Shown: piece by piece, positions 1 to 64,000 of the stretch
How the letters are laid out: every line of letters starts with the position of its first letter
Numbering within the stretch: the stretch's first letter is position 1
DNA from: Tautonia plasticadhaerens
GTDB lineage: Bacteria; Planctomycetota; Planctomycetia; Isosphaerales; Isosphaeraceae
Length of the DNA stretch: 64,000 nt
Direction of reading: 5' to 3'
Assembly: GCF_007752535.1 (NCBI RefSeq)
Contig: NZ_CP036426.1
Location: 6,448,001-6,512,000 of the forward strand
The notes under the pieces: generated by a model
What the model was told of the DNA's origin: nothing
What the model saw: only the letters and a program-made list of their open reading frames with translations
Database searches by the model: none
Position numbers and translations under genes: made by a program

Positions 1-1093
1 AGTCCAGGACATACAAGCAGCCGTCCGGGCCGACCTTCTGGGCCACCGGCATGAACCAGGCGTCGTTCGCATTCAGGAAGTCCGGCTCGGCGCGGGCGAC
101 GTAGGTCGAGCCGTCCCGCTCCAGCCGATCGACGTTGATGCAGCCGCCATGGATGTTGCCCGTGTAGAGCCGATCCCGATACTCCTCCGGGTAGGCATCG
201 CTGTCGAGGTAGGCCAGGCCGCAGTAGGCGGTCATCTGGTGCCCGTGGTCGGTGATCGAGCCGAGGCGGATCGTATAGGGCGGATAGGCCCCGGCCTGGC
301 GCTTGTAGTAGCCCGTCTCGACGAAGTGGAACAGGTGGTCCTTGGCCCAGTGGCACGCCTCGACGATGGCCGCACCCTCCGGGTCCCAGGCCAGGCCGTA
401 GGGGTTGCTGGTGCCCTCGCAGACGACCTGGAATTCCCGGGTGCGCGGGTGGACCCGCCACATCGCGCAGGTAAACTCGTAGGTGTTGCCGTTGTTCGAC
501 TCGATCGTGCTGGGGTTGAAGACGCCGTTGAGGCCGTAGAGCCAGCCGTCGGGGCCCCAGGTCAGCGTGCTGGGAAGCTCGTGGGCGTCGGCCCGGCCGA
601 AGCCGGTGACGACCACCTCGACCTCATCGGCCCGGTCGTCGCCGTCGGTGTCCCGCAGGAACAGGAGGTCGGGGGCGTTGAGGACCCAGACGCCGCCGTA
701 ACCGACGGCGACCCCAGTCGGGATGTTCAGGGCGTCGGCGAAGACGGTGGTGCGGTCAGCGGCGCCGTCGCCGTCGGTGTCCTCCAGCAGCTTCACCCGG
801 TCCCGCCCCGAGCCTGGCTCCCGGCGGGGATACTCCAGGCTCTCGGTGACGTAGATGCGGCCCCGGTCGTCGAAGGCCATGGCGATGGGGTTGACGATCT
901 GCGGCTCGCTGGCGACCAGTTCGACCGTGAACCCCGGGGGGACAGTCATCGCCTCGATGGCCTCCTCGGGCGAGTAGGGGCGGTTGGGGAGCCGGTCCTG
1001 TCGGTGGGGGATGACCTCCTGTCCGCTCGTGAGGGCGGGGGCGACGAGGGCGAGGCAGAGTGCGGCGGTCATGGCGGGCCTGGTCATCGGCAT
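1..1093 (-). CDS. PVC-type dehydrogenase / heme-binding beta-propeller protein, N-terminal part
   Basis: Only the first ~364 codons are inside the window; the gene runs off the left edge. The minus-strand frame opens with a hydrophobic export signal (about residues 4-22, ending near SGQ). It then has the typical opening of planctomycete membrane-bound dehydrogenases, PPGFTVELVASEP followed by NPIAMAFDDRGRIYVTES. The body contains aspartate-rich EDTDGDGAADRT and RDTDGDDRADE loops and GPDGWLYGLNGVF, as in soluble glucose-dehydrogenase-like propellers. Family members usually end in a CxxCH cytochrome domain, which would lie outside the window. An upstream GGAGG is 5 bases from the ATG at 1093, so that start is preferred over the internal ATG at 1087. 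Probably secreted and redox-active; substrate unknown. Confidence 0.85.
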   Translation of the reverse strand, partial: MPMTRPAMTAALCLALVAPALTSGQEVIPHRQDRLPNRPYSPEEAIEAMTVPPGFTVELVASEPQIVNPIAMAFDDRGRIYVTESLEYPRREPGSGRDRVKLLEDTDGDGAADRTTVFADALNIPTGVAVGYGGVWVLNAPDLLFLRDTDGDDRADEVEVVVTGFGRADAHELPSTLTWGPDGWLYGLNGVFNPSTIESNNGNTYEFTCAMWRVHPRTREFQVVCEGTSNPYGLAWDPEGAAIVEACHWAKDHLFHFVETGYYKRQAGAYPPYTIRLGSITDHGHQMTAYCGLAYLDSDAYPEEYRDRLYTGNIHGGCINVDRLERDGSTYVARAEPDFLNANDAWFMPVAQKVGPDGCLYVLD

Positions 1094-1573
1094 CCGGCCT
1101 CCGGGGCGGGGAGAGGTCATGGTGTCCGTGGGCGGCGGCGGGGAGCCGGTCCACGCCATCCGGGCCACGATAACCCGGCTCCGGAGCCGGGAGCAACGAA
1201 CTCTCCCGACCCCGGCCGACGCCAGACGAGGAGGGCCGACGACGGGGGGCCGCTCGAAGCCGAGAGGTCCCTTCACCTCGGATCGATCCGGAGCCCCGGT
1301 ATGGTCTCCCCGGTTCCCCGCTACCCGGTCCCGACCTGGGCAGGCTCGTAGTAGGAGTCCACGGCGGCCTCGCCCGTGACGGTCGGCCCCGCACGGTCAT
1401 CGGACCGCAGGCGTCTCGGGCATAATCTCGTCTCCGGCCTTCGAACGGCGTGATTGAACGGCCCTACGATACGTCTCGACCGGCCCGAGCGGCAGCCCGT
1501 CCCCCGGCGGATCGCCGCCCTCGGCGGATCGGGCCGGAAACCGGCCACGAGCAACGCCGCTCGTCAATCCCCG
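1094..1573. other. intergenic region, no gene seen
   Basis: No frame here has protein-like composition; the open frames are arginine/proline-rich shadows. The left side is the leader of the minus-strand dehydrogenase. No tRNA or clear terminator was seen. Confidence 0.5.
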
Positions 1574-1861
1574 TCAGCCGAGGGATGAACCGAGCCTCAG
1601 CCGCACCAGCAGGTCGTCCAGGGCCGGGCGGGCTGACGGGGCCTCGGGCAGGAGGCTCTCCCGCTGGGCCTCCATCAGCCCGGCCACCAGCCGCTCCCTT
1701 ACGGACGCCACGTCGGTGTCGTCCAGGGCCGACTGCTCGGGGCCGGACTGCTTGCGGGAGATCAGGTCATCGACGTGCGGCAGCCGGGACTCCTCGTTGA
1801 CCCGCACGAGGTTCTGGAGGTGAGGGTCGAGGGGAAGGTCTGGGCATGCCACTGTAAGCAT
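1574..1861 (-). pseudogene. C-terminal remnant of an unidentified gene
   Basis: A 95-codon frame whose last ~85 codons use the GC-rich third positions typical of this genome and read as a normal acidic helical protein tail (LPHVDDLISRKQSG, RERLVAGLMEAQRESLLPE, LDDLLVRLRLG). The first codons and the sequence upstream are A/T-rich and unlike the rest. In-frame upstream codons read FRTWVVLLTAML with no conventional start before a stop. I read it as the 3' end of a larger gene whose 5' part was lost where the tRNA-Leu fragment was joined. I do not recognise the family. A short intact gene starting at 1861 is possible but less likely. Confidence 0.45.
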
Positions 1862-1948
1862 TGCTGTAAGCAGTACAACCCAGGTCCGGAATTCAATTCA
1901 CAAGTTATTCAACGAGAATGATTTACGGGAAATCAAAAAATGAAATTC

Positions 1949-2006
1949 GCCGGACTCAAAATCCGGTCCCCGCAAGGGGGTGTGGGTTCGAGTCCCACCT
2001 TCGGTA
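1949..2006 (+). other. 3' half of tRNA-Leu(CAA): probable attachment-site remnant
   Basis: The anticodon arm (CCGGA, loop CTCAAAA with anticodon CAA, TCCGG), a long variable arm (CCCCGCAAGGGGG), a T arm (GTGGG TTCGAGT CCCAC) and the 3' acceptor strand ending CTTCGGTA are all present. The 5' acceptor strand and D arm are absent: upstream is A/T-rich sequence with no complement to the acceptor. The break is right at the anticodon stem, a usual crossover point for tyrosine integrases that use tRNA genes. In such integrations the chromosome continues on the 3' side of the orphan fragment, so the element would lie to the left of 1949. A deletion-born tRNA pseudogene is the alternative. Confidence 0.8.
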
Positions 2007-2143
2007 TTAATTGATCGGTTTGAACACGGAAATTCTTGGCAAGCCACACCTGTTGGGATTGTGGCGGGATGGGGTGGAACTGAGGGTGTTCCGGGGAGCG
2101 ATCGGTCATTCTCGAATGTGATCGTACCCAGAATCCGAGCCGC

Positions 2144-5100
2144 TCAGGGAGCAGTCGATGCTGCCACTCCGCGACTTTCGAGACGATGGATTGTACGGAC
2201 GTCGTTGGGTAAATGGGCTTGGGCGAGTTCGACCAGGTGTTCGTGGTGCGTGAAGAAGAGGACCTGGGTGCGGCGGGAGAGCTCGGCAAGCGCGACGAGT
2301 GCGGCCGCCGATCGCTCGTCGTCGAAGTTCAGCAGGATGTCATCGGCGACGAGCGGGATCGGTTCGTGCCGGGCAAACCATCCCTCCAGGCTCGCCAGGC
2401 GGAGGGCGAGATAGAGTTGGTCGCAGGACCCGTCGCTCATCGACTCAACCCCGACGGGGCGACCGTCTCGGAGCCCTAAGAGTACCGGCTGGCCGTGATC
2501 GTCTTCACCGAGACCCAGTCCCTGGAATGAGCCGGCGGTGAGCGTGGTAAAGAGTTCTCCGGCGCGGCGGAGGATGGGGCCCTGGTTCTCTTCCCGGAAC
2601 TCTTCGATGCCGCACTGGAGCAGCTCGAGGGCGAGTCGTAGGGCGGCGTAATCTTCAACCCGGGAGCGGACTTCGGCCAGCAACGACTGGGTGCGTTCCG
2701 CCGCGTCGGCGGCCTCGTCTCCCCCCCTCTGGGCCCGGAGCCATTCTCGCTCGCCACCGATGGATTGGTCGAGGGCGGACCGATCCCGTTCGATGAGTTC
2801 GATCTCCTCGTCGAGCTCGTCGATCCGGAGTTCGAGCCCGTCGGGATCGATCCCCCGGGACTCGGAGATGAAGGCGTCGAGCGACGAGCCGGCGCAACAG
2901 CTCCGGATCAGATCCTCGACGCGGCGGAGGTCGGCCTCTAACCGGGCCCGCTCGGCCGCGGTGGCCTCCGCTTCGGGGAGGTCGTCGGGGGTGTCGCAGC
3001 GGGCCTCCCGACAGAGGGCCTGCAGCCGGGCTGTTTCCTGGGCGATCGTCAGATTCGCCGAGCGAAGCTTGAGGCGGGCGTCGTCCCGGTTGCTGGCGAT
3101 CGAATCGCGTTCCTTCCTGTGGTCTCGTGCCTCGCCGAGCCGGCGATAGACCTCGGAGACGGCCGCCTCGGCCGGGCGGTCGACCAGTTCAGGAGCGATT
3201 ACCCGGGCCACGGCGGCGACGTCGTCGGCGAACTGGCGGGCGTCCCGGTCGATCCCCTCGACTCGGGAGCGGAACCCCCTCGCCTGATCGAGGTGGGACC
3301 AGAGCGCCTCGATCCGCCGGAGAAACGAGTCGGCCTGTGCCGGCGTCGACTCGGGCTCCAGTCCGAGCCGGGCCATGAGGGGAGACCAGCTTTCTCGCCA
3401 CGCTTCGAGTCGCCGTTCCGCCTCCCGAAGCCGGCGTTCGGCATCGTCGCGATCGCGGCGTGTCCTCTCGATCGACCTGAGCGATTCCCGGCGCGTCGCC
3501 CTCGCCTCCTCGGCCATGTTGATGAAGGCGGAAGCCCGGTCGACTCGGTCGGCGAGTGAATCGGCGGGGTTCATCCCGTAGTTCCCTGCCTCGGCGAGGG
3601 CGGCGTCGATTGCCGATCGGTGCTCGGCGATGGTCCGGGAGAGCGCATCGAGTTCGCGCTGACGGAGGCGGAGCGTCTCCCTGACGGAGACGAGTTCGGC
3701 CCTCCTCCGGACCCAGGCCCGCAGTTCCTCGGGCCCAAGTGCAGGAAGCCCCTCGGCGAGGAGATGCGCGTCCCATCGCCCCCGGATATCCCGGAGGCGA
3801 TCCGCGCCGTCCTGCCGATCGCGTGCCAGCTCGTCCCGACGTCGGGAAAGCCGTTCGCGGCGGGCGAGGCATTCGGAACGCCTGGCGACCCGGTCGGCCT
3901 CGCGGCGGAGACGGTCGGCCTGCTCGTCACAGTGCGCCATGCTTCGCTCAAAGGCCTCTCGCAGCGTCCCCCCAGGAGCATACTCGTCGACGAAGGACGA
4001 ACGCTCATCCGGGGGCGAGCCCCGGTCCAGCCAGTCAAGCCTGACCAGTCGCCAGCCCATGTCACGACGGAGTCGGGACGAGACGAGGTCGGCCTCGGTT
4101 GGGACCCCTTGCTCCAGCTCCAGGGCCCGGATCTCCGCGTCGACCACCTCGAGTTGATCACCAACCTCCGCGAGTTCGTCGTCTGCCCGGCCGATGAGCC
4201 GTTCGAGGTCCGAGATTTCCCGGGAGACCTCGGTGATCGTTTCCTCGAGCGGCACGCGAAGTCGCGACAGCTCGTCGAGGGGGCCGGACCAGTGGGGGAG
4301 CCGCTGCAGGTCGAGTTGGAGCGACCCCCGCTCGTCTTCGAGCTCGACGAGGCCTCGGGCGAGTTCGGACTCGGGGTCGCCGAGCCGGTGGCAGCGTGAA
4401 ACGACGCGGCGGACCGGCTCGACGTCGGGCTCCGGGCCGGTCGGGTCGACTGCCCCCGTTAGTTCGCGGAGTTGGTCGCCGAGGGATTCGAGGGCCTGTC
4501 GATGGCCGGCCAGGTCGGCGTCGATCGAGGCCCGTTGGCGGCCCAGTTCGCGGATACGCTCGGGCATGTCGCCCCTGATGCGGAGCGACTCGGCCGCCTG
4601 CAAATCGCGTGGCTTCCCCAGCTCGACGAGCAGGTTGCGGGCGAAGTGCTCGTCCCCCTGCTGCATCCGAAGCAGCCCCGGGCGGTCCTGCTGGCCCTTG
4701 AGGAACTCGCCCAGTCGACGGTGCAGCGACTCGATCGCCTCGGCCTTGGCGAGCACCTCATCGGGAGGCGAGATCGCCTGAAGCCGTTCCTCGAAACTAC
4801 CAAGGTCGGAATCGGCCTGCTCGGCGAGGGCGACGGCCCGGGTGAGCGACTCCCGGGCGGTGCGGTGGCGGTCGGCGAAGTCGACCGGCAGCGGGACCAC
4901 GTCCCGGACGGCGTCGAGGCGCCCCAGGAGTTGCTCTCGCTCGACGATCGGCGTCAACGCGTCCCGGATCCGGAGCAGTCGATTGCGCTCCCGAACGCGA
5001 TCCTGGCGATGCCGGTCGAGGCCCTCCTTCTTCCGGGTCGCTTCTCGGAAGGCCTCGTCGTGCCAGGTCCACTCCTCGCCCGGGAGTTGACGCTCCTGGA

Positions 5101-5689
5101 CCTGTTTCCGAAGGCCGTTCAACTCGCCGAGCAGTCGGTTGATCTCCGGATTCTGCCCCCGCGGCTTGAAGAGGAGATCCAGCTCCGCCTGGATGCTCGA
5201 CGTGGCGGCCTGGAGGCCGGTCAACCCCGAACCCGCGGCGAACAGCAATTGACCGACCTGTCCTCGGCCTTCGAGGATCGCCTTCCCGCCCTCGACGAGC
5301 CGGCGATGGTCGATGCCGAACAGGGATCGGAAAGTCTCGGACTCGACCCCGCCGAGGAATCGGTCGATCGCCCCGGGCTCCAGCGGCGTCTCATCGTCGG
5401 CGGAGAGCAGCGTGTTCCTGCTCCCCTTGCGCCTCCGGAATTCGAGGACCCTGCCCTGGCTGTCCTCGATCTCGGCGCCGATACGGAGCTGGTTGTAGTC
5501 GTGAATGAAATTATCGCTCGATCGGAGCGGGATGCCGTAGAAGAGGTCGTGAATGGCCCGGAGCGCGGAACTCTTGCCCGCCTCGTTGGGACCGTGGATC
5601 AGGTGGAGGCCCCGGGCACCGGCCGAGAGGTCGAGGGAGACGTCGGTGAAGGGCCCGTAGGCGATCAGGTCCAACCGCCGGATCTTCAT
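2144..5689 (-). CDS. SbcC/YhaN-like SMC-type ATPase
   Basis: 1,181 residues with the split-ATPase layout of SbcC/Rad50 relatives. The N-terminal lobe begins MKIRRLDLIAYGPF and has a Walker A GPNEAGKSS (residues 33-41). The long middle is charged helical sequence typical of coiled coils, without a clear central CxxC hook. The C-terminal lobe has the signature SMSDGSCDQLYLALRLAS and the Walker B region LVADDILLNFDD. Length and N-terminus fit the YhaN group rather than classical SbcC. It should bind DNA ends and drive the partner nuclease encoded immediately upstream; the two genes overlap by four bases (ATGA), implying translational coupling. The role (end processing, repair or defence) is inferred from the family. 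Confidence 0.9.
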   Translation of the reverse strand: MKIRRLDLIAYGPFTDVSLDLSAGARGLHLIHGPNEAGKSSALRAIHDLFYGIPLRSSDNFIHDYNQLRIGAEIEDSQGRVLEFRRRKGSRNTLLSADDETPLEPGAIDRFLGGVESETFRSLFGIDHRRLVEGGKAILEGRGQVGQLLFAAGSGLTGLQAATSSIQAELDLLFKPRGQNPEINRLLGELNGLRKQVQERQLPGEEWTWHDEAFREATRKKEGLDRHRQDRVRERNRLLRIRDALTPIVEREQLLGRLDAVRDVVPLPVDFADRHRTARESLTRAVALAEQADSDLGSFEERLQAISPPDEVLAKAEAIESLHRRLGEFLKGQQDRPGLLRMQQGDEHFARNLLVELGKPRDLQAAESLRIRGDMPERIRELGRQRASIDADLAGHRQALESLGDQLRELTGAVDPTGPEPDVEPVRRVVSRCHRLGDPESELARGLVELEDERGSLQLDLQRLPHWSGPLDELSRLRVPLEETITEVSREISDLERLIGRADDELAEVGDQLEVVDAEIRALELEQGVPTEADLVSSRLRRDMGWRLVRLDWLDRGSPPDERSSFVDEYAPGGTLREAFERSMAHCDEQADRLRREADRVARRSECLARRERLSRRRDELARDRQDGADRLRDIRGRWDAHLLAEGLPALGPEELRAWVRRRAELVSVRETLRLRQRELDALSRTIAEHRSAIDAALAEAGNYGMNPADSLADRVDRASAFINMAEEARATRRESLRSIERTRRDRDDAERRLREAERRLEAWRESWSPLMARLGLEPESTPAQADSFLRRIEALWSHLDQARGFRSRVEGIDRDARQFADDVAAVARVIAPELVDRPAEAAVSEVYRRLGEARDHRKERDSIASNRDDARLKLRSANLTIAQETARLQALCREARCDTPDDLPEAEATAAERARLEADLRRVEDLIRSCCAGSSLDAFISESRGIDPDGLELRIDELDEEIELIERDRSALDQSIGGEREWLRAQRGGDEAADAAERTQSLLAEVRSRVEDYAALRLALELLQCGIEEFREENQGPILRRAGELFTTLTAGSFQGLGLGEDDHGQPVLLGLRDGRPVGVESMSDGSCDQLYLALRLASLEGWFARHEPIPLVADDILLNFDDERSAAALVALAELSRRTQVLFFTHHEHLVELAQAHLPNDVRTIHRLESRGVAASTAP

Positions 5690-6957
5690 GAGAGTGGCTC
5701 CCTGGCGGCTCGAAGCCGATGGATGAGCATCGGCCCGACGCGGTCGAGCATCTCCCGGAGCCAGTCGGGATCGTCGAGGCAGACGGCGTCGTCCCCGGAA
5801 GAAAACTCGGGGGGGAGCTTGCGGCGAAGCTCGGAGAGCCGCCCGGCAAGTTCCCGAAGCCGATCGTCATCGGCCCGATAGGAGTCGACCAGTCGCATCA
5901 GTGCGTCGATCGGCCCGTCACCGCCGTCGTCGTCGGGGCGGGTCGGCGGCCGGGTGGCGAGCTTGACTCGCTCGACCCAGAGGCGGTCGCCACCCGCGTC
6001 GAGGCCCTGGGCCCGGATCTCGTTGATCCATCGGCCCCCATCGGCCATGAATCGGTCGTGCCACGCCGAGGCGCCGAGCACCCGGACCCGGACGGCGATC
6101 AGCCGGTCGGGGTCGTCTTCCAGGTCGATGATCTCCCGGAACGCCTGCGCGGCCCGGCCGAGGAGGTCGTCCGGATGGGAGAGTCCCGAGGCGTCAAGAT
6201 CCAGGACTTCCCAGCGCATGACGTCGAGCCGGTGGAACGTCGATCGGGCACCCTGGCCGGGTTCCAGGTCCACGATCAGGCAGCCCTTCGGGCCGGTCTC
6301 TCGGACGTGGCGTCCCTGGAGGTTCCCGGGGAAGGCGATGGGGGGATCGTCATGGACCTCGTGACGGAGGTGGATATGGCCAAGTGCCCAGTAGTCATAA
6401 CCCTTCGCCCTCAGTCCATCGACGGCGCAGGGGGCGTAACGTTCGTGCCCCTCCGCCCCGGCGACGCAGGTGTGAAGCATGCCGACGTTCAGGCAGCCCC
6501 GCACCGGATCGGGGTAGCTCGCCGAAAGGTCGATGGTGACCGCTGGGGTGGCGAAGCCTTGGCCGTGGACCGCCACATCCAGGGAATCGACCCGCACGGT
6601 CTCCGGCCGGTCGGTGGCGAGCAACTTCACCCCCTCAGGCATCGAGAGGGATCGGGTCATCCGGTTCTCGGCGTCGTGATTGCCGGCGATGATGTAGACC
6701 GGGATTCCAGCCTCGCTCAGCCTCCCGAGCGTGCGTCGGAGGAACAGGCCGGTGTTGTAGTCACGCCAGTCCCCGTCATAGAGGTCGCCCGCGATCAGGA
6801 CGAAATCGACTCGCTGTTCGATCGCCAGGTTGACCAATCGCTCCAAAGCCCTCCGCGTTCCGGTGCGGATCCGGTCGATCGGCGCGCCGTCGTAGCGTTC
6901 CAGGCCGCACATCGGGCTATCCAGGTGGATGTCGGCGGCATGGAGGAACCTCGGCAT
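5686..6957 (-). CDS. SbcD/YhaO-like metallophosphoesterase (DNA nuclease subunit)
   Basis: 423 residues starting with the calcineurin-like metal motif: HAADIHLDSP near residues 6-15, then IAGDLYDGDW, IAGNHDAE and LGHIHLRHE, in the order and spacing of Mre11/SbcD nucleases. These supply the two-metal ligands. A GGAGGGG element lies upstream of the ATG at 6957. The stop overlaps the start of the YhaN-like ATPase, so the pair is a two-gene operon making an SbcCD-type end-processing nuclease. The C-terminal ~150 residues are less conserved and probably contact the ATPase. Confidence 0.9.
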   Translation of the reverse strand: MPRFLHAADIHLDSPMCGLERYDGAPIDRIRTGTRRALERLVNLAIEQRVDFVLIAGDLYDGDWRDYNTGLFLRRTLGRLSEAGIPVYIIAGNHDAENRMTRSLSMPEGVKLLATDRPETVRVDSLDVAVHGQGFATPAVTIDLSASYPDPVRGCLNVGMLHTCVAGAEGHERYAPCAVDGLRAKGYDYWALGHIHLRHEVHDDPPIAFPGNLQGRHVRETGPKGCLIVDLEPGQGARSTFHRLDVMRWEVLDLDASGLSHPDDLLGRAAQAFREIIDLEDDPDRLIAVRVRVLGASAWHDRFMADGGRWINEIRAQGLDAGGDRLWVERVKLATRPPTRPDDDGGDGPIDALMRLVDSYRADDDRLRELAGRLSELRRKLPPEFSSGDDAVCLDDPDWLREMLDRVGPMLIHRLRAAREPLS

Positions 6958-7349
6958 CGATTCTAGTCCCCTCCGATGGGATCGCGACTTCCAAGCAAGC
7001 CATCGAGCGCGAGCACGCTATCATGCGACTCTGGCGGCCGCAATGCCGGAACGTCGCCTTCTCGATCCCAGGCCCTGACGCATCCTAAATGTGCCGTGGT
7101 CGCGAGAGGGGGAGTCGAGGATGGGATCCACGCCCGGGGTCCAATATAGGGACGCTCCAGTCGGTGGATTGGGGAGGGTGTTCAGGAGGCCGAGACGCCC
7201 CACCCGACTTCGGGGACCCGGTCTCGAATTTAAGAGCCTGTGAAGTGAGTGACTTCAGCTCAGGAGCCGAAGATCGGTCGGCGTGTGCGTCGCAACGGAC
7301 CTGGGCAAGACAGGGGCCCAGGGGCTGGTCGGGGTCGTCGTCAATCGGA
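6958..7349. other. intergenic region, no gene seen
   Basis: Leader of the nuclease operon on the minus strand and space before tRNA-Gly. Open frames here are short and not protein-like. Confidence 0.5.
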
Positions 7350-7420
7350 AGCGGGATACGGGAATCGAACCCGTGTTTACAGCTTGGGAAGCTGTCGTTC
7401 TACCATTGAACCAATCCCGC
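7350..7420 (-). tRNA. tRNA-Gly(CCC)
   Basis: Read on the minus strand the 71 bases fold as a tRNA: acceptor GCGGGAT/ATCCCGC with discriminator T, D arm with TTCAATGGTAGAA, anticodon stem ACAGC/GCTGT with loop TTCCCAA (anticodon CCC), and T arm ACGGG TTCGATT CCCGT. The discriminator T and the C35/C36 bases are the usual bacterial glycine identity elements. CCA is not encoded. Confidence 0.95.
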
Positions 7421-7991
7421 AGCGGAAAAAGGCGACGCCTCATTCTTTCGTGGTTATACCGAAGAATCCGATCCGAGGCAAGCGGTTTTCGCCAGGCTTA
7501 CGACCCGTAATCACGAGGCATTCGAAGGAAGCATCGTAATCCCGGCATCGAATCCGTAATAATTCAAATTGACGGCTGCGGTGTTCTGCACGGATGGCCG
7601 AATCTCGATTCCTCGTCGAACGACCGCTGTTTGGACGCTGCGCGAAAGGGTACATTATCGCCATCGACGCAGTTCCCGGAGTCGGTTCGGGCGACCGGTA
7701 CGGGGATGAACGCCGATGCGGATTCGGTCAACCAGAATTTTTTCGACGACGAGATCATGGGAGCGGGTCTGGAATGGGCGGATACCGACGTTTACGATGA
7801 TATGAGATGCATTCGAGCATCCCGGTCCAGGCGGGCCGGGGAAGAAGATTGCGGGGTTTGGAGAAGTCACTGTTCGAGATCCCCACCCCGTTCCAGGGCT
7901 GACCGGGCAACTCCCTGCCGTCTAGAATTCGCCTCGCTGGATCTCACACGCCCACGAGGGTCAATTCCCTCCACGCTCGCCGGGGGCTTGC
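7421..7991. other. intergenic region, no gene seen
   Basis: About 570 bases with lower GC than the surroundings. No open frame has convincing coding character and no RNA gene was recognised apart from the neighbouring tRNA. Confidence 0.5.
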
Positions 7992-8537
7992 ATGATGCGA
8001 CGTCACTGGCCTCGCGCGATGGGCAAGCCGAGGTCCCGGCTCGACGTCCGCCCGGGGGGAATCGGCAACACGACCCGGCCGGGGGTCCCCGGCCGACTCT
8101 TCGTGGTCGGGTCGGTGGGAGGCGCACTCCTGATTTGGGGAACGCTCTACGTGATCTTCATCGACTGGAGGCAGGAGATCCGGGGACGGATCGACTACGG
8201 GAAGTCGAAGGTCGCTCCCGTGGTCGGCTCCCTCTCGGCGATCACTCCCCCCGGGATCCCGGAGCAGGAATGGGAGGACGCAGTCCGGCGATCGGAGGCG
8301 ATGCTCGACGAGGTCGTCGGCACCGGTCGGCTCGATCCTCAGCGGATGGAGTCGCTCCGCTCGGACCTGACGAGCCGGGTGGCCGAGGCCCGTCGCTCCC
8401 CCCGAGTCGCCCCGACGATCCTGGGCCGAATCTGGGACGACATGGCCCGGCTCAAGCGACTCCGGGATGAGACCGAACGTCCCACCGTGCTCCCCGCTCC
8501 TGATCGATCCGCCCGGCTCGGAGGCGAGGACCCATGA
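7992..8537 (+). CDS. single-pass membrane protein of unknown function
   Basis: 181 residues: a basic N-terminus, one hydrophobic segment at about residues 36-58 (FVVGSVGGALLIWGTLYVIF), then a charged helical domain (WEDAVRRSEAMLDEVVG, GRIWDDMARLKRLRDE). No family recognised. It ends with an ATGA overlap with the cold-shock/DUF1294 gene, so the two are probably co-translated. The topology suggests a cytoplasmic tail followed by an outer domain, or the reverse. The double ATG start leaves a one-residue ambiguity. Confidence 0.75.
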   Translation: MMRRHWPRAMGKPRSRLDVRPGGIGNTTRPGVPGRLFVVGSVGGALLIWGTLYVIFIDWRQEIRGRIDYGKSKVAPVVGSLSAITPPGIPEQEWEDAVRRSEAMLDEVVGTGRLDPQRMESLRSDLTSRVAEARRSPRVAPTILGRIWDDMARLKRLRDETERPTVLPAPDRSARLGGEDP

Positions 8538-9091
8538 GGGGCGAGTCTCGCGGGGTGGTCGTGTCGTTCGATCGGGAACGCGGCTTCGGCTTCATCCGCT
8601 CACCGGCCCTGGCCGAGGATGCGTTCGTGCACGCCTCCTCGGTGGTCGGCGGCGAAGAACTCCGGCCCGGCCAGCAGGTGCGGTTCCTCGTCGAGGAGTC
8701 AGACCGGGGGCCCCGGGCCGTCCGGGTCCGGCCCGGCAGGGTCGGCATCCCCCCTGCCCTGGCCTCGATCGTGGCGGTGATCGGCCCGGTCGGGCTCGCG
8801 ACGGCCTTGCTCCGCGTCTCCGGTCTCCCCTGGGCGTCGGCCTGGCTCGTGACGATCAACCTGGCGACCCTCTCCGTCTGGGCCTGGGACAAGCATCGCG
8901 CCGTCCGGGATCGCCGACGGGTCCCCGAGTCGGCCCTGCTGGGCCTGGCGGCCCTCGGGGGCACCATCGGCGCCGCCCTGGGAGTCCTCGCACTCGGACA
9001 CAAGCGTCGAAAGCCCGGGATCCTGATCGGGATCGCGGCCTTCACGGCGATCCAGCTGATCGTCGTCGCAATCCTGGTCACACGCCCTTGA
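8534..9091 (+). CDS. cold-shock domain + DUF1294 membrane protein
   Basis: 185 residues. Residues 1-66 form a cold-shock (OB-fold) domain with the RNP-like FDRERGFGFI motif followed by DAFVHASSV, expected to bind single-stranded RNA or DNA. Residues ~75-185 carry about four hydrophobic segments with a WAWDKHRA motif and an ALGHKRRKPG loop, typical of DUF1294. This two-domain fusion is a known bacterial architecture; the membrane part has no established activity. Co-translated with the preceding gene. Confidence 0.9.
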   Translation: MRGESRGVVVSFDRERGFGFIRSPALAEDAFVHASSVVGGEELRPGQQVRFLVEESDRGPRAVRVRPGRVGIPPALASIVAVIGPVGLATALLRVSGLPWASAWLVTINLATLSVWAWDKHRAVRDRRRVPESALLGLAALGGTIGAALGVLALGHKRRKPGILIGIAAFTAIQLIVVAILVTRP

Positions 9092-9118
9092 GCCAGGGGT
9101 GGTGCGGATGGGCGCAAT

Positions 9119-9142
9119 CCCGGGGCGTGATGCCGCCCCGGG
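9119..9142. terminator. GC hairpin between convergent genes
   Basis: A 9-bp perfect stem CCCGGGGCG / CGCCCCGGG with a 6-base loop sits between the stop of the DUF1294 gene and the stop of the DUF1501 gene. No U-tract follows, so termination is inferred from position and stability. Confidence 0.5.
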
Positions 9143-9152
9143 GCGATCGAGG

Positions 9153-10448
9153 TCAGGTCAGGGCCTCGGCGATCGGGGTGCCGTACCGGACGATCGCCAC
9201 CGGTCGCCCGGTGGGGGTGTGATACTCCCTGGAGTGGTCGATCCCGAGTCGGTCGTAAAGAGTGGCCGCGATGTCATCGGGGGCGAATCCATCGCCCTCG
9301 GCGGGGCCGGAACCGGTCTCGTCGCTGGCGCCGACCACGCGGCCGCCGGCGATCCCGCCGCCTCCCATGACGACGAACATCGCCCTCGGGTAGTGATCCC
9401 GGCCGCCCCGCGGATTGACCTTCGGCGTCCGGCCGAACTCCCCGCAAACGAACACGAGCGTCGACCCCAGCAGACCCTTCTGCTCCAGGGCAAGGAACAG
9501 GCCGGAGAGCCCGCCGTCGAGCGCCGGGAGGTTGCGATCCCGCAAGCGGTTGAAATTCTCCTGGTGCGTATCCCAGCCGCCGTTATTGATGCTCACGAAC
9601 CGGACTCCGGCCTCGACCAGCCGGGAGGCGAGGAGGCAGCTTTGCGAGAAGGGATCTTCGCCGAAGAGCCCCGCCACCGACGCGGACTCCCTGCCAATGT
9701 CGAACGCCTCCCGGGATCGGGGGGAGCTGATGATGTCATAGGCCCGCTGCGAGAAGGCGTCGATGCCATTGATCAGATCGCTCGACTCGAAGCCGGCGAA
9801 GGTCCGGTCGATGCTCTGCAGGAGATCTCGGCGGCGGTCGATCTCCTCCACCGTCAGCCCACCTCCCAGCGAGATCCCCCGGACGTTGAACCCCTGTCCG
9901 GCCCGCGGGGTCGACTGGGTGCTGAACGGCGCGTACTCGACGCCGAGGTACCCGGCGACCTGGGGCGTGTCGGGGATCGCCACGAACGGCGGGATGTCGG
10001 CCGGAGCGGCCAGCTCCTTGCTCACTACCGCCCCGTACCCCGGGAAGGTGAGGGAGGGCAACGGCCGGTTCCCCGTATTCAGGTACTTCGAGCCGAGGTC
10101 GTGTGCCGCCAGCGAGTGGCTGATTCCTCGGAAGATCGTGTACTTGTCGGCACACCGAGCCATTTTCGGCAGGTGCTCGGAAAGTCCGATGCCGGGCACG
10201 TTGGTGGCGATGGTCGAGAACTCACCCCGGATCCCCTCCGGCGCCCCCGGCTTCGGGTCGAACGTATCCAGGTGGGACGGCCCGCCGCCGAGGTTGATGT
10301 GGATCGCGGCGGTCGCCCTGCCCCGCTTCAGATCGCCCGCCTCTGCCATGCGGAGGAAGGAGGGAAGGGACAGGCCAGTGCCGCCCAGCACGCCGATCTT
10401 GAGGAAGTCGCGGCGACGGACGCCGTCGCAGGTCCGGCTCGTGGCCAT
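9153..10448 (-). CDS. DUF1501 protein (Tat-exported, sulfatase-like fold)
   Basis: About 431 residues from the ATG at 10448, chosen because AAGGAGG lies 9 bases upstream. The N-terminus has a twin-arginine signal (RRRDFLKIGVLGG). Conserved family elements follow: HINLGGGPSHLDTFDPK, RGISHSLAAHDLGS, NNGGWDTHQENF and GEFGRTPKVN. DUF1501 proteins are almost always encoded beside DUF1549/DUF1553 proteins in planctomycetes, as here. The family resembles alkaline phosphatase/sulfatase folds, but its reaction is not established. Last gene of the five-gene sigma-factor operon. Confidence 0.93.
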   Translation of the reverse strand: MATSRTCDGVRRRDFLKIGVLGGTGLSLPSFLRMAEAGDLKRGRATAAIHINLGGGPSHLDTFDPKPGAPEGIRGEFSTIATNVPGIGLSEHLPKMARCADKYTIFRGISHSLAAHDLGSKYLNTGNRPLPSLTFPGYGAVVSKELAAPADIPPFVAIPDTPQVAGYLGVEYAPFSTQSTPRAGQGFNVRGISLGGGLTVEEIDRRRDLLQSIDRTFAGFESSDLINGIDAFSQRAYDIISSPRSREAFDIGRESASVAGLFGEDPFSQSCLLASRLVEAGVRFVSINNGGWDTHQENFNRLRDRNLPALDGGLSGLFLALEQKGLLGSTLVFVCGEFGRTPKVNPRGGRDHYPRAMFVVMGGGGIAGGRVVGASDETGSGPAEGDGFAPDDIAATLYDRLGIDHSREYHTPTGRPVAIVRYGTPIAEALT

Positions 10449-10588
10449 CGAGTGAGCCTCCTTCGGGGGAGAGGGATGGGAATGCACGGGATGGATCGGG
10501 ATCGATCGGGGTTGAAAATCGACTTTGTGAGCTCAGGAGGTGGACGATCGATCGGGCCGAGGGCTGATCGGCCATCCGCCCCGCGTCA

Positions 10589-13054
10589 TCAATGGTTCGT
10601 CATGAATTCCTTGGTGTTCATCAGGGCCCAGATCAGGCCTCGGAGCCCGTCCCTCGCGTCCTTCGACCCCTCGAAATAACGGAGCGAGGAGGCCAACTCG
10701 GCCGCGTCGGGCTCTCGGGAGAGGGTCCGGAGGAAGGCCTCCTCGACGAGCATGGCGGGCGTCGAGGAGTCGTCGGCCACGCGGGCCAGCGATCTCACCC
10801 AGCCGTCGCGTCGGTCGAGTGCGGCATGGAGTTCCCGGTCGTTCTGGAGGTAGATGAGCTGGAGCAGGTTCGGCTCGTCGGACCGGCTGCAATCGCAATT
10901 GGTGTCTCGGGTCGACCGGCCGAAGACACGCCCTGCGTAGTCCCCCCTGCCCCGTCCGCCCCCAGCCCGCTGCCGGGGCCCGAAGGAACGCTCGTCGGCG
11001 TTGACGGCAAAAGCGGCCAACTCCCCGGGCTCGGCCGTGACCTGGGAGACGGCGTCGAGCAGCACCTCGGCCGGCAGGCGGCGCACGACGGCCCGGCTGA
11101 AATTCCGGTCGTCGAGCCGGTTCGTCTCGTTCGGCCGCCAGCTCCGCTGGTACGCAAGGCTGTTGGCGATCTCCCGGTGAAGCCACTTCATGTCGTACCC
11201 ACTGGAGATGAACCCTCGGGTCAGGGAATCCAGCAGGGCCGGGTTGCTCGGAGGGTTGGCGAGGTTCATGTCGTCGGGGGGGTCGATGATCCCCCGGCCG
11301 AAGGAGTTCTCCCAGACCCGATTGACGAATGCCTGGGCAAAATACGGGTTCTCAGGGCCCCGCAGCCACTCCATGAGCGGCTCCCGGGGGTCGGAATATC
11401 CGGTCAGCGTGACCTCGTCGCCGCCGAGCACTCGCGGCGTGAAGACCCGCCCCCCCCGGGATCGTGACGCGGAGCCTTTCCGCTCGGACCTCATGCGGGA
11501 TCCGACGATGTAGACCTCTTCGAACGGGACGATCTCTCCCATCCTCAGGCGTTTCGCGATCTCCCGACGCTTCTCGCCGCCCGGCCTGCCGGCGATGCCG
11601 ATCTCCTCCTCCAGCGCCCTCACGCGGTCCCGCTCCGCGGGGTTGATGCCGTAGGAGATCGGCCGGAAGAAGGCGGTGAACTGGTTGAAGTCGTCCTGGG
11701 TCCACTGGTCGAACGGGTGCTTGTGGCACTGGGCGCACTCGAGCCGGACGCCGAGGAAGGCGTAGCTGAAGGCCAGCGCCTTCTCCTCCGGCTGCCGGAG
11801 GTTCCTCCTGGCCCAGAAATAGGGCATCGAGTCGCGGTCGGCGAACTCGACCGGATCCCTGGCCCGATAGAGGGCGGCGGTATCTCGAAGATAGTCGTCG
11901 TAGTCCTGCCCCGGCTCCCGGCTCGTGCCGAGGACGATGCCGGAGACCAATTCGTCGTACGGGGTGTTCCCCTCGACTCGCTCGTAAATCCACTCGTACC
12001 AGTGCCGGGCCATCTCGTTCCCGGCGGCCAGGCCACGGAGGTTGTCCGGAGAGGCGCCGGTGATGTCGCAGAGCAGATTCGTCCACCACGCGGCGTAGGT
12101 CGGCCGCTCGAGCACCTCGTCGACCTTCCTCGATCGCTTCTCGGGGGCCTCGTCGGCGACGAAGGCCCGGACCTCGTCGGGGGCCGGCAGGGAGCCGGTC
12201 AGGTCCAGGCTGACTCGGCGGAGGAACTCCGCGTCGGTGCAGACCTCGGAGGGGACGATACCGAGCTTCCCCAGCTTGGCGGCGATGTGCCGATCGACCT
12301 CCGTCGGTGAGGCGAATTCCGGGTCGTCCGTCTCGCCCCGATCGGCCACGGGCCGGATCACCTGCGTCCCCACCACGCCGTTGTCGTAGGAGGCGATCAC
12401 GTAGGTGTCCCCCGCCCCGACGCTCGTGACGACCCCCTCGGGATCGACCTCGGCGATCGAATCGTCGTTCGACTGGAATCGGGTCAGGCAAGTCACGTCC
12501 TCGGACGTGCCGTCGGACCAGTGGGCGATCGCCTTCAAGGGGATCGACTGCCGGTCCCCCGAGAAGACGACCTCGGCGGGGATGACCTCGAGTCGATCGA
12601 ATGCGGCCTCCCGGGCGGCGGGCTCGGCGCCGCCTTCGATCCATCGACGAATCATCTCGTATTGCCAGGTGCCGTATTCGAGCAACTGGCCGCCCTCGTG
12701 GGGCCGGGTGAGGGTGGGCTTCTCCAGGATCATGCTTCGCTCGGGGACCTCGACGGCGACCCGGCCATCCCCCCCCGCCAAGAGCGCCTCGTGGTCGGAC
12801 TCGAAGTCGTATCCGAACAGCGAGAGGCGGAAGCCCCCCTGCCCCTGGAACGAGCCGTGACACGCCCTCCCGTTGCAGCCAAGCCGGCCCATCAATGGGA
12901 GGACGTGCCTCTGGAAGTCCGGCACCTCCTCCGTGGCCACCGGCTCGGCGAATCGGGCGGAGGCGGGCGGCAGGGCGTCGGCGGCCCGGCCCGTCGGCCC
13001 TCCCGAGGTCGTCACGAGCAGGACGGCCAGGGACGCGGCGAGGGATCGGATCAT
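10589..13054 (-). CDS. planctomycete DUF1549/DUF1553 cytochrome-like protein with Ig-like domain
   Basis: 821 residues. A signal peptide (about 1-24) is followed by a cytochrome-like region with CNGRACHGSF near residue 60. An Ig-like Big_2 region comes next (residues ~165-235: HWSDGTSEDVT, DSIAEVDPEGVVT). DUF1549 follows (DAEFLRRVSLDLTGSLPAP, then CAQCHKHPFDQW), and then DUF1553 (EWLRGPENPYFAQAFVNRVW, LHREIANSLAYQRSW). The two CxxxCH/CxxCH sites suggest heme attachment. Secreted and usually paired with DUF1501, as here; proposed roles include extracellular polymer degradation, but this is inference. Its start overlaps the stop of the preceding small gene. Confidence 0.93.
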   Translation of the reverse strand: MIRSLAASLAVLLVTTSGGPTGRAADALPPASARFAEPVATEEVPDFQRHVLPLMGRLGCNGRACHGSFQGQGGFRLSLFGYDFESDHEALLAGGDGRVAVEVPERSMILEKPTLTRPHEGGQLLEYGTWQYEMIRRWIEGGAEPAAREAAFDRLEVIPAEVVFSGDRQSIPLKAIAHWSDGTSEDVTCLTRFQSNDDSIAEVDPEGVVTSVGAGDTYVIASYDNGVVGTQVIRPVADRGETDDPEFASPTEVDRHIAAKLGKLGIVPSEVCTDAEFLRRVSLDLTGSLPAPDEVRAFVADEAPEKRSRKVDEVLERPTYAAWWTNLLCDITGASPDNLRGLAAGNEMARHWYEWIYERVEGNTPYDELVSGIVLGTSREPGQDYDDYLRDTAALYRARDPVEFADRDSMPYFWARRNLRQPEEKALAFSYAFLGVRLECAQCHKHPFDQWTQDDFNQFTAFFRPISYGINPAERDRVRALEEEIGIAGRPGGEKRREIAKRLRMGEIVPFEEVYIVGSRMRSERKGSASRSRGGRVFTPRVLGGDEVTLTGYSDPREPLMEWLRGPENPYFAQAFVNRVWENSFGRGIIDPPDDMNLANPPSNPALLDSLTRGFISSGYDMKWLHREIANSLAYQRSWRPNETNRLDDRNFSRAVVRRLPAEVLLDAVSQVTAEPGELAAFAVNADERSFGPRQRAGGGRGRGDYAGRVFGRSTRDTNCDCSRSDEPNLLQLIYLQNDRELHAALDRRDGWVRSLARVADDSSTPAMLVEEAFLRTLSREPDAAELASSLRYFEGSKDARDGLRGLIWALMNTKEFMTNH

Positions 13055-13707
13055 CGTGGTCTGGCTCCTTCGACTCGGTTCGGGCGGGGATCGGGGATGT
13101 CGGCCGGTCTGGAAGGCCTCCCCCGACCGTCCAGTCGACGGACACGGTCGACCTCCTTCAAGGCGGCGTTGAGGCGAGCTTCGATCAGCGCGTCTCCCCT
13201 GCGCCTGAGGCGGCCAATCTGCTCGTCCAGCTGCTCCAATCGCCTCTGGAGCTGGGCACGGTCGTACACCTGGAGCGCGAGTTGTGCATCGAGCTGCTCG
13301 GCCAGTCCCTCGCGGAGCGCCCGCTCGAGCGACGGATCGGGCGTGCTGATCAGTCGGGCCGTGATCAGGTCGACCCGAGATCGGGCCTTCCAGGTCTCGA
13401 GCAAGAGGGCGGCGCGGTCGGGGTCGCGACGGTGCTGGCGATCGATGTTCTCCCGGGTCCGCGTGAGGTCTCGGATGGCGTCGTCGTAGGCGTCCCGGTC
13501 CATCGCCCGGAGCGGGACGAGCAAGTCGGCGAGTTCCGGGTGGTGCTCCCGGACGAACTCCAGCGCCGCGGCCTCCGTGCCCGGACTCCGGGTCAGGCCG
13601 CCCTCGGGAGCCACGCCCCCCTCGCCGGCCGGATCCTGGGCCGCGATCGAGGCGCAGAGAATGAAGCCCAGGGCGACCATCGCCGGGATCGGTCGAGCGA
13701 AGGGCAT
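13051..13707 (-). CDS. secreted helical protein of unknown function
   Basis: 218 residues: signal peptide (about 1-23, ending IAAQD), then an almost entirely charged helical protein with likely coiled coil (AQLQRRLEQLDEQIGRLRRR near residues 150-170). No domain recognised. It lies between the anti-sigma gene and the DUF1549 gene, overlaps the latter by four bases (ATGA) and is 4 bases from the former. It is therefore an integral member of the operon and may be a periplasmic partner of the signalling or of the cytochrome-like protein. Confidence 0.85.
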   Translation of the reverse strand: MPFARPIPAMVALGFILCASIAAQDPAGEGGVAPEGGLTRSPGTEAAALEFVREHHPELADLLVPLRAMDRDAYDDAIRDLTRTRENIDRQHRRDPDRAALLLETWKARSRVDLITARLISTPDPSLERALREGLAEQLDAQLALQVYDRAQLQRRLEQLDEQIGRLRRRGDALIEARLNAALKEVDRVRRLDGRGRPSRPADIPDPRPNRVEGARPR

Positions 13708-13711
13708 CGGA

Positions 13712-14257
13712 TCAATTCTCCAGCGGTTGCGGCTCGGACGAGTCCGACGAGGCCGAGAGGGCGACGGCGGAGATTAGCCAGCCCGGGGGTTCGGTTCCGC
13801 CGGACTCCTCGCCCCCTGCCCCGGATCGTTCCGCGAGCAGCTCGGGCCACGATTCGTCCGGCTCCGCTTCGACCGAGGTCACCTCGTCCGCCTCCCCCAA
13901 GGTTCGCTGGAGCCGGGACCAGGCCTGCTCCAGGGCGATCGCCCCCCCGGGTTCGACTTCCGGGACGGGGCGAGCGTTCACCCCCGACAACGCGGCAATG
14001 GCGACGGCCGCGGCCAAGGCGAGTCCCGCCGCCGCACCGGCGGTCCGACGGGCCCGTCGTCGATCGGCGACCTCAGTTCTCGACCGCTGACAGGCGATCA
14101 ACAGTTCGACCATCCCGGCGACGATGGCGCATGCGTCGGGATCTTCGGCGAGCCGGGCCTCGAAATCCTCCCGCTCGGCCTCCCCCAGCTCGTCGGCGAC
14201 GTAGAGGAAGGCCAGCCATCGCGTGCGTTCGTCCCCTGTGAGGTCGGCGGCGGTCAT
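13712..14257 (-). CDS. anti-sigma factor-like single-pass membrane protein
   Basis: 181 residues from the ATG at 14257, which overlaps the sigma-factor stop (ATGA). The N-terminal ~60 residues (ADELGEAEREDFEARLAEDP) match the zinc-less anti-sigma fold common beside planctomycete ECF sigma factors. A hydrophobic segment at about 73-91 is followed by an acidic outer domain. Expected to hold the cognate sigma factor at the membrane until a signal arrives. The same frame stays open upstream through the sigma gene, but that part is an antisense/out-of-frame shadow. Confidence 0.85.
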   Translation of the reverse strand: MTAADLTGDERTRWLAFLYVADELGEAEREDFEARLAEDPDACAIVAGMVELLIACQRSRTEVADRRRARRTAGAAAGLALAAAVAIAALSGVNARPVPEVEPGGAIALEQAWSRLQRTLGEADEVTSVEAEPDESWPELLAERSGAGGEESGGTEPPGWLISAVALSASSDSSEPQPLEN

Positions 14258-14832
14258 GGTTCGTCCTCGTCTCGGAGGCGTCTGGAGAGCCGGTCCAATG
14301 CCCGACGCATCCGGGTCAATACGGTCCCCAGGGGCAGCCCCCGTTCCTCGGCGATTTGGGCGAAGGTTTTTTCCTCGAAGATCCGGGCATTCACCACGTC
14401 GAGATAGGCGGCTGGCAGGCCGGCGAGGGCGTCCCGGACGGCCTCGATCCGCTCGGCCCGCACCACGGGGTCGGTCGGCCGAGTCGCCCCGGGGTCGGCC
14501 GACTCCCGGAGCCACCCGAGTCCCCGGACCAGCCGGCGCTGACGGCCGCCGCGTCGTCTCTGATCGATCGCCTCGCGGAAGGCGACCCGGAACAGCCACC
14601 CTCGGAGCGAATCGGGCCGGGCGTCGTGCCCCCGCTCGACCGCCTTGGCGAAGGTGGCCTGCAGGGCGTCCTGCGCCTGGTGGGAATCCCGGAGCATCCC
14701 GAGCAGGAAGCGGTACACCTCCGGGCCGATCTCCGCGAAGAGGTCCGCGACGGTCTCGGCATCCAGGCGGCCCGAGGCTCGGGCCGACCCGGCGGGATCT
14801 CCGGCCCGGGGCGGGTCGCTGGCGGTCTCCAT
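14254..14832 (-). CDS. ECF-family RNA polymerase sigma factor
   Basis: 192 residues with region 2 at about 28-98 (IGPEVYRFLLGMLRDSHQAQ, then DSLRGWLFRVAFREAID) and region 4 at about 130-185 (LAGLPAAYLDVVNARIFEE, AEERGLPLGTVLTRMRRAL). First gene of a tightly packed operon followed by its anti-sigma factor, a secreted helical protein, the DUF1549/DUF1553 protein and the DUF1501 protein. It probably controls its own operon. Divergent from the AMP-ligase gene across a ~300-base gap that should hold both promoters. Confidence 0.95.
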   Translation of the reverse strand: METASDPPRAGDPAGSARASGRLDAETVADLFAEIGPEVYRFLLGMLRDSHQAQDALQATFAKAVERGHDARPDSLRGWLFRVAFREAIDQRRRGGRQRRLVRGLGWLRESADPGATRPTDPVVRAERIEAVRDALAGLPAAYLDVVNARIFEEKTFAQIAEERGLPLGTVLTRMRRALDRLSRRLRDEDEP

Positions 14833-15129
14833 CGAGGACCCTCACGCTGGTCGAAGAAACGACGCGCGGCCCCGGCCGATTATTTCAGCGTTCCCCGGAT
14901 TCCCCAGGGGGCCGGCCTGCCGATGTCGTCGTGGCACGCCTCCGACCGGTCGTCCCAGTGACCTCCCGGGAGACCCGCCGCGACACGGCGCCATTGACGC
15001 CCTCCAGCGTCGGATCGCGTTGAGTCGCCATTGCTTGAGGCGATCCGATCCCGTATGGTCATAATCGACGCGTGGCGATCGCCCTCCTCGAAGCCGCCCC
15101 GCGTCGCCCTCCTGAGGTCGGGAGTGACG

Positions 15130-16803
15130 ATGATGAGTGTTGAGACCGCCGCTCGCCCCGTCGGAGCCGAGGCCACTCCCGCGCCGCTTGTTTCGATGCC
15201 GCCGATGCCGGCGTCCTGGAGTTCCCTCGGCCGGGCCTTCGTCTGCTCGGCCCGGCACCGCGCGGGTGCCCCCGCGTTCGCCGACAGCACCGGTGCGGCC
15301 TTGAGCTACCGGCAGGCACTGATCAAAGCACTGGCGCTGGGCCGGGTCCTGGAGCGGGTGATCGGGCCGGCCAGGAACGTCGGCGTGCTCTTGCCGCCGA
15401 CCTGTGCCGGGGCCGTCACCAATCTCGCGCTGACGCTCCGAGGTCGAGTGCCCGTGAACCTGAACTACACGGCCAATCAGGAATCCGTCGACTCGGCGGT
15501 CGACCAGGCGCAGATCACCCATGTCCTCTCGTCGAAGCGGATGCTCGACCGCATCCCCCTGCGGCCGAAGGGCCAGCTCGTCGTCTTGGAGGACGTCGCC
15601 AAGCTCGTCGGCCCGCTCGACAAGGCATGGGCGGCGAGCGTCGCCCTGCTGATACCGATCTCCGCGATGGGGTCGGTCCTGCCCGGCCTGAAGCATGAGG
15701 ATCTCGATGCCCCGGCGACGATCATCTTCACGTCGGGCTCGACCGGACAGCCCAAGGGCGTCGTGCTGACGCACCGCAACATCCTGTCCAACGCCCGGCA
15801 GATCGAATCCCACATCCACCTGACGCCGGCCGACGTGGTCCTCGGCATCCTGCCGTTCTTCCACTCCTTCGGCTTCACGGTGCCGCTCTGGACCGTCGCC
15901 TGCATCGGCCTGAAGGGGGTCTATCACACCAACCCGCTCGACGCGCAGGTGATCGCCAAGCTGACGAGGGAGCACAAGGCGACGGTCATCCTCGCCACCC
16001 CGACCTTCGTCCGGGGCTACCTGAAGCGGTGCAAGAAGGAAGACTTCTCCTCGGTCCGGCTGCTCGTGCTCGGGGCCGAGAAGCTCAAGCCGGAGCTGGC
16101 CGGCCAGATCCGGGAGGCGTGGGGGATCGACCCCCTGGAGGGCTACGGGTGCACCGAGACCGGCCCGGTCGTCTCGGTCAACAGCCCGTACGAACGCAAG
16201 GCGACCGACGGTCGCCCCGTCCCCGGGAATCGCCCCGGGACGGTAGGCCAGCCGATGCCCGGCACGACGATCAAGACGATCGATCCCGAAACCGGGGCGG
16301 ATCTCCCCCCAGGTCGCGAGGGGATCATCTGCGTCAAGGGCCCCCAGATCATGCCCGGTTATCTCGACCGGCCCGACGCCACGTCGGAGGTGCTCCAGTC
16401 CGGCTGGTACTCGACCGGTGACCTCGGCCTGGTCGACCCCGACGGCTTCCTCTCGATCACCGACCGGCTCAGCCGCTTCTCCAAGGTCGCCGGCGAGATG
16501 GTCCCGCATGGCGTCGTCGAGTCGGCCATCAATGAGGCCGCCGGTGGGGGGGGGGACCAGGTCGCCGTCGTCACCTCGTTGCCCGACCCGAAGCGCGGGG
16601 AGCGACTGGTCGTCCTGCACACCCCCGGCCTGGCCATGTCGCCCCAGGACGTGGCCCGACGACTCCAATCGGGCACCCTCCCGAAACTCTGGATCCCCTC
16701 GGCCGACGACTTCGTCGCCGTCGAAGAGATCCCGGTGCTGGGGTCCGGGAAGCTCGACCTCCGACGGCTCCGGGAGATCGCCCGGGAGCGCCTCGGGGGC
16801 TGA
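15130..16803 (+). CDS. AMP-dependent acyl synthetase/ligase
   Basis: 557 residues from the first of two adjacent ATGs; GGGAG lies about 5 bases upstream, while the longer open frame to 15031 lacks a ribosome site. Adenylation motifs are in order: the P-loop-like FTSGSTGQPKGVVLTHRN, YGCTETGPVVSVN, WYSTGDLGLVDPDG and the C-terminal catalytic lysine context LGSGKLDLRRLREI. It therefore activates a carboxylic acid as acyl-AMP and transfers it to CoA or a carrier. The C-terminal lobe (ITDRLSRFSKVAGEMVPHG) resembles the ligase half of acyl-glycerophospholipid acyltransferases, suggesting a fatty-acid substrate. No acyltransferase domain is attached. Confidence 0.92.
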   Translation: MMSVETAARPVGAEATPAPLVSMPPMPASWSSLGRAFVCSARHRAGAPAFADSTGAALSYRQALIKALALGRVLERVIGPARNVGVLLPPTCAGAVTNLALTLRGRVPVNLNYTANQESVDSAVDQAQITHVLSSKRMLDRIPLRPKGQLVVLEDVAKLVGPLDKAWAASVALLIPISAMGSVLPGLKHEDLDAPATIIFTSGSTGQPKGVVLTHRNILSNARQIESHIHLTPADVVLGILPFFHSFGFTVPLWTVACIGLKGVYHTNPLDAQVIAKLTREHKATVILATPTFVRGYLKRCKKEDFSSVRLLVLGAEKLKPELAGQIREAWGIDPLEGYGCTETGPVVSVNSPYERKATDGRPVPGNRPGTVGQPMPGTTIKTIDPETGADLPPGREGIICVKGPQIMPGYLDRPDATSEVLQSGWYSTGDLGLVDPDGFLSITDRLSRFSKVAGEMVPHGVVESAINEAAGGGGDQVAVVTSLPDPKRGERLVVLHTPGLAMSPQDVARRLQSGTLPKLWIPSADDFVAVEEIPVLGSGKLDLRRLREIARERLGG

Positions 16804-16862
16804 CCGGGCCCGTCGATCACACCCCGCGGAGGTCGGCCACGGCATCGGAGGCGCCCCGTCTG

Positions 16863-18209
16863 ATGAAAGCCGAACTGCGCGTCACCTCCGGGCCGCATCA
16901 GGGGCGGACCTTCGTCTTCGACCGCCACGCGACCTTCGTCGTCGGCCGGGCCTCCGACGCGCAGTGCCCGATGCCCGACGACCCCTTCCTCTCCCGTCAT
17001 CACTTCCTCGTCGAGGTCAACCCCCCCGTCTTCTCGGTCCGGGACCTGGGCAGCACCAACGGCATCCGGGTCAACGGGGTCCGGGTCGAGAGCACCAGGC
17101 TCAACGACGGCGACGCGATCACCGCCGGCAACAGCGCCTTCGAAGTCGCCATCGAGTCCTCCGGCCTGATCCCGGTCTCCTGCCGGGGCTGCGGGACCCC
17201 CGCGCCCCCGGATCTGACCATCTCCGCCCGCCCGGACGAGCCGGTCGAGTGGTACTGCCCCGCCTGCGCCTCGCGGCGACGCCGATTCCCCCGGCCTCCC
17301 CGGGGCTACTGGATCGAGCGCTGGATCGGCGGCGGCGGCATGGGGGAGGTCTTCCTCGCCCGATGGGAGGCGGACAACCGCCCCGTCGCCCTGAAGGTGA
17401 TGATGCCGACCGTCGCCGCCAGCGAGCGGGCCCGCGCCTACTTCCTCCGGGAGATGAACGTCCTCCGCAACCTCCGCCACCGCAACATCGTGGCCTTCTT
17501 CGAGGCGTTCGAGGACGAGGGCCAGTTCCAGTTGCTGATGGAATACGTGGACGGGAAGGGGGCCAATCGATGGGTCGAAACCCTCCCGGAGGCGCCACCG
17601 ATTTCCTCGATCGCCTCGATCGGGGTGCAGTTGCTCCAGGCCCTCGATCATGCCCATGGCAAGGGATTCGTCCACCGGGACATCAAGCCCTCCAACGTCC
17701 TGGTCATGGGGGGGGCCCGCCGCCCCCTGGTCAAGCTCTCCGACTTCGGCCTCGCCAAGAATTTCCGGGATGAAGCCGGCTTCAACGGCCTGACCACCGA
17801 GGGGGACTTCGGCGGCTCGATGGGCTTCCTCTCGCCCGATCACATCCGGGACTTCCGCGAGGTCAAGTGGCCGGCCGACATCTATAGCGCCGGTGCCACC
17901 CTGTATCACCTGCTCACCGGCCACTACCCCTTCCTCGACTTCGACCCGAAGAACGCCGACGCGATCACCAAGACGCTGGAGCATCCCACCGTCCCCCTCC
18001 GAGCCCACCGGCCCGACGCCCCGGATGCCCTCGACCGCATCCTCCGCAGGTCGCTCGAGAAGAGCCCCAAGGACCGTTGGCCTTCGGCCTCCGCCATGGC
18101 GGAGGCGTTGCAACCCTTCGCCGCCGATCCCCTCTCCTCGTCCGGCCCCCTCCCGCCGGCCCCTCCCCCGGGCGCGTCGAGGCCCTCCCGGGCGCCCACC
18201 GGCCCCTGA
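16863..18209 (+). CDS. FHA domain - zinc ribbon - Ser/Thr protein kinase
   Basis: 448 residues. Residues 1-95 form an FHA phosphothreonine-binding domain (VVGRASDAQCPMPDD, LSRHHF, LGSTNGIRVNG). A four-cysteine ribbon follows (C107, C110, C132, C135). The kinase domain (about 148-430) has the glycine loop IGGGGMGEVF, lysine in VALKVM, HRDIKPSN (catalytic Asp 273) and KLSDFGLAK. No membrane segment is seen, so it is probably cytoplasmic and acts on or is recruited to phosphoproteins, perhaps through its own autophosphorylation. It begins about 60 bases after the ligase gene. Confidence 0.95.
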   Translation: MKAELRVTSGPHQGRTFVFDRHATFVVGRASDAQCPMPDDPFLSRHHFLVEVNPPVFSVRDLGSTNGIRVNGVRVESTRLNDGDAITAGNSAFEVAIESSGLIPVSCRGCGTPAPPDLTISARPDEPVEWYCPACASRRRRFPRPPRGYWIERWIGGGGMGEVFLARWEADNRPVALKVMMPTVAASERARAYFLREMNVLRNLRHRNIVAFFEAFEDEGQFQLLMEYVDGKGANRWVETLPEAPPISSIASIGVQLLQALDHAHGKGFVHRDIKPSNVLVMGGARRPLVKLSDFGLAKNFRDEAGFNGLTTEGDFGGSMGFLSPDHIRDFREVKWPADIYSAGATLYHLLTGHYPFLDFDPKNADAITKTLEHPTVPLRAHRPDAPDALDRILRRSLEKSPKDRWPSASAMAEALQPFAADPLSSSGPLPPAPPPGASRPSRAPTGP

Positions 18210-18284
18210 TCCGGACATTTCCGCGAATTCGCCCAGAAAAAGTGACTATTTCGTCCCGATCCCCTGATCTTATTGTTGAAGGGG

Positions 18285-18899
18285 ATGACGAATCTGCCCC
18301 TCCCGCCGGAAGGTCGAACCCGATCGGACCGGGTGCCCGTCTCCTCGATGGCATCGCACCCGGGATCCGACGACAGCGTGACGACGCGGCCGAGTCAGGC
18401 CCACCCGACGACCGATCCCGACCAGGAACTCCCCCCAGGTCGGGACCTGGAACCGCCCCGAGGATCACGCGGCCCGAGGAACTCCCGGAGGATCACACCG
18501 ATCAAGGTAGTCGCAACTCGCGATCCGGAGAGTCCGAACGTGGAAATCGAATTGCTCAAGATGCTCCCCGGTGGCGGTAGCGTCGCGGCGCTGATCGTCA
18601 CCGTCATCCTCTTCCTGAAGCAACAGGAGAAATCCCAGCTCAACCTCGGCCAGGTCACCGAGACCTTCAACAACCGAGTGGCGGCCGCCCAGTCTTCCTT
18701 CCAGGACCAGATCCGCCAACTGATCGCCCATAATGCAGAAAACCAGAAACTCTACCAGGACCAGATCCAGACCCTGCTGGACGGGCACCTCGAAGTCTCT
18801 CGCGAGACGGTTGTCGCCCTGAGGGCCCTCGAAACGGCCGTCTACGAACTCCAGTCGCGTTCCCAGCCGCCGACCGTTCGCGTGGCCGCCGCACGTTGA
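18285..18899 (+). CDS. membrane-anchored coiled-coil protein of unknown function
   Basis: About 204 residues. The N-terminal ~90 residues are low-complexity and proline/arginine-rich. A short hydrophobic segment (SVAALIVTVILFL) is followed by ~100 residues of glutamine-rich helix, likely coiled coil (DQIRQLIAHNAENQKLYQDQ). No family recognised. The start is uncertain: ATG at 18285 is offered, TTG at 18273 or the ATG at 18349 are possible, and none has a well-placed ribosome site. Convergent with the cysteine desulfurase gene. Confidence 0.65.
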   Translation: MTNLPLPPEGRTRSDRVPVSSMASHPGSDDSVTTRPSQAHPTTDPDQELPPGRDLEPPRGSRGPRNSRRITPIKVVATRDPESPNVEIELLKMLPGGGSVAALIVTVILFLKQQEKSQLNLGQVTETFNNRVAAAQSSFQDQIRQLIAHNAENQKLYQDQIQTLLDGHLEVSRETVVALRALETAVYELQSRSQPPTVRVAAAR

Positions 18900-18940
18900 C
18901 CGGCGTGGCCTTCGTCTATCGGGGGCGACCGGCGACGACC

Positions 18941-20128
18941 TCACTCCCGGGGACGGCCGGGGAGGCCGGGGATGCCCCCCCCGGCCTCGGCCACCCCCCG
19001 CACCACGGCGACCACCCGACGGGCCGCCTCATCCACCTCGTCCTCGGTCGTCCCGGCTCCCATGCTGAACCGGACCGACGACCGCAAGCGGTCGGCCGGC
19101 ACCCCCATCGCCACCAGGCTGGGGGAGGCGGAGGTCGAGCCGCTGGCGCACGCCGAGCCCAGGGAGGCCGACACCCCCGCCAGGTCCAGTTGCATCAGTA
19201 ACGCGTCCCCGTCCAGCCCCGGGAAGCCCAGGTGCAAGGTCTGGGGCAGCGTGGCCCCCGGCCCGATCGGGCCGGTCGTCACGACCGCGTCCCGCCCCAG
19301 CCCGGCCACGATCGCCCCCTCGAGCCGTCGCTTTAAGGCGAGCCATCGCTCGATCCGGGCCCCGGCCTCGCGATGCCAACGCCCCAGCGCCGCCGCCATC
19401 CCGACCGCCAGGGCCACCGCCTGCGTCCCCGGCCTCCGGCCGCCCTGCTGTCCCCCCCCGAGGAGCATCGGCTCCATCCGGCACCCGGTCCGGACCAGGA
19501 GCACCCCCACCCCCACCGGGCCGTGGAATTTGTGGGCGCTCGCCGCCAGCGTCGCCACGCCCAGTCGCTTGAAATCCACGGGGATCCGCCCGACCGCCTG
19601 GACCGCGTCCGTATGGACCGGCACCCCGGCCTGATCGGCGAGCAGCGCCACGTCCTGGAGCACCCCCGTCTCGTTGTGGGCCAGGATCAGGGTCGCCAGC
19701 CTCGTCCCCGGATCGATCCGGTCGAGCATCGACCCGATCGTCACTCGGCCGTCCGAAGACACGACGCCCCGACCGACCTCGTATCCCTCGGCCTCGAGCC
19801 GGGACACCGGCTCGGCCACCGCCGGGTGCTCGATCGGGCTGGAGACGAGGCTTCCTGCTCCCCCTCGTCCCCCAATCCCCCCGGCCAGCCCGAAGATCGC
19901 CAGATTGTTCGCCTCCGTGCCCCCGGAGGTGAAGACGACCTCCGACGGCTCGGCGTTCAGAATCCGGGCGATTGTCTCCCGGGCCTGGTCGAGCGCCCGC
20001 CTCGGACCCCTCGCCAGGCCGTGGCGACTCCCTGGATTTCCCGGGGCCAGCCAGTGGGGCCGCATCGCCTCCAGGACCTCCGGGTCGAGCGGTGCGGAGG
20101 CGTTGTGGTCGAGATAGATCGGCCTCAT
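18941..20128 (-). CDS. cysteine desulfurase (class V aminotransferase, NifS/IscS type)
   Basis: 395 residues. Begins MRPIYLDHNASAPLDPEV, the classical NifS/IscS opening. It has FTSGGTEANNLAI for PLP phosphate binding, HTDAVQAVG, and the PLP lysine in SAHKFHGPVG. The active-site cysteine loop is SLGSACASGSTSASPS. It mobilises sulfur from cysteine as an enzyme persulfide for Fe-S clusters or thio-modifications. No scaffold gene is adjacent, so the acceptor cannot be told. A small membrane-protein gene lies 36 bases upstream on the same strand. Confidence 0.94.
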   Translation of the reverse strand: MRPIYLDHNASAPLDPEVLEAMRPHWLAPGNPGSRHGLARGPRRALDQARETIARILNAEPSEVVFTSGGTEANNLAIFGLAGGIGGRGGAGSLVSSPIEHPAVAEPVSRLEAEGYEVGRGVVSSDGRVTIGSMLDRIDPGTRLATLILAHNETGVLQDVALLADQAGVPVHTDAVQAVGRIPVDFKRLGVATLAASAHKFHGPVGVGVLLVRTGCRMEPMLLGGGQQGGRRPGTQAVALAVGMAAALGRWHREAGARIERWLALKRRLEGAIVAGLGRDAVVTTGPIGPGATLPQTLHLGFPGLDGDALLMQLDLAGVSASLGSACASGSTSASPSLVAMGVPADRLRSSVRFSMGAGTTEDEVDEAARRVVAVVRGVAEAGGGIPGLPGRPRE

Positions 20129-20164
20129 GGCAGGTTCGGGCCCGCCTCCGGACCATCGGGTCGG

Positions 20165-20368
20165 TCAGCCCAGCGCCCTCAGCGTCAGGAACACCCCGAA
20201 GAGGAACAGAGGCACGCCGAGCAGGGCCAGAGGCCCCGCCAGAAGCGCCGCCCCCCCGATCATCAGCAAGAAGCCCAGCAGCAGCGAGGCCAGCCGGCCG
20301 ATCAGGTGGAAGGCCACCGACAGGCCCCGGAAGGGCAGCATCACGGCCTGGACGATCGCGCCGAACAT
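20165..20368 (-). CDS. small membrane protein
   Basis: 67 residues from the ATG at 20368 (MFGAIVQAVMLPFRG). Two or three hydrophobic stretches dominate, including LLLGFLLMIGGAALLAG and LGVPLFLFGVFLTL. The frame stays open 50 codons further upstream, but that part is arginine-rich and unlikely to be translated. No recognised family. Same strand as the cysteine desulfurase and probably transcribed with it. Confidence 0.65.
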   Translation of the reverse strand: MFGAIVQAVMLPFRGLSVAFHLIGRLASLLLGFLLMIGGAALLAGPLALLGVPLFLFGVFLTLRALG

Positions 20369-20675
20369 GCGTCCGAGCCTACCAGATTCCCGGGCGATCC
20401 GGGAGGCGTCCTCACACGCCTCCGTCGGGGTCCGGCCCCGAACGCCAAGCGCCCCCCGGCACGCGGGACGTCTCGATTTGCAAGAGCCACCGCCCCGGAC
20501 GTAAGTGGTCGCGGCCATGACGGTTGGACTCCCCGGGGCCTGTGCTCGGTGCAGCCCGGTCTCGATTCAGCCGACCGATCCGACCAAGATCGGCGGCGAC
20601 ACGGACGGACTTGCGACAATCACCCGAATTTGATAGTGATGCCGCCCCTGGTCGGGGATTCGACCGGGAGCGTCG

Positions 20676-21689
20676 ATGATTGAGTCGCCGGCCGCCGCGA
20701 CCGGGGTCTTTCCCCCCGATCCCGCGGCGGGATCGGGCAAGGAGGCCGCCGTGCGACAGGGCCTGTTCGCCGTCCTGCTCATCCTGTCTGCGTTCGCCGG
20801 CGGGGCGCTCATCAATGGGCCGGGCCTCGCCTGGATCCGGGAGCAGCTGTCCCGGAGGGACGCCCCGGCTCCCGACGAGCTCGCGGACGGCGTCCCGATC
20901 CCCGAGGTCTCCGGGCCCCTCACCATCCCGGCGCCCGACGCCGATCCGGCCCCTCCGAGGCTCCCGTTCCCCGTCGCCAACTCGTCCCCCTTCGCGCCCC
21001 CTTCCTCGACCGAAGGGGGACCCGAGGCACGAACCCCCGAGTCACGGGACGCCCAATCGCCCGCCGTCCCGGCGCCGAAGGGGCCTTCGATCGCCTCATC
21101 GACCCGCCCCGAACTCCCCGCCGACGAGCAGACACGCCCCCAGTCCGGTCCGGCGACGGGGGCTCCCCTGCCGCCCCCTTCCCTGTTCGATGCCGCGCGG
21201 AATCGCGTCCCCGGCCGCCCGATCGCCCAGGTCTCCGCGTCTTCGGACGAGGCAGAGACCCGCGAGGGACCGGCCGACGGCCAACCTGTGTCCCCCCCGC
21301 AGCAGCTCGCCTCCGGCCCGGCCCCACCCGACGATTGGACTGATTCCCCCGACTCGGCCGCCCCGGCCCGACCCATCCTCCCCGCCGCCGACACGTCGTC
21401 GCCCCCCGCCATCTCCAGGGACGAGGGGCTCCAGAAGGCCGGCGTCTCCGACTCCCCGTCGGAGGGTGATTGGGCCGAGGTCCGTCGCCGGATGGAGCAA
21501 CTCGGGGTCGGCCGCTTCTGGGTCGAGGGGGAGTTCGGGGGCCCGGTCGTCTTCCGATGCGTCGTCCCGGTCATCGGCGACCGTGCCGTTTCGCAGCACT
21601 TCGAGGCCGAGGGGAGCGACCTCCTCGCCGCATCCCAGGACGCCCTCCGGCGGATCGCCCTCTGGCGGGCGACCGAATCGACCCCGTGA
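20676..21689 (+). CDS. single-pass protein with long proline-rich linker
   Basis: 337 residues with GGGAG 6 bases before the ATG. A hydrophobic segment (about 28-47, GLFAVLLILSAFAGGALI) is followed by ~210 residues rich in proline, alanine, serine and acidic residues without predicted fold. A compact C-terminal domain follows (from about 265: DWAEVRRRMEQLGVGRFWVE, then VVFRCVVPVIGDRAVSQHFE). This suggests a membrane anchor holding a small outer domain on a flexible stalk. Function unknown; it precedes the ECF/anti-sigma/PDZ cluster by about 115 bases. Confidence 0.75.
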   Translation: MIESPAAATGVFPPDPAAGSGKEAAVRQGLFAVLLILSAFAGGALINGPGLAWIREQLSRRDAPAPDELADGVPIPEVSGPLTIPAPDADPAPPRLPFPVANSSPFAPPSSTEGGPEARTPESRDAQSPAVPAPKGPSIASSTRPELPADEQTRPQSGPATGAPLPPPSLFDAARNRVPGRPIAQVSASSDEAETREGPADGQPVSPPQQLASGPAPPDDWTDSPDSAAPARPILPAADTSSPPAISRDEGLQKAGVSDSPSEGDWAEVRRRMEQLGVGRFWVEGEFGGPVVFRCVVPVIGDRAVSQHFEAEGSDLLAASQDALRRIALWRATESTP

Positions 21690-21804
21690 GCGGACCAGGG
21701 GCCTGACTCACGGCACTGCTCGGTCGCCGCACTCCGGACTTCCGGACCGGTCGGGAGACTTTTTTCCGCAAGGGATCCGCCCTTGCGGTAACTCTCCTCT
21801 CAGC

Positions 21805-22383
21805 ATGGCCGCGTCACATCCCTCCCCACTGCCGATCGGGCCGGCGTCCCGAGACGGGTCCATCGACTGGTCGGCCGTACTGGCCGAGCACGGCCGATGG
21901 CTCCGGACCGTGATTCGGGCCCGGCTCGGGGAGCCCCAGGGGGTCGACGAGGTCATGCAGGAAGTCTCGCTCGCCGCCGTGGCGCAGCAGGCCCCGATCG
22001 TCGACCCGGCCCGGGTCGGCGGCTGGCTCTACCGGCTGGCCGTCCGTCACGCGTTGCTTCATCGCCGTTCGCAGGGACGGCGGCGGAAGCTCGTCGATCG
22101 ATACGCCCGGGCCGCCCAGGCCGAGACCCGGGCCAGGCCCGCCGACCCGCTTACCTGGCTCCTCGCCGACGAGCGGGACCGGCTCGTCCGACTCGCGGTC
22201 GACGAACTACCCCCGAAGGACCGCGAACTCCTGCTCCTGAAGTACACCGAGGACTGGTCCTGCCGTCAGATCGCCGACCGCCTCGGATTGAGTGCATCTG
22301 CCGTCGAGGCCCGCCTGCACCGCGCCCGGGCCCGGCTGCGGGCCCGGCTCGACCGGCTCGCCCAGCCGTGCGACGGCGACTGA
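21805..22383 (+). CDS. ECF-family RNA polymerase sigma factor
   Basis: 192 residues from the ATG at 21805. Region 2 covers about residues 25-95 (WSAVLAEHGRWLRTVIRARL, VDEVMQEVSLAAVAQQ, VGGWLYRLAVRHALLHR). Region 4 covers about 135-185 (LPPKDRELLLLKYTEDWSCR, then IADRLGLSASAVEARLHRAR). Followed after 49 bases by a membrane-anchored anti-sigma-like gene and then a PDZ protein. No strong ribosome site is seen upstream. Confidence 0.93.
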   Translation: MAASHPSPLPIGPASRDGSIDWSAVLAEHGRWLRTVIRARLGEPQGVDEVMQEVSLAAVAQQAPIVDPARVGGWLYRLAVRHALLHRRSQGRRRKLVDRYARAAQAETRARPADPLTWLLADERDRLVRLAVDELPPKDRELLLLKYTEDWSCRQIADRLGLSASAVEARLHRARARLRARLDRLAQPCDGD

Positions 22384-22432
22384 ATCGAGCCCCATTCCTC
22401 CCCTCGGAACGCCCCCAGGGCGAGTGTCCCCG

Positions 22433-23203
22433 ATGGACCCGAACACCCCCCTCCCCCCGACCTCCGCCGAGCGTCTCGATCTCCTGGTCGAGGGGGCCCT
22501 CCCCGATCTCGAGCGACGCGCCCTGTTGCTCGCCCTCGACGCCGAGCCCGGCGGCTGGCGGCGCTGCGCCCTCGCCTTCCTGGAAGCCCAGTCGTGGCGG
22601 ACAGCGATCGGGTCGCTGGCGGAACCCTTCCCCGCCGGGCGGTCCCCGGGAGAGCCCGCCGTCCTGCTGCGTCCCCGGCTCCCGCTCGTCCCCGTCGCCG
22701 TGGCCGCCGCGATTGCCGTAGCGGCCTTCCTGGTCGGGCGGTCAACCGGACCGGTCCCCCGATCAGCCCCGCCCTCCGGGCCGATCGCCCCGACCCTCGC
22801 GGGGGACCCGGAACACCTCGGCCCGCAGCCCCCCCCCTCGTCCGACTCCACGGAGCATCGGTCGGCGATGGCCGGCCGAGGTGAACCGCCCGATCCGCCG
22901 GCCTCCCCGAATGCCGCCCCCGCTTACCAGGCGATCGGCCTCCTGAATCTCGCCTCGGATGATGACCCGGATGTCCCGGTCGTCCAGGTCCCCGTCCTGT
23001 CCGGGCCCGGGATCGACGACCGATGGCTCCGGGACCAACCTTCCTTCGTCCCCGAGGAAGTCCGCCGCTCCTGGGAGCTCAGCGGCTTCGACGTGGAGCT
23101 CCAACGACGGCTCGTCTCGGTGCAACTCGACGAGGCCGGCCGCTATCTCACCATCCCGGTCGACGAGGTCCTGCTCCGGCAGCCGACCCGCCTGACCTAT
23201 TGA
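22433..23203 (+). CDS. anti-sigma factor-like membrane protein
   Basis: 256 residues. The N-terminal ~60 residues (ERLDLLVEGALPDLERRALL, GWRRCALAFLEAQSW) form the short helical domain that regularly follows ECF sigma genes in planctomycetes. A hydrophobic segment at about 84-102 and an outer domain of ~150 residues complete it. Probably sequesters the sigma factor encoded just upstream. A GTG at 22424 is an alternative start adding three residues. Confidence 0.8.
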   Translation: MDPNTPLPPTSAERLDLLVEGALPDLERRALLLALDAEPGGWRRCALAFLEAQSWRTAIGSLAEPFPAGRSPGEPAVLLRPRLPLVPVAVAAAIAVAAFLVGRSTGPVPRSAPPSGPIAPTLAGDPEHLGPQPPPSSDSTEHRSAMAGRGEPPDPPASPNAAPAYQAIGLLNLASDDDPDVPVVQVPVLSGPGIDDRWLRDQPSFVPEEVRRSWELSGFDVELQRRLVSVQLDEAGRYLTIPVDEVLLRQPTRLTY

Positions 23204-23329
23204 ACCCGGTCGATGGGCGAGGCCACTCGCCCGGCGACCGGGGTGAATCGGGGCCGGACGGCGACCCGCCCGGCAGGAACCGGCGGTGCCCCGGGCATCG
23301 CCCCAACGCGAGAATCAGGAGGACGACCC

Positions 23330-24475
23330 ATGATCTCGACCCCAAGGCTCCGGACCGCCCTGGCCGTCGGCCTCGTTCTGGTCCCGGCCGGGACCATCGC
23401 CGCCCAGCAGGGCGAACCATCCCAGCCCGAAGGTAGGGCCCCACAGATCCGGCAATTCCGCTCGGACGGCCGCCCCGACCCGGAGCAGATGGAGCAGTTC
23501 CGCCGCCAGTTCGAACTCTTCCAGCGTCACATGCCCGGCAACGCCCGCACCTTCCGGTTCAACCCGGGACGGATGATGGTCGACCCCGGACAGTCCGACC
23601 TCCAACTCTTCTTCCAGCAACCCGAAAACGAGGCTTCGGCACTCGGCCTGAAGTTGCGGGAGATGCCGGCGGTCTTGCGGTCCCACCTCGAACTCCCCGA
23701 GGGCCAGGGCGTGGTCGTCGCCGAGGTTGCCGAGGACGGCCCCGCCGCCGGGGCGATCGAGCCGAACGACATCCTCCTGGCACTGGGGGACACCCCCTTG
23801 AGCGACCTCGACGACCTGGCACAGGCCGTCGAGGAGGCGGAAGGCGATACCCTCTCCATCACCCTAGTCCGGCGCGGCGAGGAGCAGTCCGTCGAAGTCG
23901 ACCGGCCAAGGCCGTCCGGCGAGGGGGGCGATCGCTACCGGCTCGGCGTCATGATCGAGGTCCCCGACGACGCCGTCCGGTCCCAGCTCGGCCTCGCCGA
24001 GGGCCGGGGCGTGATCGTCATGGAAGTGACCCCCGACAGCGCCGCCGAGGAGGCCGGGATCAAGGCGAACGACATCCTCACCGAGATCGACGGCGAGCCG
24101 ATCGCCGGCGCCCAGGAGCTGTCCGAGCAGGTCCAGGGGACCGACGGAGAGGCGGTCGAGCTGACTCTCATGCGGGACGGGGAGGAGATCACCGTCGAGG
24201 TTTCACCCGAGAAGGTCGCCGCACCCGCGGGCTCACCGGACCCCCGTCATCCACCCGCGGGACTCAGGTTCTTCGGCCCCGGCGTCATGATCGATCCCGA
24301 GACCGGCGCCATCCGTCCCGGCCCCGGCCAGAACCGCACCTTCTCCCACCCGGTCCCGCCGACGGGTGATCTGGGGAGGGCGATCGAGGAGATGAGGGAG
24401 CAGCTCGAACGGCTCCGCGAGGAGATCGACGCCCTCAAGCGGTCCAAAGGCGATGGCGAGGACCAGGATCGTTGA
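23330..24475 (+). CDS. secreted protein with two PDZ domains
   Basis: 381 residues; a perfect AGGAGG lies 7 bases before the ATG at 23330. Signal peptide about 1-22. Two PDZ domains at about residues 98-180 and 200-290 carry the carboxylate-loop/hydrophobic patterns GVVVAEVAEDGPAAGAIEPN and GVIVMEVTPDSAAEEAGIKA, each followed by NDIL. The C-terminus (about 350-375) is a short coiled coil. No HtrA-type serine protease domain precedes the PDZs, so it is probably an adaptor or regulator outside the cytoplasm. Third gene of the sigma/anti-sigma cluster; it could sense envelope state for the anti-sigma factor (inference). Confidence 0.88.
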   Translation: MISTPRLRTALAVGLVLVPAGTIAAQQGEPSQPEGRAPQIRQFRSDGRPDPEQMEQFRRQFELFQRHMPGNARTFRFNPGRMMVDPGQSDLQLFFQQPENEASALGLKLREMPAVLRSHLELPEGQGVVVAEVAEDGPAAGAIEPNDILLALGDTPLSDLDDLAQAVEEAEGDTLSITLVRRGEEQSVEVDRPRPSGEGGDRYRLGVMIEVPDDAVRSQLGLAEGRGVIVMEVTPDSAAEEAGIKANDILTEIDGEPIAGAQELSEQVQGTDGEAVELTLMRDGEEITVEVSPEKVAAPAGSPDPRHPPAGLRFFGPGVMIDPETGAIRPGPGQNRTFSHPVPPTGDLGRAIEEMREQLERLREEIDALKRSKGDGEDQDR

Positions 24476-24508
24476 CCGCCCGGTCGTCTCCCGCGACCCG
24501 GCCGGATC

Positions 24509-24542
24509 GGGCCCCCGCCCCGCACACAAGGGGCTGGGGCCC
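24509..24542. terminator. GC hairpin between convergent genes
   Basis: GGGCCCCCGCCCC pairs with GGGGCTGGGGCCC (one mismatch) around an 8-base loop GCACACAA, between the PDZ gene and the convergent beta-propeller gene. Confidence 0.5.
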
Positions 24543-24582
24543 GTCTCGCCCCGAATCGACCGCCCGGCGCCGTCGGGGCCGA

Positions 24583-25842
24583 CTACCCCTCCGTGATCGA
24601 CGACACGTCGACGACGTACAGTTGCCTGGTCCGATCCTCGTGGGCCGAGTCGATGCAGACCCTGGTCCCGTCCCGGTTCCATCGAGGGTGCAAGTCACAC
24701 CGGACGGGCCCGGACAGCTCGGGGCTCAGGTAGAATTCTCCCACCTCGACCCGGAGGTCGTCCCCCGGTCGGTAGAGCATCAGCGTCTGCATCCGGTCTG
24801 AGTCGGGGTAGGTGTCGTTGAGGATCCACTCGCGGTCGGGCGAATAGGAGCAGTGCCCGTCCCGGGGCAGGACGTCCCTGCCCATCGGCTCTATGGCGCC
24901 GGAGTCGATGTCGAACAGGTAGAAAGCGTCCCCCGATTCCGGGGTCGTGCTCCAGGCCAGGATGGTGCGGTCGTCCCTCCAGTCGAAGTGTGAGACCATC
25001 CCGGTGTCCTGGATCAGCCGGATGTCCGACCCGTCGGGACGGGCCACATACATCCTCGTTTGCCAGCGGCTGCCCGGGATCTCCCAGCGGTGCAGGAAGA
25101 TGAAGAAGTCGCCGGACGGGTTGAATTGCAGGTGATTGAACCAGTGGTGCATCCCGCTCGAGAACCGTTCGTCGGGCTCGTTGGCGGCGGCCCAGGCGAT
25201 GGGGATGATCAGCCGGTCCTCGCCCGAGGCGAGGTCCATGGCGTAAATGCCCGCGTCCTCCGGCGCCGGGTCGTCGGGAAAAGCCTCGGGGATCGCATTG
25301 TAGCCGTAGCCGGGCCGGAGTCGGTTGAGGCGGTCGAAGTCCAGGGTCACGGCCTTCGTCCCCGAGGCATCGACGGCGTAGATCGGCCGGGGAAGCGTGC
25401 GGGAAGACCCGGCGTGGACGTCCCGGATGGTGGCGACGTACCGTCCGTCCTCCACGCCGTTGTAGATGATCTCGCGGTCCGGCGCCGACCCGAGCCACTG
25501 GAGCATGGTCCCCTGCTGCCAGGACCAGGCGGCGGTGCGATCGAGGGGGATGAACCGATCCCCCTCCTCCAGGTCGACCATCCCGACGGTCAGTTCGTCG
25601 CCGGGCTCGGGCTGGTGGTCGCAGTAGCCGATCTCCATGCCGAGCAGGTACCGACCGGTGGCGTCCCAGGGGCATTTGTCGTAGTAGCCGAAGAAATGGG
25701 CCTTCGGCCCGCTCGTCACGGCCCGGACGGGGGCCTCCGCCCGGACGACCTCGGCCCTGGCAGCCCGATGCGGGAGGATCAGCCCCGAGCCGGCCAGTGC
25801 GGCCCCGGAGAACTGGCGGAGGAACGTCCGTCTGGTGGTCAT
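24583..25842 (-). CDS. Tat-exported beta-propeller protein (oligogalacturonate lyase/TolB-like)
   Basis: 419 residues from the ATG at 25842 with GGGAG 9 bases upstream. A twin-arginine signal TTRRTFLRQFSGAALAGSG opens it. The rest shows repeated propeller blades with WDATGRYLLGME, HHWFNHLQFNPSGDFFIFLH, SYSPDREWILNDTYPDSD and HPRWNRDGTRVCIDS. The histidine-rich blade resembles oligogalacturonate lyase-like proteins, but the substrate cannot be fixed from sequence. Likely acts outside the cytoplasm on polysaccharide or as a binding protein. Confidence 0.82.
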   Translation of the reverse strand: MTTRRTFLRQFSGAALAGSGLILPHRAARAEVVRAEAPVRAVTSGPKAHFFGYYDKCPWDATGRYLLGMEIGYCDHQPEPGDELTVGMVDLEEGDRFIPLDRTAAWSWQQGTMLQWLGSAPDREIIYNGVEDGRYVATIRDVHAGSSRTLPRPIYAVDASGTKAVTLDFDRLNRLRPGYGYNAIPEAFPDDPAPEDAGIYAMDLASGEDRLIIPIAWAAANEPDERFSSGMHHWFNHLQFNPSGDFFIFLHRWEIPGSRWQTRMYVARPDGSDIRLIQDTGMVSHFDWRDDRTILAWSTTPESGDAFYLFDIDSGAIEPMGRDVLPRDGHCSYSPDREWILNDTYPDSDRMQTLMLYRPGDDLRVEVGEFYLSPELSGPVRCDLHPRWNRDGTRVCIDSAHEDRTRQLYVVDVSSITEG

Positions 25843-26257
25843 CGTCGCGTGCTCCCGGAGGTCGGATCGGCCTGACCCCGCAGGATACGCCGGGCGGGAG
25901 GTCATGTCGATGAAGGCCCGGCGCCGTCGCGTGACGACCGGCCGAGGGGCCCAACCACGGCCCCGTCGATATTGTTAATGTTCTAATATATGAATATATC
26001 AATTAATTCACGTTACCGCCGACACCCCCGCCACGCCGGCTCCGACGAGATTCTCTTCGCCACGGGCCTGGTCGACCCCCCTTGGGTGGGCAGGCCCGTC
26101 CACCGAGAAGGCGACCACGTGGTCGACGCCGTGGCCGTACCGAGGTGAACCAGACGCCTTGACGCCCCGCCCCGTCGCCGGTATTCCGGCATCGGTCGGG
26201 TCCGGTGCGGGGGTGTTTCCTTGCCCGAGCCCGAGCCCCGGAATCGGGTGTGCACGC
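25843..26257. other. intergenic region with an A/T-rich core
   Basis: Lies between two divergently oriented genes. About 25970-26010 is strikingly A/T-rich (ATATTGTTAATGTTC, ATATATGAATATATC) in a GC-rich genome, a good place for promoters in both directions. No gene seen. Confidence 0.5.
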
Positions 26258-26911
26258 ATGACCGGATATCCCATCGTCCTGGATCTGGCCGGCCGTCGGG
26301 CCGTGGTCGTCGGCCTGGGGACGGTCGGTCGGAGGAAGGCCGCCGGGCTGGTCGATGCGGGGGCCGAGGTCCTCGGCGTGGACCCGGTCGGCCCGGGACC
26401 TGTACCCATCCCCGGCATCGCCGTCGTCGCCCAACCCTATCGGGCCGAGCACCTCCTCGGGGCGACGCTCGCCTTCGCCTCCGCCCCGCCGGAGGTCAAT
26501 CGCCGGGTCGTCGCCGACGCAACCCGCCTCGGGGTTCTCGTCAACGCAGCCAGCGATCCCGGTTCCGGGGATTTCACCCTCCCCGCCGTCTGGCGGGACG
26601 GCCCGATCCTGCTGGCCGTCTCCACCTCCGGGGCCGGACCAGCGCTGGCCGCGACGCTCCGCGACCGCGCCTCTCGGGCGATCGGCGCCGAGGCCGGCGG
26701 CCTCGGGGCCCTGCTGACGGAACTCCGCCGGACGGTCAGGGCCCGGGTGCCCGTCGAGCAAGACCGGAGGCGGCTCCTCCGCGACTGGTCCGGTCCCCGG
26801 TGGCTCGACCGCTGGCGACTCGAGGGGCCCGAGGCCGTCCGCGCGGCGATGCTCGCCGCCCTCGAGGTCGCGGCGGAGTCCCCCGGGATCGACGATCCTG
26901 ATCCCCGATGA
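26258..26911 (+). CDS. precorrin-2 dehydrogenase / siroheme synthase-like protein
   Basis: 217 residues. Begins YPIVLDLAGRRAVVVGLG with the NAD-binding GLGTVGRRKAAGLVDAGA, then NAASDPGSGDFTLPAVWRDG and LLAVSTSGAGPALAATLRD. These are the hallmarks of the Met8p/CysG N-terminal family, which oxidises precorrin-2 to sirohydrochlorin and may insert iron. The size matches stand-alone members. The next gene is UDP-glucose dehydrogenase, so it is not in a heme operon here. Confidence 0.88.
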   Translation: MTGYPIVLDLAGRRAVVVGLGTVGRRKAAGLVDAGAEVLGVDPVGPGPVPIPGIAVVAQPYRAEHLLGATLAFASAPPEVNRRVVADATRLGVLVNAASDPGSGDFTLPAVWRDGPILLAVSTSGAGPALAATLRDRASRAIGAEAGGLGALLTELRRTVRARVPVEQDRRRLLRDWSGPRWLDRWRLEGPEAVRAAMLAALEVAAESPGIDDPDPR

Positions 26912-27005
26912 CCGAGACCCGCCCGATCGGGTTCGAGCCGGCCCTCGACGCCGGCCCCGGCGCGACACAACCGGGGTTGTCGGATCGTAGAGCACGGCGG
27001 ATAAT

Positions 27006-27063
27006 GCCGTCTTTCCCCTGTCGATGGGGGGATCCTGGTCCGACGGGCCAGAGGAAAGACGGC
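27006..27063 (+). promoter_or_regulatory. composite hairpin in the leader of ugd
   Basis: An exact 11-bp stem GCCGTCTTTCC / GGAAAGACGGC encloses a smaller stem TGGTCC/GGGCCA (one G-T pair) with a 3-base loop. It lies about 145 bases upstream of ugd and about 95 after the preceding stop. It could be a structured leader RNA or a terminator; no known riboswitch class is recognised. Confidence 0.4.
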
Positions 27064-27207
27064 CCGGATCGAGGGGCTGCCTCGGGTGAGACTCCTTCCC
27101 GGGGTAGATCCCATGACCTCCGCCGGCTGGTGCCGCCGATCGGGCGGGCCGAGTTCGATCTACCCGGAGCATCCCCCCGCTCCACAGCACCTTGAGGACG
27201 GATCGCC

Positions 27208-28524
<1,317 letters not shown>

Positions 28525-28532
28525 TTGCCGAC

Positions 28533-28572
28533 GATCCCCTCCCGCAACGCTTCAGCGACTCGGGAGGGGATC
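28533..28572. terminator. 12-bp hairpin between convergent genes
   Basis: Perfect GATCCCCTCCCG / CGGGAGGGGATC with a 16-base loop directly after ugd and before the stop of the convergent PRC-barrel gene; probably a bidirectional terminator. Confidence 0.6.
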
Positions 28573-28592
28573 GGGGCGGATTCGGATGCCGA

Positions 28593-29450
28593 TTATGGGG
28601 CCTCGCCCAGCGACGGGACATCTGCGAAGCAATTGGTCACCCCCGCGACGAAGCTCCCGTTGAGCATCTTGTTCCATTCCCCGTCCAGGCTCGGGGCCCG
28701 ATCGAGGTGGGCTGACCCCAGGGCGGATCGGACCTCGACCATCTCGCCCGTCGAATCGGGGACGATCCTGAGCTTCCCGGCCGGGACGGGGATCATCGAC
28801 TTTCCGGGACCCGTCGCGCCAGCCCGATCGAGCACCGCGTAGACGATCCGCCCCTCGGCGTCGATCAGCAAATCCTCGACGGCCGCGACCGGGTCCTCCG
28901 CCCCGCCCCCTGCCGCGCCGACCTCCGCCCCGAGGAGGCGGCTCATTCGGGCCAGCGAACGGCCGCCCGGCTCTCCGGGAGGCCGTTCGACGACCCCGCC
29001 TTCGTCCTGGGCGAAATGCGAGTCGATGGCCGACCGCCGTTCGTCCTGGGCGAGCACGCCGACCGGGTCCTCGCCCAGTTTCGGCGCCTCGTCCAGGCGA
29101 TCTCCCGGCACCCCGAGATGGACCTGCCATCGGGTCTCGTCGATCCGGCTGAAGGTCGCCTGCCCGGCCGGGACGGGGACCCGATCCTCGACCATCCCGG
29201 GGAGGTCCCCCCTCGAGATCAGCACGAAGCGGATCACCCCGCGCTCGTCCATGATCAGGTCCTCGACGGTGCCGAGACCCCGCTCGTTCCCGGGTCCAAG
29301 GACCTCGGCACCGAGGATCAAGCTGGCCCGACGGACCTCGTCGAGCTTCGTCGGCCCCTGGCCTTGCTCCTGCAAGGCCGCCGACGCCGAGGAGGGCATC
29401 AGGACCACCGCCGCCACGGACACGAAACCCGAAGCCCATCGAGCACGCAT
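28593..29450 (-). CDS. secreted PRC-barrel protein, two barrel repeats
   Basis: 285 residues from the ATG at 29450 (AGGAGGAG 8 bases upstream). Signal peptide about 1-25. Two PRC-barrel-like units follow: ILGAEVLGPGNERGLGTVED with FVLISRGDLPG, and LLGAEVGAAGGGAEDPVAAV with YAVLDRAGATGPG. PRC-barrel domains bind partner proteins or RNA inside cells, but exported two-barrel versions are common in planctomycetes with unknown role. Paralogue of the next gene upstream on the same strand. Confidence 0.82.
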   Translation of the reverse strand: MRARWASGFVSVAAVVLMPSSASAALQEQGQGPTKLDEVRRASLILGAEVLGPGNERGLGTVEDLIMDERGVIRFVLISRGDLPGMVEDRVPVPAGQATFSRIDETRWQVHLGVPGDRLDEAPKLGEDPVGVLAQDERRSAIDSHFAQDEGGVVERPPGEPGGRSLARMSRLLGAEVGAAGGGAEDPVAAVEDLLIDAEGRIVYAVLDRAGATGPGKSMIPVPAGKLRIVPDSTGEMVEVRSALGSAHLDRAPSLDGEWNKMLNGSFVAGVTNCFADVPSLGEAP

Positions 29451-29562
29451 CGGATCGCTCCTCCTCAACGACGGGGATATCTCGGGCGGGTCGGGCACCC
29501 CCGGCCCCCGACCGACGCTCCGAGTCCTCGGGGCGATCGGCGGAGCCGGGTCATTGATTACG

Positions 29563-30438
29563 TCACCGATTCAGGGAGTTCGGGGCCGCCTCGATGGCCC
29601 CCGGGCCGTCCTCGGTCCCGCCGAAATACTCCGTGATGCGGTCGAGGAAGGTCGGGTCGAGCATCCGGTTATACTCGCCCTCGAGCTTCGGCGCCAGCTC
29701 GCTTTGGAGCCGCTCCTTGGTCGCGTCGATGGCCACGACCAGGACATAACGGTCGTCCTCCATCTCGGCGTCGAGCGAAAGCATCCGGAAGGGCACCGGC
29801 ACCTGGTCCTTGCCCAGTCCGGCGACGCCACCATATCCGAGGATCGCGTACGAGGCGCGATCATCGGCGCCGAGCAGGACATCGTCGACGTTGGCGATCG
29901 ACTCCTCGCCCCCGGTGCCGCGGACCTGGGCCCCCTTCAGGGCGCTGGCGCGGAAGAGGAACGACTCGTCGTCGGTCCCGGCCTCGTTACCGACCTGATC
30001 GGCGTTGAAGAACTGCCGGTTGGCCGAGAGCCAGTTCGAGTCTCGGAGCTGGTCCAGCGACCCCTCCTCCAGGGTTGGCGCCTGGTCGAGCTGCTCGCCC
30101 GTCATTTCCAGGATCAGCCGCCAGCCGCCGTCCTCGATGTAAACGAGCTGGCCGACGCCGTAGGGCACCGCGATCTTCTCGCCGCCGACGCCGGCCACGC
30201 CACCCCGGCTGAGCAGGATGTAACGCGGGACCCCCTGGCCATCCATGATCAGGTCGCTGATCGCGGCGATCCGCCCTTCCTCGCCGGGTCCTCGGGCCTC
30301 GCCCCCGAGGATCTCGCTGACCCGGCGGACGACGTTGAGGTCATCGGCCGCCTGCCCCGCGTCCTGGGCCGACGCGACGCCTGAGAGCATGAGCCCGAGG
30401 GCCATCGCGGGGAGGCTGGGCTTCAGCAAGTATGTCAT
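29563..30438 (-). CDS. secreted PRC-barrel protein, two barrel repeats
   Basis: 291 residues from the ATG at 30438 with AGGAG 8 bases upstream. Signal peptide about 1-24 (ending GVASAQD). Two barrel units: ILGGEARGPGEEGRIAAISD with YILLSRGGVAGVG, and LKGAQVRGTGGEESIANVDD with YAILGYGGVAGLGKDQ. It is clearly similar to the gene that follows it at 28593-29450 (same signal, same two-unit plan, same closing GEYNRML/GEWNKML motif), so the pair arose by duplication. Confidence 0.82.
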   Translation of the reverse strand: MTYLLKPSLPAMALGLMLSGVASAQDAGQAADDLNVVRRVSEILGGEARGPGEEGRIAAISDLIMDGQGVPRYILLSRGGVAGVGGEKIAVPYGVGQLVYIEDGGWRLILEMTGEQLDQAPTLEEGSLDQLRDSNWLSANRQFFNADQVGNEAGTDDESFLFRASALKGAQVRGTGGEESIANVDDVLLGADDRASYAILGYGGVAGLGKDQVPVPFRMLSLDAEMEDDRYVLVVAIDATKERLQSELAPKLEGEYNRMLDPTFLDRITEYFGGTEDGPGAIEAAPNSLNR

Positions 30439-30715
30439 CGTCTCGTCTCCTGGTCTTCTTCTCGTGTCGCGATCGGGCACGCATGCCGCCCGTCGTGGTC
30501 TCACCGGGCCGCGAGGCCCCGGACGTCCGGGGCCTCGCGGCTGGTCGCTCGAACTCGTTGCATCTCTCATACCGTCGATTGCTCATTCTTGGGCGCATAC
30601 CCATCTGCGGATGGCATCGTACTTGCAGAACTTACGCCCCAGAGTCCGAGAGACGGTCACCGAGCGGCTGCCTCCGGAGGACCCCACACACGAATCGTAG
30701 CGAGAGGTGAGACTC

Positions 30716-31978
30716 ATGGACGTGCGTCAGGCAAACCCGATCGGCCGATCCGGGAAACTCACGAGATGGACCGTGCCCGCCCTGGCCCTGCTGATCTCCG
30801 CCGTCGCGGCCGAGGCACGCGGTCAGGTCGTCGCACCGGGCGGCGCCGTCGCGCCGGGCGGCGCCTACGGCGGATACGGCTGGGGCGGCTGGGGCTCCGC
30901 GGCCACGCCGTTCGGCCGGGCGGCGATGGGGATGGGCGCCTTCGCCCGGGGCCTCGGCGCCGGCGACCTCCTCTCCGCCAGGGCCAGCGCCGTCAACGCC
31001 GAGACCTGGGCCGAGCTGAACGAGTACATGTACCGCTCCCGGATGCTCGACCGCCAACGCTACCAGCGTGAGGAGGCGATCGACGACGCGGCCGAGGACC
31101 GCGCCCGCCGGGAGCTCCGGGATCAGCGGCTCAACCAGCCCAGCCGCCAGGAGATCGAGTCCGGCTCGGCCCTGAACGCCATCCTCCTCCAGCTCGACGA
31201 CCCGTCGATCCCCGACTCCGTGCTCAATGACGCGGCCGGCGGGCAGTCGATCCCCGGATCGGTCGTCTCGCAGATCCCGTTCATGTTCACGCACAAGGGC
31301 GCGGCCGTCTCGATGCAGCGCCTCTCCCACGAGGGGGAAGGTTGGCCGTCCGCCCTCCGGGCCGACGCCCTCGCCCCGCTCCGGGACCGGTACGATCAGG
31401 TCGTCGAGCAAATACTCCAGATCCCCGCGGGAGAGCCGGTCCCGGATGAACAGGTCGCCGAGGCCCGGCAGATCCTCGGCGAGATGTACCAGACCATCAC
31501 GATGGCCGACCTCGAGGGCCCCGTCGCCGCCGAGTCCCTCCGCCACCTCAAGGCCCAGGCCGCCATGGTCGCCATGCTCCAGCAGCCCGACGTGAAGGAC
31601 GTGCTCGACGAGGCCAAGCAGGTCGAGCAGGTCAGCCTGCCTAACCTGCTGAACTTCATGAGATCCTTCAACCTCCAGTTCGGCGTCGCCGATTCCCCGG
31701 AGGAGAAGGCCCTCTACTCCGACACGATCTATCCCATGATGGCCCAGGCCCGGGACGACATCGCCGCGCAGTACGGCGATCGGAGCCCCGGTTCCTCGGC
31801 CCAGCAGCAGGAGTCGGGGTACGCCGGCAACCCGTCGGGCGTCTTCGAGGGGTTCGACTGGGACCAGCTCGGCATCGGTTCCGGCAACCCGCCCGCCCCC
31901 GGCGAGCAGCCCCAGCCCCAGGATACGCCGGAACGCCCCCGGCTCCGCGGTGCCCCCCCCGTCGATCCCAGCGCGTGA
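30716..31978 (+). CDS. secreted protein of unknown function
   Basis: 420 residues from the ATG at 30716 (GAGAGGTGAG just upstream; an in-frame GTG at 30707 is the alternative). Signal peptide about 18-36. It is followed by a short tandem (VAPGGAVAPGGA), a glycine/aromatic stretch (GGYGWGGWG) and a mostly helical body with paired segments such as LNAILLQLDDPSIPDSVLND and LKAQAAMVAMLQQPDVKDVL. The tail is proline/glutamine-rich. No domain recognised. Divergent from the PRC-barrel pair. Confidence 0.72.
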   Translation: MDVRQANPIGRSGKLTRWTVPALALLISAVAAEARGQVVAPGGAVAPGGAYGGYGWGGWGSAATPFGRAAMGMGAFARGLGAGDLLSARASAVNAETWAELNEYMYRSRMLDRQRYQREEAIDDAAEDRARRELRDQRLNQPSRQEIESGSALNAILLQLDDPSIPDSVLNDAAGGQSIPGSVVSQIPFMFTHKGAAVSMQRLSHEGEGWPSALRADALAPLRDRYDQVVEQILQIPAGEPVPDEQVAEARQILGEMYQTITMADLEGPVAAESLRHLKAQAAMVAMLQQPDVKDVLDEAKQVEQVSLPNLLNFMRSFNLQFGVADSPEEKALYSDTIYPMMAQARDDIAAQYGDRSPGSSAQQQESGYAGNPSGVFEGFDWDQLGIGSGNPPAPGEQPQPQDTPERPRLRGAPPVDPSA

Positions 31979-32152
31979 TCCCCCACCGCCCCTCGGCCGG
32001 TCCACCGCTCCTTGTGACCCTGGCGGGTCCCCCCCGCCGGGGTCGTCCTCGTTCAGCGGCCCGCCCCCTCTCCGGTCCCCCCCGCTTGACCCCGCCTCGT
32101 CGTGCCGGATAGAACGGGCTCGGGTCTCAATTCCACCGGGGAGCTTCACGCC

Positions 32153-32968
32153 ATGAACCGCATCGCCTCGACGGCCGCCCTCACCCTCGCGGCCCTCGCC
32201 CTCGGCCCCGCACACGGGGCGCGGGGGACCGACGACCCATCGACGATCTACCAACTCCGCACCTATACCACCGCCCCCGAGAAGCTCGACGTGCTGGTCG
32301 AGCGGTTCGGCCGGGTCAACCTGCCCCTGTTCGAGGCCCACGGCATCACCCTCGTCGGCGCCTGGACCCCCCACGAATCCGACGAGGGGGGCGACCGCCT
32401 CGTCTACCTCGTCTCCTTCCCCGGCCCCGAGGCGGCCGAGGCCGCCTGGGAGGCCTTCTCGGCCGACCCGAAATGGGTCGAGGCGTTCGAGGCCGAGGGG
32501 GAGGAGCACGGCCAGGTCGTGACCGGGGTCGAGGCCGTCTACGTCAAACCGACCGACTTCTCACCCACCCTCCCGGCGCCTGACCCGACCGGGGGCGAGG
32601 ACGAGGCCGAGACCGACCAGGGCGACGAGACCCGTCTCTTCGAGCTGCGCCGCTACACCGCGAGCCCCGGGAAGCTGGACGCGCTGAACGCCCGGTTCCG
32701 CGATCACACGATGGAGCTGTTCGACAAGCACGGCATGACGAACCTGATCTATACCGTCCCCCTCGAGCAGGACACGGGGGCGGGTGAGTTGCTCGTCTAT
32801 TTCCTCGCCCACCCGAGTCATGTCCAGGCCCTCAACTCCTGGGAGTCGTTCCGCACTGACCCGGTTTGGATTAAGGCCCGAGACGAGAGCCAGGCCGACG
32901 GCGTCCCGCTCGCCGCCAAGGTGGAGCGCACCTTCCTCATCCCCACCCCGTTCAGCCCCTTGAAGTGA
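32153..32968 (+). CDS. secreted protein with two NIPSNAP domains
   Basis: 271 residues from the ATG at 32153 (GGGGAG upstream). Signal peptide about 1-22. Two NIPSNAP (ferredoxin-like alpha+beta barrel) domains: residues ~33-145 (YQLRTYTTAPEKLDVLVERF) and ~168-270 (FELRRYTASPGKLDALNARF). Each has the expected C-terminal strand, VYLVSFPGPEAA and LLVYFLAHPSHV. NIPSNAP family members have varied or unknown roles; exported two-domain forms are frequent in planctomycetes. Confidence 0.88.
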   Translation: MNRIASTAALTLAALALGPAHGARGTDDPSTIYQLRTYTTAPEKLDVLVERFGRVNLPLFEAHGITLVGAWTPHESDEGGDRLVYLVSFPGPEAAEAAWEAFSADPKWVEAFEAEGEEHGQVVTGVEAVYVKPTDFSPTLPAPDPTGGEDEAETDQGDETRLFELRRYTASPGKLDALNARFRDHTMELFDKHGMTNLIYTVPLEQDTGAGELLVYFLAHPSHVQALNSWESFRTDPVWIKARDESQADGVPLAAKVERTFLIPTPFSPLK

Positions 32969-32994
32969 CGGCCGGAGCCCATTCCGATCGGCCC

Positions 32995-33026
32995 CCGACC
33001 GCCCGGGACCCTTCCTGGGCGGTCGG
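32995..33026. terminator. 10-bp hairpin between convergent genes
   Basis: CCGACCGCCC / GGGCGGTCGG with a 12-base loop, between the NIPSNAP gene and the convergent small gene. No U-tract. Confidence 0.55.
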
Positions 33027-33037
33027 CACGCCCCAGG

Positions 33038-33469
33038 TCACTTCCCCTGCGAGAGCAGGTGGACCACCTCCGCCACCGGCGGGGGCATCCGATATTCATC
33101 CCACCGGAACTTGTAGATCGGCGGCCGAGCCCCGAATCTCCGGGAGGCCACGCCGACCGAGCTGAGCGTCCCGCCGATCGCCTTCCCGTCCATCCCCAGC
33201 GACTTCTGCAATTCCCCGCTCGGATACCCTTCCGCCCTCCCGGCGATTTCCGTCAGCACCCGACGCGCCCCGACGGTGATCTCGTTCCAGACCTGGGTCA
33301 GCTCCTCCGGCGACCAGGGCTCCCGGGGCCCGTGCGTCCCCGGCCCTCCTCGTTCATTCGCGCGGTCCCGCCGAGGGCCGGGGCCCATGCCCATCGGCCC
33401 CAGCAACTTCCGTAGGGTCCGGCGGATTTCCTGTGCTTCCCCTTCGATGGTGATCGTCACACGAGCCAT
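33038..33469 (-). CDS. small protein, possible winged-helix domain
   Basis: 143 residues from the ATG at 33469 (GGAGAG upstream). The N-terminus is a strand-helix segment (ARVTITIEGEAQEIRRTLRK). The C-terminal ~85 residues look like a winged-helix unit: TQVWNEITVGARRVLTEIAG, then GYPSGELQKSLGMDGKAIGG and YKFRWDEYRMP. DNA or protein binding is possible. No family name can be given. Confidence 0.7.
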   Translation of the reverse strand: MARVTITIEGEAQEIRRTLRKLLGPMGMGPGPRRDRANERGGPGTHGPREPWSPEELTQVWNEITVGARRVLTEIAGRAEGYPSGELQKSLGMDGKAIGGTLSSVGVASRRFGARPPIYKFRWDEYRMPPPVAEVVHLLSQGK

Positions 33470-34599
33470 CTCAATTCTCTCCGTCCGAGGGATAACCCAA
33501 CCAGATACAGTTCGTTGCCGATCCAACCTGATTCGCAATCAATATAGGCGCACCACATAGAGTTTGCCTACGATTTCCGCCAATTTTTTCTGTAATACAA
33601 AGCTTTTCAACTCTATTCTCAGTCAGACAGAGCATTTCACGCTCTGTCCGGCACTGTCATAAGCGATCCGATCCGAGGCAGTTCCCGGGGCGACGCGTCC
33701 GCCGGTGGTCCCGAACACCTTCCTGAAATTGTGTGGGCAGGATTCCGGATTCCCACGATCTTGTTGTCGGGAGGATCCCTCGGAGATGCGCCGCGCACAG
33801 TCTCCGGACCCTCCGCGGTGCCCACGAAAAATCCATTAATGACCACAAGCAGTCCATGGCTTCTAATTGGCTCGCGACGCCGACCAAATCTACCTCCGAC
33901 GGACGCAATTTTGAATCACGAGAGACCATCCGTTCACACATTCGGCGAAGCTCGGTGCCCTGCGTTCCGCGGGCGGCGTTCACCCCCCGCGATCTCCCGA
34001 AACGAGCAACACCTCATCACCGCAAACCACAATCGGAACAAGACATTCGTTCGATCTCGGTCGGGTTTATGGTGCGCACCAGGCGGCCCAGGAGACGCAT
34101 TACGATCACCCGGCAGCGAAGAGATCGAACCGAATGTCCTCTGCTCCGCCGCCTTCGACGTCGCTCGTGCTCGCCCCGAAGCCCGACGGTCCGATCGGGA
34201 TGTCCGACATCCCGACACTTCACCGAAACCAAACAAGACTGATTCACACAAATCCTTTACCAGAAGGAACTTTCGATCGCCCCAGCGGGCCATCCCCGGG
34301 CGCACCGTCCGAACAGGCCTCCTCCGGGACGTACCGAACACCCGGCGACGCCGAGGACCGCCGGGGCGGTCCGGCCGGGACGACGGAGCGAACCCATTTC
34401 GAATCTTGCAATCCTTTTCAGGATTATGATTTAAGGCGATCCAGCTGCGCGCACCGAAGCGCACCGGACCTCGCACTGCTAGGTCCATCCGGCCGCGCGA
34501 GAGGGGGATGGCGGCGGTCGACGTGGTGTGGCAAGATCGGGCGGGGTGGGCCAACCGGGCGTCCCGGGCTCACCGGCGGTCCTCGGGGGGAGTCGGCAG
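33470..34599. other. 1.1-kb low-GC intergenic region
   Basis: No frame has convincing coding composition on either strand, although several remain open. It is noticeably richer in A/T than its neighbours. An 8-bp hairpin GACAGAGC/GCTCTGTC with a 7-base loop lies at 33626-33648. No tRNA or insertion-sequence end was recognised. Possibly a decayed gene or remnant of a mobile element. Confidence 0.45.
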
Positions 34600-36129
34600 A
34601 TGTCACGCAAGGTCGCCATATTCTGGCCGGGGGATTATCGGTCCAAGCCGAATGAGTGGGCCAGGCCGCAGTTCGAGCAGGCCCATGCCCGGCTCGACGC
34701 GGCGCTCCGGAAGCTGGGGAGGGAGCCGTATCCCGTCGAGGGCCCCCTGACCCGACCCGATGAGGCAATCGACCGGCTCGGGTCGATCGACGACCCGATG
34801 ATCGGCCTGTTCGTCCACTGGGCCTACGCGCCCCACACGGTCGACGGTGTGGTGGGCGAGTCGAACCCGCTCCTGCTGGCCTCGAACTTCTCGGGGACCT
34901 GGCCCGGCCTGGTCGCCTTGCTGAACACGGCGGCCTCGCTGGAGAGCGTCGGCCGACACGCCTCCCGGATCTGGTCCGACGCCGAGGACTGGACCGCCGA
35001 CGCCCCGTTCATGGACCGCCTGGCCCGGTGGTGCGACACCGGCCGGATCGACCACGACGATTCCGAGCTGCACGACCAGTGCTCCGTTTCCGGGGAGGCC
35101 GAGCAAGCCGCCCAACGGGTGCTGGACGGCATCCGACGCCGGAGGGTGCTCGCCCTCATGCTGGGCGACACCTCGATGGGCATGATCAACGGCTACTTCG
35201 GCCCCCGGGTGCTCGCCCCGCTCGGCTTCAGCGAGCACAAGGTCGACCAGGCCTGGCTCGTCGAGCGCGTTGGCCTCATCCCCGACCGCCGGGTCGACGA
35301 CGCATTCCGGTTCGTCCGGGACCGAGGCGTTGCCTTCCACTGGGGGGAGGAGGATGCCCGGGACTTCACCGAGGACGCCACCAGGGAGCAGCTCCGGGGC
35401 TACCTCGCCGTGCTCGACCTGATGCGGGAGTTCAAGGCCGATTGCCTGGGCTGGCAGTATCAGCTCGGCCTCCTCAAATTGTTGCCCCCGAGCGACTTCG
35501 CCGAGGGGCTGTTCAACTCGCACGCCCGCCCCGAGGGGGACGGGAGCCCGCTGATCACCGCCACCGAGGCCGATCAGGGGAACCTCCTGCCGATGGAGCT
35601 GATGAAACGGCTCCTGGAAGCCAAGGGGCTCCCCGGCGCCGTCATGTTCCACGACGTCCGCTGGGGGGCCCGCCACGAGGGCCGATTCCTCTGGGTCCTG
35701 CTCAACTCCGGCAGCTGCTCGGCGTTCGCCTTCAATCACGACGTCGATTCCCTGGCCGGCGTCCACAGCTATCGGCAGCCCGGCGGCTACTTCCCGGTCC
35801 CGGGGGGCACCTTCGCCGGGGTCAGCCTGCCGGGCAAGATCACCTGGTCTCGCGCCTGGCTCGACCGACACGGCCAGCCGGTGCTCGACGTCGGCCGGGG
35901 CGAGTCGGTCGAGCTGCCGGAGGACGTCCGGGAGTCCTGGTGGCGCGGCACCACCCGGCAGTGGCCGTTCATGGCCGCCGACCTCGGCTGTTCGATGGAA
36001 ACGATCATGGCCCACTACATGAGCAATCACGTCGCCGTGGCGTATGGGGACATCTTCGGCGAACTGATCGCCCTGGGCCGGGCCCTGGGCTTCCGGGTGC
36101 GAGTCCTCTCCCGAGGCGCGCCGGCCTGA
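34600..36129 (+). CDS. L-fucose/L-arabinose isomerase-family protein
   Basis: 509 residues from the ATG at 34600 (GGGGGGAG upstream). Resembles fucose isomerase-type proteins: KVAIFWPGDYRSKPNEWARP at the N-terminus, GDTSMGMINGYFGPRVLAPL with VDQAWLVERV, LGWQYQLGLLKLLPPSDFAE, NLLPMELMKRLLEA, and a C-terminal segment MAHYMSNHVAVAYGD. The central glutamate/aspartate and the late histidine are compatible with the family's metal site. A ketol isomerase of deoxy- or pentose sugars is likely; substrate unassigned. No sugar operon is adjacent. Confidence 0.75.
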   Translation: MSRKVAIFWPGDYRSKPNEWARPQFEQAHARLDAALRKLGREPYPVEGPLTRPDEAIDRLGSIDDPMIGLFVHWAYAPHTVDGVVGESNPLLLASNFSGTWPGLVALLNTAASLESVGRHASRIWSDAEDWTADAPFMDRLARWCDTGRIDHDDSELHDQCSVSGEAEQAAQRVLDGIRRRRVLALMLGDTSMGMINGYFGPRVLAPLGFSEHKVDQAWLVERVGLIPDRRVDDAFRFVRDRGVAFHWGEEDARDFTEDATREQLRGYLAVLDLMREFKADCLGWQYQLGLLKLLPPSDFAEGLFNSHARPEGDGSPLITATEADQGNLLPMELMKRLLEAKGLPGAVMFHDVRWGARHEGRFLWVLLNSGSCSAFAFNHDVDSLAGVHSYRQPGGYFPVPGGTFAGVSLPGKITWSRAWLDRHGQPVLDVGRGESVELPEDVRESWWRGTTRQWPFMAADLGCSMETIMAHYMSNHVAVAYGDIFGELIALGRALGFRVRVLSRGAPA

Positions 36130-36347
36130 GCCCTCGGGAGGGCTCACCGCAGGAGTCGGGATCCGGGCCCGACCCGACCGCCCCCTCGTTCCTTGACAAT
36201 CCGACCGATCCCAACCCGCCCGCAGGACGAAGAACCAGTGGGTACGGACGTATGGGTTCCTTCCGGGGAGGGAGCCCGTTAAGCTGGGATGATCTCGGAA
36301 GCGGGACCGGGCGGCCCCCGGGAACGCTCGCGGAGGATGCGGCGTCG

Positions 36348-38351
36348 ATGAGCTGCGAGAAGGACTTGATCCTCGTCCCCGATGCCCACCGGCCCGATCC
36401 CCGGCAGCCGGAGGAGTCGCCCTGGCCCACCGGCACGGGCATGGGCACCTCGACGGCCGCCGAGCCTCCCCGAACGGACACCATGCCCGAAGACCCCTGC
36501 CCATTCGACCCCAGGGCCCTGAGGCGTTCCGCCCGTCTCCGTGGGCTTCGGGAGGCCGGGCTGCTTTCGACGCTGACCGCGGTGATGGGCATCACCGCCT
36601 TCCACGCCTGGCACGACACCATCGCGCCGGGGCTGATCGACGGCCCCCCGCAGATGGCCGAGCGGGTCGATCGTCGCGACGGCCCCTCGCTTCGGGTGCG
36701 GAACATCCCGGATCGTCGGCGCCCCAGGCAGCTCGAGAGTGCAGGGGATCGGCCCGTCCTCCATCGCGCCCGTCCCAGGCCCGAACCGATCGAGGAGCAG
36801 CAGCAGGTCCCCCCTCCGGTCGTCGAGGAGGCCTCGGGGGCGGGCCTGGCGGCCCCGACCGTCCAGGCACCCCCGGTGCCGCCCCACCAGCCGATCCGGG
36901 CGATCGAACCGGCCACGATCCCCGATGTCCAGGGGCTCGACGCCCTGCCACACCTCCCCGTCCCCCTCGAATACCAGCCGTCACCGGCTCCCGCGCCGGT
37001 CGCCGGCAACGGGTCGCCGATCGTCCCGATCGGACCGGCCGGCGGGCCCGATGCCCCGAGACTCCTCGTCGGCGATGACGCGGGTCGGGTGCTCGTCAGC
37101 CGCCTCTATGCGAGGGCCCCGAGCGGCCCGGTCGTGATCCTGCCGGACGGATCCCTCGGATGGCCCGAGGGCGAGGTGCCGACCGACCGGCCGTTCCGGC
37201 CCTGGACCCCTCGACAGCTCGGACACGCGTTGCGTTCGGGCCGCTTCCAGGGCTTTCGGGCCATCGAGCGCGAACCCTACCTCGTGCTCACGCAGGGGAG
37301 CGAGTCCTTCGCCCGGGACGCGGCCGAGTTGCTTCAAGGTCTCTTCCACGACCTGATCGAATGCCTCGACGACGGGGGCCTCCCCGTCGTCGAGCCCGAG
37401 TTCCCCCTCGTCGCCATCATCTTCCGCGATGAGGACGCCTTCCGGGAATACCGCCCGGTCGATCGGGACGTCCGGGCGTACTACGAGATCACGACCAACC
37501 GGATCATCCTGTACGAGCATTCCGCCCAGGATCTCCGCGCCCCCGAGCTTACCGCCCTCCGTCGCCCTCAGACGATCGCCCACGAAGGGGTCCACCAGAT
37601 CCTCCAAAACGTGGGCGTCCAGCCCCGACTGGCCAGCTGGCCGGCGTGGCTCGTCGAGGGGCTCGCCGAGTATTACGCCCCGACGGCCCTCCCCGATGAC
37701 CAGCCGCATGGCTCCCCTTGCCGGGGCGATTACGGCCGACGCAACTTCGGCCGGGTCAATCCCTTCCACATGGCGACGCTCATCGACCTGCAGGATCCGG
37801 CCGCCTTGCTCACGCACCTCCGAGGTCCAGGCCCCGGCCTCGCCTCCCCCTCGTGGACGCAACTCGGCCCGGAGAAACCCTGGGTCGCCCACCTGATGCT
37901 CCGCACCGACCTTTCTCCGACCGACTACGCCCTGGCCTGGAGCCTGACCCACTACCTCGCCCACAACCACCCCGACGAATTCAGGTCATACCTGCTCGCC
38001 CTGGCCCAGTTCCCGCCACTCGAGCCCCGGACGTCCGAGCAGCACTTCAAGGGGTTCACCACCGCCTTCGGCCAGTCCGCCCGATCCCTCGCCCGCCGGG
38101 TTGATCGCCATCTGGCCTCGCTCCGGTATGAGCGGGTGCCCTTCTATGCCGTCCGATTCGAACAACCGACCGCCCAGGGTTACATCCGTCGGGGTGTTCT
38201 CGTCAGTCCCTCCCCGACGATGATCTCGCAGTGGCTCGAGGCCCAGGCCCTCCCCGAAGGCCTCCCCCTGACCTGGTGGGCCTCCCCCTTCGACTCCCGT
38301 AACCGTGCCCGCCTCGCCTGCGAATCCTGGCTTTTCTCCCCACACCCGTGA
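36348..38351 (+). CDS. membrane-anchored DUF1570 metallopeptidase-like protein
   Basis: 667 residues. A cytoplasmic N-terminus and a hydrophobic segment (about 68-85, LLSTLTAVMGITAFHAW) are followed by a ~200-residue proline-rich linker. A DUF1570 domain comes next with the zinc-protease motif HEGVH (H412, E413, H416) and a downstream glutamate in WLVEGLAEYY (E437), a gluzincin arrangement. C-terminal helices and a short SH3-like end follow. The start at 36348 has GGAGG 12 bases upstream; ATG at 36483 is an alternative. Probably a cell-surface protease or protease-derived binding protein. The same frame is open far upstream only as a shadow of the isomerase gene. Confidence 0.82.
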   Translation: MSCEKDLILVPDAHRPDPRQPEESPWPTGTGMGTSTAAEPPRTDTMPEDPCPFDPRALRRSARLRGLREAGLLSTLTAVMGITAFHAWHDTIAPGLIDGPPQMAERVDRRDGPSLRVRNIPDRRRPRQLESAGDRPVLHRARPRPEPIEEQQQVPPPVVEEASGAGLAAPTVQAPPVPPHQPIRAIEPATIPDVQGLDALPHLPVPLEYQPSPAPAPVAGNGSPIVPIGPAGGPDAPRLLVGDDAGRVLVSRLYARAPSGPVVILPDGSLGWPEGEVPTDRPFRPWTPRQLGHALRSGRFQGFRAIEREPYLVLTQGSESFARDAAELLQGLFHDLIECLDDGGLPVVEPEFPLVAIIFRDEDAFREYRPVDRDVRAYYEITTNRIILYEHSAQDLRAPELTALRRPQTIAHEGVHQILQNVGVQPRLASWPAWLVEGLAEYYAPTALPDDQPHGSPCRGDYGRRNFGRVNPFHMATLIDLQDPAALLTHLRGPGPGLASPSWTQLGPEKPWVAHLMLRTDLSPTDYALAWSLTHYLAHNHPDEFRSYLLALAQFPPLEPRTSEQHFKGFTTAFGQSARSLARRVDRHLASLRYERVPFYAVRFEQPTAQGYIRRGVLVSPSPTMISQWLEAQALPEGLPLTWWASPFDSRNRARLACESWLFSPHP

Positions 38352-38420
38352 GTTTCCCGTTCCGGCTTGCGACGACCGCGACTTGCCGTCACAATGACTC
38401 TCCGCAGTCGATCGGTTCGA

Positions 38421-40112
38421 TCAGACTCGGGGACGTAGCTCAACTGGGAGAGCGCCTGCTTTGCACGCAGGAGGTTGCCGGTTCGATCCCGGTCGTCTCC
38501 ATTCCCCCACCTCATTGTCAACGCTGGTCAGCGTTGCATTTTCCTTGCTAGCCTCAGTGGTTACGTCGGTCGAGGACGTTTCGTCTGGCTTCGGTTCGGT
38601 GGTGGTCATCTTGTCAGGAAGTGACGCCGCTTGCATCCCTTTGCCGGGGGTCGGTGCAAGCGGCGGTGCAAGCGGCGTCGGGTCGCACCGACTGGCGGCG
38701 ACGGATTGGAACACCTCCCGGCCCTCGCCGGGCAGCGAATCGAGCGGCAGCTCCGGGAGGGCGTCCAGCGCCCCGTGCACGTCCAGTAGCTTCGGGTCGG
38801 TGTAGATGTTCGCCGTCAGGCTCGGGTCGGAGTGCCTCATCGCGGCCTGGGCCGTCCGCAGCGGCACGCCGCCCCGGCTGAGCAGGGTGCCGAAGGTCGT
38901 CCGCAGCGCGTGAACGTCGAGCGTCCGGCCCCGCTCGTCGCGCTTGGGGATGCCGGCGGCCTTCAGGTCGCGGTCGAGGATGCGGACCAGCCCGGCCGGA
39001 ACCTCGAAGACCGGCAGGGCACCGGGCAGTCGTGACGGGATCGGCTCGCCGGCCCGGCGGGCTTCGTCCTGCAGTCGCGAGAGCCGATCGGCAAGCCACT
39101 TGCGGAGGTCGCCAGCGAGGTCGTCCCTCACGACGACGCTGTTGCCCTCCCGGCTCTTCTCGTCCTCGGCGTCGAGCTCCAGGAAGGGCATCGGGCCGTC
39201 GAGCTTCAGCTGCGCGACCGTGAGCGAGGCGAGCTCGTTCTTGCGCAGGCCGGTGAGGACCAGCGTCTTGTAGATCAGCGCCCGCTCCCGCCCCAGGGCC
39301 TCGAGCTGCTGACGCACCTCGGACCGGACCTTGGCGAGCCGCTGCCCCTTGCTCCTGCCCGTGCGGACGGTGAGCGCATCCTCCAGGGGCCGACGACGGG
39401 CCGAGTCGAGGAGCCGCCGCAGCTCGTCCTCGGTCATCGCCCTCCGACGACGTCGGGGATCGGATTTCTCGTCGGCCTTCGGGATGCCCTGGAAGGGGTT
39501 CGCCGTCAGGCGCCTGGAGGCGACGCACCAGTTGGCGAACGCGAGCAGGGCGGTCAGGTCCACGTTCCGCGTCCGGGCCGAGGCCCCCTGCTTCCGCCTG
39601 AGGCCGAGCCACTGCTCGACCGGCGTCCGGTCGAGGTCGGCGAGCGTCCCGAAGTCGCATCCTGCGAGCACAGTAGACAGGACGCGCCGCATCTCCTTGA
39701 CGTGCTTGGCGGTCGCCCCGCTCGCGTCGAGGCTGGCCAGATACGCCTCGACGTGCTCTCCGACCGGCGTGCCGAGGTGCTCGGAGGTCCTGGCCTCGGC
39801 CGGGGTGATCAGCCCGGCGCGGATACGCTCGGCCTTTCGCTCCAGCTCGGCGAGCACCTGCTTCGCCGCATCCCGATCGCGGCAGCCGGTCGGTACCTCG
39901 ACGACCAGCCCGTTGCCGTCCCGGTACTTGGCGATGTAGGTGCCCGACTCGACCCGGATCCGCTCGGTGCCGTCGCGGCCGGTCGTCACGACCGCCGTTC
40001 GGAGCTTGCCGGCGGCGTCTCGCCAGCGGGCGTGCCGCTCGCCCTTGCGGACGACGACCTCGGCCCCGGGCGGCAACGGCTTGGTGAACTGCTTGCGGTA
40101 GACGCTGCCCAT
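38421..40112 (-). CDS. tyrosine-family site-specific integrase
   Basis: 563 residues from the ATG at 40112. It has an N-terminal arm/core-binding part (VGEHVEAYLASLDASGATAK) and a catalytic domain with box I LVLTGLRKNELASLTV (arginine near residue 288). Box II is HALRTTFGTLLSRGGVPLRT with MRHSDPSLTANIYTD supplying His-Arg-His and tyrosine near 435. A long C-terminal tail reads antisense through the whole tRNA-Ala gene, giving RRPGSNRQPPACKAGALPVE. This read-through shows the tRNA is the attachment site. Integrase reading toward a complete tRNA is the usual left end of an integrative element. Confidence 0.93.
   Translation of the reverse strand: MGSVYRKQFTKPLPPGAEVVVRKGERHARWRDAAGKLRTAVVTTGRDGTERIRVESGTYIAKYRDGNGLVVEVPTGCRDRDAAKQVLAELERKAERIRAGLITPAEARTSEHLGTPVGEHVEAYLASLDASGATAKHVKEMRRVLSTVLAGCDFGTLADLDRTPVEQWLGLRRKQGASARTRNVDLTALLAFANWCVASRRLTANPFQGIPKADEKSDPRRRRRAMTEDELRRLLDSARRRPLEDALTVRTGRSKGQRLAKVRSEVRQQLEALGRERALIYKTLVLTGLRKNELASLTVAQLKLDGPMPFLELDAEDEKSREGNSVVVRDDLAGDLRKWLADRLSRLQDEARRAGEPIPSRLPGALPVFEVPAGLVRILDRDLKAAGIPKRDERGRTLDVHALRTTFGTLLSRGGVPLRTAQAAMRHSDPSLTANIYTDPKLLDVHGALDALPELPLDSLPGEGREVFQSVAASRCDPTPLAPPLAPTPGKGMQAASLPDKMTTTEPKPDETSSTDVTTEASKENATLTSVDNEVGEWRRPGSNRQPPACKAGALPVELRPRV
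38429..38501 (+). tRNA. tRNA-Ala(TGC), integration site
   Basis: 73 bases fold as a tRNA: acceptor GGGGACG/CGTCTCC with discriminator A, D arm AGCTCAACTGGGAGAGC, anticodon stem CCTGC/GCAGG with loop TTTGCAC (anticodon TGC), and T arm GCCGG TTCGATC CCGGT. It overlaps the 3' end of the integrase frame on the other strand, so its 3' half is probably supplied by the integrated element (attL). Confidence 0.97.
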
Positions 40113-40617
40113 CGTTTGCTGAGCTCCGCTCCTGGACTGCGACGGACGATCGCCGGACGGGCCCGCCTCCGGCCGCCCCGCCTCGTGCCGGCACGCCTGC
40201 GACTCCGACGCGATGCCCGGATAGGGGCGAGACGTTCGCCGACCCGCCGGCTCCGGCACCGCAGCAACGCCGCCACGGGCAGGAGAAGAACCGCGGCATC
40301 GCTGGCATCCGCTCGGTCTCGGACTCCCCCGCCCGTCGACCGTTGAGGGCGGGTCGCCGGTGTGGCCTGGACGATGCCGGCCCCCAATTATCCCGATGTT
40401 CACTCTGGACACAAGGCAACCGGTTCTGGGAACCAGTCCCTGCTCGTCGACATGGCGAATCGAGCTGTCAGGAGCGTTCCCGAGGGGCGATGACTGCTTC
40501 GAGAAGGCGGCTCCTATGGCCGGCGGAGGCGACCTGAACGGCGGGGGATTGAGCCGCGGGGGAGGTCCTCGCTCGGTAGACCAGCCCGGCCCGTTGGATC
40601 ACCGGCCCCGACGCCCG
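40113..40617. other. region behind the integrase, no gene seen
   Basis: An excisionase would be expected here but no small helix-turn-helix frame is convincing. The frames present are arginine/serine-rich shadows. Confidence 0.45.
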
Positions 40618-41018
40618 TCAGACCTCGTCGTCGTCCATATCCAGCCCGAGCCTGGCCGCCTCCTTGCGCCGGAACCTGCGGTACTTCGCCTCGTCGATCG
40701 TGGCGGCCTTGTCGCCGCGGGACGCCCCGGCGATGGTGAAGGCCTTCCCCCCGACCTCCGCCATCCCGCTGTCGTTGTCGAGAATCGAGTAGCAGGCCTG
40801 GCAGATCACCCCCAGCGGCAGGTCATCTGCTCCTCGTAGACCATGGAGGCGACGGAATCCGGGCCTCCCAGACGCGGATCGAAGTTGAGGAAGTGGCGGC
40901 TCTTGACCTTCCTGGCGAGCGCGATCATTCGATCGCAGCAGTAGCACTGCGGGAGAAGCCGCTCCCTCGACGTGTGATCCGGGGGAAAGCATCCGGGATC
41001 AAGTGGGCAGGTACTACT
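40618..41018 (-). pseudogene. frameshifted small cysteine-rich (zinc-finger-like) gene
   Basis: Two overlapping frames make one protein-like sequence. The 5' part reads STCPLDPGCFPPDHTSRERL, then CYCCDRMIALARK, KSRHFLNFDPRLGGPDSV and MVYEEQMTC. The 3' part, in the next frame, reads PLGVICQACYSILDNDSG and on to a basic/acidic tail LGLDMDDDEV. One missing base in a CC(C) run near 40815-40820 joins them. The cysteine pairs suggest metal binding. A stop codon at 41019-41021 closes the frame upstream without an obvious start, so the gene looks decayed. Function unknown. Confidence 0.65.
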
Positions 41019-41251
41019 CTATGTTGGCCAGACCGACAGGGCAAGTAAGAGCCGGCAGCAAGACGGGCCGGTCGTCGATCGCCTCGGTGGATGCGTGTCC
41101 TGGGATGGACGAAGGAGCACGTTCGTCCTTGTCGATGTCCCGGCAGGCCTCGATCCGGCCCGAGGTTCATCACGGGGCTTTGTCCCGGATCCGAGCTCGA
41201 TCGGTCGAGATGACGGCGGCCAAAACGAGCGACCTGCCTCTGTGCTGACGA

Positions 41252-41506
41252 CCCGACACCCGACAACCCCTGTTCGTTCGTCGCAAGTGCATAATGGTGT
41301 ATGGGTTGCGGCAAAAGAGGTTGTCGGACGGCCTCTCGCTCGTACCCGACAACCTCCCCGAAGGTCGTCAACATCTCGACGGCAGTTGAGGACGACCGCC
41401 CGAGGTTGTCGGGTTCCAGGGATGGCTGGCCTGACATCCGGGAGAACCGCAAGCGTCTGGAATCAAGAAGGTTGTGGCGATCAATGGCAGGTTGTCGGGT
41501 GTCGGG
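41252..41506. repeat. cluster of five inverted/direct copies of a GGTTGTCGG motif
   Basis: CCCGACACCCGACAACC at 41252-41268 is the exact inverse complement of 41490-41506. Between them, GAGGTTGTCGG (41317-41327) pairs with CCGACAACCTC (41346-41356). ACCCGACAACCTC (41344-41356) pairs with GAGGTTGTCGGGT (41402-41414). Five copies within 255 bases in alternating orientation, with no coding frame across them. Confidence 0.75.
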
Positions 41507-41676
41507 CGGCGTGTGCGATCGACTGTGTTCGTCCAGCATCTGTCTGGAGGGATTCAGCTCCGCCGGCATGGCGCCTTGTGGCCAGGTTTCATTGCAGGGC
41601 TGACGGCTGACTTGTTATGACTGGGGGTGATGCACCCTGTTCAGCCGCCGTGCGATATTGCCGTCGAGTCCCTGCC

Positions 41677-42039
41677 ATGGACGACCTGTCCCGTTTCTGC
41701 TGCCTGAATCCCGACTGCCCCGAGCACGGCAAGCGGGGGGCCGGAAACCTCTCGGTGACCAGCCGCTACTGCCCCGACAAGGCCCGCCGCATGCTCCGCT
41801 GCCGATGCTGCAAGGCCCGCTTCTCCGAACGCAAGGGCACCCCGCTCTTCGGCTCGCACCTGCCCGCCGAGAAGGCGGTCTCGGTGCTGCACCACATCGC
41901 CGAGGGCAGCGGCGTCCGCAAGACCGGCCGGCTGGTCGGCGTGAGCCGGGAGACGGTGGCCCGCTATAGCCGCAAGGCCGGGCGGCATGCCCGGGGCCTG
42001 CATGACGAACTGGTCGCCGTTTCCCCCCCGTACCCGTGA
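41677..42039 (+). CDS. IS1-type InsA-like protein
   Basis: 120 residues from the ATG at 41677. A cysteine-rich N-terminus (CCLNPDCPEHGKRGAG, then CRCCKARFSERKGTPLF) is followed by a helix-turn-helix (GSGVRKTGRLVGVSRETVAR). In IS1 this product binds the ends, and frameshifting fuses it to the catalytic half. It ends just past a run of seven C residues (42023-42029) from which the next frame continues. Confidence 0.8.
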   Translation: MDDLSRFCCLNPDCPEHGKRGAGNLSVTSRYCPDKARRMLRCRCCKARFSERKGTPLFGSHLPAEKAVSVLHHIAEGSGVRKTGRLVGVSRETVARYSRKAGRHARGLHDELVAVSPPYP

Positions 42040-42796
42040 GGCCCAGTTCGACGAGAAGTGGGCCTTCGTCGCCAAGAAGGAGAAGCGGTGCTCGCCGGAC
42101 GAGCCGGCCGACGCCCGCAAGGGCGACCATTGGGACCATGTGGCGTTCGACCCGGAGCACCGGCTGGTCGTCGCCGTCGTGCCCGGCAAGCGGACGGCCG
42201 GCAACGTCGGGAGCCTGGTGCGGGAGTTCAGGAGACGCACCGGGGGCCGGATGATGGGGTTGATCACGACCGACGAGTACGCCCCGTACCGGGAGGCGAT
42301 CCTCGGGGCCTATGGCGAGGTGGTCACGCCGCCCCGCACGGGGCGGCCGGGCCGCCCTCGCAAGCCGTACCGGGTGCCGCCCGGGGGCCTGGTGTATGCG
42401 ACGGTCCACAAGACCCGCAGGCGAGGGCGGGTCGTCGAGGTGGAGATGCGGACGGTCTTCGGCACGGCCGAGCAGGTGGCGGGGGCGTTGGCCCGCTCGG
42501 CGGTGAGCCGGTCGGTCAACACGTCGTTCGTGGAGCGGCAGAACGGCACGGACCGCAACTGCAACGCCCGGAAGGTCCGCAAGACGTACTGCTTCTCCAA
42601 GGACTGGGAGGTCCACCAGGCGGTGACCTACTTCACCCTGTATAGCTACAACTTCTGCTGGCCAGTGCGGACCCTGGGGGTCCGAGGCGAGGACGGGAGG
42701 TGGCGACGGAGGACTCCGGCGATGGCGGCGGGACTGACCGATCATGTCTGGTCGATCTCGGAGTGGCTCACGCTGCCGGCCGTGCAACGAAAGTAG
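41987..42796 (+). CDS. IS1-type InsB-like DDE transposase half
   Basis: Frame +1 relative to the InsA-like part. From 42023 the sequence reads REAQFDEKWAFVAKKEKRC, DHWDHVAFDPEHRLVVAVV (first catalytic Asp region), GLITTDEYAPYREAILGAYG (second) and SFVERQNGTDRNCNARKVRK with TYCFSKDWEVH, which matches the IS1 InsB C-terminal signature. Probably made as an InsA-InsB fusion by frameshifting on the C7 run; independent starting at the ATG at 41987 is less likely. Confidence 0.8.
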   Translation: MPGACMTNWSPFPPRTREAQFDEKWAFVAKKEKRCSPDEPADARKGDHWDHVAFDPEHRLVVAVVPGKRTAGNVGSLVREFRRRTGGRMMGLITTDEYAPYREAILGAYGEVVTPPRTGRPGRPRKPYRVPPGGLVYATVHKTRRRGRVVEVEMRTVFGTAEQVAGALARSAVSRSVNTSFVERQNGTDRNCNARKVRKTYCFSKDWEVHQAVTYFTLYSYNFCWPVRTLGVRGEDGRWRRRTPAMAAGLTDHVWSISEWLTLPAVQRK

Positions 42797-42975
42797 GCCA
42801 CAAGGGCATGGCGACGCCCTGCGGAAATTCGCCGGGCGCCTCCCGGCATCGGGGAGGGGATGATGTGATAACCGAGCGTCCTCGGGGCCTGGATGCCGAC
42901 CCTGACGATCGGCGACGCAGCCGCCTGGAGCAGTCCTGTCGAGGAGGTACGATCTCGCCGGGCTCAGTCGCCCCG

Positions 42976-43569
42976 TCAGCCCATGGGCTCCGGCAGCAGG
43001 TCGGCGACGGCCAGTTCGGCAACCGGATGCCCATCGAGCACCAGGGGGACCGCCTCGACGGGCCCATATGTGCGCGACAAGCGGTACCCCGGCTCCGCCC
43101 CGCAGACCGGCTCGCCGTGGGCCTCAAGCAGCCCCCTGCGGAAGTCGGCGAACCAGGGCGACGGCACGCCCCCGGCGGCGTAGGCGGCGATCACCGGACC
43201 GGGTTGGCGTCGGGGCGAGACCGAGGGCCTCGACGCCTGGCCGATGGCGACGCCCGTCGGGTGCAGGACGGGGTGATCCCGGGGCCCGCCACGGACGATC
43301 ACCAGGCGCGTGTCCGGCATGGGTCGGGGCCCGAGCGCCGGCGAACCTCCCACACCGACGTGCCCGTCGTCGGGCAGGACGCGGCGCAATTCGTCCATCA
43401 GCAGCGACCGGGCCGCGACGTGTGCCGGGGACCCTTGGAGCCGCTCGACGAGCCGCCCGTCCCACAGCTCGACGCGCCGGTGGTCGTCGAGGACGCCGGC
43501 TGCGACCATGCGGGCGAACTCCTCGGTCGTGATCGGGCGGTGTCGACGACCCCGGGCATCGGCCGACTC
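42976..43569 (-). pseudogene. decayed Uma2-family (PD-(D/E)XK-like) gene
   Basis: The opening RPITTEEFARMVAAGVLDDH with RRVELWDGRLVERL and SPAHVAARSLLMDELRRVLP is typical of Uma2 (DUF820) proteins. The middle, where these proteins have a valine-rich VVEV(S/A)D strand with a catalytic acidic residue, instead reads GVAIGQASRPSVSPRRQPGP and then AAYAAGGVPSPWFADFRRGL. The frame has thus suffered compensating shifts or substitutions. No ATG is found at the homologous start (about 43569; codon ATC). Uma2 proteins are widespread in mobile DNA; their role is unsettled. Confidence 0.6.
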
Positions 43570-43821
43570 GATGGTTGATCGGTGTGTATGCGGTGTCCTC
43601 GGGTCGATGGGCTCCTCGGCCTCGGCGACCGAGCCGGGCGGGGCGTACGATTCGACCCCAGGGAAGCACCTCCAGACGAGAGGCGCAGACGACTCGGAAG
43701 TCACCCGGCTCGTCCGAAGAGGCTGGCCCGGGCCCCACACCACGAAACGCCAACGCCACGAGGTTGACGACCGCCTCCAACTCCTCCGGTGGGCGGCGTC
43801 GGTCGACCACACGAATGGCAC

Positions 43822-44250
43822 TTAGATTTTGCTAGATCGTTTGAGCATCTGGAGTTTGATCTCCCGCCGCGGCCTCGTCAGGCGGTCATACCTCTTGGGC
43901 CCCTGCTTGGCCATCCGGGGCTCGAACCGGTCGGGACGGTCGGCGACCTTATGGGCCGCGATGGCCCGGAGCATCTGCTCATAGAGCGCCGCCAGGTGCC
44001 CCGTGCCGCGGTCGACCTGGGCGGCGATCACCGGCCGGAACGCCTCCAGCACCTGGAGCGTCGCCTCGAAGCTGATCGTCCGCGGCGGTACCCCCTCGCG
44101 GGCCGCCGCCTGCGCCATCACCGTCCGGATCAGGTTGTACGCCAGGGCGTGCGTCCAGATCTCCTTGCGCACCAGCTCCGGCGTCTTGCACCGCAGCCGG
44201 TCCATCTGCAGCGTGACCTTGATCGACCTCAGATCGAGCTCGATGTTCCA
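43822..44250 (-). pseudogene. IS4 transposase, C-terminal part
   Basis: Reads WNIELDLRSIKVTLQMDRLR, then CKTPELVRKEIWTHALAYNL and a helical tail ending in SSKI at a stop inside the left inverted repeat. The glutamate and lysine of the IS4 Y-(2)-R-(3)-E-(6)-K signature are here; the tyrosine and arginine are in the other half, 2.5 kb away. In frame with the N-terminal half once the inserted unit is removed. An isolated start at 44205 exists but is unlikely to be used. Confidence 0.9.
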
Positions 44251-44277
44251 GCCATAATGCCCTCCAAGAGCGCGATG

Positions 44278-44310
44278 GGGCGGCCCGGCTCGCCCTGAGC
44301 CGGGCCGCCC
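44278..44310 (-). terminator. 13-bp hairpin after the serine recombinase gene
   Basis: GGGCGGCCCGGCT / AGCCGGGCCGCCC, perfect, with a 7-base loop, 5 bases beyond the recombinase stop and near the edge of the inserted unit. Confidence 0.6.
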
Positions 44311-44315
44311 TCACT

Positions 44316-46433
44316 CTACCGTCCCGGGCGCGGCCTCGGTCTGGTCAGTTCGGCAAGCCGCCCCTTGTTCGCCCACGTCCGCGGCAGCCGGCGGAGCTCG
44401 CGCAGCCGCCGCAGCTCGGACCCGTCGGCCCAGATCACGTGGTGGCCCTGGGCGTCGCGATGCGCCGTCAACCACCCGACCCGCACCCATCGCCGCACCG
44501 TGTCTCGCGACACCCCCAGCCGACGCGCCAGCGACGACGGCCGGTATTCGTCGCGGCCGAGGCCGGCCGGGCTGCCGAAGGGCGTGCGGGCCAGCCCCAG
44601 GTGCCAGAGCAGCCGTTGCACCATCCCCCGCGTGAACCGCTCGGCCCGCTTCGGGGGACGGAACCCCTCGACGTTGAGCCGCTCGGCCATCGCCGCCGGG
44701 CTGAGCCGCTCGGCGCGCCATCCCCGCAGTCGCTCGACCAGTCGGGGGTAGTCGGCCAGGAGGTCGTACCGCTTCACCGGCCGGGACATGGCGTGCGACT
44801 CGGTCATGCCGCCGGACCAGTGGAGCGTCACATCGACCCGCTCGCTCGCCTTGTCCACGGTGACGGACACGTGGTCAATCAGGAGTCGGGCGATCCGCTG
44901 CCGCTCGGCGGGCGTCGTCGTCGTCGCCTGCCACACCGCCGGCAAGTCGCCGGCCAGCGACCGGATCGTCCGCTCGTCGTCCGGTGAGAGCCGACCGGGG
45001 GCCGACCCCCGCCACCGCTCGTGCTCGTCCTCGAGGCGCCGCTGCGCCCTCAACGCCTCCTCCCAGCGCCGCTCCAACTCGCGGCCGACCAGGCGATTCT
45101 CCGGCTCGCAGGCCTGGTACTGCCGGGCCGCGCGGTCGGCCTCGCAGCCGGCGCGTTCGAGGCGGAGCCGCCAGTGCCGGGCCAGCTCGGACCGCTCGCG
45201 CTCGACCTCGGCCACCGCCGCCAAGCTCGCCTCCAGCGCCGCCGGCTCCACCGCCGCCAGGACCCGGCCGGCGACCAGCCCGTCGAGCGCCGGCCCGGAG
45301 AGGCTCTGGCAGATCGGCTCGGCGTGGTCGGCCGCCCCGCGGGCACAGGTGTAGCTGTACCGGCCCGTCGCCCCCGAGTACCGCACGAGCATCCGCCGGC
45401 CGCACCGCCCGCACCGCAGGAGTCCGGCCAGCAGCGAGGCCCCCTGCCGCGGCGCGCCGGGGCGGTCCCGGCGGGCCCGGTTGGCCTCCAGCCGCTCCTG
45501 GTTGTCACAGAACCGCTCCCAGGTGATGTAGGCCGGCAGCCGGTCGCGGATCAGCACCAGGCACTCCTCCGGGCGGCGGACCAGCTTGCCGGTGTCGGGC
45601 CGCCCGGGCCGCTTGCGCCGCGGGTCGACCTCCCGGTGGCCGAACCGGTAGGCACCGGCGTAGGCCGGGTGGTGCAGGACGTTCGACAGCGTCGGGCGGT
45701 TCGGCCGCCGCCACTCCAACCCGCCGCGGTTGGGGCCGTGGCGGGGTCGGATCGGGATGCGGACCCCGTGGTGGACCAGGTAGCGGAGCAGGCCGTGCAG
45801 GGTACCCTCGCGGTCGAACCGGTCGAAGATCAGCCGCACGGTCGCCTGGACCTGCTCGTCGGGGTCGATCGCCCACTCGCCCGAGGCGAGGCGTACGTAG
45901 CCCAGCGGCGGGGAGCCCATCGGCTCGCCCCGGCGGGCCTTGTTGAGCCGGCCCTGGCACATCCGCTCCTTGATGACATGAAGTTCTGCCTCGTTCAACA
46001 TGCCGTGCAGGCCCAGCAGGAGCCTGTCGTTGTGGTCGGCCGGGTCGTAGACGGCGTCGGCGTCGGCCAGGAGCACGCGGAAGCGGGCGCAGAGCTCGAG
46101 CAGCTGGTGCCAGTCGCGGTTGGACCGGGCCAGCCGGCTCATCTCCAGGCCGAGGATCAGCCCGACGTTGTCGAGCGCCACCTCGGCCAGCAGCCGCTGG
46201 AACCCGGGCCGGCCCTCGATCGACTGGCCGCTCTTGCCCAGGTCGTCGTCGATCGTGGTGACGCGGTCCCGTGGCCACCCGAGGGCGACGGCGCGGTCGG
46301 CCAGGGCGTACTGCCGGTCGGTGGACTCGCGGTGGTCGAGCACCTGCTGGGGTGTGGATTGGCGGACGTAGACGAAGGCCGCCCGGTCGAGATGCCAGGG
46401 CCGGAGCTTGGGCGAGCGGGTTGCGTCACTCAT
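44316..46433 (-). CDS. large serine recombinase
   Basis: 705 residues. Resolvase domain at about 18-160 with the nucleophile Ser26 in FVYVRQSTPQQV, DDDLGKSGQSIEGRPGFQRL and GLEMSRLARSNRDWHQLLEL. A recombinase domain follows (GYVRLASGEWAIDPDEQVQA), then a zinc ribbon (LLRCGRCGRRMLVRYSG, YTCARGA), a long coiled coil (about 410-500), and a C-terminal helix-turn-helix (SSLARRLGVSRDTVRRWVRV). The domain order is that of large serine integrases/transposases. It is intact and probably moves the unit in which it sits. Its start overlaps the stop of a short degraded frame. Confidence 0.93.
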   Translation of the reverse strand: MSDATRSPKLRPWHLDRAAFVYVRQSTPQQVLDHRESTDRQYALADRAVALGWPRDRVTTIDDDLGKSGQSIEGRPGFQRLLAEVALDNVGLILGLEMSRLARSNRDWHQLLELCARFRVLLADADAVYDPADHNDRLLLGLHGMLNEAELHVIKERMCQGRLNKARRGEPMGSPPLGYVRLASGEWAIDPDEQVQATVRLIFDRFDREGTLHGLLRYLVHHGVRIPIRPRHGPNRGGLEWRRPNRPTLSNVLHHPAYAGAYRFGHREVDPRRKRPGRPDTGKLVRRPEECLVLIRDRLPAYITWERFCDNQERLEANRARRDRPGAPRQGASLLAGLLRCGRCGRRMLVRYSGATGRYSYTCARGAADHAEPICQSLSGPALDGLVAGRVLAAVEPAALEASLAAVAEVERERSELARHWRLRLERAGCEADRAARQYQACEPENRLVGRELERRWEEALRAQRRLEDEHERWRGSAPGRLSPDDERTIRSLAGDLPAVWQATTTTPAERQRIARLLIDHVSVTVDKASERVDVTLHWSGGMTESHAMSRPVKRYDLLADYPRLVERLRGWRAERLSPAAMAERLNVEGFRPPKRAERFTRGMVQRLLWHLGLARTPFGSPAGLGRDEYRPSSLARRLGVSRDTVRRWVRVGWLTAHRDAQGHHVIWADGSELRRLRELRRLPRTWANKGRLAELTRPRPRPGR

Positions 46434-46616
46434 GGCCGGCCTCCTCGCTTCGGGTGGCCGCCAGGAGCCTGGCGAGGAGTTGGCCGAGCAGGTCGCGGAG
46501 CTGTCGCTGCCGGTCGGCCGGCAGGCGGGCCCAGATCGTCGGTGCGACCGTCGGCGGTGGGCAGGGCGCCGTCGTCAGGCGCGGGGGGGAGCGTTGTGAC
46601 GGGGGGCGACGGACAT
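46426..46616 (-). pseudogene. short frameshifted gene coupled to the serine recombinase
   Basis: The last ~40 codons read as protein: TIWARLPADRQRQLRDLLGQ then LLARLLAATRSEEAGHE, ending in a TGA that overlaps the recombinase ATG. Upstream, the frame from ATG 46616 (SVAPRHNAPPRA) is shifted by one base at a run of seven C residues (46583-46589 on the plus strand). The arrangement suggests a small helper gene translated ahead of the recombinase, now broken or slippage-dependent. Family not recognised. Confidence 0.4.
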
Positions 46617-46667
46617 GCGATGTCTCCCGATGCCGAGGTCAGGTGATGTCGGCACCACGCCGCCAGC

Positions 46668-47753
46668 TCAAGCAGCGCGGCGGCGCTGATCGTAACCGCC
46701 GCCGGGGGTGCTGCACCACCGGTCGCTTGAGGTGCAGTCTGCTTGGCACGTCTCGTTGTTCCATCGCGCCCGATAGAGCGAGGCCAGCTCCTCCTTGCTC
46801 GCCTGGTCGGGGTCCAGGATCGTCGTCACGACCACGATCGACCGCGTCCGGAACCCCGGCTGCTCCACCCGGACGCGGACCTCGCGGACGGTGAACGACT
46901 CGGGCAAGGCGTTGTAGGTCTCGCGGTCCACCGACCGGATCGATGACGGCTTCCTCCAGACGACCAGGTGGTCATCCTTGCCCAGGCGCTTGCCCTTGCG
47001 GAAGTCGGCCCGGCGGTGCGCCGAGAGGCGGCTGACGGTGTCGACCCCGCGCTGCTTCAGCAGGTGCATGCCCACCCAGCCCGACATCAGGCGATCTCCC
47101 AGCAACACGTCGCCGGGGCGAAGGACGTCCCAGAGCCGCCGCAGGAGGCTGACCTCGCCCTGGCCCTTGCCGGCGTAGCGGCAGATCCCCAGGTCGAGGA
47201 TCGCGCCGCACGAGAGCGAGATGATCGCGCCGATGCGCGCGGGGGCGAAGTTCGTCCCGGGGACCTGGTTGTAGGTCAGCGGATACTCGCGCCGGTTCTC
47301 CTCGGTGTCGGGCATCGAGACCGTCGAGCCGTCGAAGAGGCAGACGCGGCGCCCCTTCCACAGCCACTGACGATCGACCTGCGCGTCGAGGTTGCGCCCG
47401 ACGAGGCGGGCCACGGCGGCGAAGAACCGCTCGGGCAGGCGGCCCCTCGCCTGGCAGTAGGCGCCGGTCTCCGAGCTGCACGGCTCGAGCCCCTGCGAGG
47501 CGCGATGGGCGATCAGCCGGGCCACGGCGGCGCGGCAGGATCGGTCGGCGTTGAGGACCTGGGCGAGGAAGACCCCGAGGGTGACCAGGGGCGTGAAGAT
47601 GCGGTCCTTCCAGCGAGAGGGGACCTCGCGGAGCGCCCCTTCGAGTCCCGCCGTCGAGAGGACGTCGGCGAAGGGGAGGCCGTCCTGCTGGAGGAACTGC
47701 TGGCGAAGGGAGTCAACCTGTTGGCGAAGGCGTCCATCGGCGCGGCCATGCAT
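46668..47753 (-). pseudogene. IS4 transposase, N-terminal part
   Basis: Codons 1-331 (47753 to about 46761) are normal IS4 transposase: DRIFTPLVTLGVFLAQVLNA, the catalytic-Asp regions VCLFDGSTVSMPDT and PGDVLLGDRLMSGWVG, up to EELASLYRARW. The remaining 30 codons to the stop at 46668 are read from the inserted unit. The Y and R of the Y-R-E-K signature are present, the E and K are not, so this product alone should be inactive. Confidence 0.9.
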
Positions 47754-48036
47754 CGCTCGGGCTCCTGGCGGGCGACGTGGGTTGCGTCTCCATCAGAGCC
47801 GGAACGCCGACATCTTCCTATCCCGCTCTCGCGCGGCCGTTTGCGGAAATCTAAGTGCCATTCGTCGACCACACCGAAGCACGCAATTGGTAGGGGTAGC
47901 GAATCTAACTACTATCGGACCAATAGTCGAAGTTCAGGGCAAACTTGGCAAGCTGAACTGAAGGGAGAGCGGATCCTTTCCGAAGTCTTGCCATCGCTTG
48001 TTAGAGCGGCGAAAGTAGGGCAGATGATGTATGTAA

Positions 48037-48943
48037 GAAGCCCTGACAAAACCGGGTGAATCACATCACATCCTGGTGGAGGATACGGAAGCAGATGACA
48101 CAGGCCGCCAGGGTCGTCCAGGCGTCCTGGATCACCCCCAGCCGGTCGTACCGCACCCGCATCCGCCGCAGGCCCTTGATCCAGCCGATCGTCCGCTCCA
48201 CCACCCAGCGGACCTTGCCCAGCCCGCTGCCGTGCGGTGTCCGACGCTTGGCGATGTGCGGCTCGATGCCCATCCAACGCAGTAACGCCCTCGTCCCCTC
48301 GCTGTCGTAGCCCCGGTCGGCATACAGGTCATCCGGCAACTGCTTCGGCCTGCCCGGTTTGCCGGCGACGCTCGGGAAGTCGAGCACCAGCGGGATGATC
48401 TGGCGGTGGTCGCTCTCGTTGGCCCCGGCGGTGCGGATCGCCAGCGGCACTCCGGTGCGACTGACCATCACCGTGTGCTTCGTGCCCTTCCTGCTGCGGT
48501 CGACGGGGCTCGGGCCGGTCGCCTCGCCGCCGCCGGAGGCCCGCACCGTCACGCCGTCGACGACCACCGTGTCGGTCTCCAGCTTGCCAGCCTTGCGGAG
48601 CAGCCTCAGCAGGTCGGCATGGAGGCGGTCCCAGATGCCGGCCTCCTCCCAGGCCCGCAGCCGGCGATGGGCGGTGCGACCTGAGCAGCCGAGTTCCTGC
48701 GGGACATCCTCCCAGCGATTGCCGGTGGCCAGGACGAACCAGATGACACGCAGGGCGACCCGGTGCCCGATCGGCGGACGCCCGCCGTAGGGGCCGATGG
48801 CCGGTTCCGGCGGCAGGTGGTGGGCAACCAGATCGAAGAACTCGTCCGGCATGTGGGCGCTCGCCATGGTGGTGTCTCCTTCGGTTCGGAGGAAAACAGC
48901 ACCAGGGCGCAAACTCCATGCCACACGGTTTTGTCAGGGCTTC
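48037..48943 (-). mobile_element. IS5-family insertion sequence
   Basis: Perfect 18-bp inverted ends GAAGCCCTGACAAAACCG (48037-48054 and complement of 48926-48943) and a 3-bp TAA duplication (48034-48036, 48944-48946), the target pattern expected for IS5 relatives. One transposase gene. Complete and possibly active. Confidence 0.93.
48061..48867 (-). CDS. IS5-family transposase
   Basis: 268 residues from the ATG at 48867, set by AAGGAGACACCACC upstream. N-terminal helix-turn-helix domain (GYxxxR-like RVIWFVLATGNRWEDVPQEL, then CSGRTAHRRLRAWEEAG). DDE residues lie in DTVVVDGVTVRASGGGEATG, DDLYADRGYDSEGTRALL and VERTIGWIKGLRRMRVRYDR. Intact. Confidence 0.93.
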   Translation of the reverse strand: MASAHMPDEFFDLVAHHLPPEPAIGPYGGRPPIGHRVALRVIWFVLATGNRWEDVPQELGCSGRTAHRRLRAWEEAGIWDRLHADLLRLLRKAGKLETDTVVVDGVTVRASGGGEATGPSPVDRSRKGTKHTVMVSRTGVPLAIRTAGANESDHRQIIPLVLDFPSVAGKPGRPKQLPDDLYADRGYDSEGTRALLRWMGIEPHIAKRRTPHGSGLGKVRWVVERTIGWIKGLRRMRVRYDRLGVIQDAWTTLAACVICFRILHQDVM

Positions 48944-48946
48944 TAA

Positions 48947-50390
48947 TGCTACTCCGTTAAATCATACGAACGATCGACTGCTGCGGTTCGTACCGAGGGT
49001 ATGAACCGGACCTACACCCCCGACTTAAACCCCGACGTCCTCGACCGCCTCGCCGCGTATGCCGCCTCCTTCCGCGCCGACTTCAACCGGCCCCGCCAGG
49101 CCGCCTGGTGCGGCGTCTACCTCCGCGGCCTGGTCCAGGACGGGGACCGCAAGAGCGTCGAGCCGATGGCCGCCCGCGTCCCCCTGTCGGAGGGGCTCGA
49201 CGTCGCCGACCCCGACCAGGCCCTGCAGCAGTTCCTCGGCCAGAGCACCTGGGACGAGCAAGCGGTCCTGAGCCGCTACCGGGCCACGATGGCGGCGAAG
49301 TTCGCCGACCCGGCCGGCATCTTCGTGATCGATGACACCACCTTCCCCAAGCAGGGCACGCACTCCGTCGGCGTGCAGCGGCAGTACTGCGGCGCCCTGG
49401 GCAAGAAGGCCAACTGCCAGTGCGCCGTCAGCGTCCACTACGTCGCCCCGAGGGGGCACTACCCGCTGAACATGCGGCTCTACCTCCCGGAGGGCTGGCT
49501 GGCCGACCCGAAGCGACTGGATAAGGCCAAGGTGCCCGAGGCCGAGCGGCGGTCGCTGACCAAGGGTCAGATCGCCCTGGAGTTGCTCGACCGCATCCGC
49601 GCCGAAGGGCTGCCGGGCGGGCTCGTCGTGGCCGACAGCGGCTACGGCGTCTCGGGCCCGTTCCGCGACGGCCTGGCCGAGCGGGGCCTGCACTACGTCG
49701 TCGGCGTGACCGACGAGATGCTGGTCTTCACCGAGGAGCCGAGGTGGGACGAGCCCAAGGCCGGGACGGGCGGGCGGCCGCAGAAGCGGCGTCGCCTGGC
49801 CGAGGGCTCGCCCCGGCCGGTGGGCCTGAAGGAGCTGGCGGCGCGGACGCCGCGCCGGAAGGTGACGTGGCGGGAGGGGACCAAGGGCCCGATGTGGGGC
49901 CGATTCGCCTGGCTGCGCGTTTGGCCGGGCCAGGGATGGGCGACAGGCGATTGCGCCGGGGCGGAGCCGATCTGGCTGCTGATCGAGGAGCAGGCCGACG
50001 GCAAGCTGAAGTACGCCTTCAGCAACCTCCCGGCCGATACCAGCCGGATCCGCGCGGTGCGCCTGTGGCGGAGTCGCTGGCCGGTGGAGCTCGGGTACCA
50101 GCAGATGAAGGAGGAACTGGGGCTGGACCACCACGAGGGCCGCTCGTGGCGGGGCTTCCACCATCACGCCTGCCTGGTGATGTTGGCCTTCGGGTTCCTC
50201 ACCCTGGAGCGACGCCGAGCCCGTCGGGGGCGATCCCGGCCGGGCAAAAAGGGGGAGGCCGAGCGCCGGTGATCACGGTGCCGGCGATCCGCCGGGCGTT
50301 GCAGCGGCTGCTGGCGCCGGTCAGCCGGCCGGACTGCGCGCACTGCCGGCCCTGGCTCACCCGCTCCAAGACCAAGCTAACGGAGTAGTA
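48947..50390 (+). mobile_element. IS701-family insertion sequence
   Basis: Ends TGCTACTCCGTTA and the complement TACTACTCCGTTA (one mismatch) with a 4-bp CTAA duplication (48943-48946 and 50391-50394), matching the YTAR target preference of IS701. The left duplication includes the last base of the neighbouring IS5 element. Confidence 0.85.
49001..50272 (+). CDS. IS701-family transposase
   Basis: 423 residues. IS701 features in order: RPRQAAWCGVYLRGLVQDGD with RKSVEPMAARV, catalytic Asp in GIFVIDDTTFPKQGTHSVGV, QYCGALGKKANCQCAVSVHY, second Asp in GGLVVADSGYGVSGPFRDGL, and the glutamate region WPVELGYQQMKEELGLDHHE. The frame is intact, so the element may be active. Confidence 0.93.
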   Translation: MNRTYTPDLNPDVLDRLAAYAASFRADFNRPRQAAWCGVYLRGLVQDGDRKSVEPMAARVPLSEGLDVADPDQALQQFLGQSTWDEQAVLSRYRATMAAKFADPAGIFVIDDTTFPKQGTHSVGVQRQYCGALGKKANCQCAVSVHYVAPRGHYPLNMRLYLPEGWLADPKRLDKAKVPEAERRSLTKGQIALELLDRIRAEGLPGGLVVADSGYGVSGPFRDGLAERGLHYVVGVTDEMLVFTEEPRWDEPKAGTGGRPQKRRRLAEGSPRPVGLKELAARTPRRKVTWREGTKGPMWGRFAWLRVWPGQGWATGDCAGAEPIWLLIEEQADGKLKYAFSNLPADTSRIRAVRLWRSRWPVELGYQQMKEELGLDHHEGRSWRGFHHHACLVMLAFGFLTLERRRARRGRSRPGKKGEAERR

Positions 50391-50492
50391 CTAATCGTCC
50401 GGGAGAGGGGATGGCTCTGCTCCGGCGGCTACGCTCCCACCTCCGCCAGATTATGGCCTTTTGTTCACACTTCGGAAGAGGGGCGGTGCTTA

Positions 50493-51783
50493 GGCGGATT
50501 CTGGAAAATAATTCGTCCGCTAGATTTTTGTACAATGTCTGCCTCCCCATGCCGGAGGTAGCGTCATGGAACTGAGCCCTTTGATGTGCTCGTGGTTGAT
50601 GGAAACCGCCCATTCCTTCCACGGTGCTCAACGTCGTCGGTTCATGGCCCAGACGGTCGAGGCCTTCGACCTCAGTCAACGTCAAGCGGCCACCCACCTG
50701 GGCTGGGCACGAGATACCGTGCGCAAGGGCCTCCACGAACTCCACTCCGGGATCACCTGCCTCGACAACTTCTCCGCCCGGGGACGCAAGCCCGTCGAGG
50801 CGCATCTGCCGCACCTCCTGGAGGACATCGCCGATCTGGTCCACGACCAACTCCAGGCCGATCCGACCTTCCAGACCACCCGGCTGTATTGCCGGGTGTC
50901 CGCTGCGGAAGTCCGCAAGCAGTTGATCGACCGCAAGGGCTATCCCGAGACGCAGATGCCGTCGATCACGACCATCACGGCCAAGCTGAACCGGTTGGGA
51001 TTCCGACTGCGACCCGTGACCAAGTGTAAACCTCAAAAAAACCGAAGGAAACCGATGCCATATTCCAGCGATTGGACCTGGTCCATCAACGTGCCGCCCA
51101 GTCCACGGACACGCTCCGTTTGTCCCTGGATGCCAAGGCTCCGGTCCTCATCGGACCATTCTCCCGTGGGGGGAAGAGTCGGCTCGGGACCGCCGGTGTG
51201 GACCATGACTTCAAGCCGTGGGGCCGCTTGACGCCGTTCGGTCTGTTCCTCCCCGATTCCAAGGAGTTGGACCTCTATTTCACCGCCTCGAAGGTGACGA
51301 GCGACTTCATCGTGGATCGCCTGGAAGAGTGGTGGGCGGCGAACCGAGCTCGGTTCCCCCGGATCGAGCGGTTGCTGTTGGACCTGGACAACGGCCCGGA
51401 GAATCACAGCCGCCGCAGCCAGTTCGTGTATCGGTTGGTGCAGTTGGCCCAGAAGGAGCAGATCACGATCGAGTTGGCGTACTACCCTCCGTACCACAGC
51501 AAGTACAACCCGATCGAGCGTTGTTGGGGTGTGCTGGAGGTGTACTGGAACGGGGAGTTGCTGGACAGCGAGGCCGCCGTGCTCGGGTTCGCACGGAGCA
51601 TGACCTACGGGGGGAAGCATCCGCAGGTCTCTCGGGTGAGTCAGACCTACTCCAGTGGGGTGTGCCGAAGCACCAAGGAGATGAAACGGTTGGAGCAGTG
51701 CCTTCAACGGCTCCCGGGCCTGGAGAAGTGGTCAGTCATCATTCCGCCCCCTAAACCGGACGAATTATTTTCTTGAAGCCGCC
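50493..51783 (+). mobile_element. ISAzo13-family insertion sequence
   Basis: Imperfect 27-bp inverted ends beginning GGCGG and sharing GAAAATAATTCGTCCG (three mismatches overall), flanked by TTA at 50490-50492 and 51784-51786. The transposase is split between two frames. It sits about 115 bases upstream of the first caspase gene. Confidence 0.85.
50566..51776 (+). pseudogene. ISAzo13-family transposase, split by a -1 frameshift
   Basis: The first frame (50566 to about 51041) reads FMAQTVEAFDLSQRQAATHL, CLDNFSARGRKPVEAHLPHL and SAAEVRKQLIDRKGYPETQ up to KPQKN. The second, in the -1 frame, continues KPKETDAIFQRLDLVHQ, SLDAKAPVLIGPFSRGGKSR, SKVTSDFIVDRLEEWWAANR, LDLDNGPENHSRRSQF and YYPPYHSKYNPIERCWGVLE. 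The join is at seven A residues (51035-51041) forming A-AAA-AAC in frame, a classical slippery heptamer. Either programmed frameshifting or a one-base deletion. Confidence 0.85.
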
Positions 51784-51899
51784 TTAGCCCCCGGCCAGTC
51801 TGTCAAGTCACGCTCTGACCGCAATAGGCGATTCGACCTGTAGGAGGATGGGCCGGGGTGCCGTAGCCCCTCGCTGCCCCATCGTGTGGAGCACTCGCC

Positions 51900-54800
51900 A
51901 TGATCGGGTTCCGGCAAAGCCATGCCGTTGTTATCGGAATCGACAATTATCAGGACAACATCCCTCCACTTAGCACGGCGGTCAATGATGCCCGGCGAGT
52001 GGCGGAGGTGCTGAAGGCTACAGGGGGATACTCTGTTGATCTCTTGACCGACGCCACACTGGACCGCATTAAAACCTGTTTTGCGCGGACATTGAAGGAC
52101 AATGTAAATGCTAACGACCGTCTTCTGGTCTACTTCGCCGGCCACGGTTTGATCCTCGTCGGTGACGATGGGCCGGCCGGCTACTTAGTCCCGCAAGATG
52201 CGCGGCGGGAGGCTCACGAGACCTTCCTGCCGATGACCGAGCTGAACGGGTATCTGGAGGAGTTTCCCTGCCGCCATCTCCTGCTGGTCCTGGACTGCTG
52301 TTTCGCCGGGGCGTTTCGCTGGTCGACCACCCGGGACCTCAGGCCGTTGCCGGAAATCATCCACCGCGAGCGGTACGACCGATATATCCGGGACCGGGCC
52401 TGGCAGGTCCTCACCTCGGCCGCCTACGATCAAAAGGCGCTGGACTATTTCGCCGGCCGGGAGGCCGACGAGCGGGGCCATTCCCCGTTCGCGGCGGCCC
52501 TGATCTCGGCCTTGGAGGGGGAGCCGGAGGCGCTCGAGTACCTCCCGCTGGCACGCCGCCACGGGGTCGTCACCGCGACGGAGCTGTACCTCTATCTCCG
52601 CGAGCGAGTCGAGGTCGGCGATGACCTGTTCGGCCACCGCCAGACCCCCGGGTACTGGCCGCTGCAGAAGCACGACAAAGGGGAGTACATCCACCTCGTC
52701 CCCGGCCACCCGTTGAACCTCCCGCCGGCGCCTCCCCTGGACGAGGCGAACAATCCCTGGCGCGGCCTGCAATCCTACAATGAGGAGCATGCCCCGCTGT
52801 TCTTCGGCCGTTCGAAGTTCGTCGCCGACTTGGTCGAGTGGGTGGAGGCGAATCCCCTGACGGTCGTGCTGGGCGCCTCGGGCACGGGGAAGTCGAGCAT
52901 CGTCAAGGCCGGGCTGCTCCCGTCACTCCGCTCGCAAGGAACCGGCTCCTGGAGCATCCTGCCTCCGCTGCGGCCGGGCCGGTCACCGCTGGCGACCCTG
53001 GCCGCGCTGGTGCTGCCCGGCGAGTCGACCGACCCCAATGCCGTTGTCGCGCGGCTGCTCGCCGCCGACCCCGACGCCCTCGCCCGCCGCGTGGCTGCCT
53101 GGTGCGCCTCGACCCAGGCCCCGACGGGCTCGCTGGAAGCAGGGCGGCTGCTCCTGGTGGTCGACCAGTTCGAGGAGCTGGTGACCGACTGCTGGGATGC
53201 CGACGAGCGTGCGATGTTCCAGGTCCAGCTCGAGCGTGCGCTGGCGGACTGCCCCGACCGGTTTCGGGTCGTACTCACGCTCCGCTCGGATTTCGAGCCC
53301 CAGTTCGCCGACGCCGCCCTGGAGCGACGCTGGCAGGAGTCCCAGGTCGTCGTTCCGGTGATGACGCTCGACGAGTACCGCGAGGCGGTCGAGGGCCCGG
53401 CGTCGGCCCGGGTGCTGAGCTTCCGGGGGAAGGCCGGCTCCCAGGCCTTCATCGACCGGCTGATCGGCGACGTGGCCAACACGCCCGGCGTCCTGCCTCT
53501 GCTGTCCTTCACGCTCAGCGAGCTGTACCGCCGCTACCTCGGGCGGGGCTCCGACGACCGCACGCTGTCGGAGGAGGACTACGACGACCTGGGAGGGGTT
53601 GGGGGCTCCCTGCGCCACCGGGCGGAGGAGGTCTATCGGGACCTCCCCAGCGACGAGCACAGGGAGGTCATGCGTCGGGTGATGATGCGGATGATTTCCG
53701 TGGAGGGGGGGGAGCTGGCCCGGCGTCGCGTCCCGGATCGTGAGCTGAGCTATCTCGACCCCGAGGAGAGCGCCCGGGTCGGCGAGGTCATCGCCGGCCT
53801 CACCGCGGCCCGGCTTGTCGTCGAGGGCAAGGAGGCAGACGACGAGACCTACGTCGAGCCGGCCCACGACGAGTTGGTCCGGGGCTGGGACCGGCTCCTT
53901 GCCTGGAGTAGGGAGGGGCGCGAGCAGTTCGACCTGAGGCGCCTGCTGACGCCCGCGGCCTTCGACTGGAGCCGGGGCCAGGGGGGCACCTGGCACGCCA
54001 ACCCGAGGCTCGACCTCGTCCGGGACGCCGACTGGACCAATCGGGTCGAATCCGAGTTCGTTTTGGCGAGCCTCGACCGGCGTCGGAAGAACCGGCTGAC
54101 CCTGGTGGCCTCGATCGCGTCGGCGTTCGTCGTCCTCTCGCTCATCACGGTGTTCGCCCTGGGCCAGCGCCGCAGCGCCCTGCGCAACGAGGCGCAGGCC
54201 AATCAGGCGCGCGGCCGCTCGGAAGGCCGCCTCTACAACGCGAACCTCCGACTGGTCGAGGAGATCGGCGGGAGGAACCCCCGGCTCGCCCTGGACTACC
54301 TCGGCGACCCGGCTAAGAGCCCGCCCGCCCGCCGGGAATTCACCTGGAGATATATCCACAATAGATTTCGTTTCCCCGCCTCCATCGTCTTCCACGAGCC
54401 GGACGGCTCGGTCCGCTCACTCGACCTCTCCGAGGACTGGACGACCGCGGTGACCGCCCACTTCGACGGCGAGGTTACGCTTTGGGACGTCGCCTCGGGC
54501 GAGGAACGCCTCCGATGGACGGCGCACGGGGGGGCCGTGCTCGCCGCCCGCCTGTCCGCCGACGGCCGTCGGCTGGCGACCGCGGGCGACGACGGCACGG
54601 TTGCCTTTTGGGACGCCCGGGACGGCCGACGTGTGGGGGGGGCCGTCCGGCCCGGCGTCCTGGAGGGGCCCGATGAGGTCGCAAAATCCGCCGAGCTGGC
54701 GATCTCGTCCGACGGCCGGAGGGCGGCATCGATGATGGGGCCCTTCGGCGATTCGGTCCGCCTCTGGGACGTCGACCGCGGGGCCCTGGTCGCCGACCTC

Positions 54801-57800
54801 CCGTTCAGCGAGGTCGGAGACCTGGAGTTCTCGCCCGACTCGAGGACCCTGGCCGCCGGCGGGGTCATCCACCAGGACGGCGATCGGACCGGGCTGGTCC
54901 GGACCTGGGACGCCGATTCGGGCGAGGTGCGCCGATCGATCCGGATCGAGGGCCAGGAGGTCAGGGTCCTCGCCTTCACCCGGGACGGTCGCCGGCTCCT
55001 GTTGGCTACGTCCGCGGGGATGCAAGTCCGGGACGCCATGACTGGGCGATTCGAGGGGGCCGTCGCGGCACACTCCGAAGCGATCAGCGGGCTGTCCTGT
55101 TCGCCCGACGGCCGCTGGTTCGCCTCGGCGGGCGATGACGAGACGATCCGGATCTGGGACCTCGATACGAAGGCCGTGGTCGCCACGCTCCTGGCCGGGC
55201 GGGGCAACGACCTGCTCCGCTTCTCACCCGACGGCCGGTCGATCGCCGCGTCGTCGACCGAGTCGTTCATGAGGCACGAGCAGCTCGGGATGATCGCCCG
55301 ATGGGACATCGCGGCGCCCACCGGGCAGAACCGGCTCGACAGCCCGCCCCCGGTCGGTGCCATCGCCTTCTCGCCCTCCGACCCGAGGTATGTCTACGCC
55401 GCCGGGCAGGTGCTGTCCCTGTGGGATTCCCGGGAGGGGCAGGAGGTGCATCGGCTCGGCTCGACGGCGACGACGCTCGCCTTCGTCCCGTCCCCCCGAG
55501 GGGACGGCCTCGCCTCAGCCGGCGACGACGGCAAGGTCCGGATCTGGCGGCTGCCGCGATTCGTCGAGCTCGACCTCCCCGATTTCGGCACGCCGGAATC
55601 CGCGCTCTCGCCGGACGGGCGCCGGCTGGCCCTGGCCGCCGTCGGCGTGGTACGCGTCATCAACCTCGGGGACGGGGCGGTGGTTCACGAGTACCGCCCC
55701 GGGCTTGACTCCGTCCGCCGCCTCGCCTTCGACCGGACGGGGGAGGTCCTCGCGATCGTAGGGGACCGGCGGGGCAAGGCGTCTTCAGGCCCCTTCGACG
55801 CTCCCCCCCGGGCGCCGGCGGATAGGGAGGCCTCCGGGGGCACCGGCACGCGGCTGATCGTCCGCGACTTGGCTGGGGCAGAGGACCGATTCGACGTCCA
55901 CATCATCCCGGAATACCCGGAGGCAGTGGCGTTCTCGGGGGACGGGACCCGGATCGCCCTCGGCGGAGGGCTCATGGGGGGCCTGGAGGACGAGGACTTC
56001 AAGGTCCATGTCATCGACGCCCGCTCCGGGGCCCGGGTCGCCGGCCCGCTCTTCGGCCATGAGGGCGGCATCGGCGACCTGGTCTTCTCGCCCGTCGACC
56101 CGGACCTCCTGATCAGCGCCAACGGGTCGAACATTGAGGACGAGCAGCCCCGGGAGATCATCGTCTGGGACGTGGCGGCCGGCCAGGAGGTCGGCCGGAT
56201 CGAGGGGGAGCACGTCGGCGCGTCGATTGAGTGCCTGGCGATCTCCCGGGACGGGACGCTGCTGGCGTCGGTGGACATGGACGGCCGGCTGATCGTCTGG
56301 GATCTCGAGCGGCTCGAGGCAATCCTCGGCACCACCTACCGGGGAGGGATGCCCACATGTCTGACCTTCTCGGACGACAGGTCGACCCTGGTGACCGGGG
56401 TCTATGGCGAGGCCATCCGGGGGATCGCCTTGGACGTCGCGAGCGGCTCGATCGAAGGGCGATACCAGGTTTCGGGCGGGGGGTTCGAGTCCCAGGGCAA
56501 CCATTGCAGCGCGGACGGCTCGGTCCTGGTATCGATCGAGCAGGACCGGGGCGGGGCGATCGTCTGGGACCGCGGCCCGACCGACCGGCCGACCGAGTTG
56601 GAGGGGCACGAGGGGCCGGTCCTCGCCGTCGCGTACTCCGGCGACGGGGCCCGGGTCGCTTCGGCGGGGAGCGACGGGGCGATCCGCCTCTGGGACGCGG
56701 GCTCCGGCGCCCCGGTCGCGACGTTTCCCGGCGACGAGGGGCCGCTGACCGCCGTCGCGTTGTCGGCCGATGGCAGGGCCGTCGTATCGGGTGCGGAAGG
56801 CGGCCGGGTCACGCTCCGGGAGGCCGAGCGGGGAGAGGTCGTCAGGACCCTCGACGAGCATCGGGGGGCGGTCACCAGCCTGGAGTTCACCCGGGACGGC
56901 CGGGGACTGGTGTCGGCGGGGCTCGACGGGCGAGCGATCCTGCACCAGATGGAAGGGGCGGCGGAGCCGCGGGAATTCCGGGGCTTCGCCGGGTCCATCC
57001 ACGCGGCTCGGCCCTCGCCCGACGGACGGTTGCTGGCGACTGCGAACGACGACGGCACCATCCGGGTCTGGGGGCTCGACGACGGCGGGGTCCGAGAGGT
57101 GTTCGACGGGTACGGGGGGGCCGCGCTGGCTGTGGCCTTCTCGGACGACGGGGAGTGGCTGGCCTCCGTCGACTCCCGGGGGGGCGTCCGGCTCTGGCGG
57201 ACGTCGAGCTGGAGCGAGGCCGGGTTCTCAGCGATCTCCTCCCGGGTGACGTGGCCCTTGCTCGATACGTTCCTCGGCCTATCCGAGTCCGACCCGATAG
57301 TCGCCACCAAGGCGGGAGGCGTCGTCTCGGCATGGGACGCCCGGGACGGGGCGTACCTGGGCTCGACCCCAGGGCTGTCGACCTCCAACCGCTCGGACGC
57401 CCTGGCCGACAACGGGTCATTAGTCGTGTCGGCGCAGCCCGATCGGACGCTCCGCCTCTGGGATCCGCGCCGCGATCGCCAGCTCCGCTCGCTCGAGGGC
57501 CACGAGGACGACATCACCAGTGTCGCGATCGGCCCCGACTCCCGGACGATCGCGTCGGGGGACACCGGCGGGACTATCCTGCTCTGGGACGCGAACGGGG
57601 CCGGAGCTCCGGAGATCCTGGGGCGGGAACGGGGCATGATCGCCGACCTCCGATTCACGCCCGACGGCTCGACGCTCGCTTCCCTCGCTCTCTCGGAATT
57701 CGGGGCGATGGTCAGGCTGTGGGACGTCGCCGGGCGTCGGGAGCGCTGGGCGATCGACTCGTTCGTCCAGGGCCATCCCACCGAGATGGAGGTCACAGCC

Positions 57801-59693
57801 GACGGCCGTCACCTCATCATCCGGGAGGGCGACCTCGGCAACTGGGCATTCACCGGGGAGTCGGGCAGGATCGAGGTCTGGAACCTCTCGAGACGGGAAC
57901 GGACCTCGGAGATCCTCCCCTGGGCGGGCCCCTTCACCTCCCTCGCGGTGGCCCGGGACGGATCGATGATCGCGACATCCTCGGCGCTGAACAGCCGGAC
58001 CGACAGCGAGCTGTCGATCCACGAGCTGTCGACGGGGCGTCGCCTGTTCGCGACCCGGAGGAACGCACCTCCTGCCATGGCCCTCGGCTTTACCCCCGAC
58101 GGGAGCACCCTGGCCGTCCCCACGAGGCTCGGGCCGGTCGAGCTGTGGGACGTCGCACTGGGGGAGATCCGGACGACCCTGACCGGCCACGACACGACCC
58201 CCGGCAAGTTCGCCTTCAGCCCGGACGGGGAGCGGCTGTTCTCCGCCGACGCCGGGGGGGAAATCCGCGCCTGGCAAGCCCCGAGGACGGGCGCCCGGGA
58301 CACCATCGACCTCGGGAAGTTTGTATTCGACTTCGCCGTCGTGCCCGCCCTCGGTTCGCTGGCCATCCCCTCGGGACGCTCGATCGTGTTCCTGGACGAG
58401 GCCGGAGGCGCCGTCCGGGAGCCGCTCGACACCCGACTCCCGGGGCCGATCTCGGCCCTGGAGGGCTCGCCGGATGGCACCTATCTGGCGGCCGTCGGTT
58501 GGGACGAGCTCGTCCTGCTAGACGGCGAGACGGCCGAGCCGCTGGCCCACCTCCGGAGCCGGCCCCCGTCTCTTCCCCCCGGGGAGGGAGCGGCGGCGAT
58601 GGACGAGTTCGAGCAGCTCGGCCCCGAGGGCCGGCCCGATTCGTCCTTCGTCGACCTCGCCTTCTCCGAGGACGAGCGCCTGCTGGCCGCGGTCACTGGG
58701 GATGATCGCGTACTCGTGTGGGAACTGCCCGGGGCGGAGCTGCTCGCCGAATTCCCGGCGCGTCGGGCGGAGGAGGAGGAGCAGTACAACAACAGCGTCT
58801 TGGTCGATATCAAGGCGATCACCTTCCTTGGCGAGGGGCCGGTGCTCGCGGTGATCGGCGACAACGGGATTAACGTCGAGTTGTTCGAGATTCCCTCGGG
58901 CCGCAGCCTTCGCCAGCTCAAGGGACACTTCCTGCCCGTTATGTGCCTGGCGACGGTGCCGGGGAGGCCATTCCTGGTCTCCGGGGGGTATGACACGCTG
59001 GTCCGGGTCTGGGACGTCGCACACCCTGGAGATCCCTTGACGCTCTCGGGCCACACAGCCCCAATCGTCGCCCTCGCGGTCACCCCCGACGGCGAGTTCA
59101 TCGCATCTGGCGACGAGGCGGGATGGATCCGCCTCTGGGAGCGGGAGACCGGGGAGGTGGTGGCCACCCTCGGGGAGCATGCCGAGGTCGTCACATCGCT
59201 GGAATTCATCGACGAGGCACGCTTCGCCTCCACTGATGCTCAAGGCCGATTGAAGATCTGGACGGGCTACCTCCCCAAGCCAACCCGGGATTCGGCCGGC
59301 CGTCGAACGATGCATCCGGGGATCCCCATCGGCCTCGCGGTCGCGTGGTTGATCTATTGCCTCGTCCTGGTGGATTGGTCCTGGGCGCGACATCTCCTCC
59401 GACCACCCGGGGCGTGGGTCATCGCGCTATTGTTCCTGATTTCTTGGGCGACCGCGGCGGTCTTCATGGCCCGCGAAGGCTTCCCGAGTGGCTCTGGTTC
59501 GCGGCCCACCGTCGACGGTTGGATCATCCTGCTGGTGCCGCTCATCGTCCTCCTAACCTACGCGGCGGCCCGGATCCAGCTCATCCTCGCCGATCGGGCT
59601 CTCTCTCTCCCCCAAGACGGCTCGCGATGGGCTTCTTCGGCCCGGGGCTGGGTTCAGCTATTGAGGGCGTATCCCCCGGGTTCGCCCCGTTGA
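51900..59693 (+). CDS. caspase-like protease - STAND ATPase - WD40 membrane protein
   Basis: 2,597 residues. Caspase (C14) domain at about 5-260: His82 in YFAGHG and Cys134 in LDCCFAG. A STAND/AAA-type ATPase follows from PWRGLQSYNEEHAPLFFGR, with Walker A GASGTGKSS (about 324-332), Walker B LLLVVDQFEEL (about 417), RSDFEPQFADA, and a winged-helix-like end VEPAHDELVRGWDRLLAW. A hydrophobic segment at about 735-757 (LVASIASAFVVLSLITVF) precedes a ~1,600-residue WD40 array (about 25 recognisable xWD ends such as IRLWDAGSG, LRLWDPRRD). Three hydrophobic helices finish it (about 2475-2580). GTGGAG precedes the ATG. Likely a sensor-ATPase-protease signalling protein. The first ~260 bases are less GC-rich than the rest. 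Confidence 0.92.
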   Translation: MIGFRQSHAVVIGIDNYQDNIPPLSTAVNDARRVAEVLKATGGYSVDLLTDATLDRIKTCFARTLKDNVNANDRLLVYFAGHGLILVGDDGPAGYLVPQDARREAHETFLPMTELNGYLEEFPCRHLLLVLDCCFAGAFRWSTTRDLRPLPEIIHRERYDRYIRDRAWQVLTSAAYDQKALDYFAGREADERGHSPFAAALISALEGEPEALEYLPLARRHGVVTATELYLYLRERVEVGDDLFGHRQTPGYWPLQKHDKGEYIHLVPGHPLNLPPAPPLDEANNPWRGLQSYNEEHAPLFFGRSKFVADLVEWVEANPLTVVLGASGTGKSSIVKAGLLPSLRSQGTGSWSILPPLRPGRSPLATLAALVLPGESTDPNAVVARLLAADPDALARRVAAWCASTQAPTGSLEAGRLLLVVDQFEELVTDCWDADERAMFQVQLERALADCPDRFRVVLTLRSDFEPQFADAALERRWQESQVVVPVMTLDEYREAVEGPASARVLSFRGKAGSQAFIDRLIGDVANTPGVLPLLSFTLSELYRRYLGRGSDDRTLSEEDYDDLGGVGGSLRHRAEEVYRDLPSDEHREVMRRVMMRMISVEGGELARRRVPDRELSYLDPEESARVGEVIAGLTAARLVVEGKEADDETYVEPAHDELVRGWDRLLAWSREGREQFDLRRLLTPAAFDWSRGQGGTWHANPRLDLVRDADWTNRVESEFVLASLDRRRKNRLTLVASIASAFVVLSLITVFALGQRRSALRNEAQANQARGRSEGRLYNANLRLVEEIGGRNPRLALDYLGDPAKSPPARREFTWRYIHNRFRFPASIVFHEPDGSVRSLDLSEDWTTAVTAHFDGEVTLWDVASGEERLRWTAHGGAVLAARLSADGRRLATAGDDGTVAFWDARDGRRVGGAVRPGVLEGPDEVAKSAELAISSDGRRAASMMGPFGDSVRLWDVDRGALVADLPFSEVGDLEFSPDSRTLAAGGVIHQDGDRTGLVRTWDADSGEVRRSIRIEGQEVRVLAFTRDGRRLLLATSAGMQVRDAMTGRFEGAVAAHSEAISGLSCSPDGRWFASAGDDETIRIWDLDTKAVVATLLAGRGNDLLRFSPDGRSIAASSTESFMRHEQLGMIARWDIAAPTGQNRLDSPPPVGAIAFSPSDPRYVYAAGQVLSLWDSREGQEVHRLGSTATTLAFVPSPRGDGLASAGDDGKVRIWRLPRFVELDLPDFGTPESALSPDGRRLALAAVGVVRVINLGDGAVVHEYRPGLDSVRRLAFDRTGEVLAIVGDRRGKASSGPFDAPPRAPADREASGGTGTRLIVRDLAGAEDRFDVHIIPEYPEAVAFSGDGTRIALGGGLMGGLEDEDFKVHVIDARSGARVAGPLFGHEGGIGDLVFSPVDPDLLISANGSNIEDEQPREIIVWDVAAGQEVGRIEGEHVGASIECLAISRDGTLLASVDMDGRLIVWDLERLEAILGTTYRGGMPTCLTFSDDRSTLVTGVYGEAIRGIALDVASGSIEGRYQVSGGGFESQGNHCSADGSVLVSIEQDRGGAIVWDRGPTDRPTELEGHEGPVLAVAYSGDGARVASAGSDGAIRLWDAGSGAPVATFPGDEGPLTAVALSADGRAVVSGAEGGRVTLREAERGEVVRTLDEHRGAVTSLEFTRDGRGLVSAGLDGRAILHQMEGAAEPREFRGFAGSIHAARPSPDGRLLATANDDGTIRVWGLDDGGVREVFDGYGGAALAVAFSDDGEWLASVDSRGGVRLWRTSSWSEAGFSAISSRVTWPLLDTFLGLSESDPIVATKAGGVVSAWDARDGAYLGSTPGLSTSNRSDALADNGSLVVSAQPDRTLRLWDPRRDRQLRSLEGHEDDITSVAIGPDSRTIASGDTGGTILLWDANGAGAPEILGRERGMIADLRFTPDGSTLASLALSEFGAMVRLWDVAGRRERWAIDSFVQGHPTEMEVTADGRHLIIREGDLGNWAFTGESGRIEVWNLSRRERTSEILPWAGPFTSLAVARDGSMIATSSALNSRTDSELSIHELSTGRRLFATRRNAPPAMALGFTPDGSTLAVPTRLGPVELWDVALGEIRTTLTGHDTTPGKFAFSPDGERLFSADAGGEIRAWQAPRTGARDTIDLGKFVFDFAVVPALGSLAIPSGRSIVFLDEAGGAVREPLDTRLPGPISALEGSPDGTYLAAVGWDELVLLDGETAEPLAHLRSRPPSLPPGEGAAAMDEFEQLGPEGRPDSSFVDLAFSEDERLLAAVTGDDRVLVWELPGAELLAEFPARRAEEEEQYNNSVLVDIKAITFLGEGPVLAVIGDNGINVELFEIPSGRSLRQLKGHFLPVMCLATVPGRPFLVSGGYDTLVRVWDVAHPGDPLTLSGHTAPIVALAVTPDGEFIASGDEAGWIRLWERETGEVVATLGEHAEVVTSLEFIDEARFASTDAQGRLKIWTGYLPKPTRDSAGRRTMHPGIPIGLAVAWLIYCLVLVDWSWARHLLRPPGAWVIALLFLISWATAAVFMAREGFPSGSGSRPTVDGWIILLVPLIVLLTYAAARIQLILADRALSLPQDGSRWASSARGWVQLLRAYPPGSPR

Positions 59694-59761
59694 GCTTGCG
59701 GAGCGTTGCACAGATCACCTGGTGACGTCTCACGAATCTCAGGAATCTCGTCACAACAAGT

Positions 59762-59843
59762 TGTCCGATTGTTGATGTGAGATAGCCGCCCCCGGCTATC
59801 CTAAGGGTCAGGATAGCCGGGGGCGGCTGTCCCACATCGGACA
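59762..59843. repeat. nested inverted repeat between the two caspase genes
   Basis: AGCCGCCCCCGGCTATCCT (59784-59802) is perfectly complementary to 59810-59828 around a 7-base loop. Each arm is itself a near-palindrome (GATAGCCG CCCC CGGCTATC; GGATAGCCG GGGG CGGCTGTCC). An outer 8-bp pair TGTCCGAT/ATCGGACA (59762-59769, 59836-59843) encloses the whole. It may be a terminator for the first gene, an attenuator-like switch, or a small palindromic repeat element. Confidence 0.75.
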
Positions 59844-59909
59844 GGTTCTCGTGGCGAGCAATCTCGGTCACGTTCGGAATCCAGGGAGCTGCACCGGCTT
59901 GGGGGCTCG

Positions 59910-62900
59910 ATGCGACAGTACTTCCGCAACGGTTGGGGATTGGTTATCGGCGTCGACCGCTATTCGGCGCCTATCCGCCCGCTCTCGAACGCGGTCCGGG
60001 ACGCGGAGGCGATCGCCGCCGAGCTCCGGAACCATCACGGCTTCGACCGCCTGGAGCTCTGGCGGAATGACGAGGCGACCCGCGGCCGGCTCGAGGACCA
60101 CCTGTCGGGGCTTGCGACGGGCGGGCAGATCGGGCCCGACGACCGGATGCTCCTATACTTCGCCGGCCACGGCGTGAGCCTCCGGGCCGACCGCGACCAA
60201 CCCGCCGGCCGCATCCTCCTGGCCGACGCCGACGCGGGAGACACCGACACCTTCTTCGACATGAGGACGCTGCACCGGCTGCTCCAACAGCTCCCGGGCC
60301 GCCACCTGCTCGTCGTCCTCGACTGCTGCTTCGCGGGCACGTTCCGGTTCGGGGCGAGGGACCTGATCCCGGCCCGGCGCGAGCCGCTGGCCCGCGAGTG
60401 GTTCCGGGGGCTGATCGAGGAGAGGGCCTGCCAGCTCCTGGTATCGACGGCCCACGACCAGCCGGCCATCGACACGATCGGCGGTGAGCCGATCGCCGAC
60501 CGCGACCGCTGGGACCCCCTCTCCGACCACCGATCGGCCGAGGCGGGCCGCCACTCCCCCTTCGCCAACTCCCTGCTGCGCGCCCTCCGGGGCGAGGCCG
60601 ACCTGAACGGCGACGGCGTCATCACCTCGAACGAGCTGGTCGCGTTCCTGGAGGCCGAGGTCGCCCGGATCGCTGGCGGCCAGCTCCCGCAGCTCTGGCC
60701 CCTGCCGCGGCACGGCAACGGCCAGTTCCTCTTCTTCGACCCCTCCGGGTCGTTCTTCGAGGAGGCCCTGAGGCCGGTCGCCGAGCTCGTCCGCCACACC
60801 AACCCCTTCCTCGGCGAGCGGGCCTTCGAGGAGGGGGACGACGCCGTCTTCTTCGGCCGCGACCAGGAGGTCGAGCGCCTGGCAAACCAGGTGGGCACCA
60901 ACGGGGTCGTCCTGCTGACCGGCCCTTCCGGCTCGGGCAAGACCAGCCTCCTCCGCGCCGGCCTGATCCCCGAGTTCCTCCAACGGCCGTACTGGCACGT
61001 AGTCGCCCCGGACTCGAGAGGGCTGCGGTCGAGCCGGGACCTCTCCATCGCCCTCGCAGGGGCGCTGCCCGGCGACGGCGAGCCGGCGGGCGAGGCCGAG
61101 GGGCGTCCCGATCCGCCGGCCGACCCGGCCGAGGTGCTCCGCCGCTGGCTGGAGCGGCACGCCGACCGACGTCTCTTCCTGATCCTCGACGACCCCCGCC
61201 CGTCGACCGACGCGGAGGCGGAGCCCCTGCGGGCCTCGCTCGATCGCCTCGCGGCGCTGCCGGCCCGCTTCCGGGACCGCTTCCGGCTGGTGCTCGCCCA
61301 TCGCGAAGATCGGCCGTCGCCGCTGGGGACGGCCGCGGTGGACCCGGCCCGCTTCGAGCTGGCCCAGCCCCCCGGCACGTCGATCCAGCAGATCATGCGG
61401 CGGTCACTGGAGCATGCCGCGCTGTTCGCCGAGCCGCCGTCGCTGATCGACGACTTGGGCGACCGCCTCGCGATGGCGCCGGGGGGCCTGGCGGCCTGCT
61501 CGATCACCATGCGCGACCTCTGCGAGCGGACCCTCTCCCGGCAGCCCTCCGACCGCCACGTCCGGGCGGGCGAGGGCGGGGCGAGCGGGGCGATCGAGGC
61601 CAGCCTGTCGCGCCTGGCCGAGGACGCCTTCGCCGAACTCTGCCCGCCGGGGACCGGGGAGGAAACCGCCCTGAGGCTGCGGCACGCGCTCCTCCGCCTG
61701 GTCGTCCCGGTCGATGGCGGCTTCGACGCCCGCGAGGCGTCGGCGGCCGAGTTCGAGCCGAGGGCGGGCGAGGGTGAGGCGACAACGCGACGGGTCATCG
61801 CCACCCTCGTCGATCGTCGCCTCCTGGTCCGCCGCCGCTCGCCGACCGGGCGGGGGTCCTCCATGGCGATGGCCCATGGGGGGCTCATCCGATGGGGACG
61901 GCTCGCCACCTGGGCCGAGCAGGCCCGCGACTCCGGCGACTTCGCCCTCCGCGACGTGCTCCGGAGCGGCCTGGAGACGTGGAAGGCCACCGGGCGCGCC
62001 TCGCTCTCCGCCCCGGACCGCAGCCGGATCGAGCGGCGACTCCGGGGCGGTGACGACTGGTTCAGCCGGGAGGAATGGCGGTTCATCGATGCGTCCCGAC
62101 GCCAGCGGCGGCTCTTCCTGGGGACGCTCGCGGCCGGGGCGACGGCGGGCCTGATGTCGATCCCGGCCGTGCAGCTCGGCTCGGTGCATCTCGACGTGGC
62201 CGGCCCGCCGCCCCAGGCGGTCCTGCTCCGCCGGGGCCGTCGCTGGCTCGACTGGCTGCCGGGCCCGCTCGGCCCGTCGGTGCGCTTCGACACGGGGCTC
62301 ACCGCGGCGGAGTTCGCCCCCGAGCGACGCGAGGAGATCGAGGTAGGCGCCTTCCGCGGCGGTTCGCATGACGAGGAGCTGCTCGGCCGGGTCCGGCCCC
62401 ACTTGCTCCCCGCGGCCCGCGTCCGCATCCTGTGCATGATCGCCGACTGGTCGGGCCTCCGCTCGGCCGCCTTCGACGCCTGGTCCGGGCAGCCCGACGA
62501 AGAACGGGAGGACGTCGCAGGCGAGATCGACCGTCGATCAGCGGCCCTCCCCCCCGCGGCCTTCGGGCACCTCATCGACGCGTTCGAGCAGTCCGGGCCC
62601 GAGGTCCAGGCCGCCGGCCTCCGCGCCATGAGCCGATCCGAGGGCCCGATCGCCCGCCGGGTCGCGAGGGTCGCGCTGGGCCTGCTCAACGCCGCGGACC
62701 CCGATGGCGACGCGATCTCCGAGGACGCCAGGATCGAGGCGGTCCACGCCCTCGAAGCGATCGGCCTCCGGGGCGAGGTCGACCCGATCCCCAGCCTCGT
62801 CGAGGCGTTGAAGGGCGAGGACGGGCTCCTGGCCTCCGAGAGCATCGGGACGCTGTCTCGCCTGGCCCCTCCCCTGCAATCCAGGCTCGTCGATCGCCTC

Positions 62901-63296
62901 GCCCCGCTGCTGGAATCCAGGGATTCGGACCTGACGCACTCTGCGCTCCTAGCTCTCGGCGGCGCCCAGGCCGGGGCCCTCCGGCCGATCGTCCCGACGC
63001 TGGAAGGGCTCCTCGACCACGACACCTGGTTTGTCTCCCAGGAGGCCGCCCTGGTGCTGACAGGGGTCGGACTGGGTGATCACCGACGGCTTGGCGAGTT
63101 CGCCCGGTCCTGGCTGGGCGAGGATGACCCGACCAATCGGGCCCGGGTCATCCAGGCCTTGACGATGCTGTCCCGCCTCCCGCCGGATCAATCCCTCCCC
63201 GCCTTCAAGCGGCTCTCCGAGCTGACGGGTGCCGAGGACCCGGAGATCGCCGCGAGGGACGTGGAATGCCTGGTTCGGCTCGGGGGGCGCAGGTAG
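59910..63296 (+). CDS. caspase-like protease - STAND ATPase - HEAT-repeat protein
   Basis: 1,128 residues in this frame. Caspase domain at about 8-270 with His87 in LLYFAGHG and Cys140 in LDCCFAG, plus an EF-hand-like loop DLNGDGVITSNEL. STAND/AAA ATPase: FFGRDQEVERLANQV, Walker A GPSGSGKTS (338-346), Walker B-like RRLFLILDDPRPS (about 423). A hydrophobic segment near 733-752 follows arginines (RRQRRLFLGTLAAGATAGLM), somewhat like an internal twin-arginine signal. From ~840 on are HEAT-type helical repeats (EDARIEAVHALEAIGLRGEV, DSDLTHSALLALGGAQAG). Same plan as the gene before it with HEAT instead of WD40. The frame ends at 63296, probably by a frameshift. Confidence 0.9.
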   Translation: MRQYFRNGWGLVIGVDRYSAPIRPLSNAVRDAEAIAAELRNHHGFDRLELWRNDEATRGRLEDHLSGLATGGQIGPDDRMLLYFAGHGVSLRADRDQPAGRILLADADAGDTDTFFDMRTLHRLLQQLPGRHLLVVLDCCFAGTFRFGARDLIPARREPLAREWFRGLIEERACQLLVSTAHDQPAIDTIGGEPIADRDRWDPLSDHRSAEAGRHSPFANSLLRALRGEADLNGDGVITSNELVAFLEAEVARIAGGQLPQLWPLPRHGNGQFLFFDPSGSFFEEALRPVAELVRHTNPFLGERAFEEGDDAVFFGRDQEVERLANQVGTNGVVLLTGPSGSGKTSLLRAGLIPEFLQRPYWHVVAPDSRGLRSSRDLSIALAGALPGDGEPAGEAEGRPDPPADPAEVLRRWLERHADRRLFLILDDPRPSTDAEAEPLRASLDRLAALPARFRDRFRLVLAHREDRPSPLGTAAVDPARFELAQPPGTSIQQIMRRSLEHAALFAEPPSLIDDLGDRLAMAPGGLAACSITMRDLCERTLSRQPSDRHVRAGEGGASGAIEASLSRLAEDAFAELCPPGTGEETALRLRHALLRLVVPVDGGFDAREASAAEFEPRAGEGEATTRRVIATLVDRRLLVRRRSPTGRGSSMAMAHGGLIRWGRLATWAEQARDSGDFALRDVLRSGLETWKATGRASLSAPDRSRIERRLRGGDDWFSREEWRFIDASRRQRRLFLGTLAAGATAGLMSIPAVQLGSVHLDVAGPPPQAVLLRRGRRWLDWLPGPLGPSVRFDTGLTAAEFAPERREEIEVGAFRGGSHDEELLGRVRPHLLPAARVRILCMIADWSGLRSAAFDAWSGQPDEEREDVAGEIDRRSAALPPAAFGHLIDAFEQSGPEVQAAGLRAMSRSEGPIARRVARVALGLLNAADPDGDAISEDARIEAVHALEAIGLRGEVDPIPSLVEALKGEDGLLASESIGTLSRLAPPLQSRLVDRLAPLLESRDSDLTHSALLALGGAQAGALRPIVPTLEGLLDHDTWFVSQEAALVLTGVGLGDHRRLGEFARSWLGEDDPTNRARVIQALTMLSRLPPDQSLPAFKRLSELTGAEDPEIAARDVECLVRLGGRR

Positions 63297-63937
63297 TCAA
63301 TGTCCAGGCCGCTCTCGCCTCCCAGCTCGGCCAGCTGAGGTTCCGCATCACCAATCCCGACTTCGAGGGGTTCGGGTTCGAACTCGGTCCACAACCCTTG
63401 CAGCAGCTCCCGTCGAACGAGGCCGAGAACCGGGCGCTGACGATCCTCCTGCAGCTCGTCGACCTGGACGCAATCGGGGAGGAACTGGCCGAGGAGCTGG
63501 ATCAATGGCTGGCGAACGAGGTCCAGGAGCTTCGTTATGCCGCCGCCATTTCCCGCGTGCTGCTGACCTGCCGGGGCTCGGACGGCCCGGAAGACGTCGA
63601 GGCCATTTGGGCCCTTGCCCGGGACGGCCGCCGGGAGGTCCGGGAGGCGATGGCCCACGGACTTCGTGCCGTCGACCCTCGATTCACCGAACGTGCCGTC
63701 GGGGTGCTCCTGGACCTTGCCGCCCTCGACAATGCCGGGGGGGAGTTCGTCGTCCGACGCGAGGCGATCCTCTCGCTGGCCCGGATTGGCGGGGCCCGGC
63801 TCGACCGCTCCATCGCCCTGCTCCGGGGCTACCTCTCCTCCCGGAACTTCATTGACTTCCAGCAATGGTTCGCGGCGATCGAGGCGCTCGTCGTGCTCGC
63901 GGAGGGGCATCCCGAAGACGCGTTCCCCGCCATCTGA
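63266..63937 (+). pseudogene. HEAT-repeat continuation of the second caspase gene, frameshifted
   Basis: In the -1 frame the HEAT pattern goes on: AQVVNVQAALASQLGQLRFR, VQELRYAAAISRVLLTCRGS, GRREVREAMAHGLRAVDPRF and RREAILSLARIGGARLDRSI. One extra G in the G6 run at 63282-63287 would fuse it to the preceding frame (LVRLGG-AQVV). It stops at a TGA (63935-63937), but the same frame resumes at once with RLLDGDEDRRRSSIIGLAVL to the window edge. The stop may therefore be a nonsense mutation. A separate overlapping gene starting at 63266 is the less likely reading. Confidence 0.7.
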
Positions 63938-64000
63938 CGCCTCCTGGACGGCGATGAGGACCGGCGTCGCTCGTCGATCATCGGCCTCGCGGTGCTCGCC

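Follow-up and report, generated by a model that had tools for sequence, protein, structure and literature searches.

Paired inverted-repeat units in an integrative island of Tautonia plasticadhaerens: putative sites for an island-encoded replication initiator

A repeat cluster inside an integrative island

The window analysed here (64,000 nucleotides of contig NZ_CP036426.1 from Tautonia plasticadhaerens, positions 6,448,001 to 6,512,000) takes in one end of a 136.7-kb island that is bounded by a 49-bp direct repeat of the 3′ part of a tRNA-Ala gene and carries a tyrosine integrase gene. Features at this end of the island, with gene limits taken from an in-house gene caller, are as follows (window positions unless stated otherwise).

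38456-38504 (contig 6486456-6486504), forward strand: attL, the 49-bp repeat, formed by the 3′ part of the tRNA-Ala gene at 38429-38501
38421-40112, reverse strand: tyrosine integrase gene g027, overlapping the tRNA gene (Pfam Phage_integrase, 5e-13; PHROG integrase)
41252-41356, reverse strand: repeat unit C1L, with outer box3 at 41252-41268 and box1 near 41344-41354 (94.9 bits, the genome's best match to covariance model R1)
41357-41401, no strand: spacer between the two units, with an imperfect hairpin (arms 41363-41376 and 41384-41397)
41402-41506, forward strand: repeat unit C1R, with box1 near 41404-41414 and outer box3 at 41490-41506 (86.6 bits to R1)
41677-42039 and 42002-42796: two neighbouring open reading frames, the first of which was covered by the Pfam scan
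Contig 6623065-6623113, beyond the window: attR, the second copy of the 49-bp repeat

The initial annotation of this DNA had described an iteron-like cluster, C1, with five copies of a short motif in both orientations and an exact 17-bp inverted pair at its outer edges. Both descriptions hold: GGTTGTCGG occurs exactly at 41260 (−), 41319 (+), 41346 (−), 41404 (+) and 41490 (+), and the inverted pair lies at 41252-41268 and 41490-41506. Allowing three mismatches, the 17-mer is found at five places in the window against 0.75 expected, a count reached by none of 100 shuffled sequences. The segment 41245-41515 also folds better than all 200 of its shuffles, both as DNA and as RNA (z about −6). Viewed as a whole, the cluster (255 bp) consists of two units of about 105 bp placed back to back. 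An Rfam search of window positions 40300-43000 returned a single weak match, under its gathering score and just outside the cluster. The neighbouring element had been labelled IS1-type, a label that finds no support in the first of the two open reading frames (41677-42039), which has no Pfam match.

Close matches to the motif are not scattered at random through the genome, the outcome that the initial annotation had named as refuting its view: the 17-mer has 11 places with no more than one mismatch, and every one of them falls between contig positions 6,489,252 and 6,621,935, within 133 kb of an 8.67-Mb contig. At up to three mismatches the 17-mer has 127 places genome-wide, compared with 33 for a reversed control pattern.

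Ten units at six places

Each unit reads, from inside to outside, box1 AGGTTGTCGGGT, about 14 bases, an inverted box2 CCCGACAACC, CGCAA, about 20 bases, TTGCG and box3 GGTTGTCGGGTGTCGGG. A covariance model, R1, built from ten such units after alignment, was run against the 9.4-Mb genome and recovered those ten as strong matches (71-95 bits) at six places, all inside the one island; the next highest score, 27.8 bits, belongs to a cross-reading within C1, and the first match elsewhere scores 22.2 bits. The six places are listed here.

C1, window 41252-41506 (left edge at contig 6489252): L,R pair
C2, contig 6531779-6532045: L,R pair
C3, contig 6536096-6536199: single R unit
C4, contig 6562295-6562399: single L unit
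C5, contig 6570505-6570781: R,L pair, outer edges facing, 67 bp apart
C6, contig 6621671-6621935: L,R pair

The spacing from box1 to box3 is 84-87 bp in all ten units. Between pairs of units, box columns have an identity of 0.84 and spacers one of 0.325, the latter value being lifted by the alignment procedure itself (shuffled spacers gave 0.26, with 0 of 500 shuffles as high). Since boxes are 84% and spacers 32.5% identical, the boxes look maintained, as judged from sequence comparison, and the units do not look like recent copies of one another. Base-pair covariation among the ten units was no higher than in shuffles, so that both a folded strand and a protein-bound duplex dyad are possible. 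The segment between box2 and box3 averages 55% GC in an island of 69% GC, and 3.6% of 48-bp windows are equally low.

The distribution of the units speaks against accessory sites for the recombinase, one of three roles that had been offered for the cluster (the others being a replication origin and regulator operators). The distance from attL to the start of C1 is 2.75 kb and that from the end of C6 to attR 1.13 kb, with all other places tens of kb from either repeat; the few hundred bases around the att core, where arm or accessory sites of an integrase would be sought, contain no such repeats. We consider that role unlikely.

An explanation as a MITE-like transposon, with copies of 255-267 bp and 17-bp terminal inverted repeats, would account for the exact inverted ends of C1, for the like-sized L-R pairs at C2 and C6 and for the one 39-bp, 85% match that a genome search found between the left edge of C1 and the right edge of C2, a match that continues outwards over some 20 bp of flanking DNA. 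We regard it as very improbable, because the remaining 9.26 Mb of the genome contain no further unit, interiors and spacers are nearly unrelated, no target-site duplication was seen by eye at C1, C2 or C6, and the units also occur singly and as a facing pair. Self-BLAST of the region (contig 6480001-6680000) gave no match touching any cluster at E 1e-3.

Beyond the units, the island encodes caspase, CHAT and nSTAND proteins, transposases, a family A DNA polymerase (g071), a DUF3987 helicase (g072) and a RecT-like protein. Very large nSTAND proteins are encoded at window positions 51900-59693 and 59910-63296, one of 2,597 aa with many WD40 repeats and another of 1,128 aa with a caspase domain; further caspase and CHAT proteins lie deeper in the island. 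A 4,055-bp insertion, in which a DDE transposase gene lies next to a gene for a 705-aa serine recombinase, is present in two copies of 100% identity (window 43811-47865 and contig 6616802-6620856) and in a third copy of only 2.7 kb (97.9%, contig 6528446-6531168). Between C3 and C4, at contig 6536608-6560957, there is a set of genes for two DndB-like proteins, a TGT-like protein, QueC, two helicases and a weak PLD-like match, which we take to be a dpd-like cluster. Another DDE transposase gene (contig 6534496-6536063) lies between 60-bp inverted ends that are 95% alike and that stop 33 bp short of C3R; this insertion may have replaced the partner unit of C3R.

The units might instead mark the borders of modules gained when circles integrated at shared L-R sites. 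Integration of that kind and a later loss of two halves would produce the arrangement at the dpd-like cluster, where C3R and C4L stand on either side with their outer edges towards it, and the transposase gene 33 bp inside of C3R fits the same scheme. We think this improbable as a separate account: boxes are intact in all ten units, which argues against mere scars; the order at C5 (R, then L) does not suit the scheme; and the comparable sites of relatives, described below, adjoin replication genes, not recombinase genes. The border pattern could be a by-product of origin sites and no true rival to them.

The units are dispersed, intergenic and present in both orientations within one element only, and this, together with their maintained boxes, would suit operators for a regulator of the island, distributed along its length, much as some phages have dispersed stoperators; C5 would then be one such operator, controlling the replication genes. 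This alternative, too, we rate as unlikely. Unit orientation follows no consistent pattern with respect to neighbouring genes, a scan limited to sigma-70-like promoters found none at C1, and units of 105 bp with a fixed 84-87-bp spacing are complex for operators. Among the subset of island proteins scanned with Pfam, helix-turn-helix matches were confined to a transposase and a serine recombinase, and the sites of relatives adjoin replication genes.

Several dispersed inverted sites on one element would also be expected of a partition system in which the units jointly serve the excised island as its centromere; the centromere sites of phage N15 are likewise dispersed. Such a system would not predict the link with DUF3987 genes reported below, and the scanned subset of island proteins contains no ParA or ParB family match, so that we hold this explanation to be improbable.

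Sites beside replication genes in the island and its relatives

The 3′ end of g072 runs into the C5 pair, which is followed by g071. The product of g072 (contig 6570749-6573433, beyond the window) has a DUF3987 helicase domain and a DUF3854 region in Pfam and matches primase/helicase PHROGs. A winged helix at its C-terminal end was read by eye as a candidate and was confirmed neither by Pfam (MarR_2 at E 0.017, in g072 only) nor by a PDB profile search, which returned nothing convincing.

Homologues of g072 were found at E 1e-30 at 24 places in 19 of 45 genomes, our own genome included. Compared with 636 other gene 3′ flanks, which may contain some of the tested flanks, the 24 DUF3987 3′ flanks (two of them from our own genome, namely C5 and a second DUF3987 locus) are enriched in inverted repeats (p 7e-4) and in repeats (p 2e-5). 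A stem-loop or dyad lies directly 3′ of the primase-helicase gene at C5, and half of the DUF3987 flanks (12/24) fall in the top 5% of controls on at least one of the two measures, while the other 12 do not. Sites noted by eye at L090, L091, L092, L099 and L103 fell under the cut and are left out of this count. Many flanks, when read by eye, contain an inverted repeat of 7-10-bp boxes with element-specific letters, as in the following examples.

L083 flank: box TGTCAATT
L085 flank: box TGTCGGTTTCGTCGG
L088 flank: box GAAACCC
L093 flank: box TGTATTCGAA
L096 and L097 flanks: box TGTCGGGTATGTCGGG, from the same genus and close to the boxes of the island
L101 flank: box TTTTGAAGG

No such inverted repeat was seen by eye in the flanks of L084, L086, L089 and L104.

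The layout recurs in relatives with other letters. Homologues of g071 occur at seven places in six of the 45 genomes. In one of these genomes (G061), a site with GGTGAACC boxes lies upstream of the polymerase gene in the order box1, inverted box2, CTTAAG and box3 doublet, with a spacing of 86-87 bp and a facing pair as in C5; of the 14 places in this genome that have at most two mismatches, three are exact doublets, and all three belong to that one site. In another genome (G063) there is a site whose boxes are spaced 74 and 85 bp apart and which has CAAGTCGTTTCT in common with C5R. At 36% GC the centre of this site is AT-rich, which sets it apart from the centres of C5 (70% GC) and the G061 site (69% GC). 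Our own genome has a second family A polymerase gene (L158, contig 3156562-3158935), upstream of which lies a separate site made of GTGTTCC boxes; the exact GTGTTCC doublet occurs once in the genome, with ten further scattered places at two mismatches, and this second element shares the 14-mer CACTTGCGACGAAC with unit C1L. Relatives have one site each, against six in the island; the stretches searched were contig stretches of G002, G003, G011, G063 and G065 and whole genomes for our own second element and G061.

A plasmid sample was assembled from 56 records, from which 15 were picked and 13 used (H7 and H17 left out); one of these, L237 from Salinibacter, had no such gene in its table and was dropped, leaving 12. 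Four of the 12 DUF3987 3′ flanks were significant (at most 2 of 200 shuffles), but so were three of 14 control flanks taken from the same loci, and thus there was no enrichment; a fourth control flank was matched by 5 of 200 shuffles. We treat the plasmids as illustrations and not as evidence of enrichment. The significant flanks, each reached by no more than 1 of 200 shuffles, came from Alicyclobacillus, Bartonella (where GGTTTTGAA boxes adjoin a long AT stretch), Bacteroides xylanisolvens and Parabacteroides, and the eight non-significant ones from six cyanobacterial plasmids and two of Bacteroides in which an inverted repeat is visible by eye.

Across 59 genomes (our own and 58 others) the best DNA match to the cluster outside our own genome had an E-value of 0.009. 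R1 gave two weak outside matches in 45 genomes (our own and 44 others; E 0.002 and 0.003), in which the box layout was absent by eye, and an exact-pattern scan of genome contigs gave two matches, one a Treponema tandem repeat and one in Sulfitobacter without the layout. Viral contigs yielded no relative of g072. A 15-mer was present in 63 viral-contig stretches, and R1 run on these and six other loci reached at best E 3e-5, its best viral matches being contigs with tandem TGTCGGG arrays and no recognised replication gene. Arrays of this heptamer occur in the IMG/VR contigs L159, L161, L195, L217, L199, L213 and L172; in the first four they adjoin an AT-rich stretch, and gene content there seems unrelated to that of the island.

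Candidate role of the units

Because the island has six places of this kind, and because look-alike sites with other letters stand beside a replication gene in related elements, we tentatively read C1 as a pair of putative binding-site units for an island-encoded protein, most likely the island's own replication initiator, for which g072 is the candidate. On sequence grounds, an iteron-like origin site is the best supported of the three roles first offered for the cluster, and that support is partial. In its favour are the repeated short boxes specific to the element, with all ten units inside the island, the position of C5 at g072 and the enrichment of similarly built sites in DUF3987 3′ flanks; on the other side, C1 itself lies about 81 kb from g072, is not beside a replication gene and is one of six such places.

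If this reading is right, the initiator would bind paired, phased boxes, the initiator/helicase would load on the dyad, and the DNA would open between box2 and box3, where GC content is lower. C5 would serve as the main origin, and C1 and the other places might act as auxiliary sites, whether as extra origins, as a second cis region of the kind found in phage P4 or by titrating the initiator; for the five places other than C5, sites of module gain are a further possibility. A broader proposal, which we put forward as doubtful, is that DUF3987 replicons share a modular origin plan (box1, inverted box2, core, a box3 doublet at about 86 bp and facing pairs) whose letters are exchanged between elements, and that the island kept six such sites as a multi-origin or self-titrating integrative element. 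The plasmid test, set against its controls, moved the initiator-site reading from an even chance to slightly below one, and lowered the shared-plan reading by a shade.

Parallels exist in known systems. The Sulfolobus plasmid pRN1 has as its origin a stem-loop that immediately follows the 3′ end of its primase-helicase gene (PMC4234260). C5 and the relatives' sites likewise place a dyad or stem-loop directly 3′ of such a gene, with structure kept and letters varying between relatives; pRN1 has one site, no iterons and an archaeo-eukaryotic primase with an SF3 helicase, whereas the island has repeated boxes at six places and, in g072, the combination of DUF3987 and DUF3854.

Phage P4 has two separate cis regions, ori and crr. 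The island resembles P4 in having short repeats, a primase-helicase of the element's own and more than one cis region, and differs in that its helicase belongs to another family and its inverted, phased 105-bp units stand at six places. The P4 alpha protein, a primase-helicase, is reported to bind short repeats at the P4 origin (PMC4234260). Iterons are also reported at the replication origin of a satellite, PLE (PMC7145576). Such origins, in PLE as in theta plasmids, share with the island short repeats near the initiator gene and element-specific letters, whereas the island's units are inverted and paired, keep a fixed 84-87-bp step and have copies up to tens of kb from the initiator gene.

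DUF3987 has been named a predicted helicase of mobile-element replication (PMC5862659), and helicases of this kind occur on many mobile elements. Searches of open-licence papers turned up no description of such sites beside DUF3987 genes. Were the sites DUF3987 origins, they would offer a testable origin for islands, satellites and plasmids without a known one, their element-specific boxes might set incompatibility, and an island in which six sites are maintained would provide a natural example of an integrative element with several or titrating origins. The GGTGAACC boxes of the G061 site presumably resemble the type I repeats of P4, GGTGAACA.
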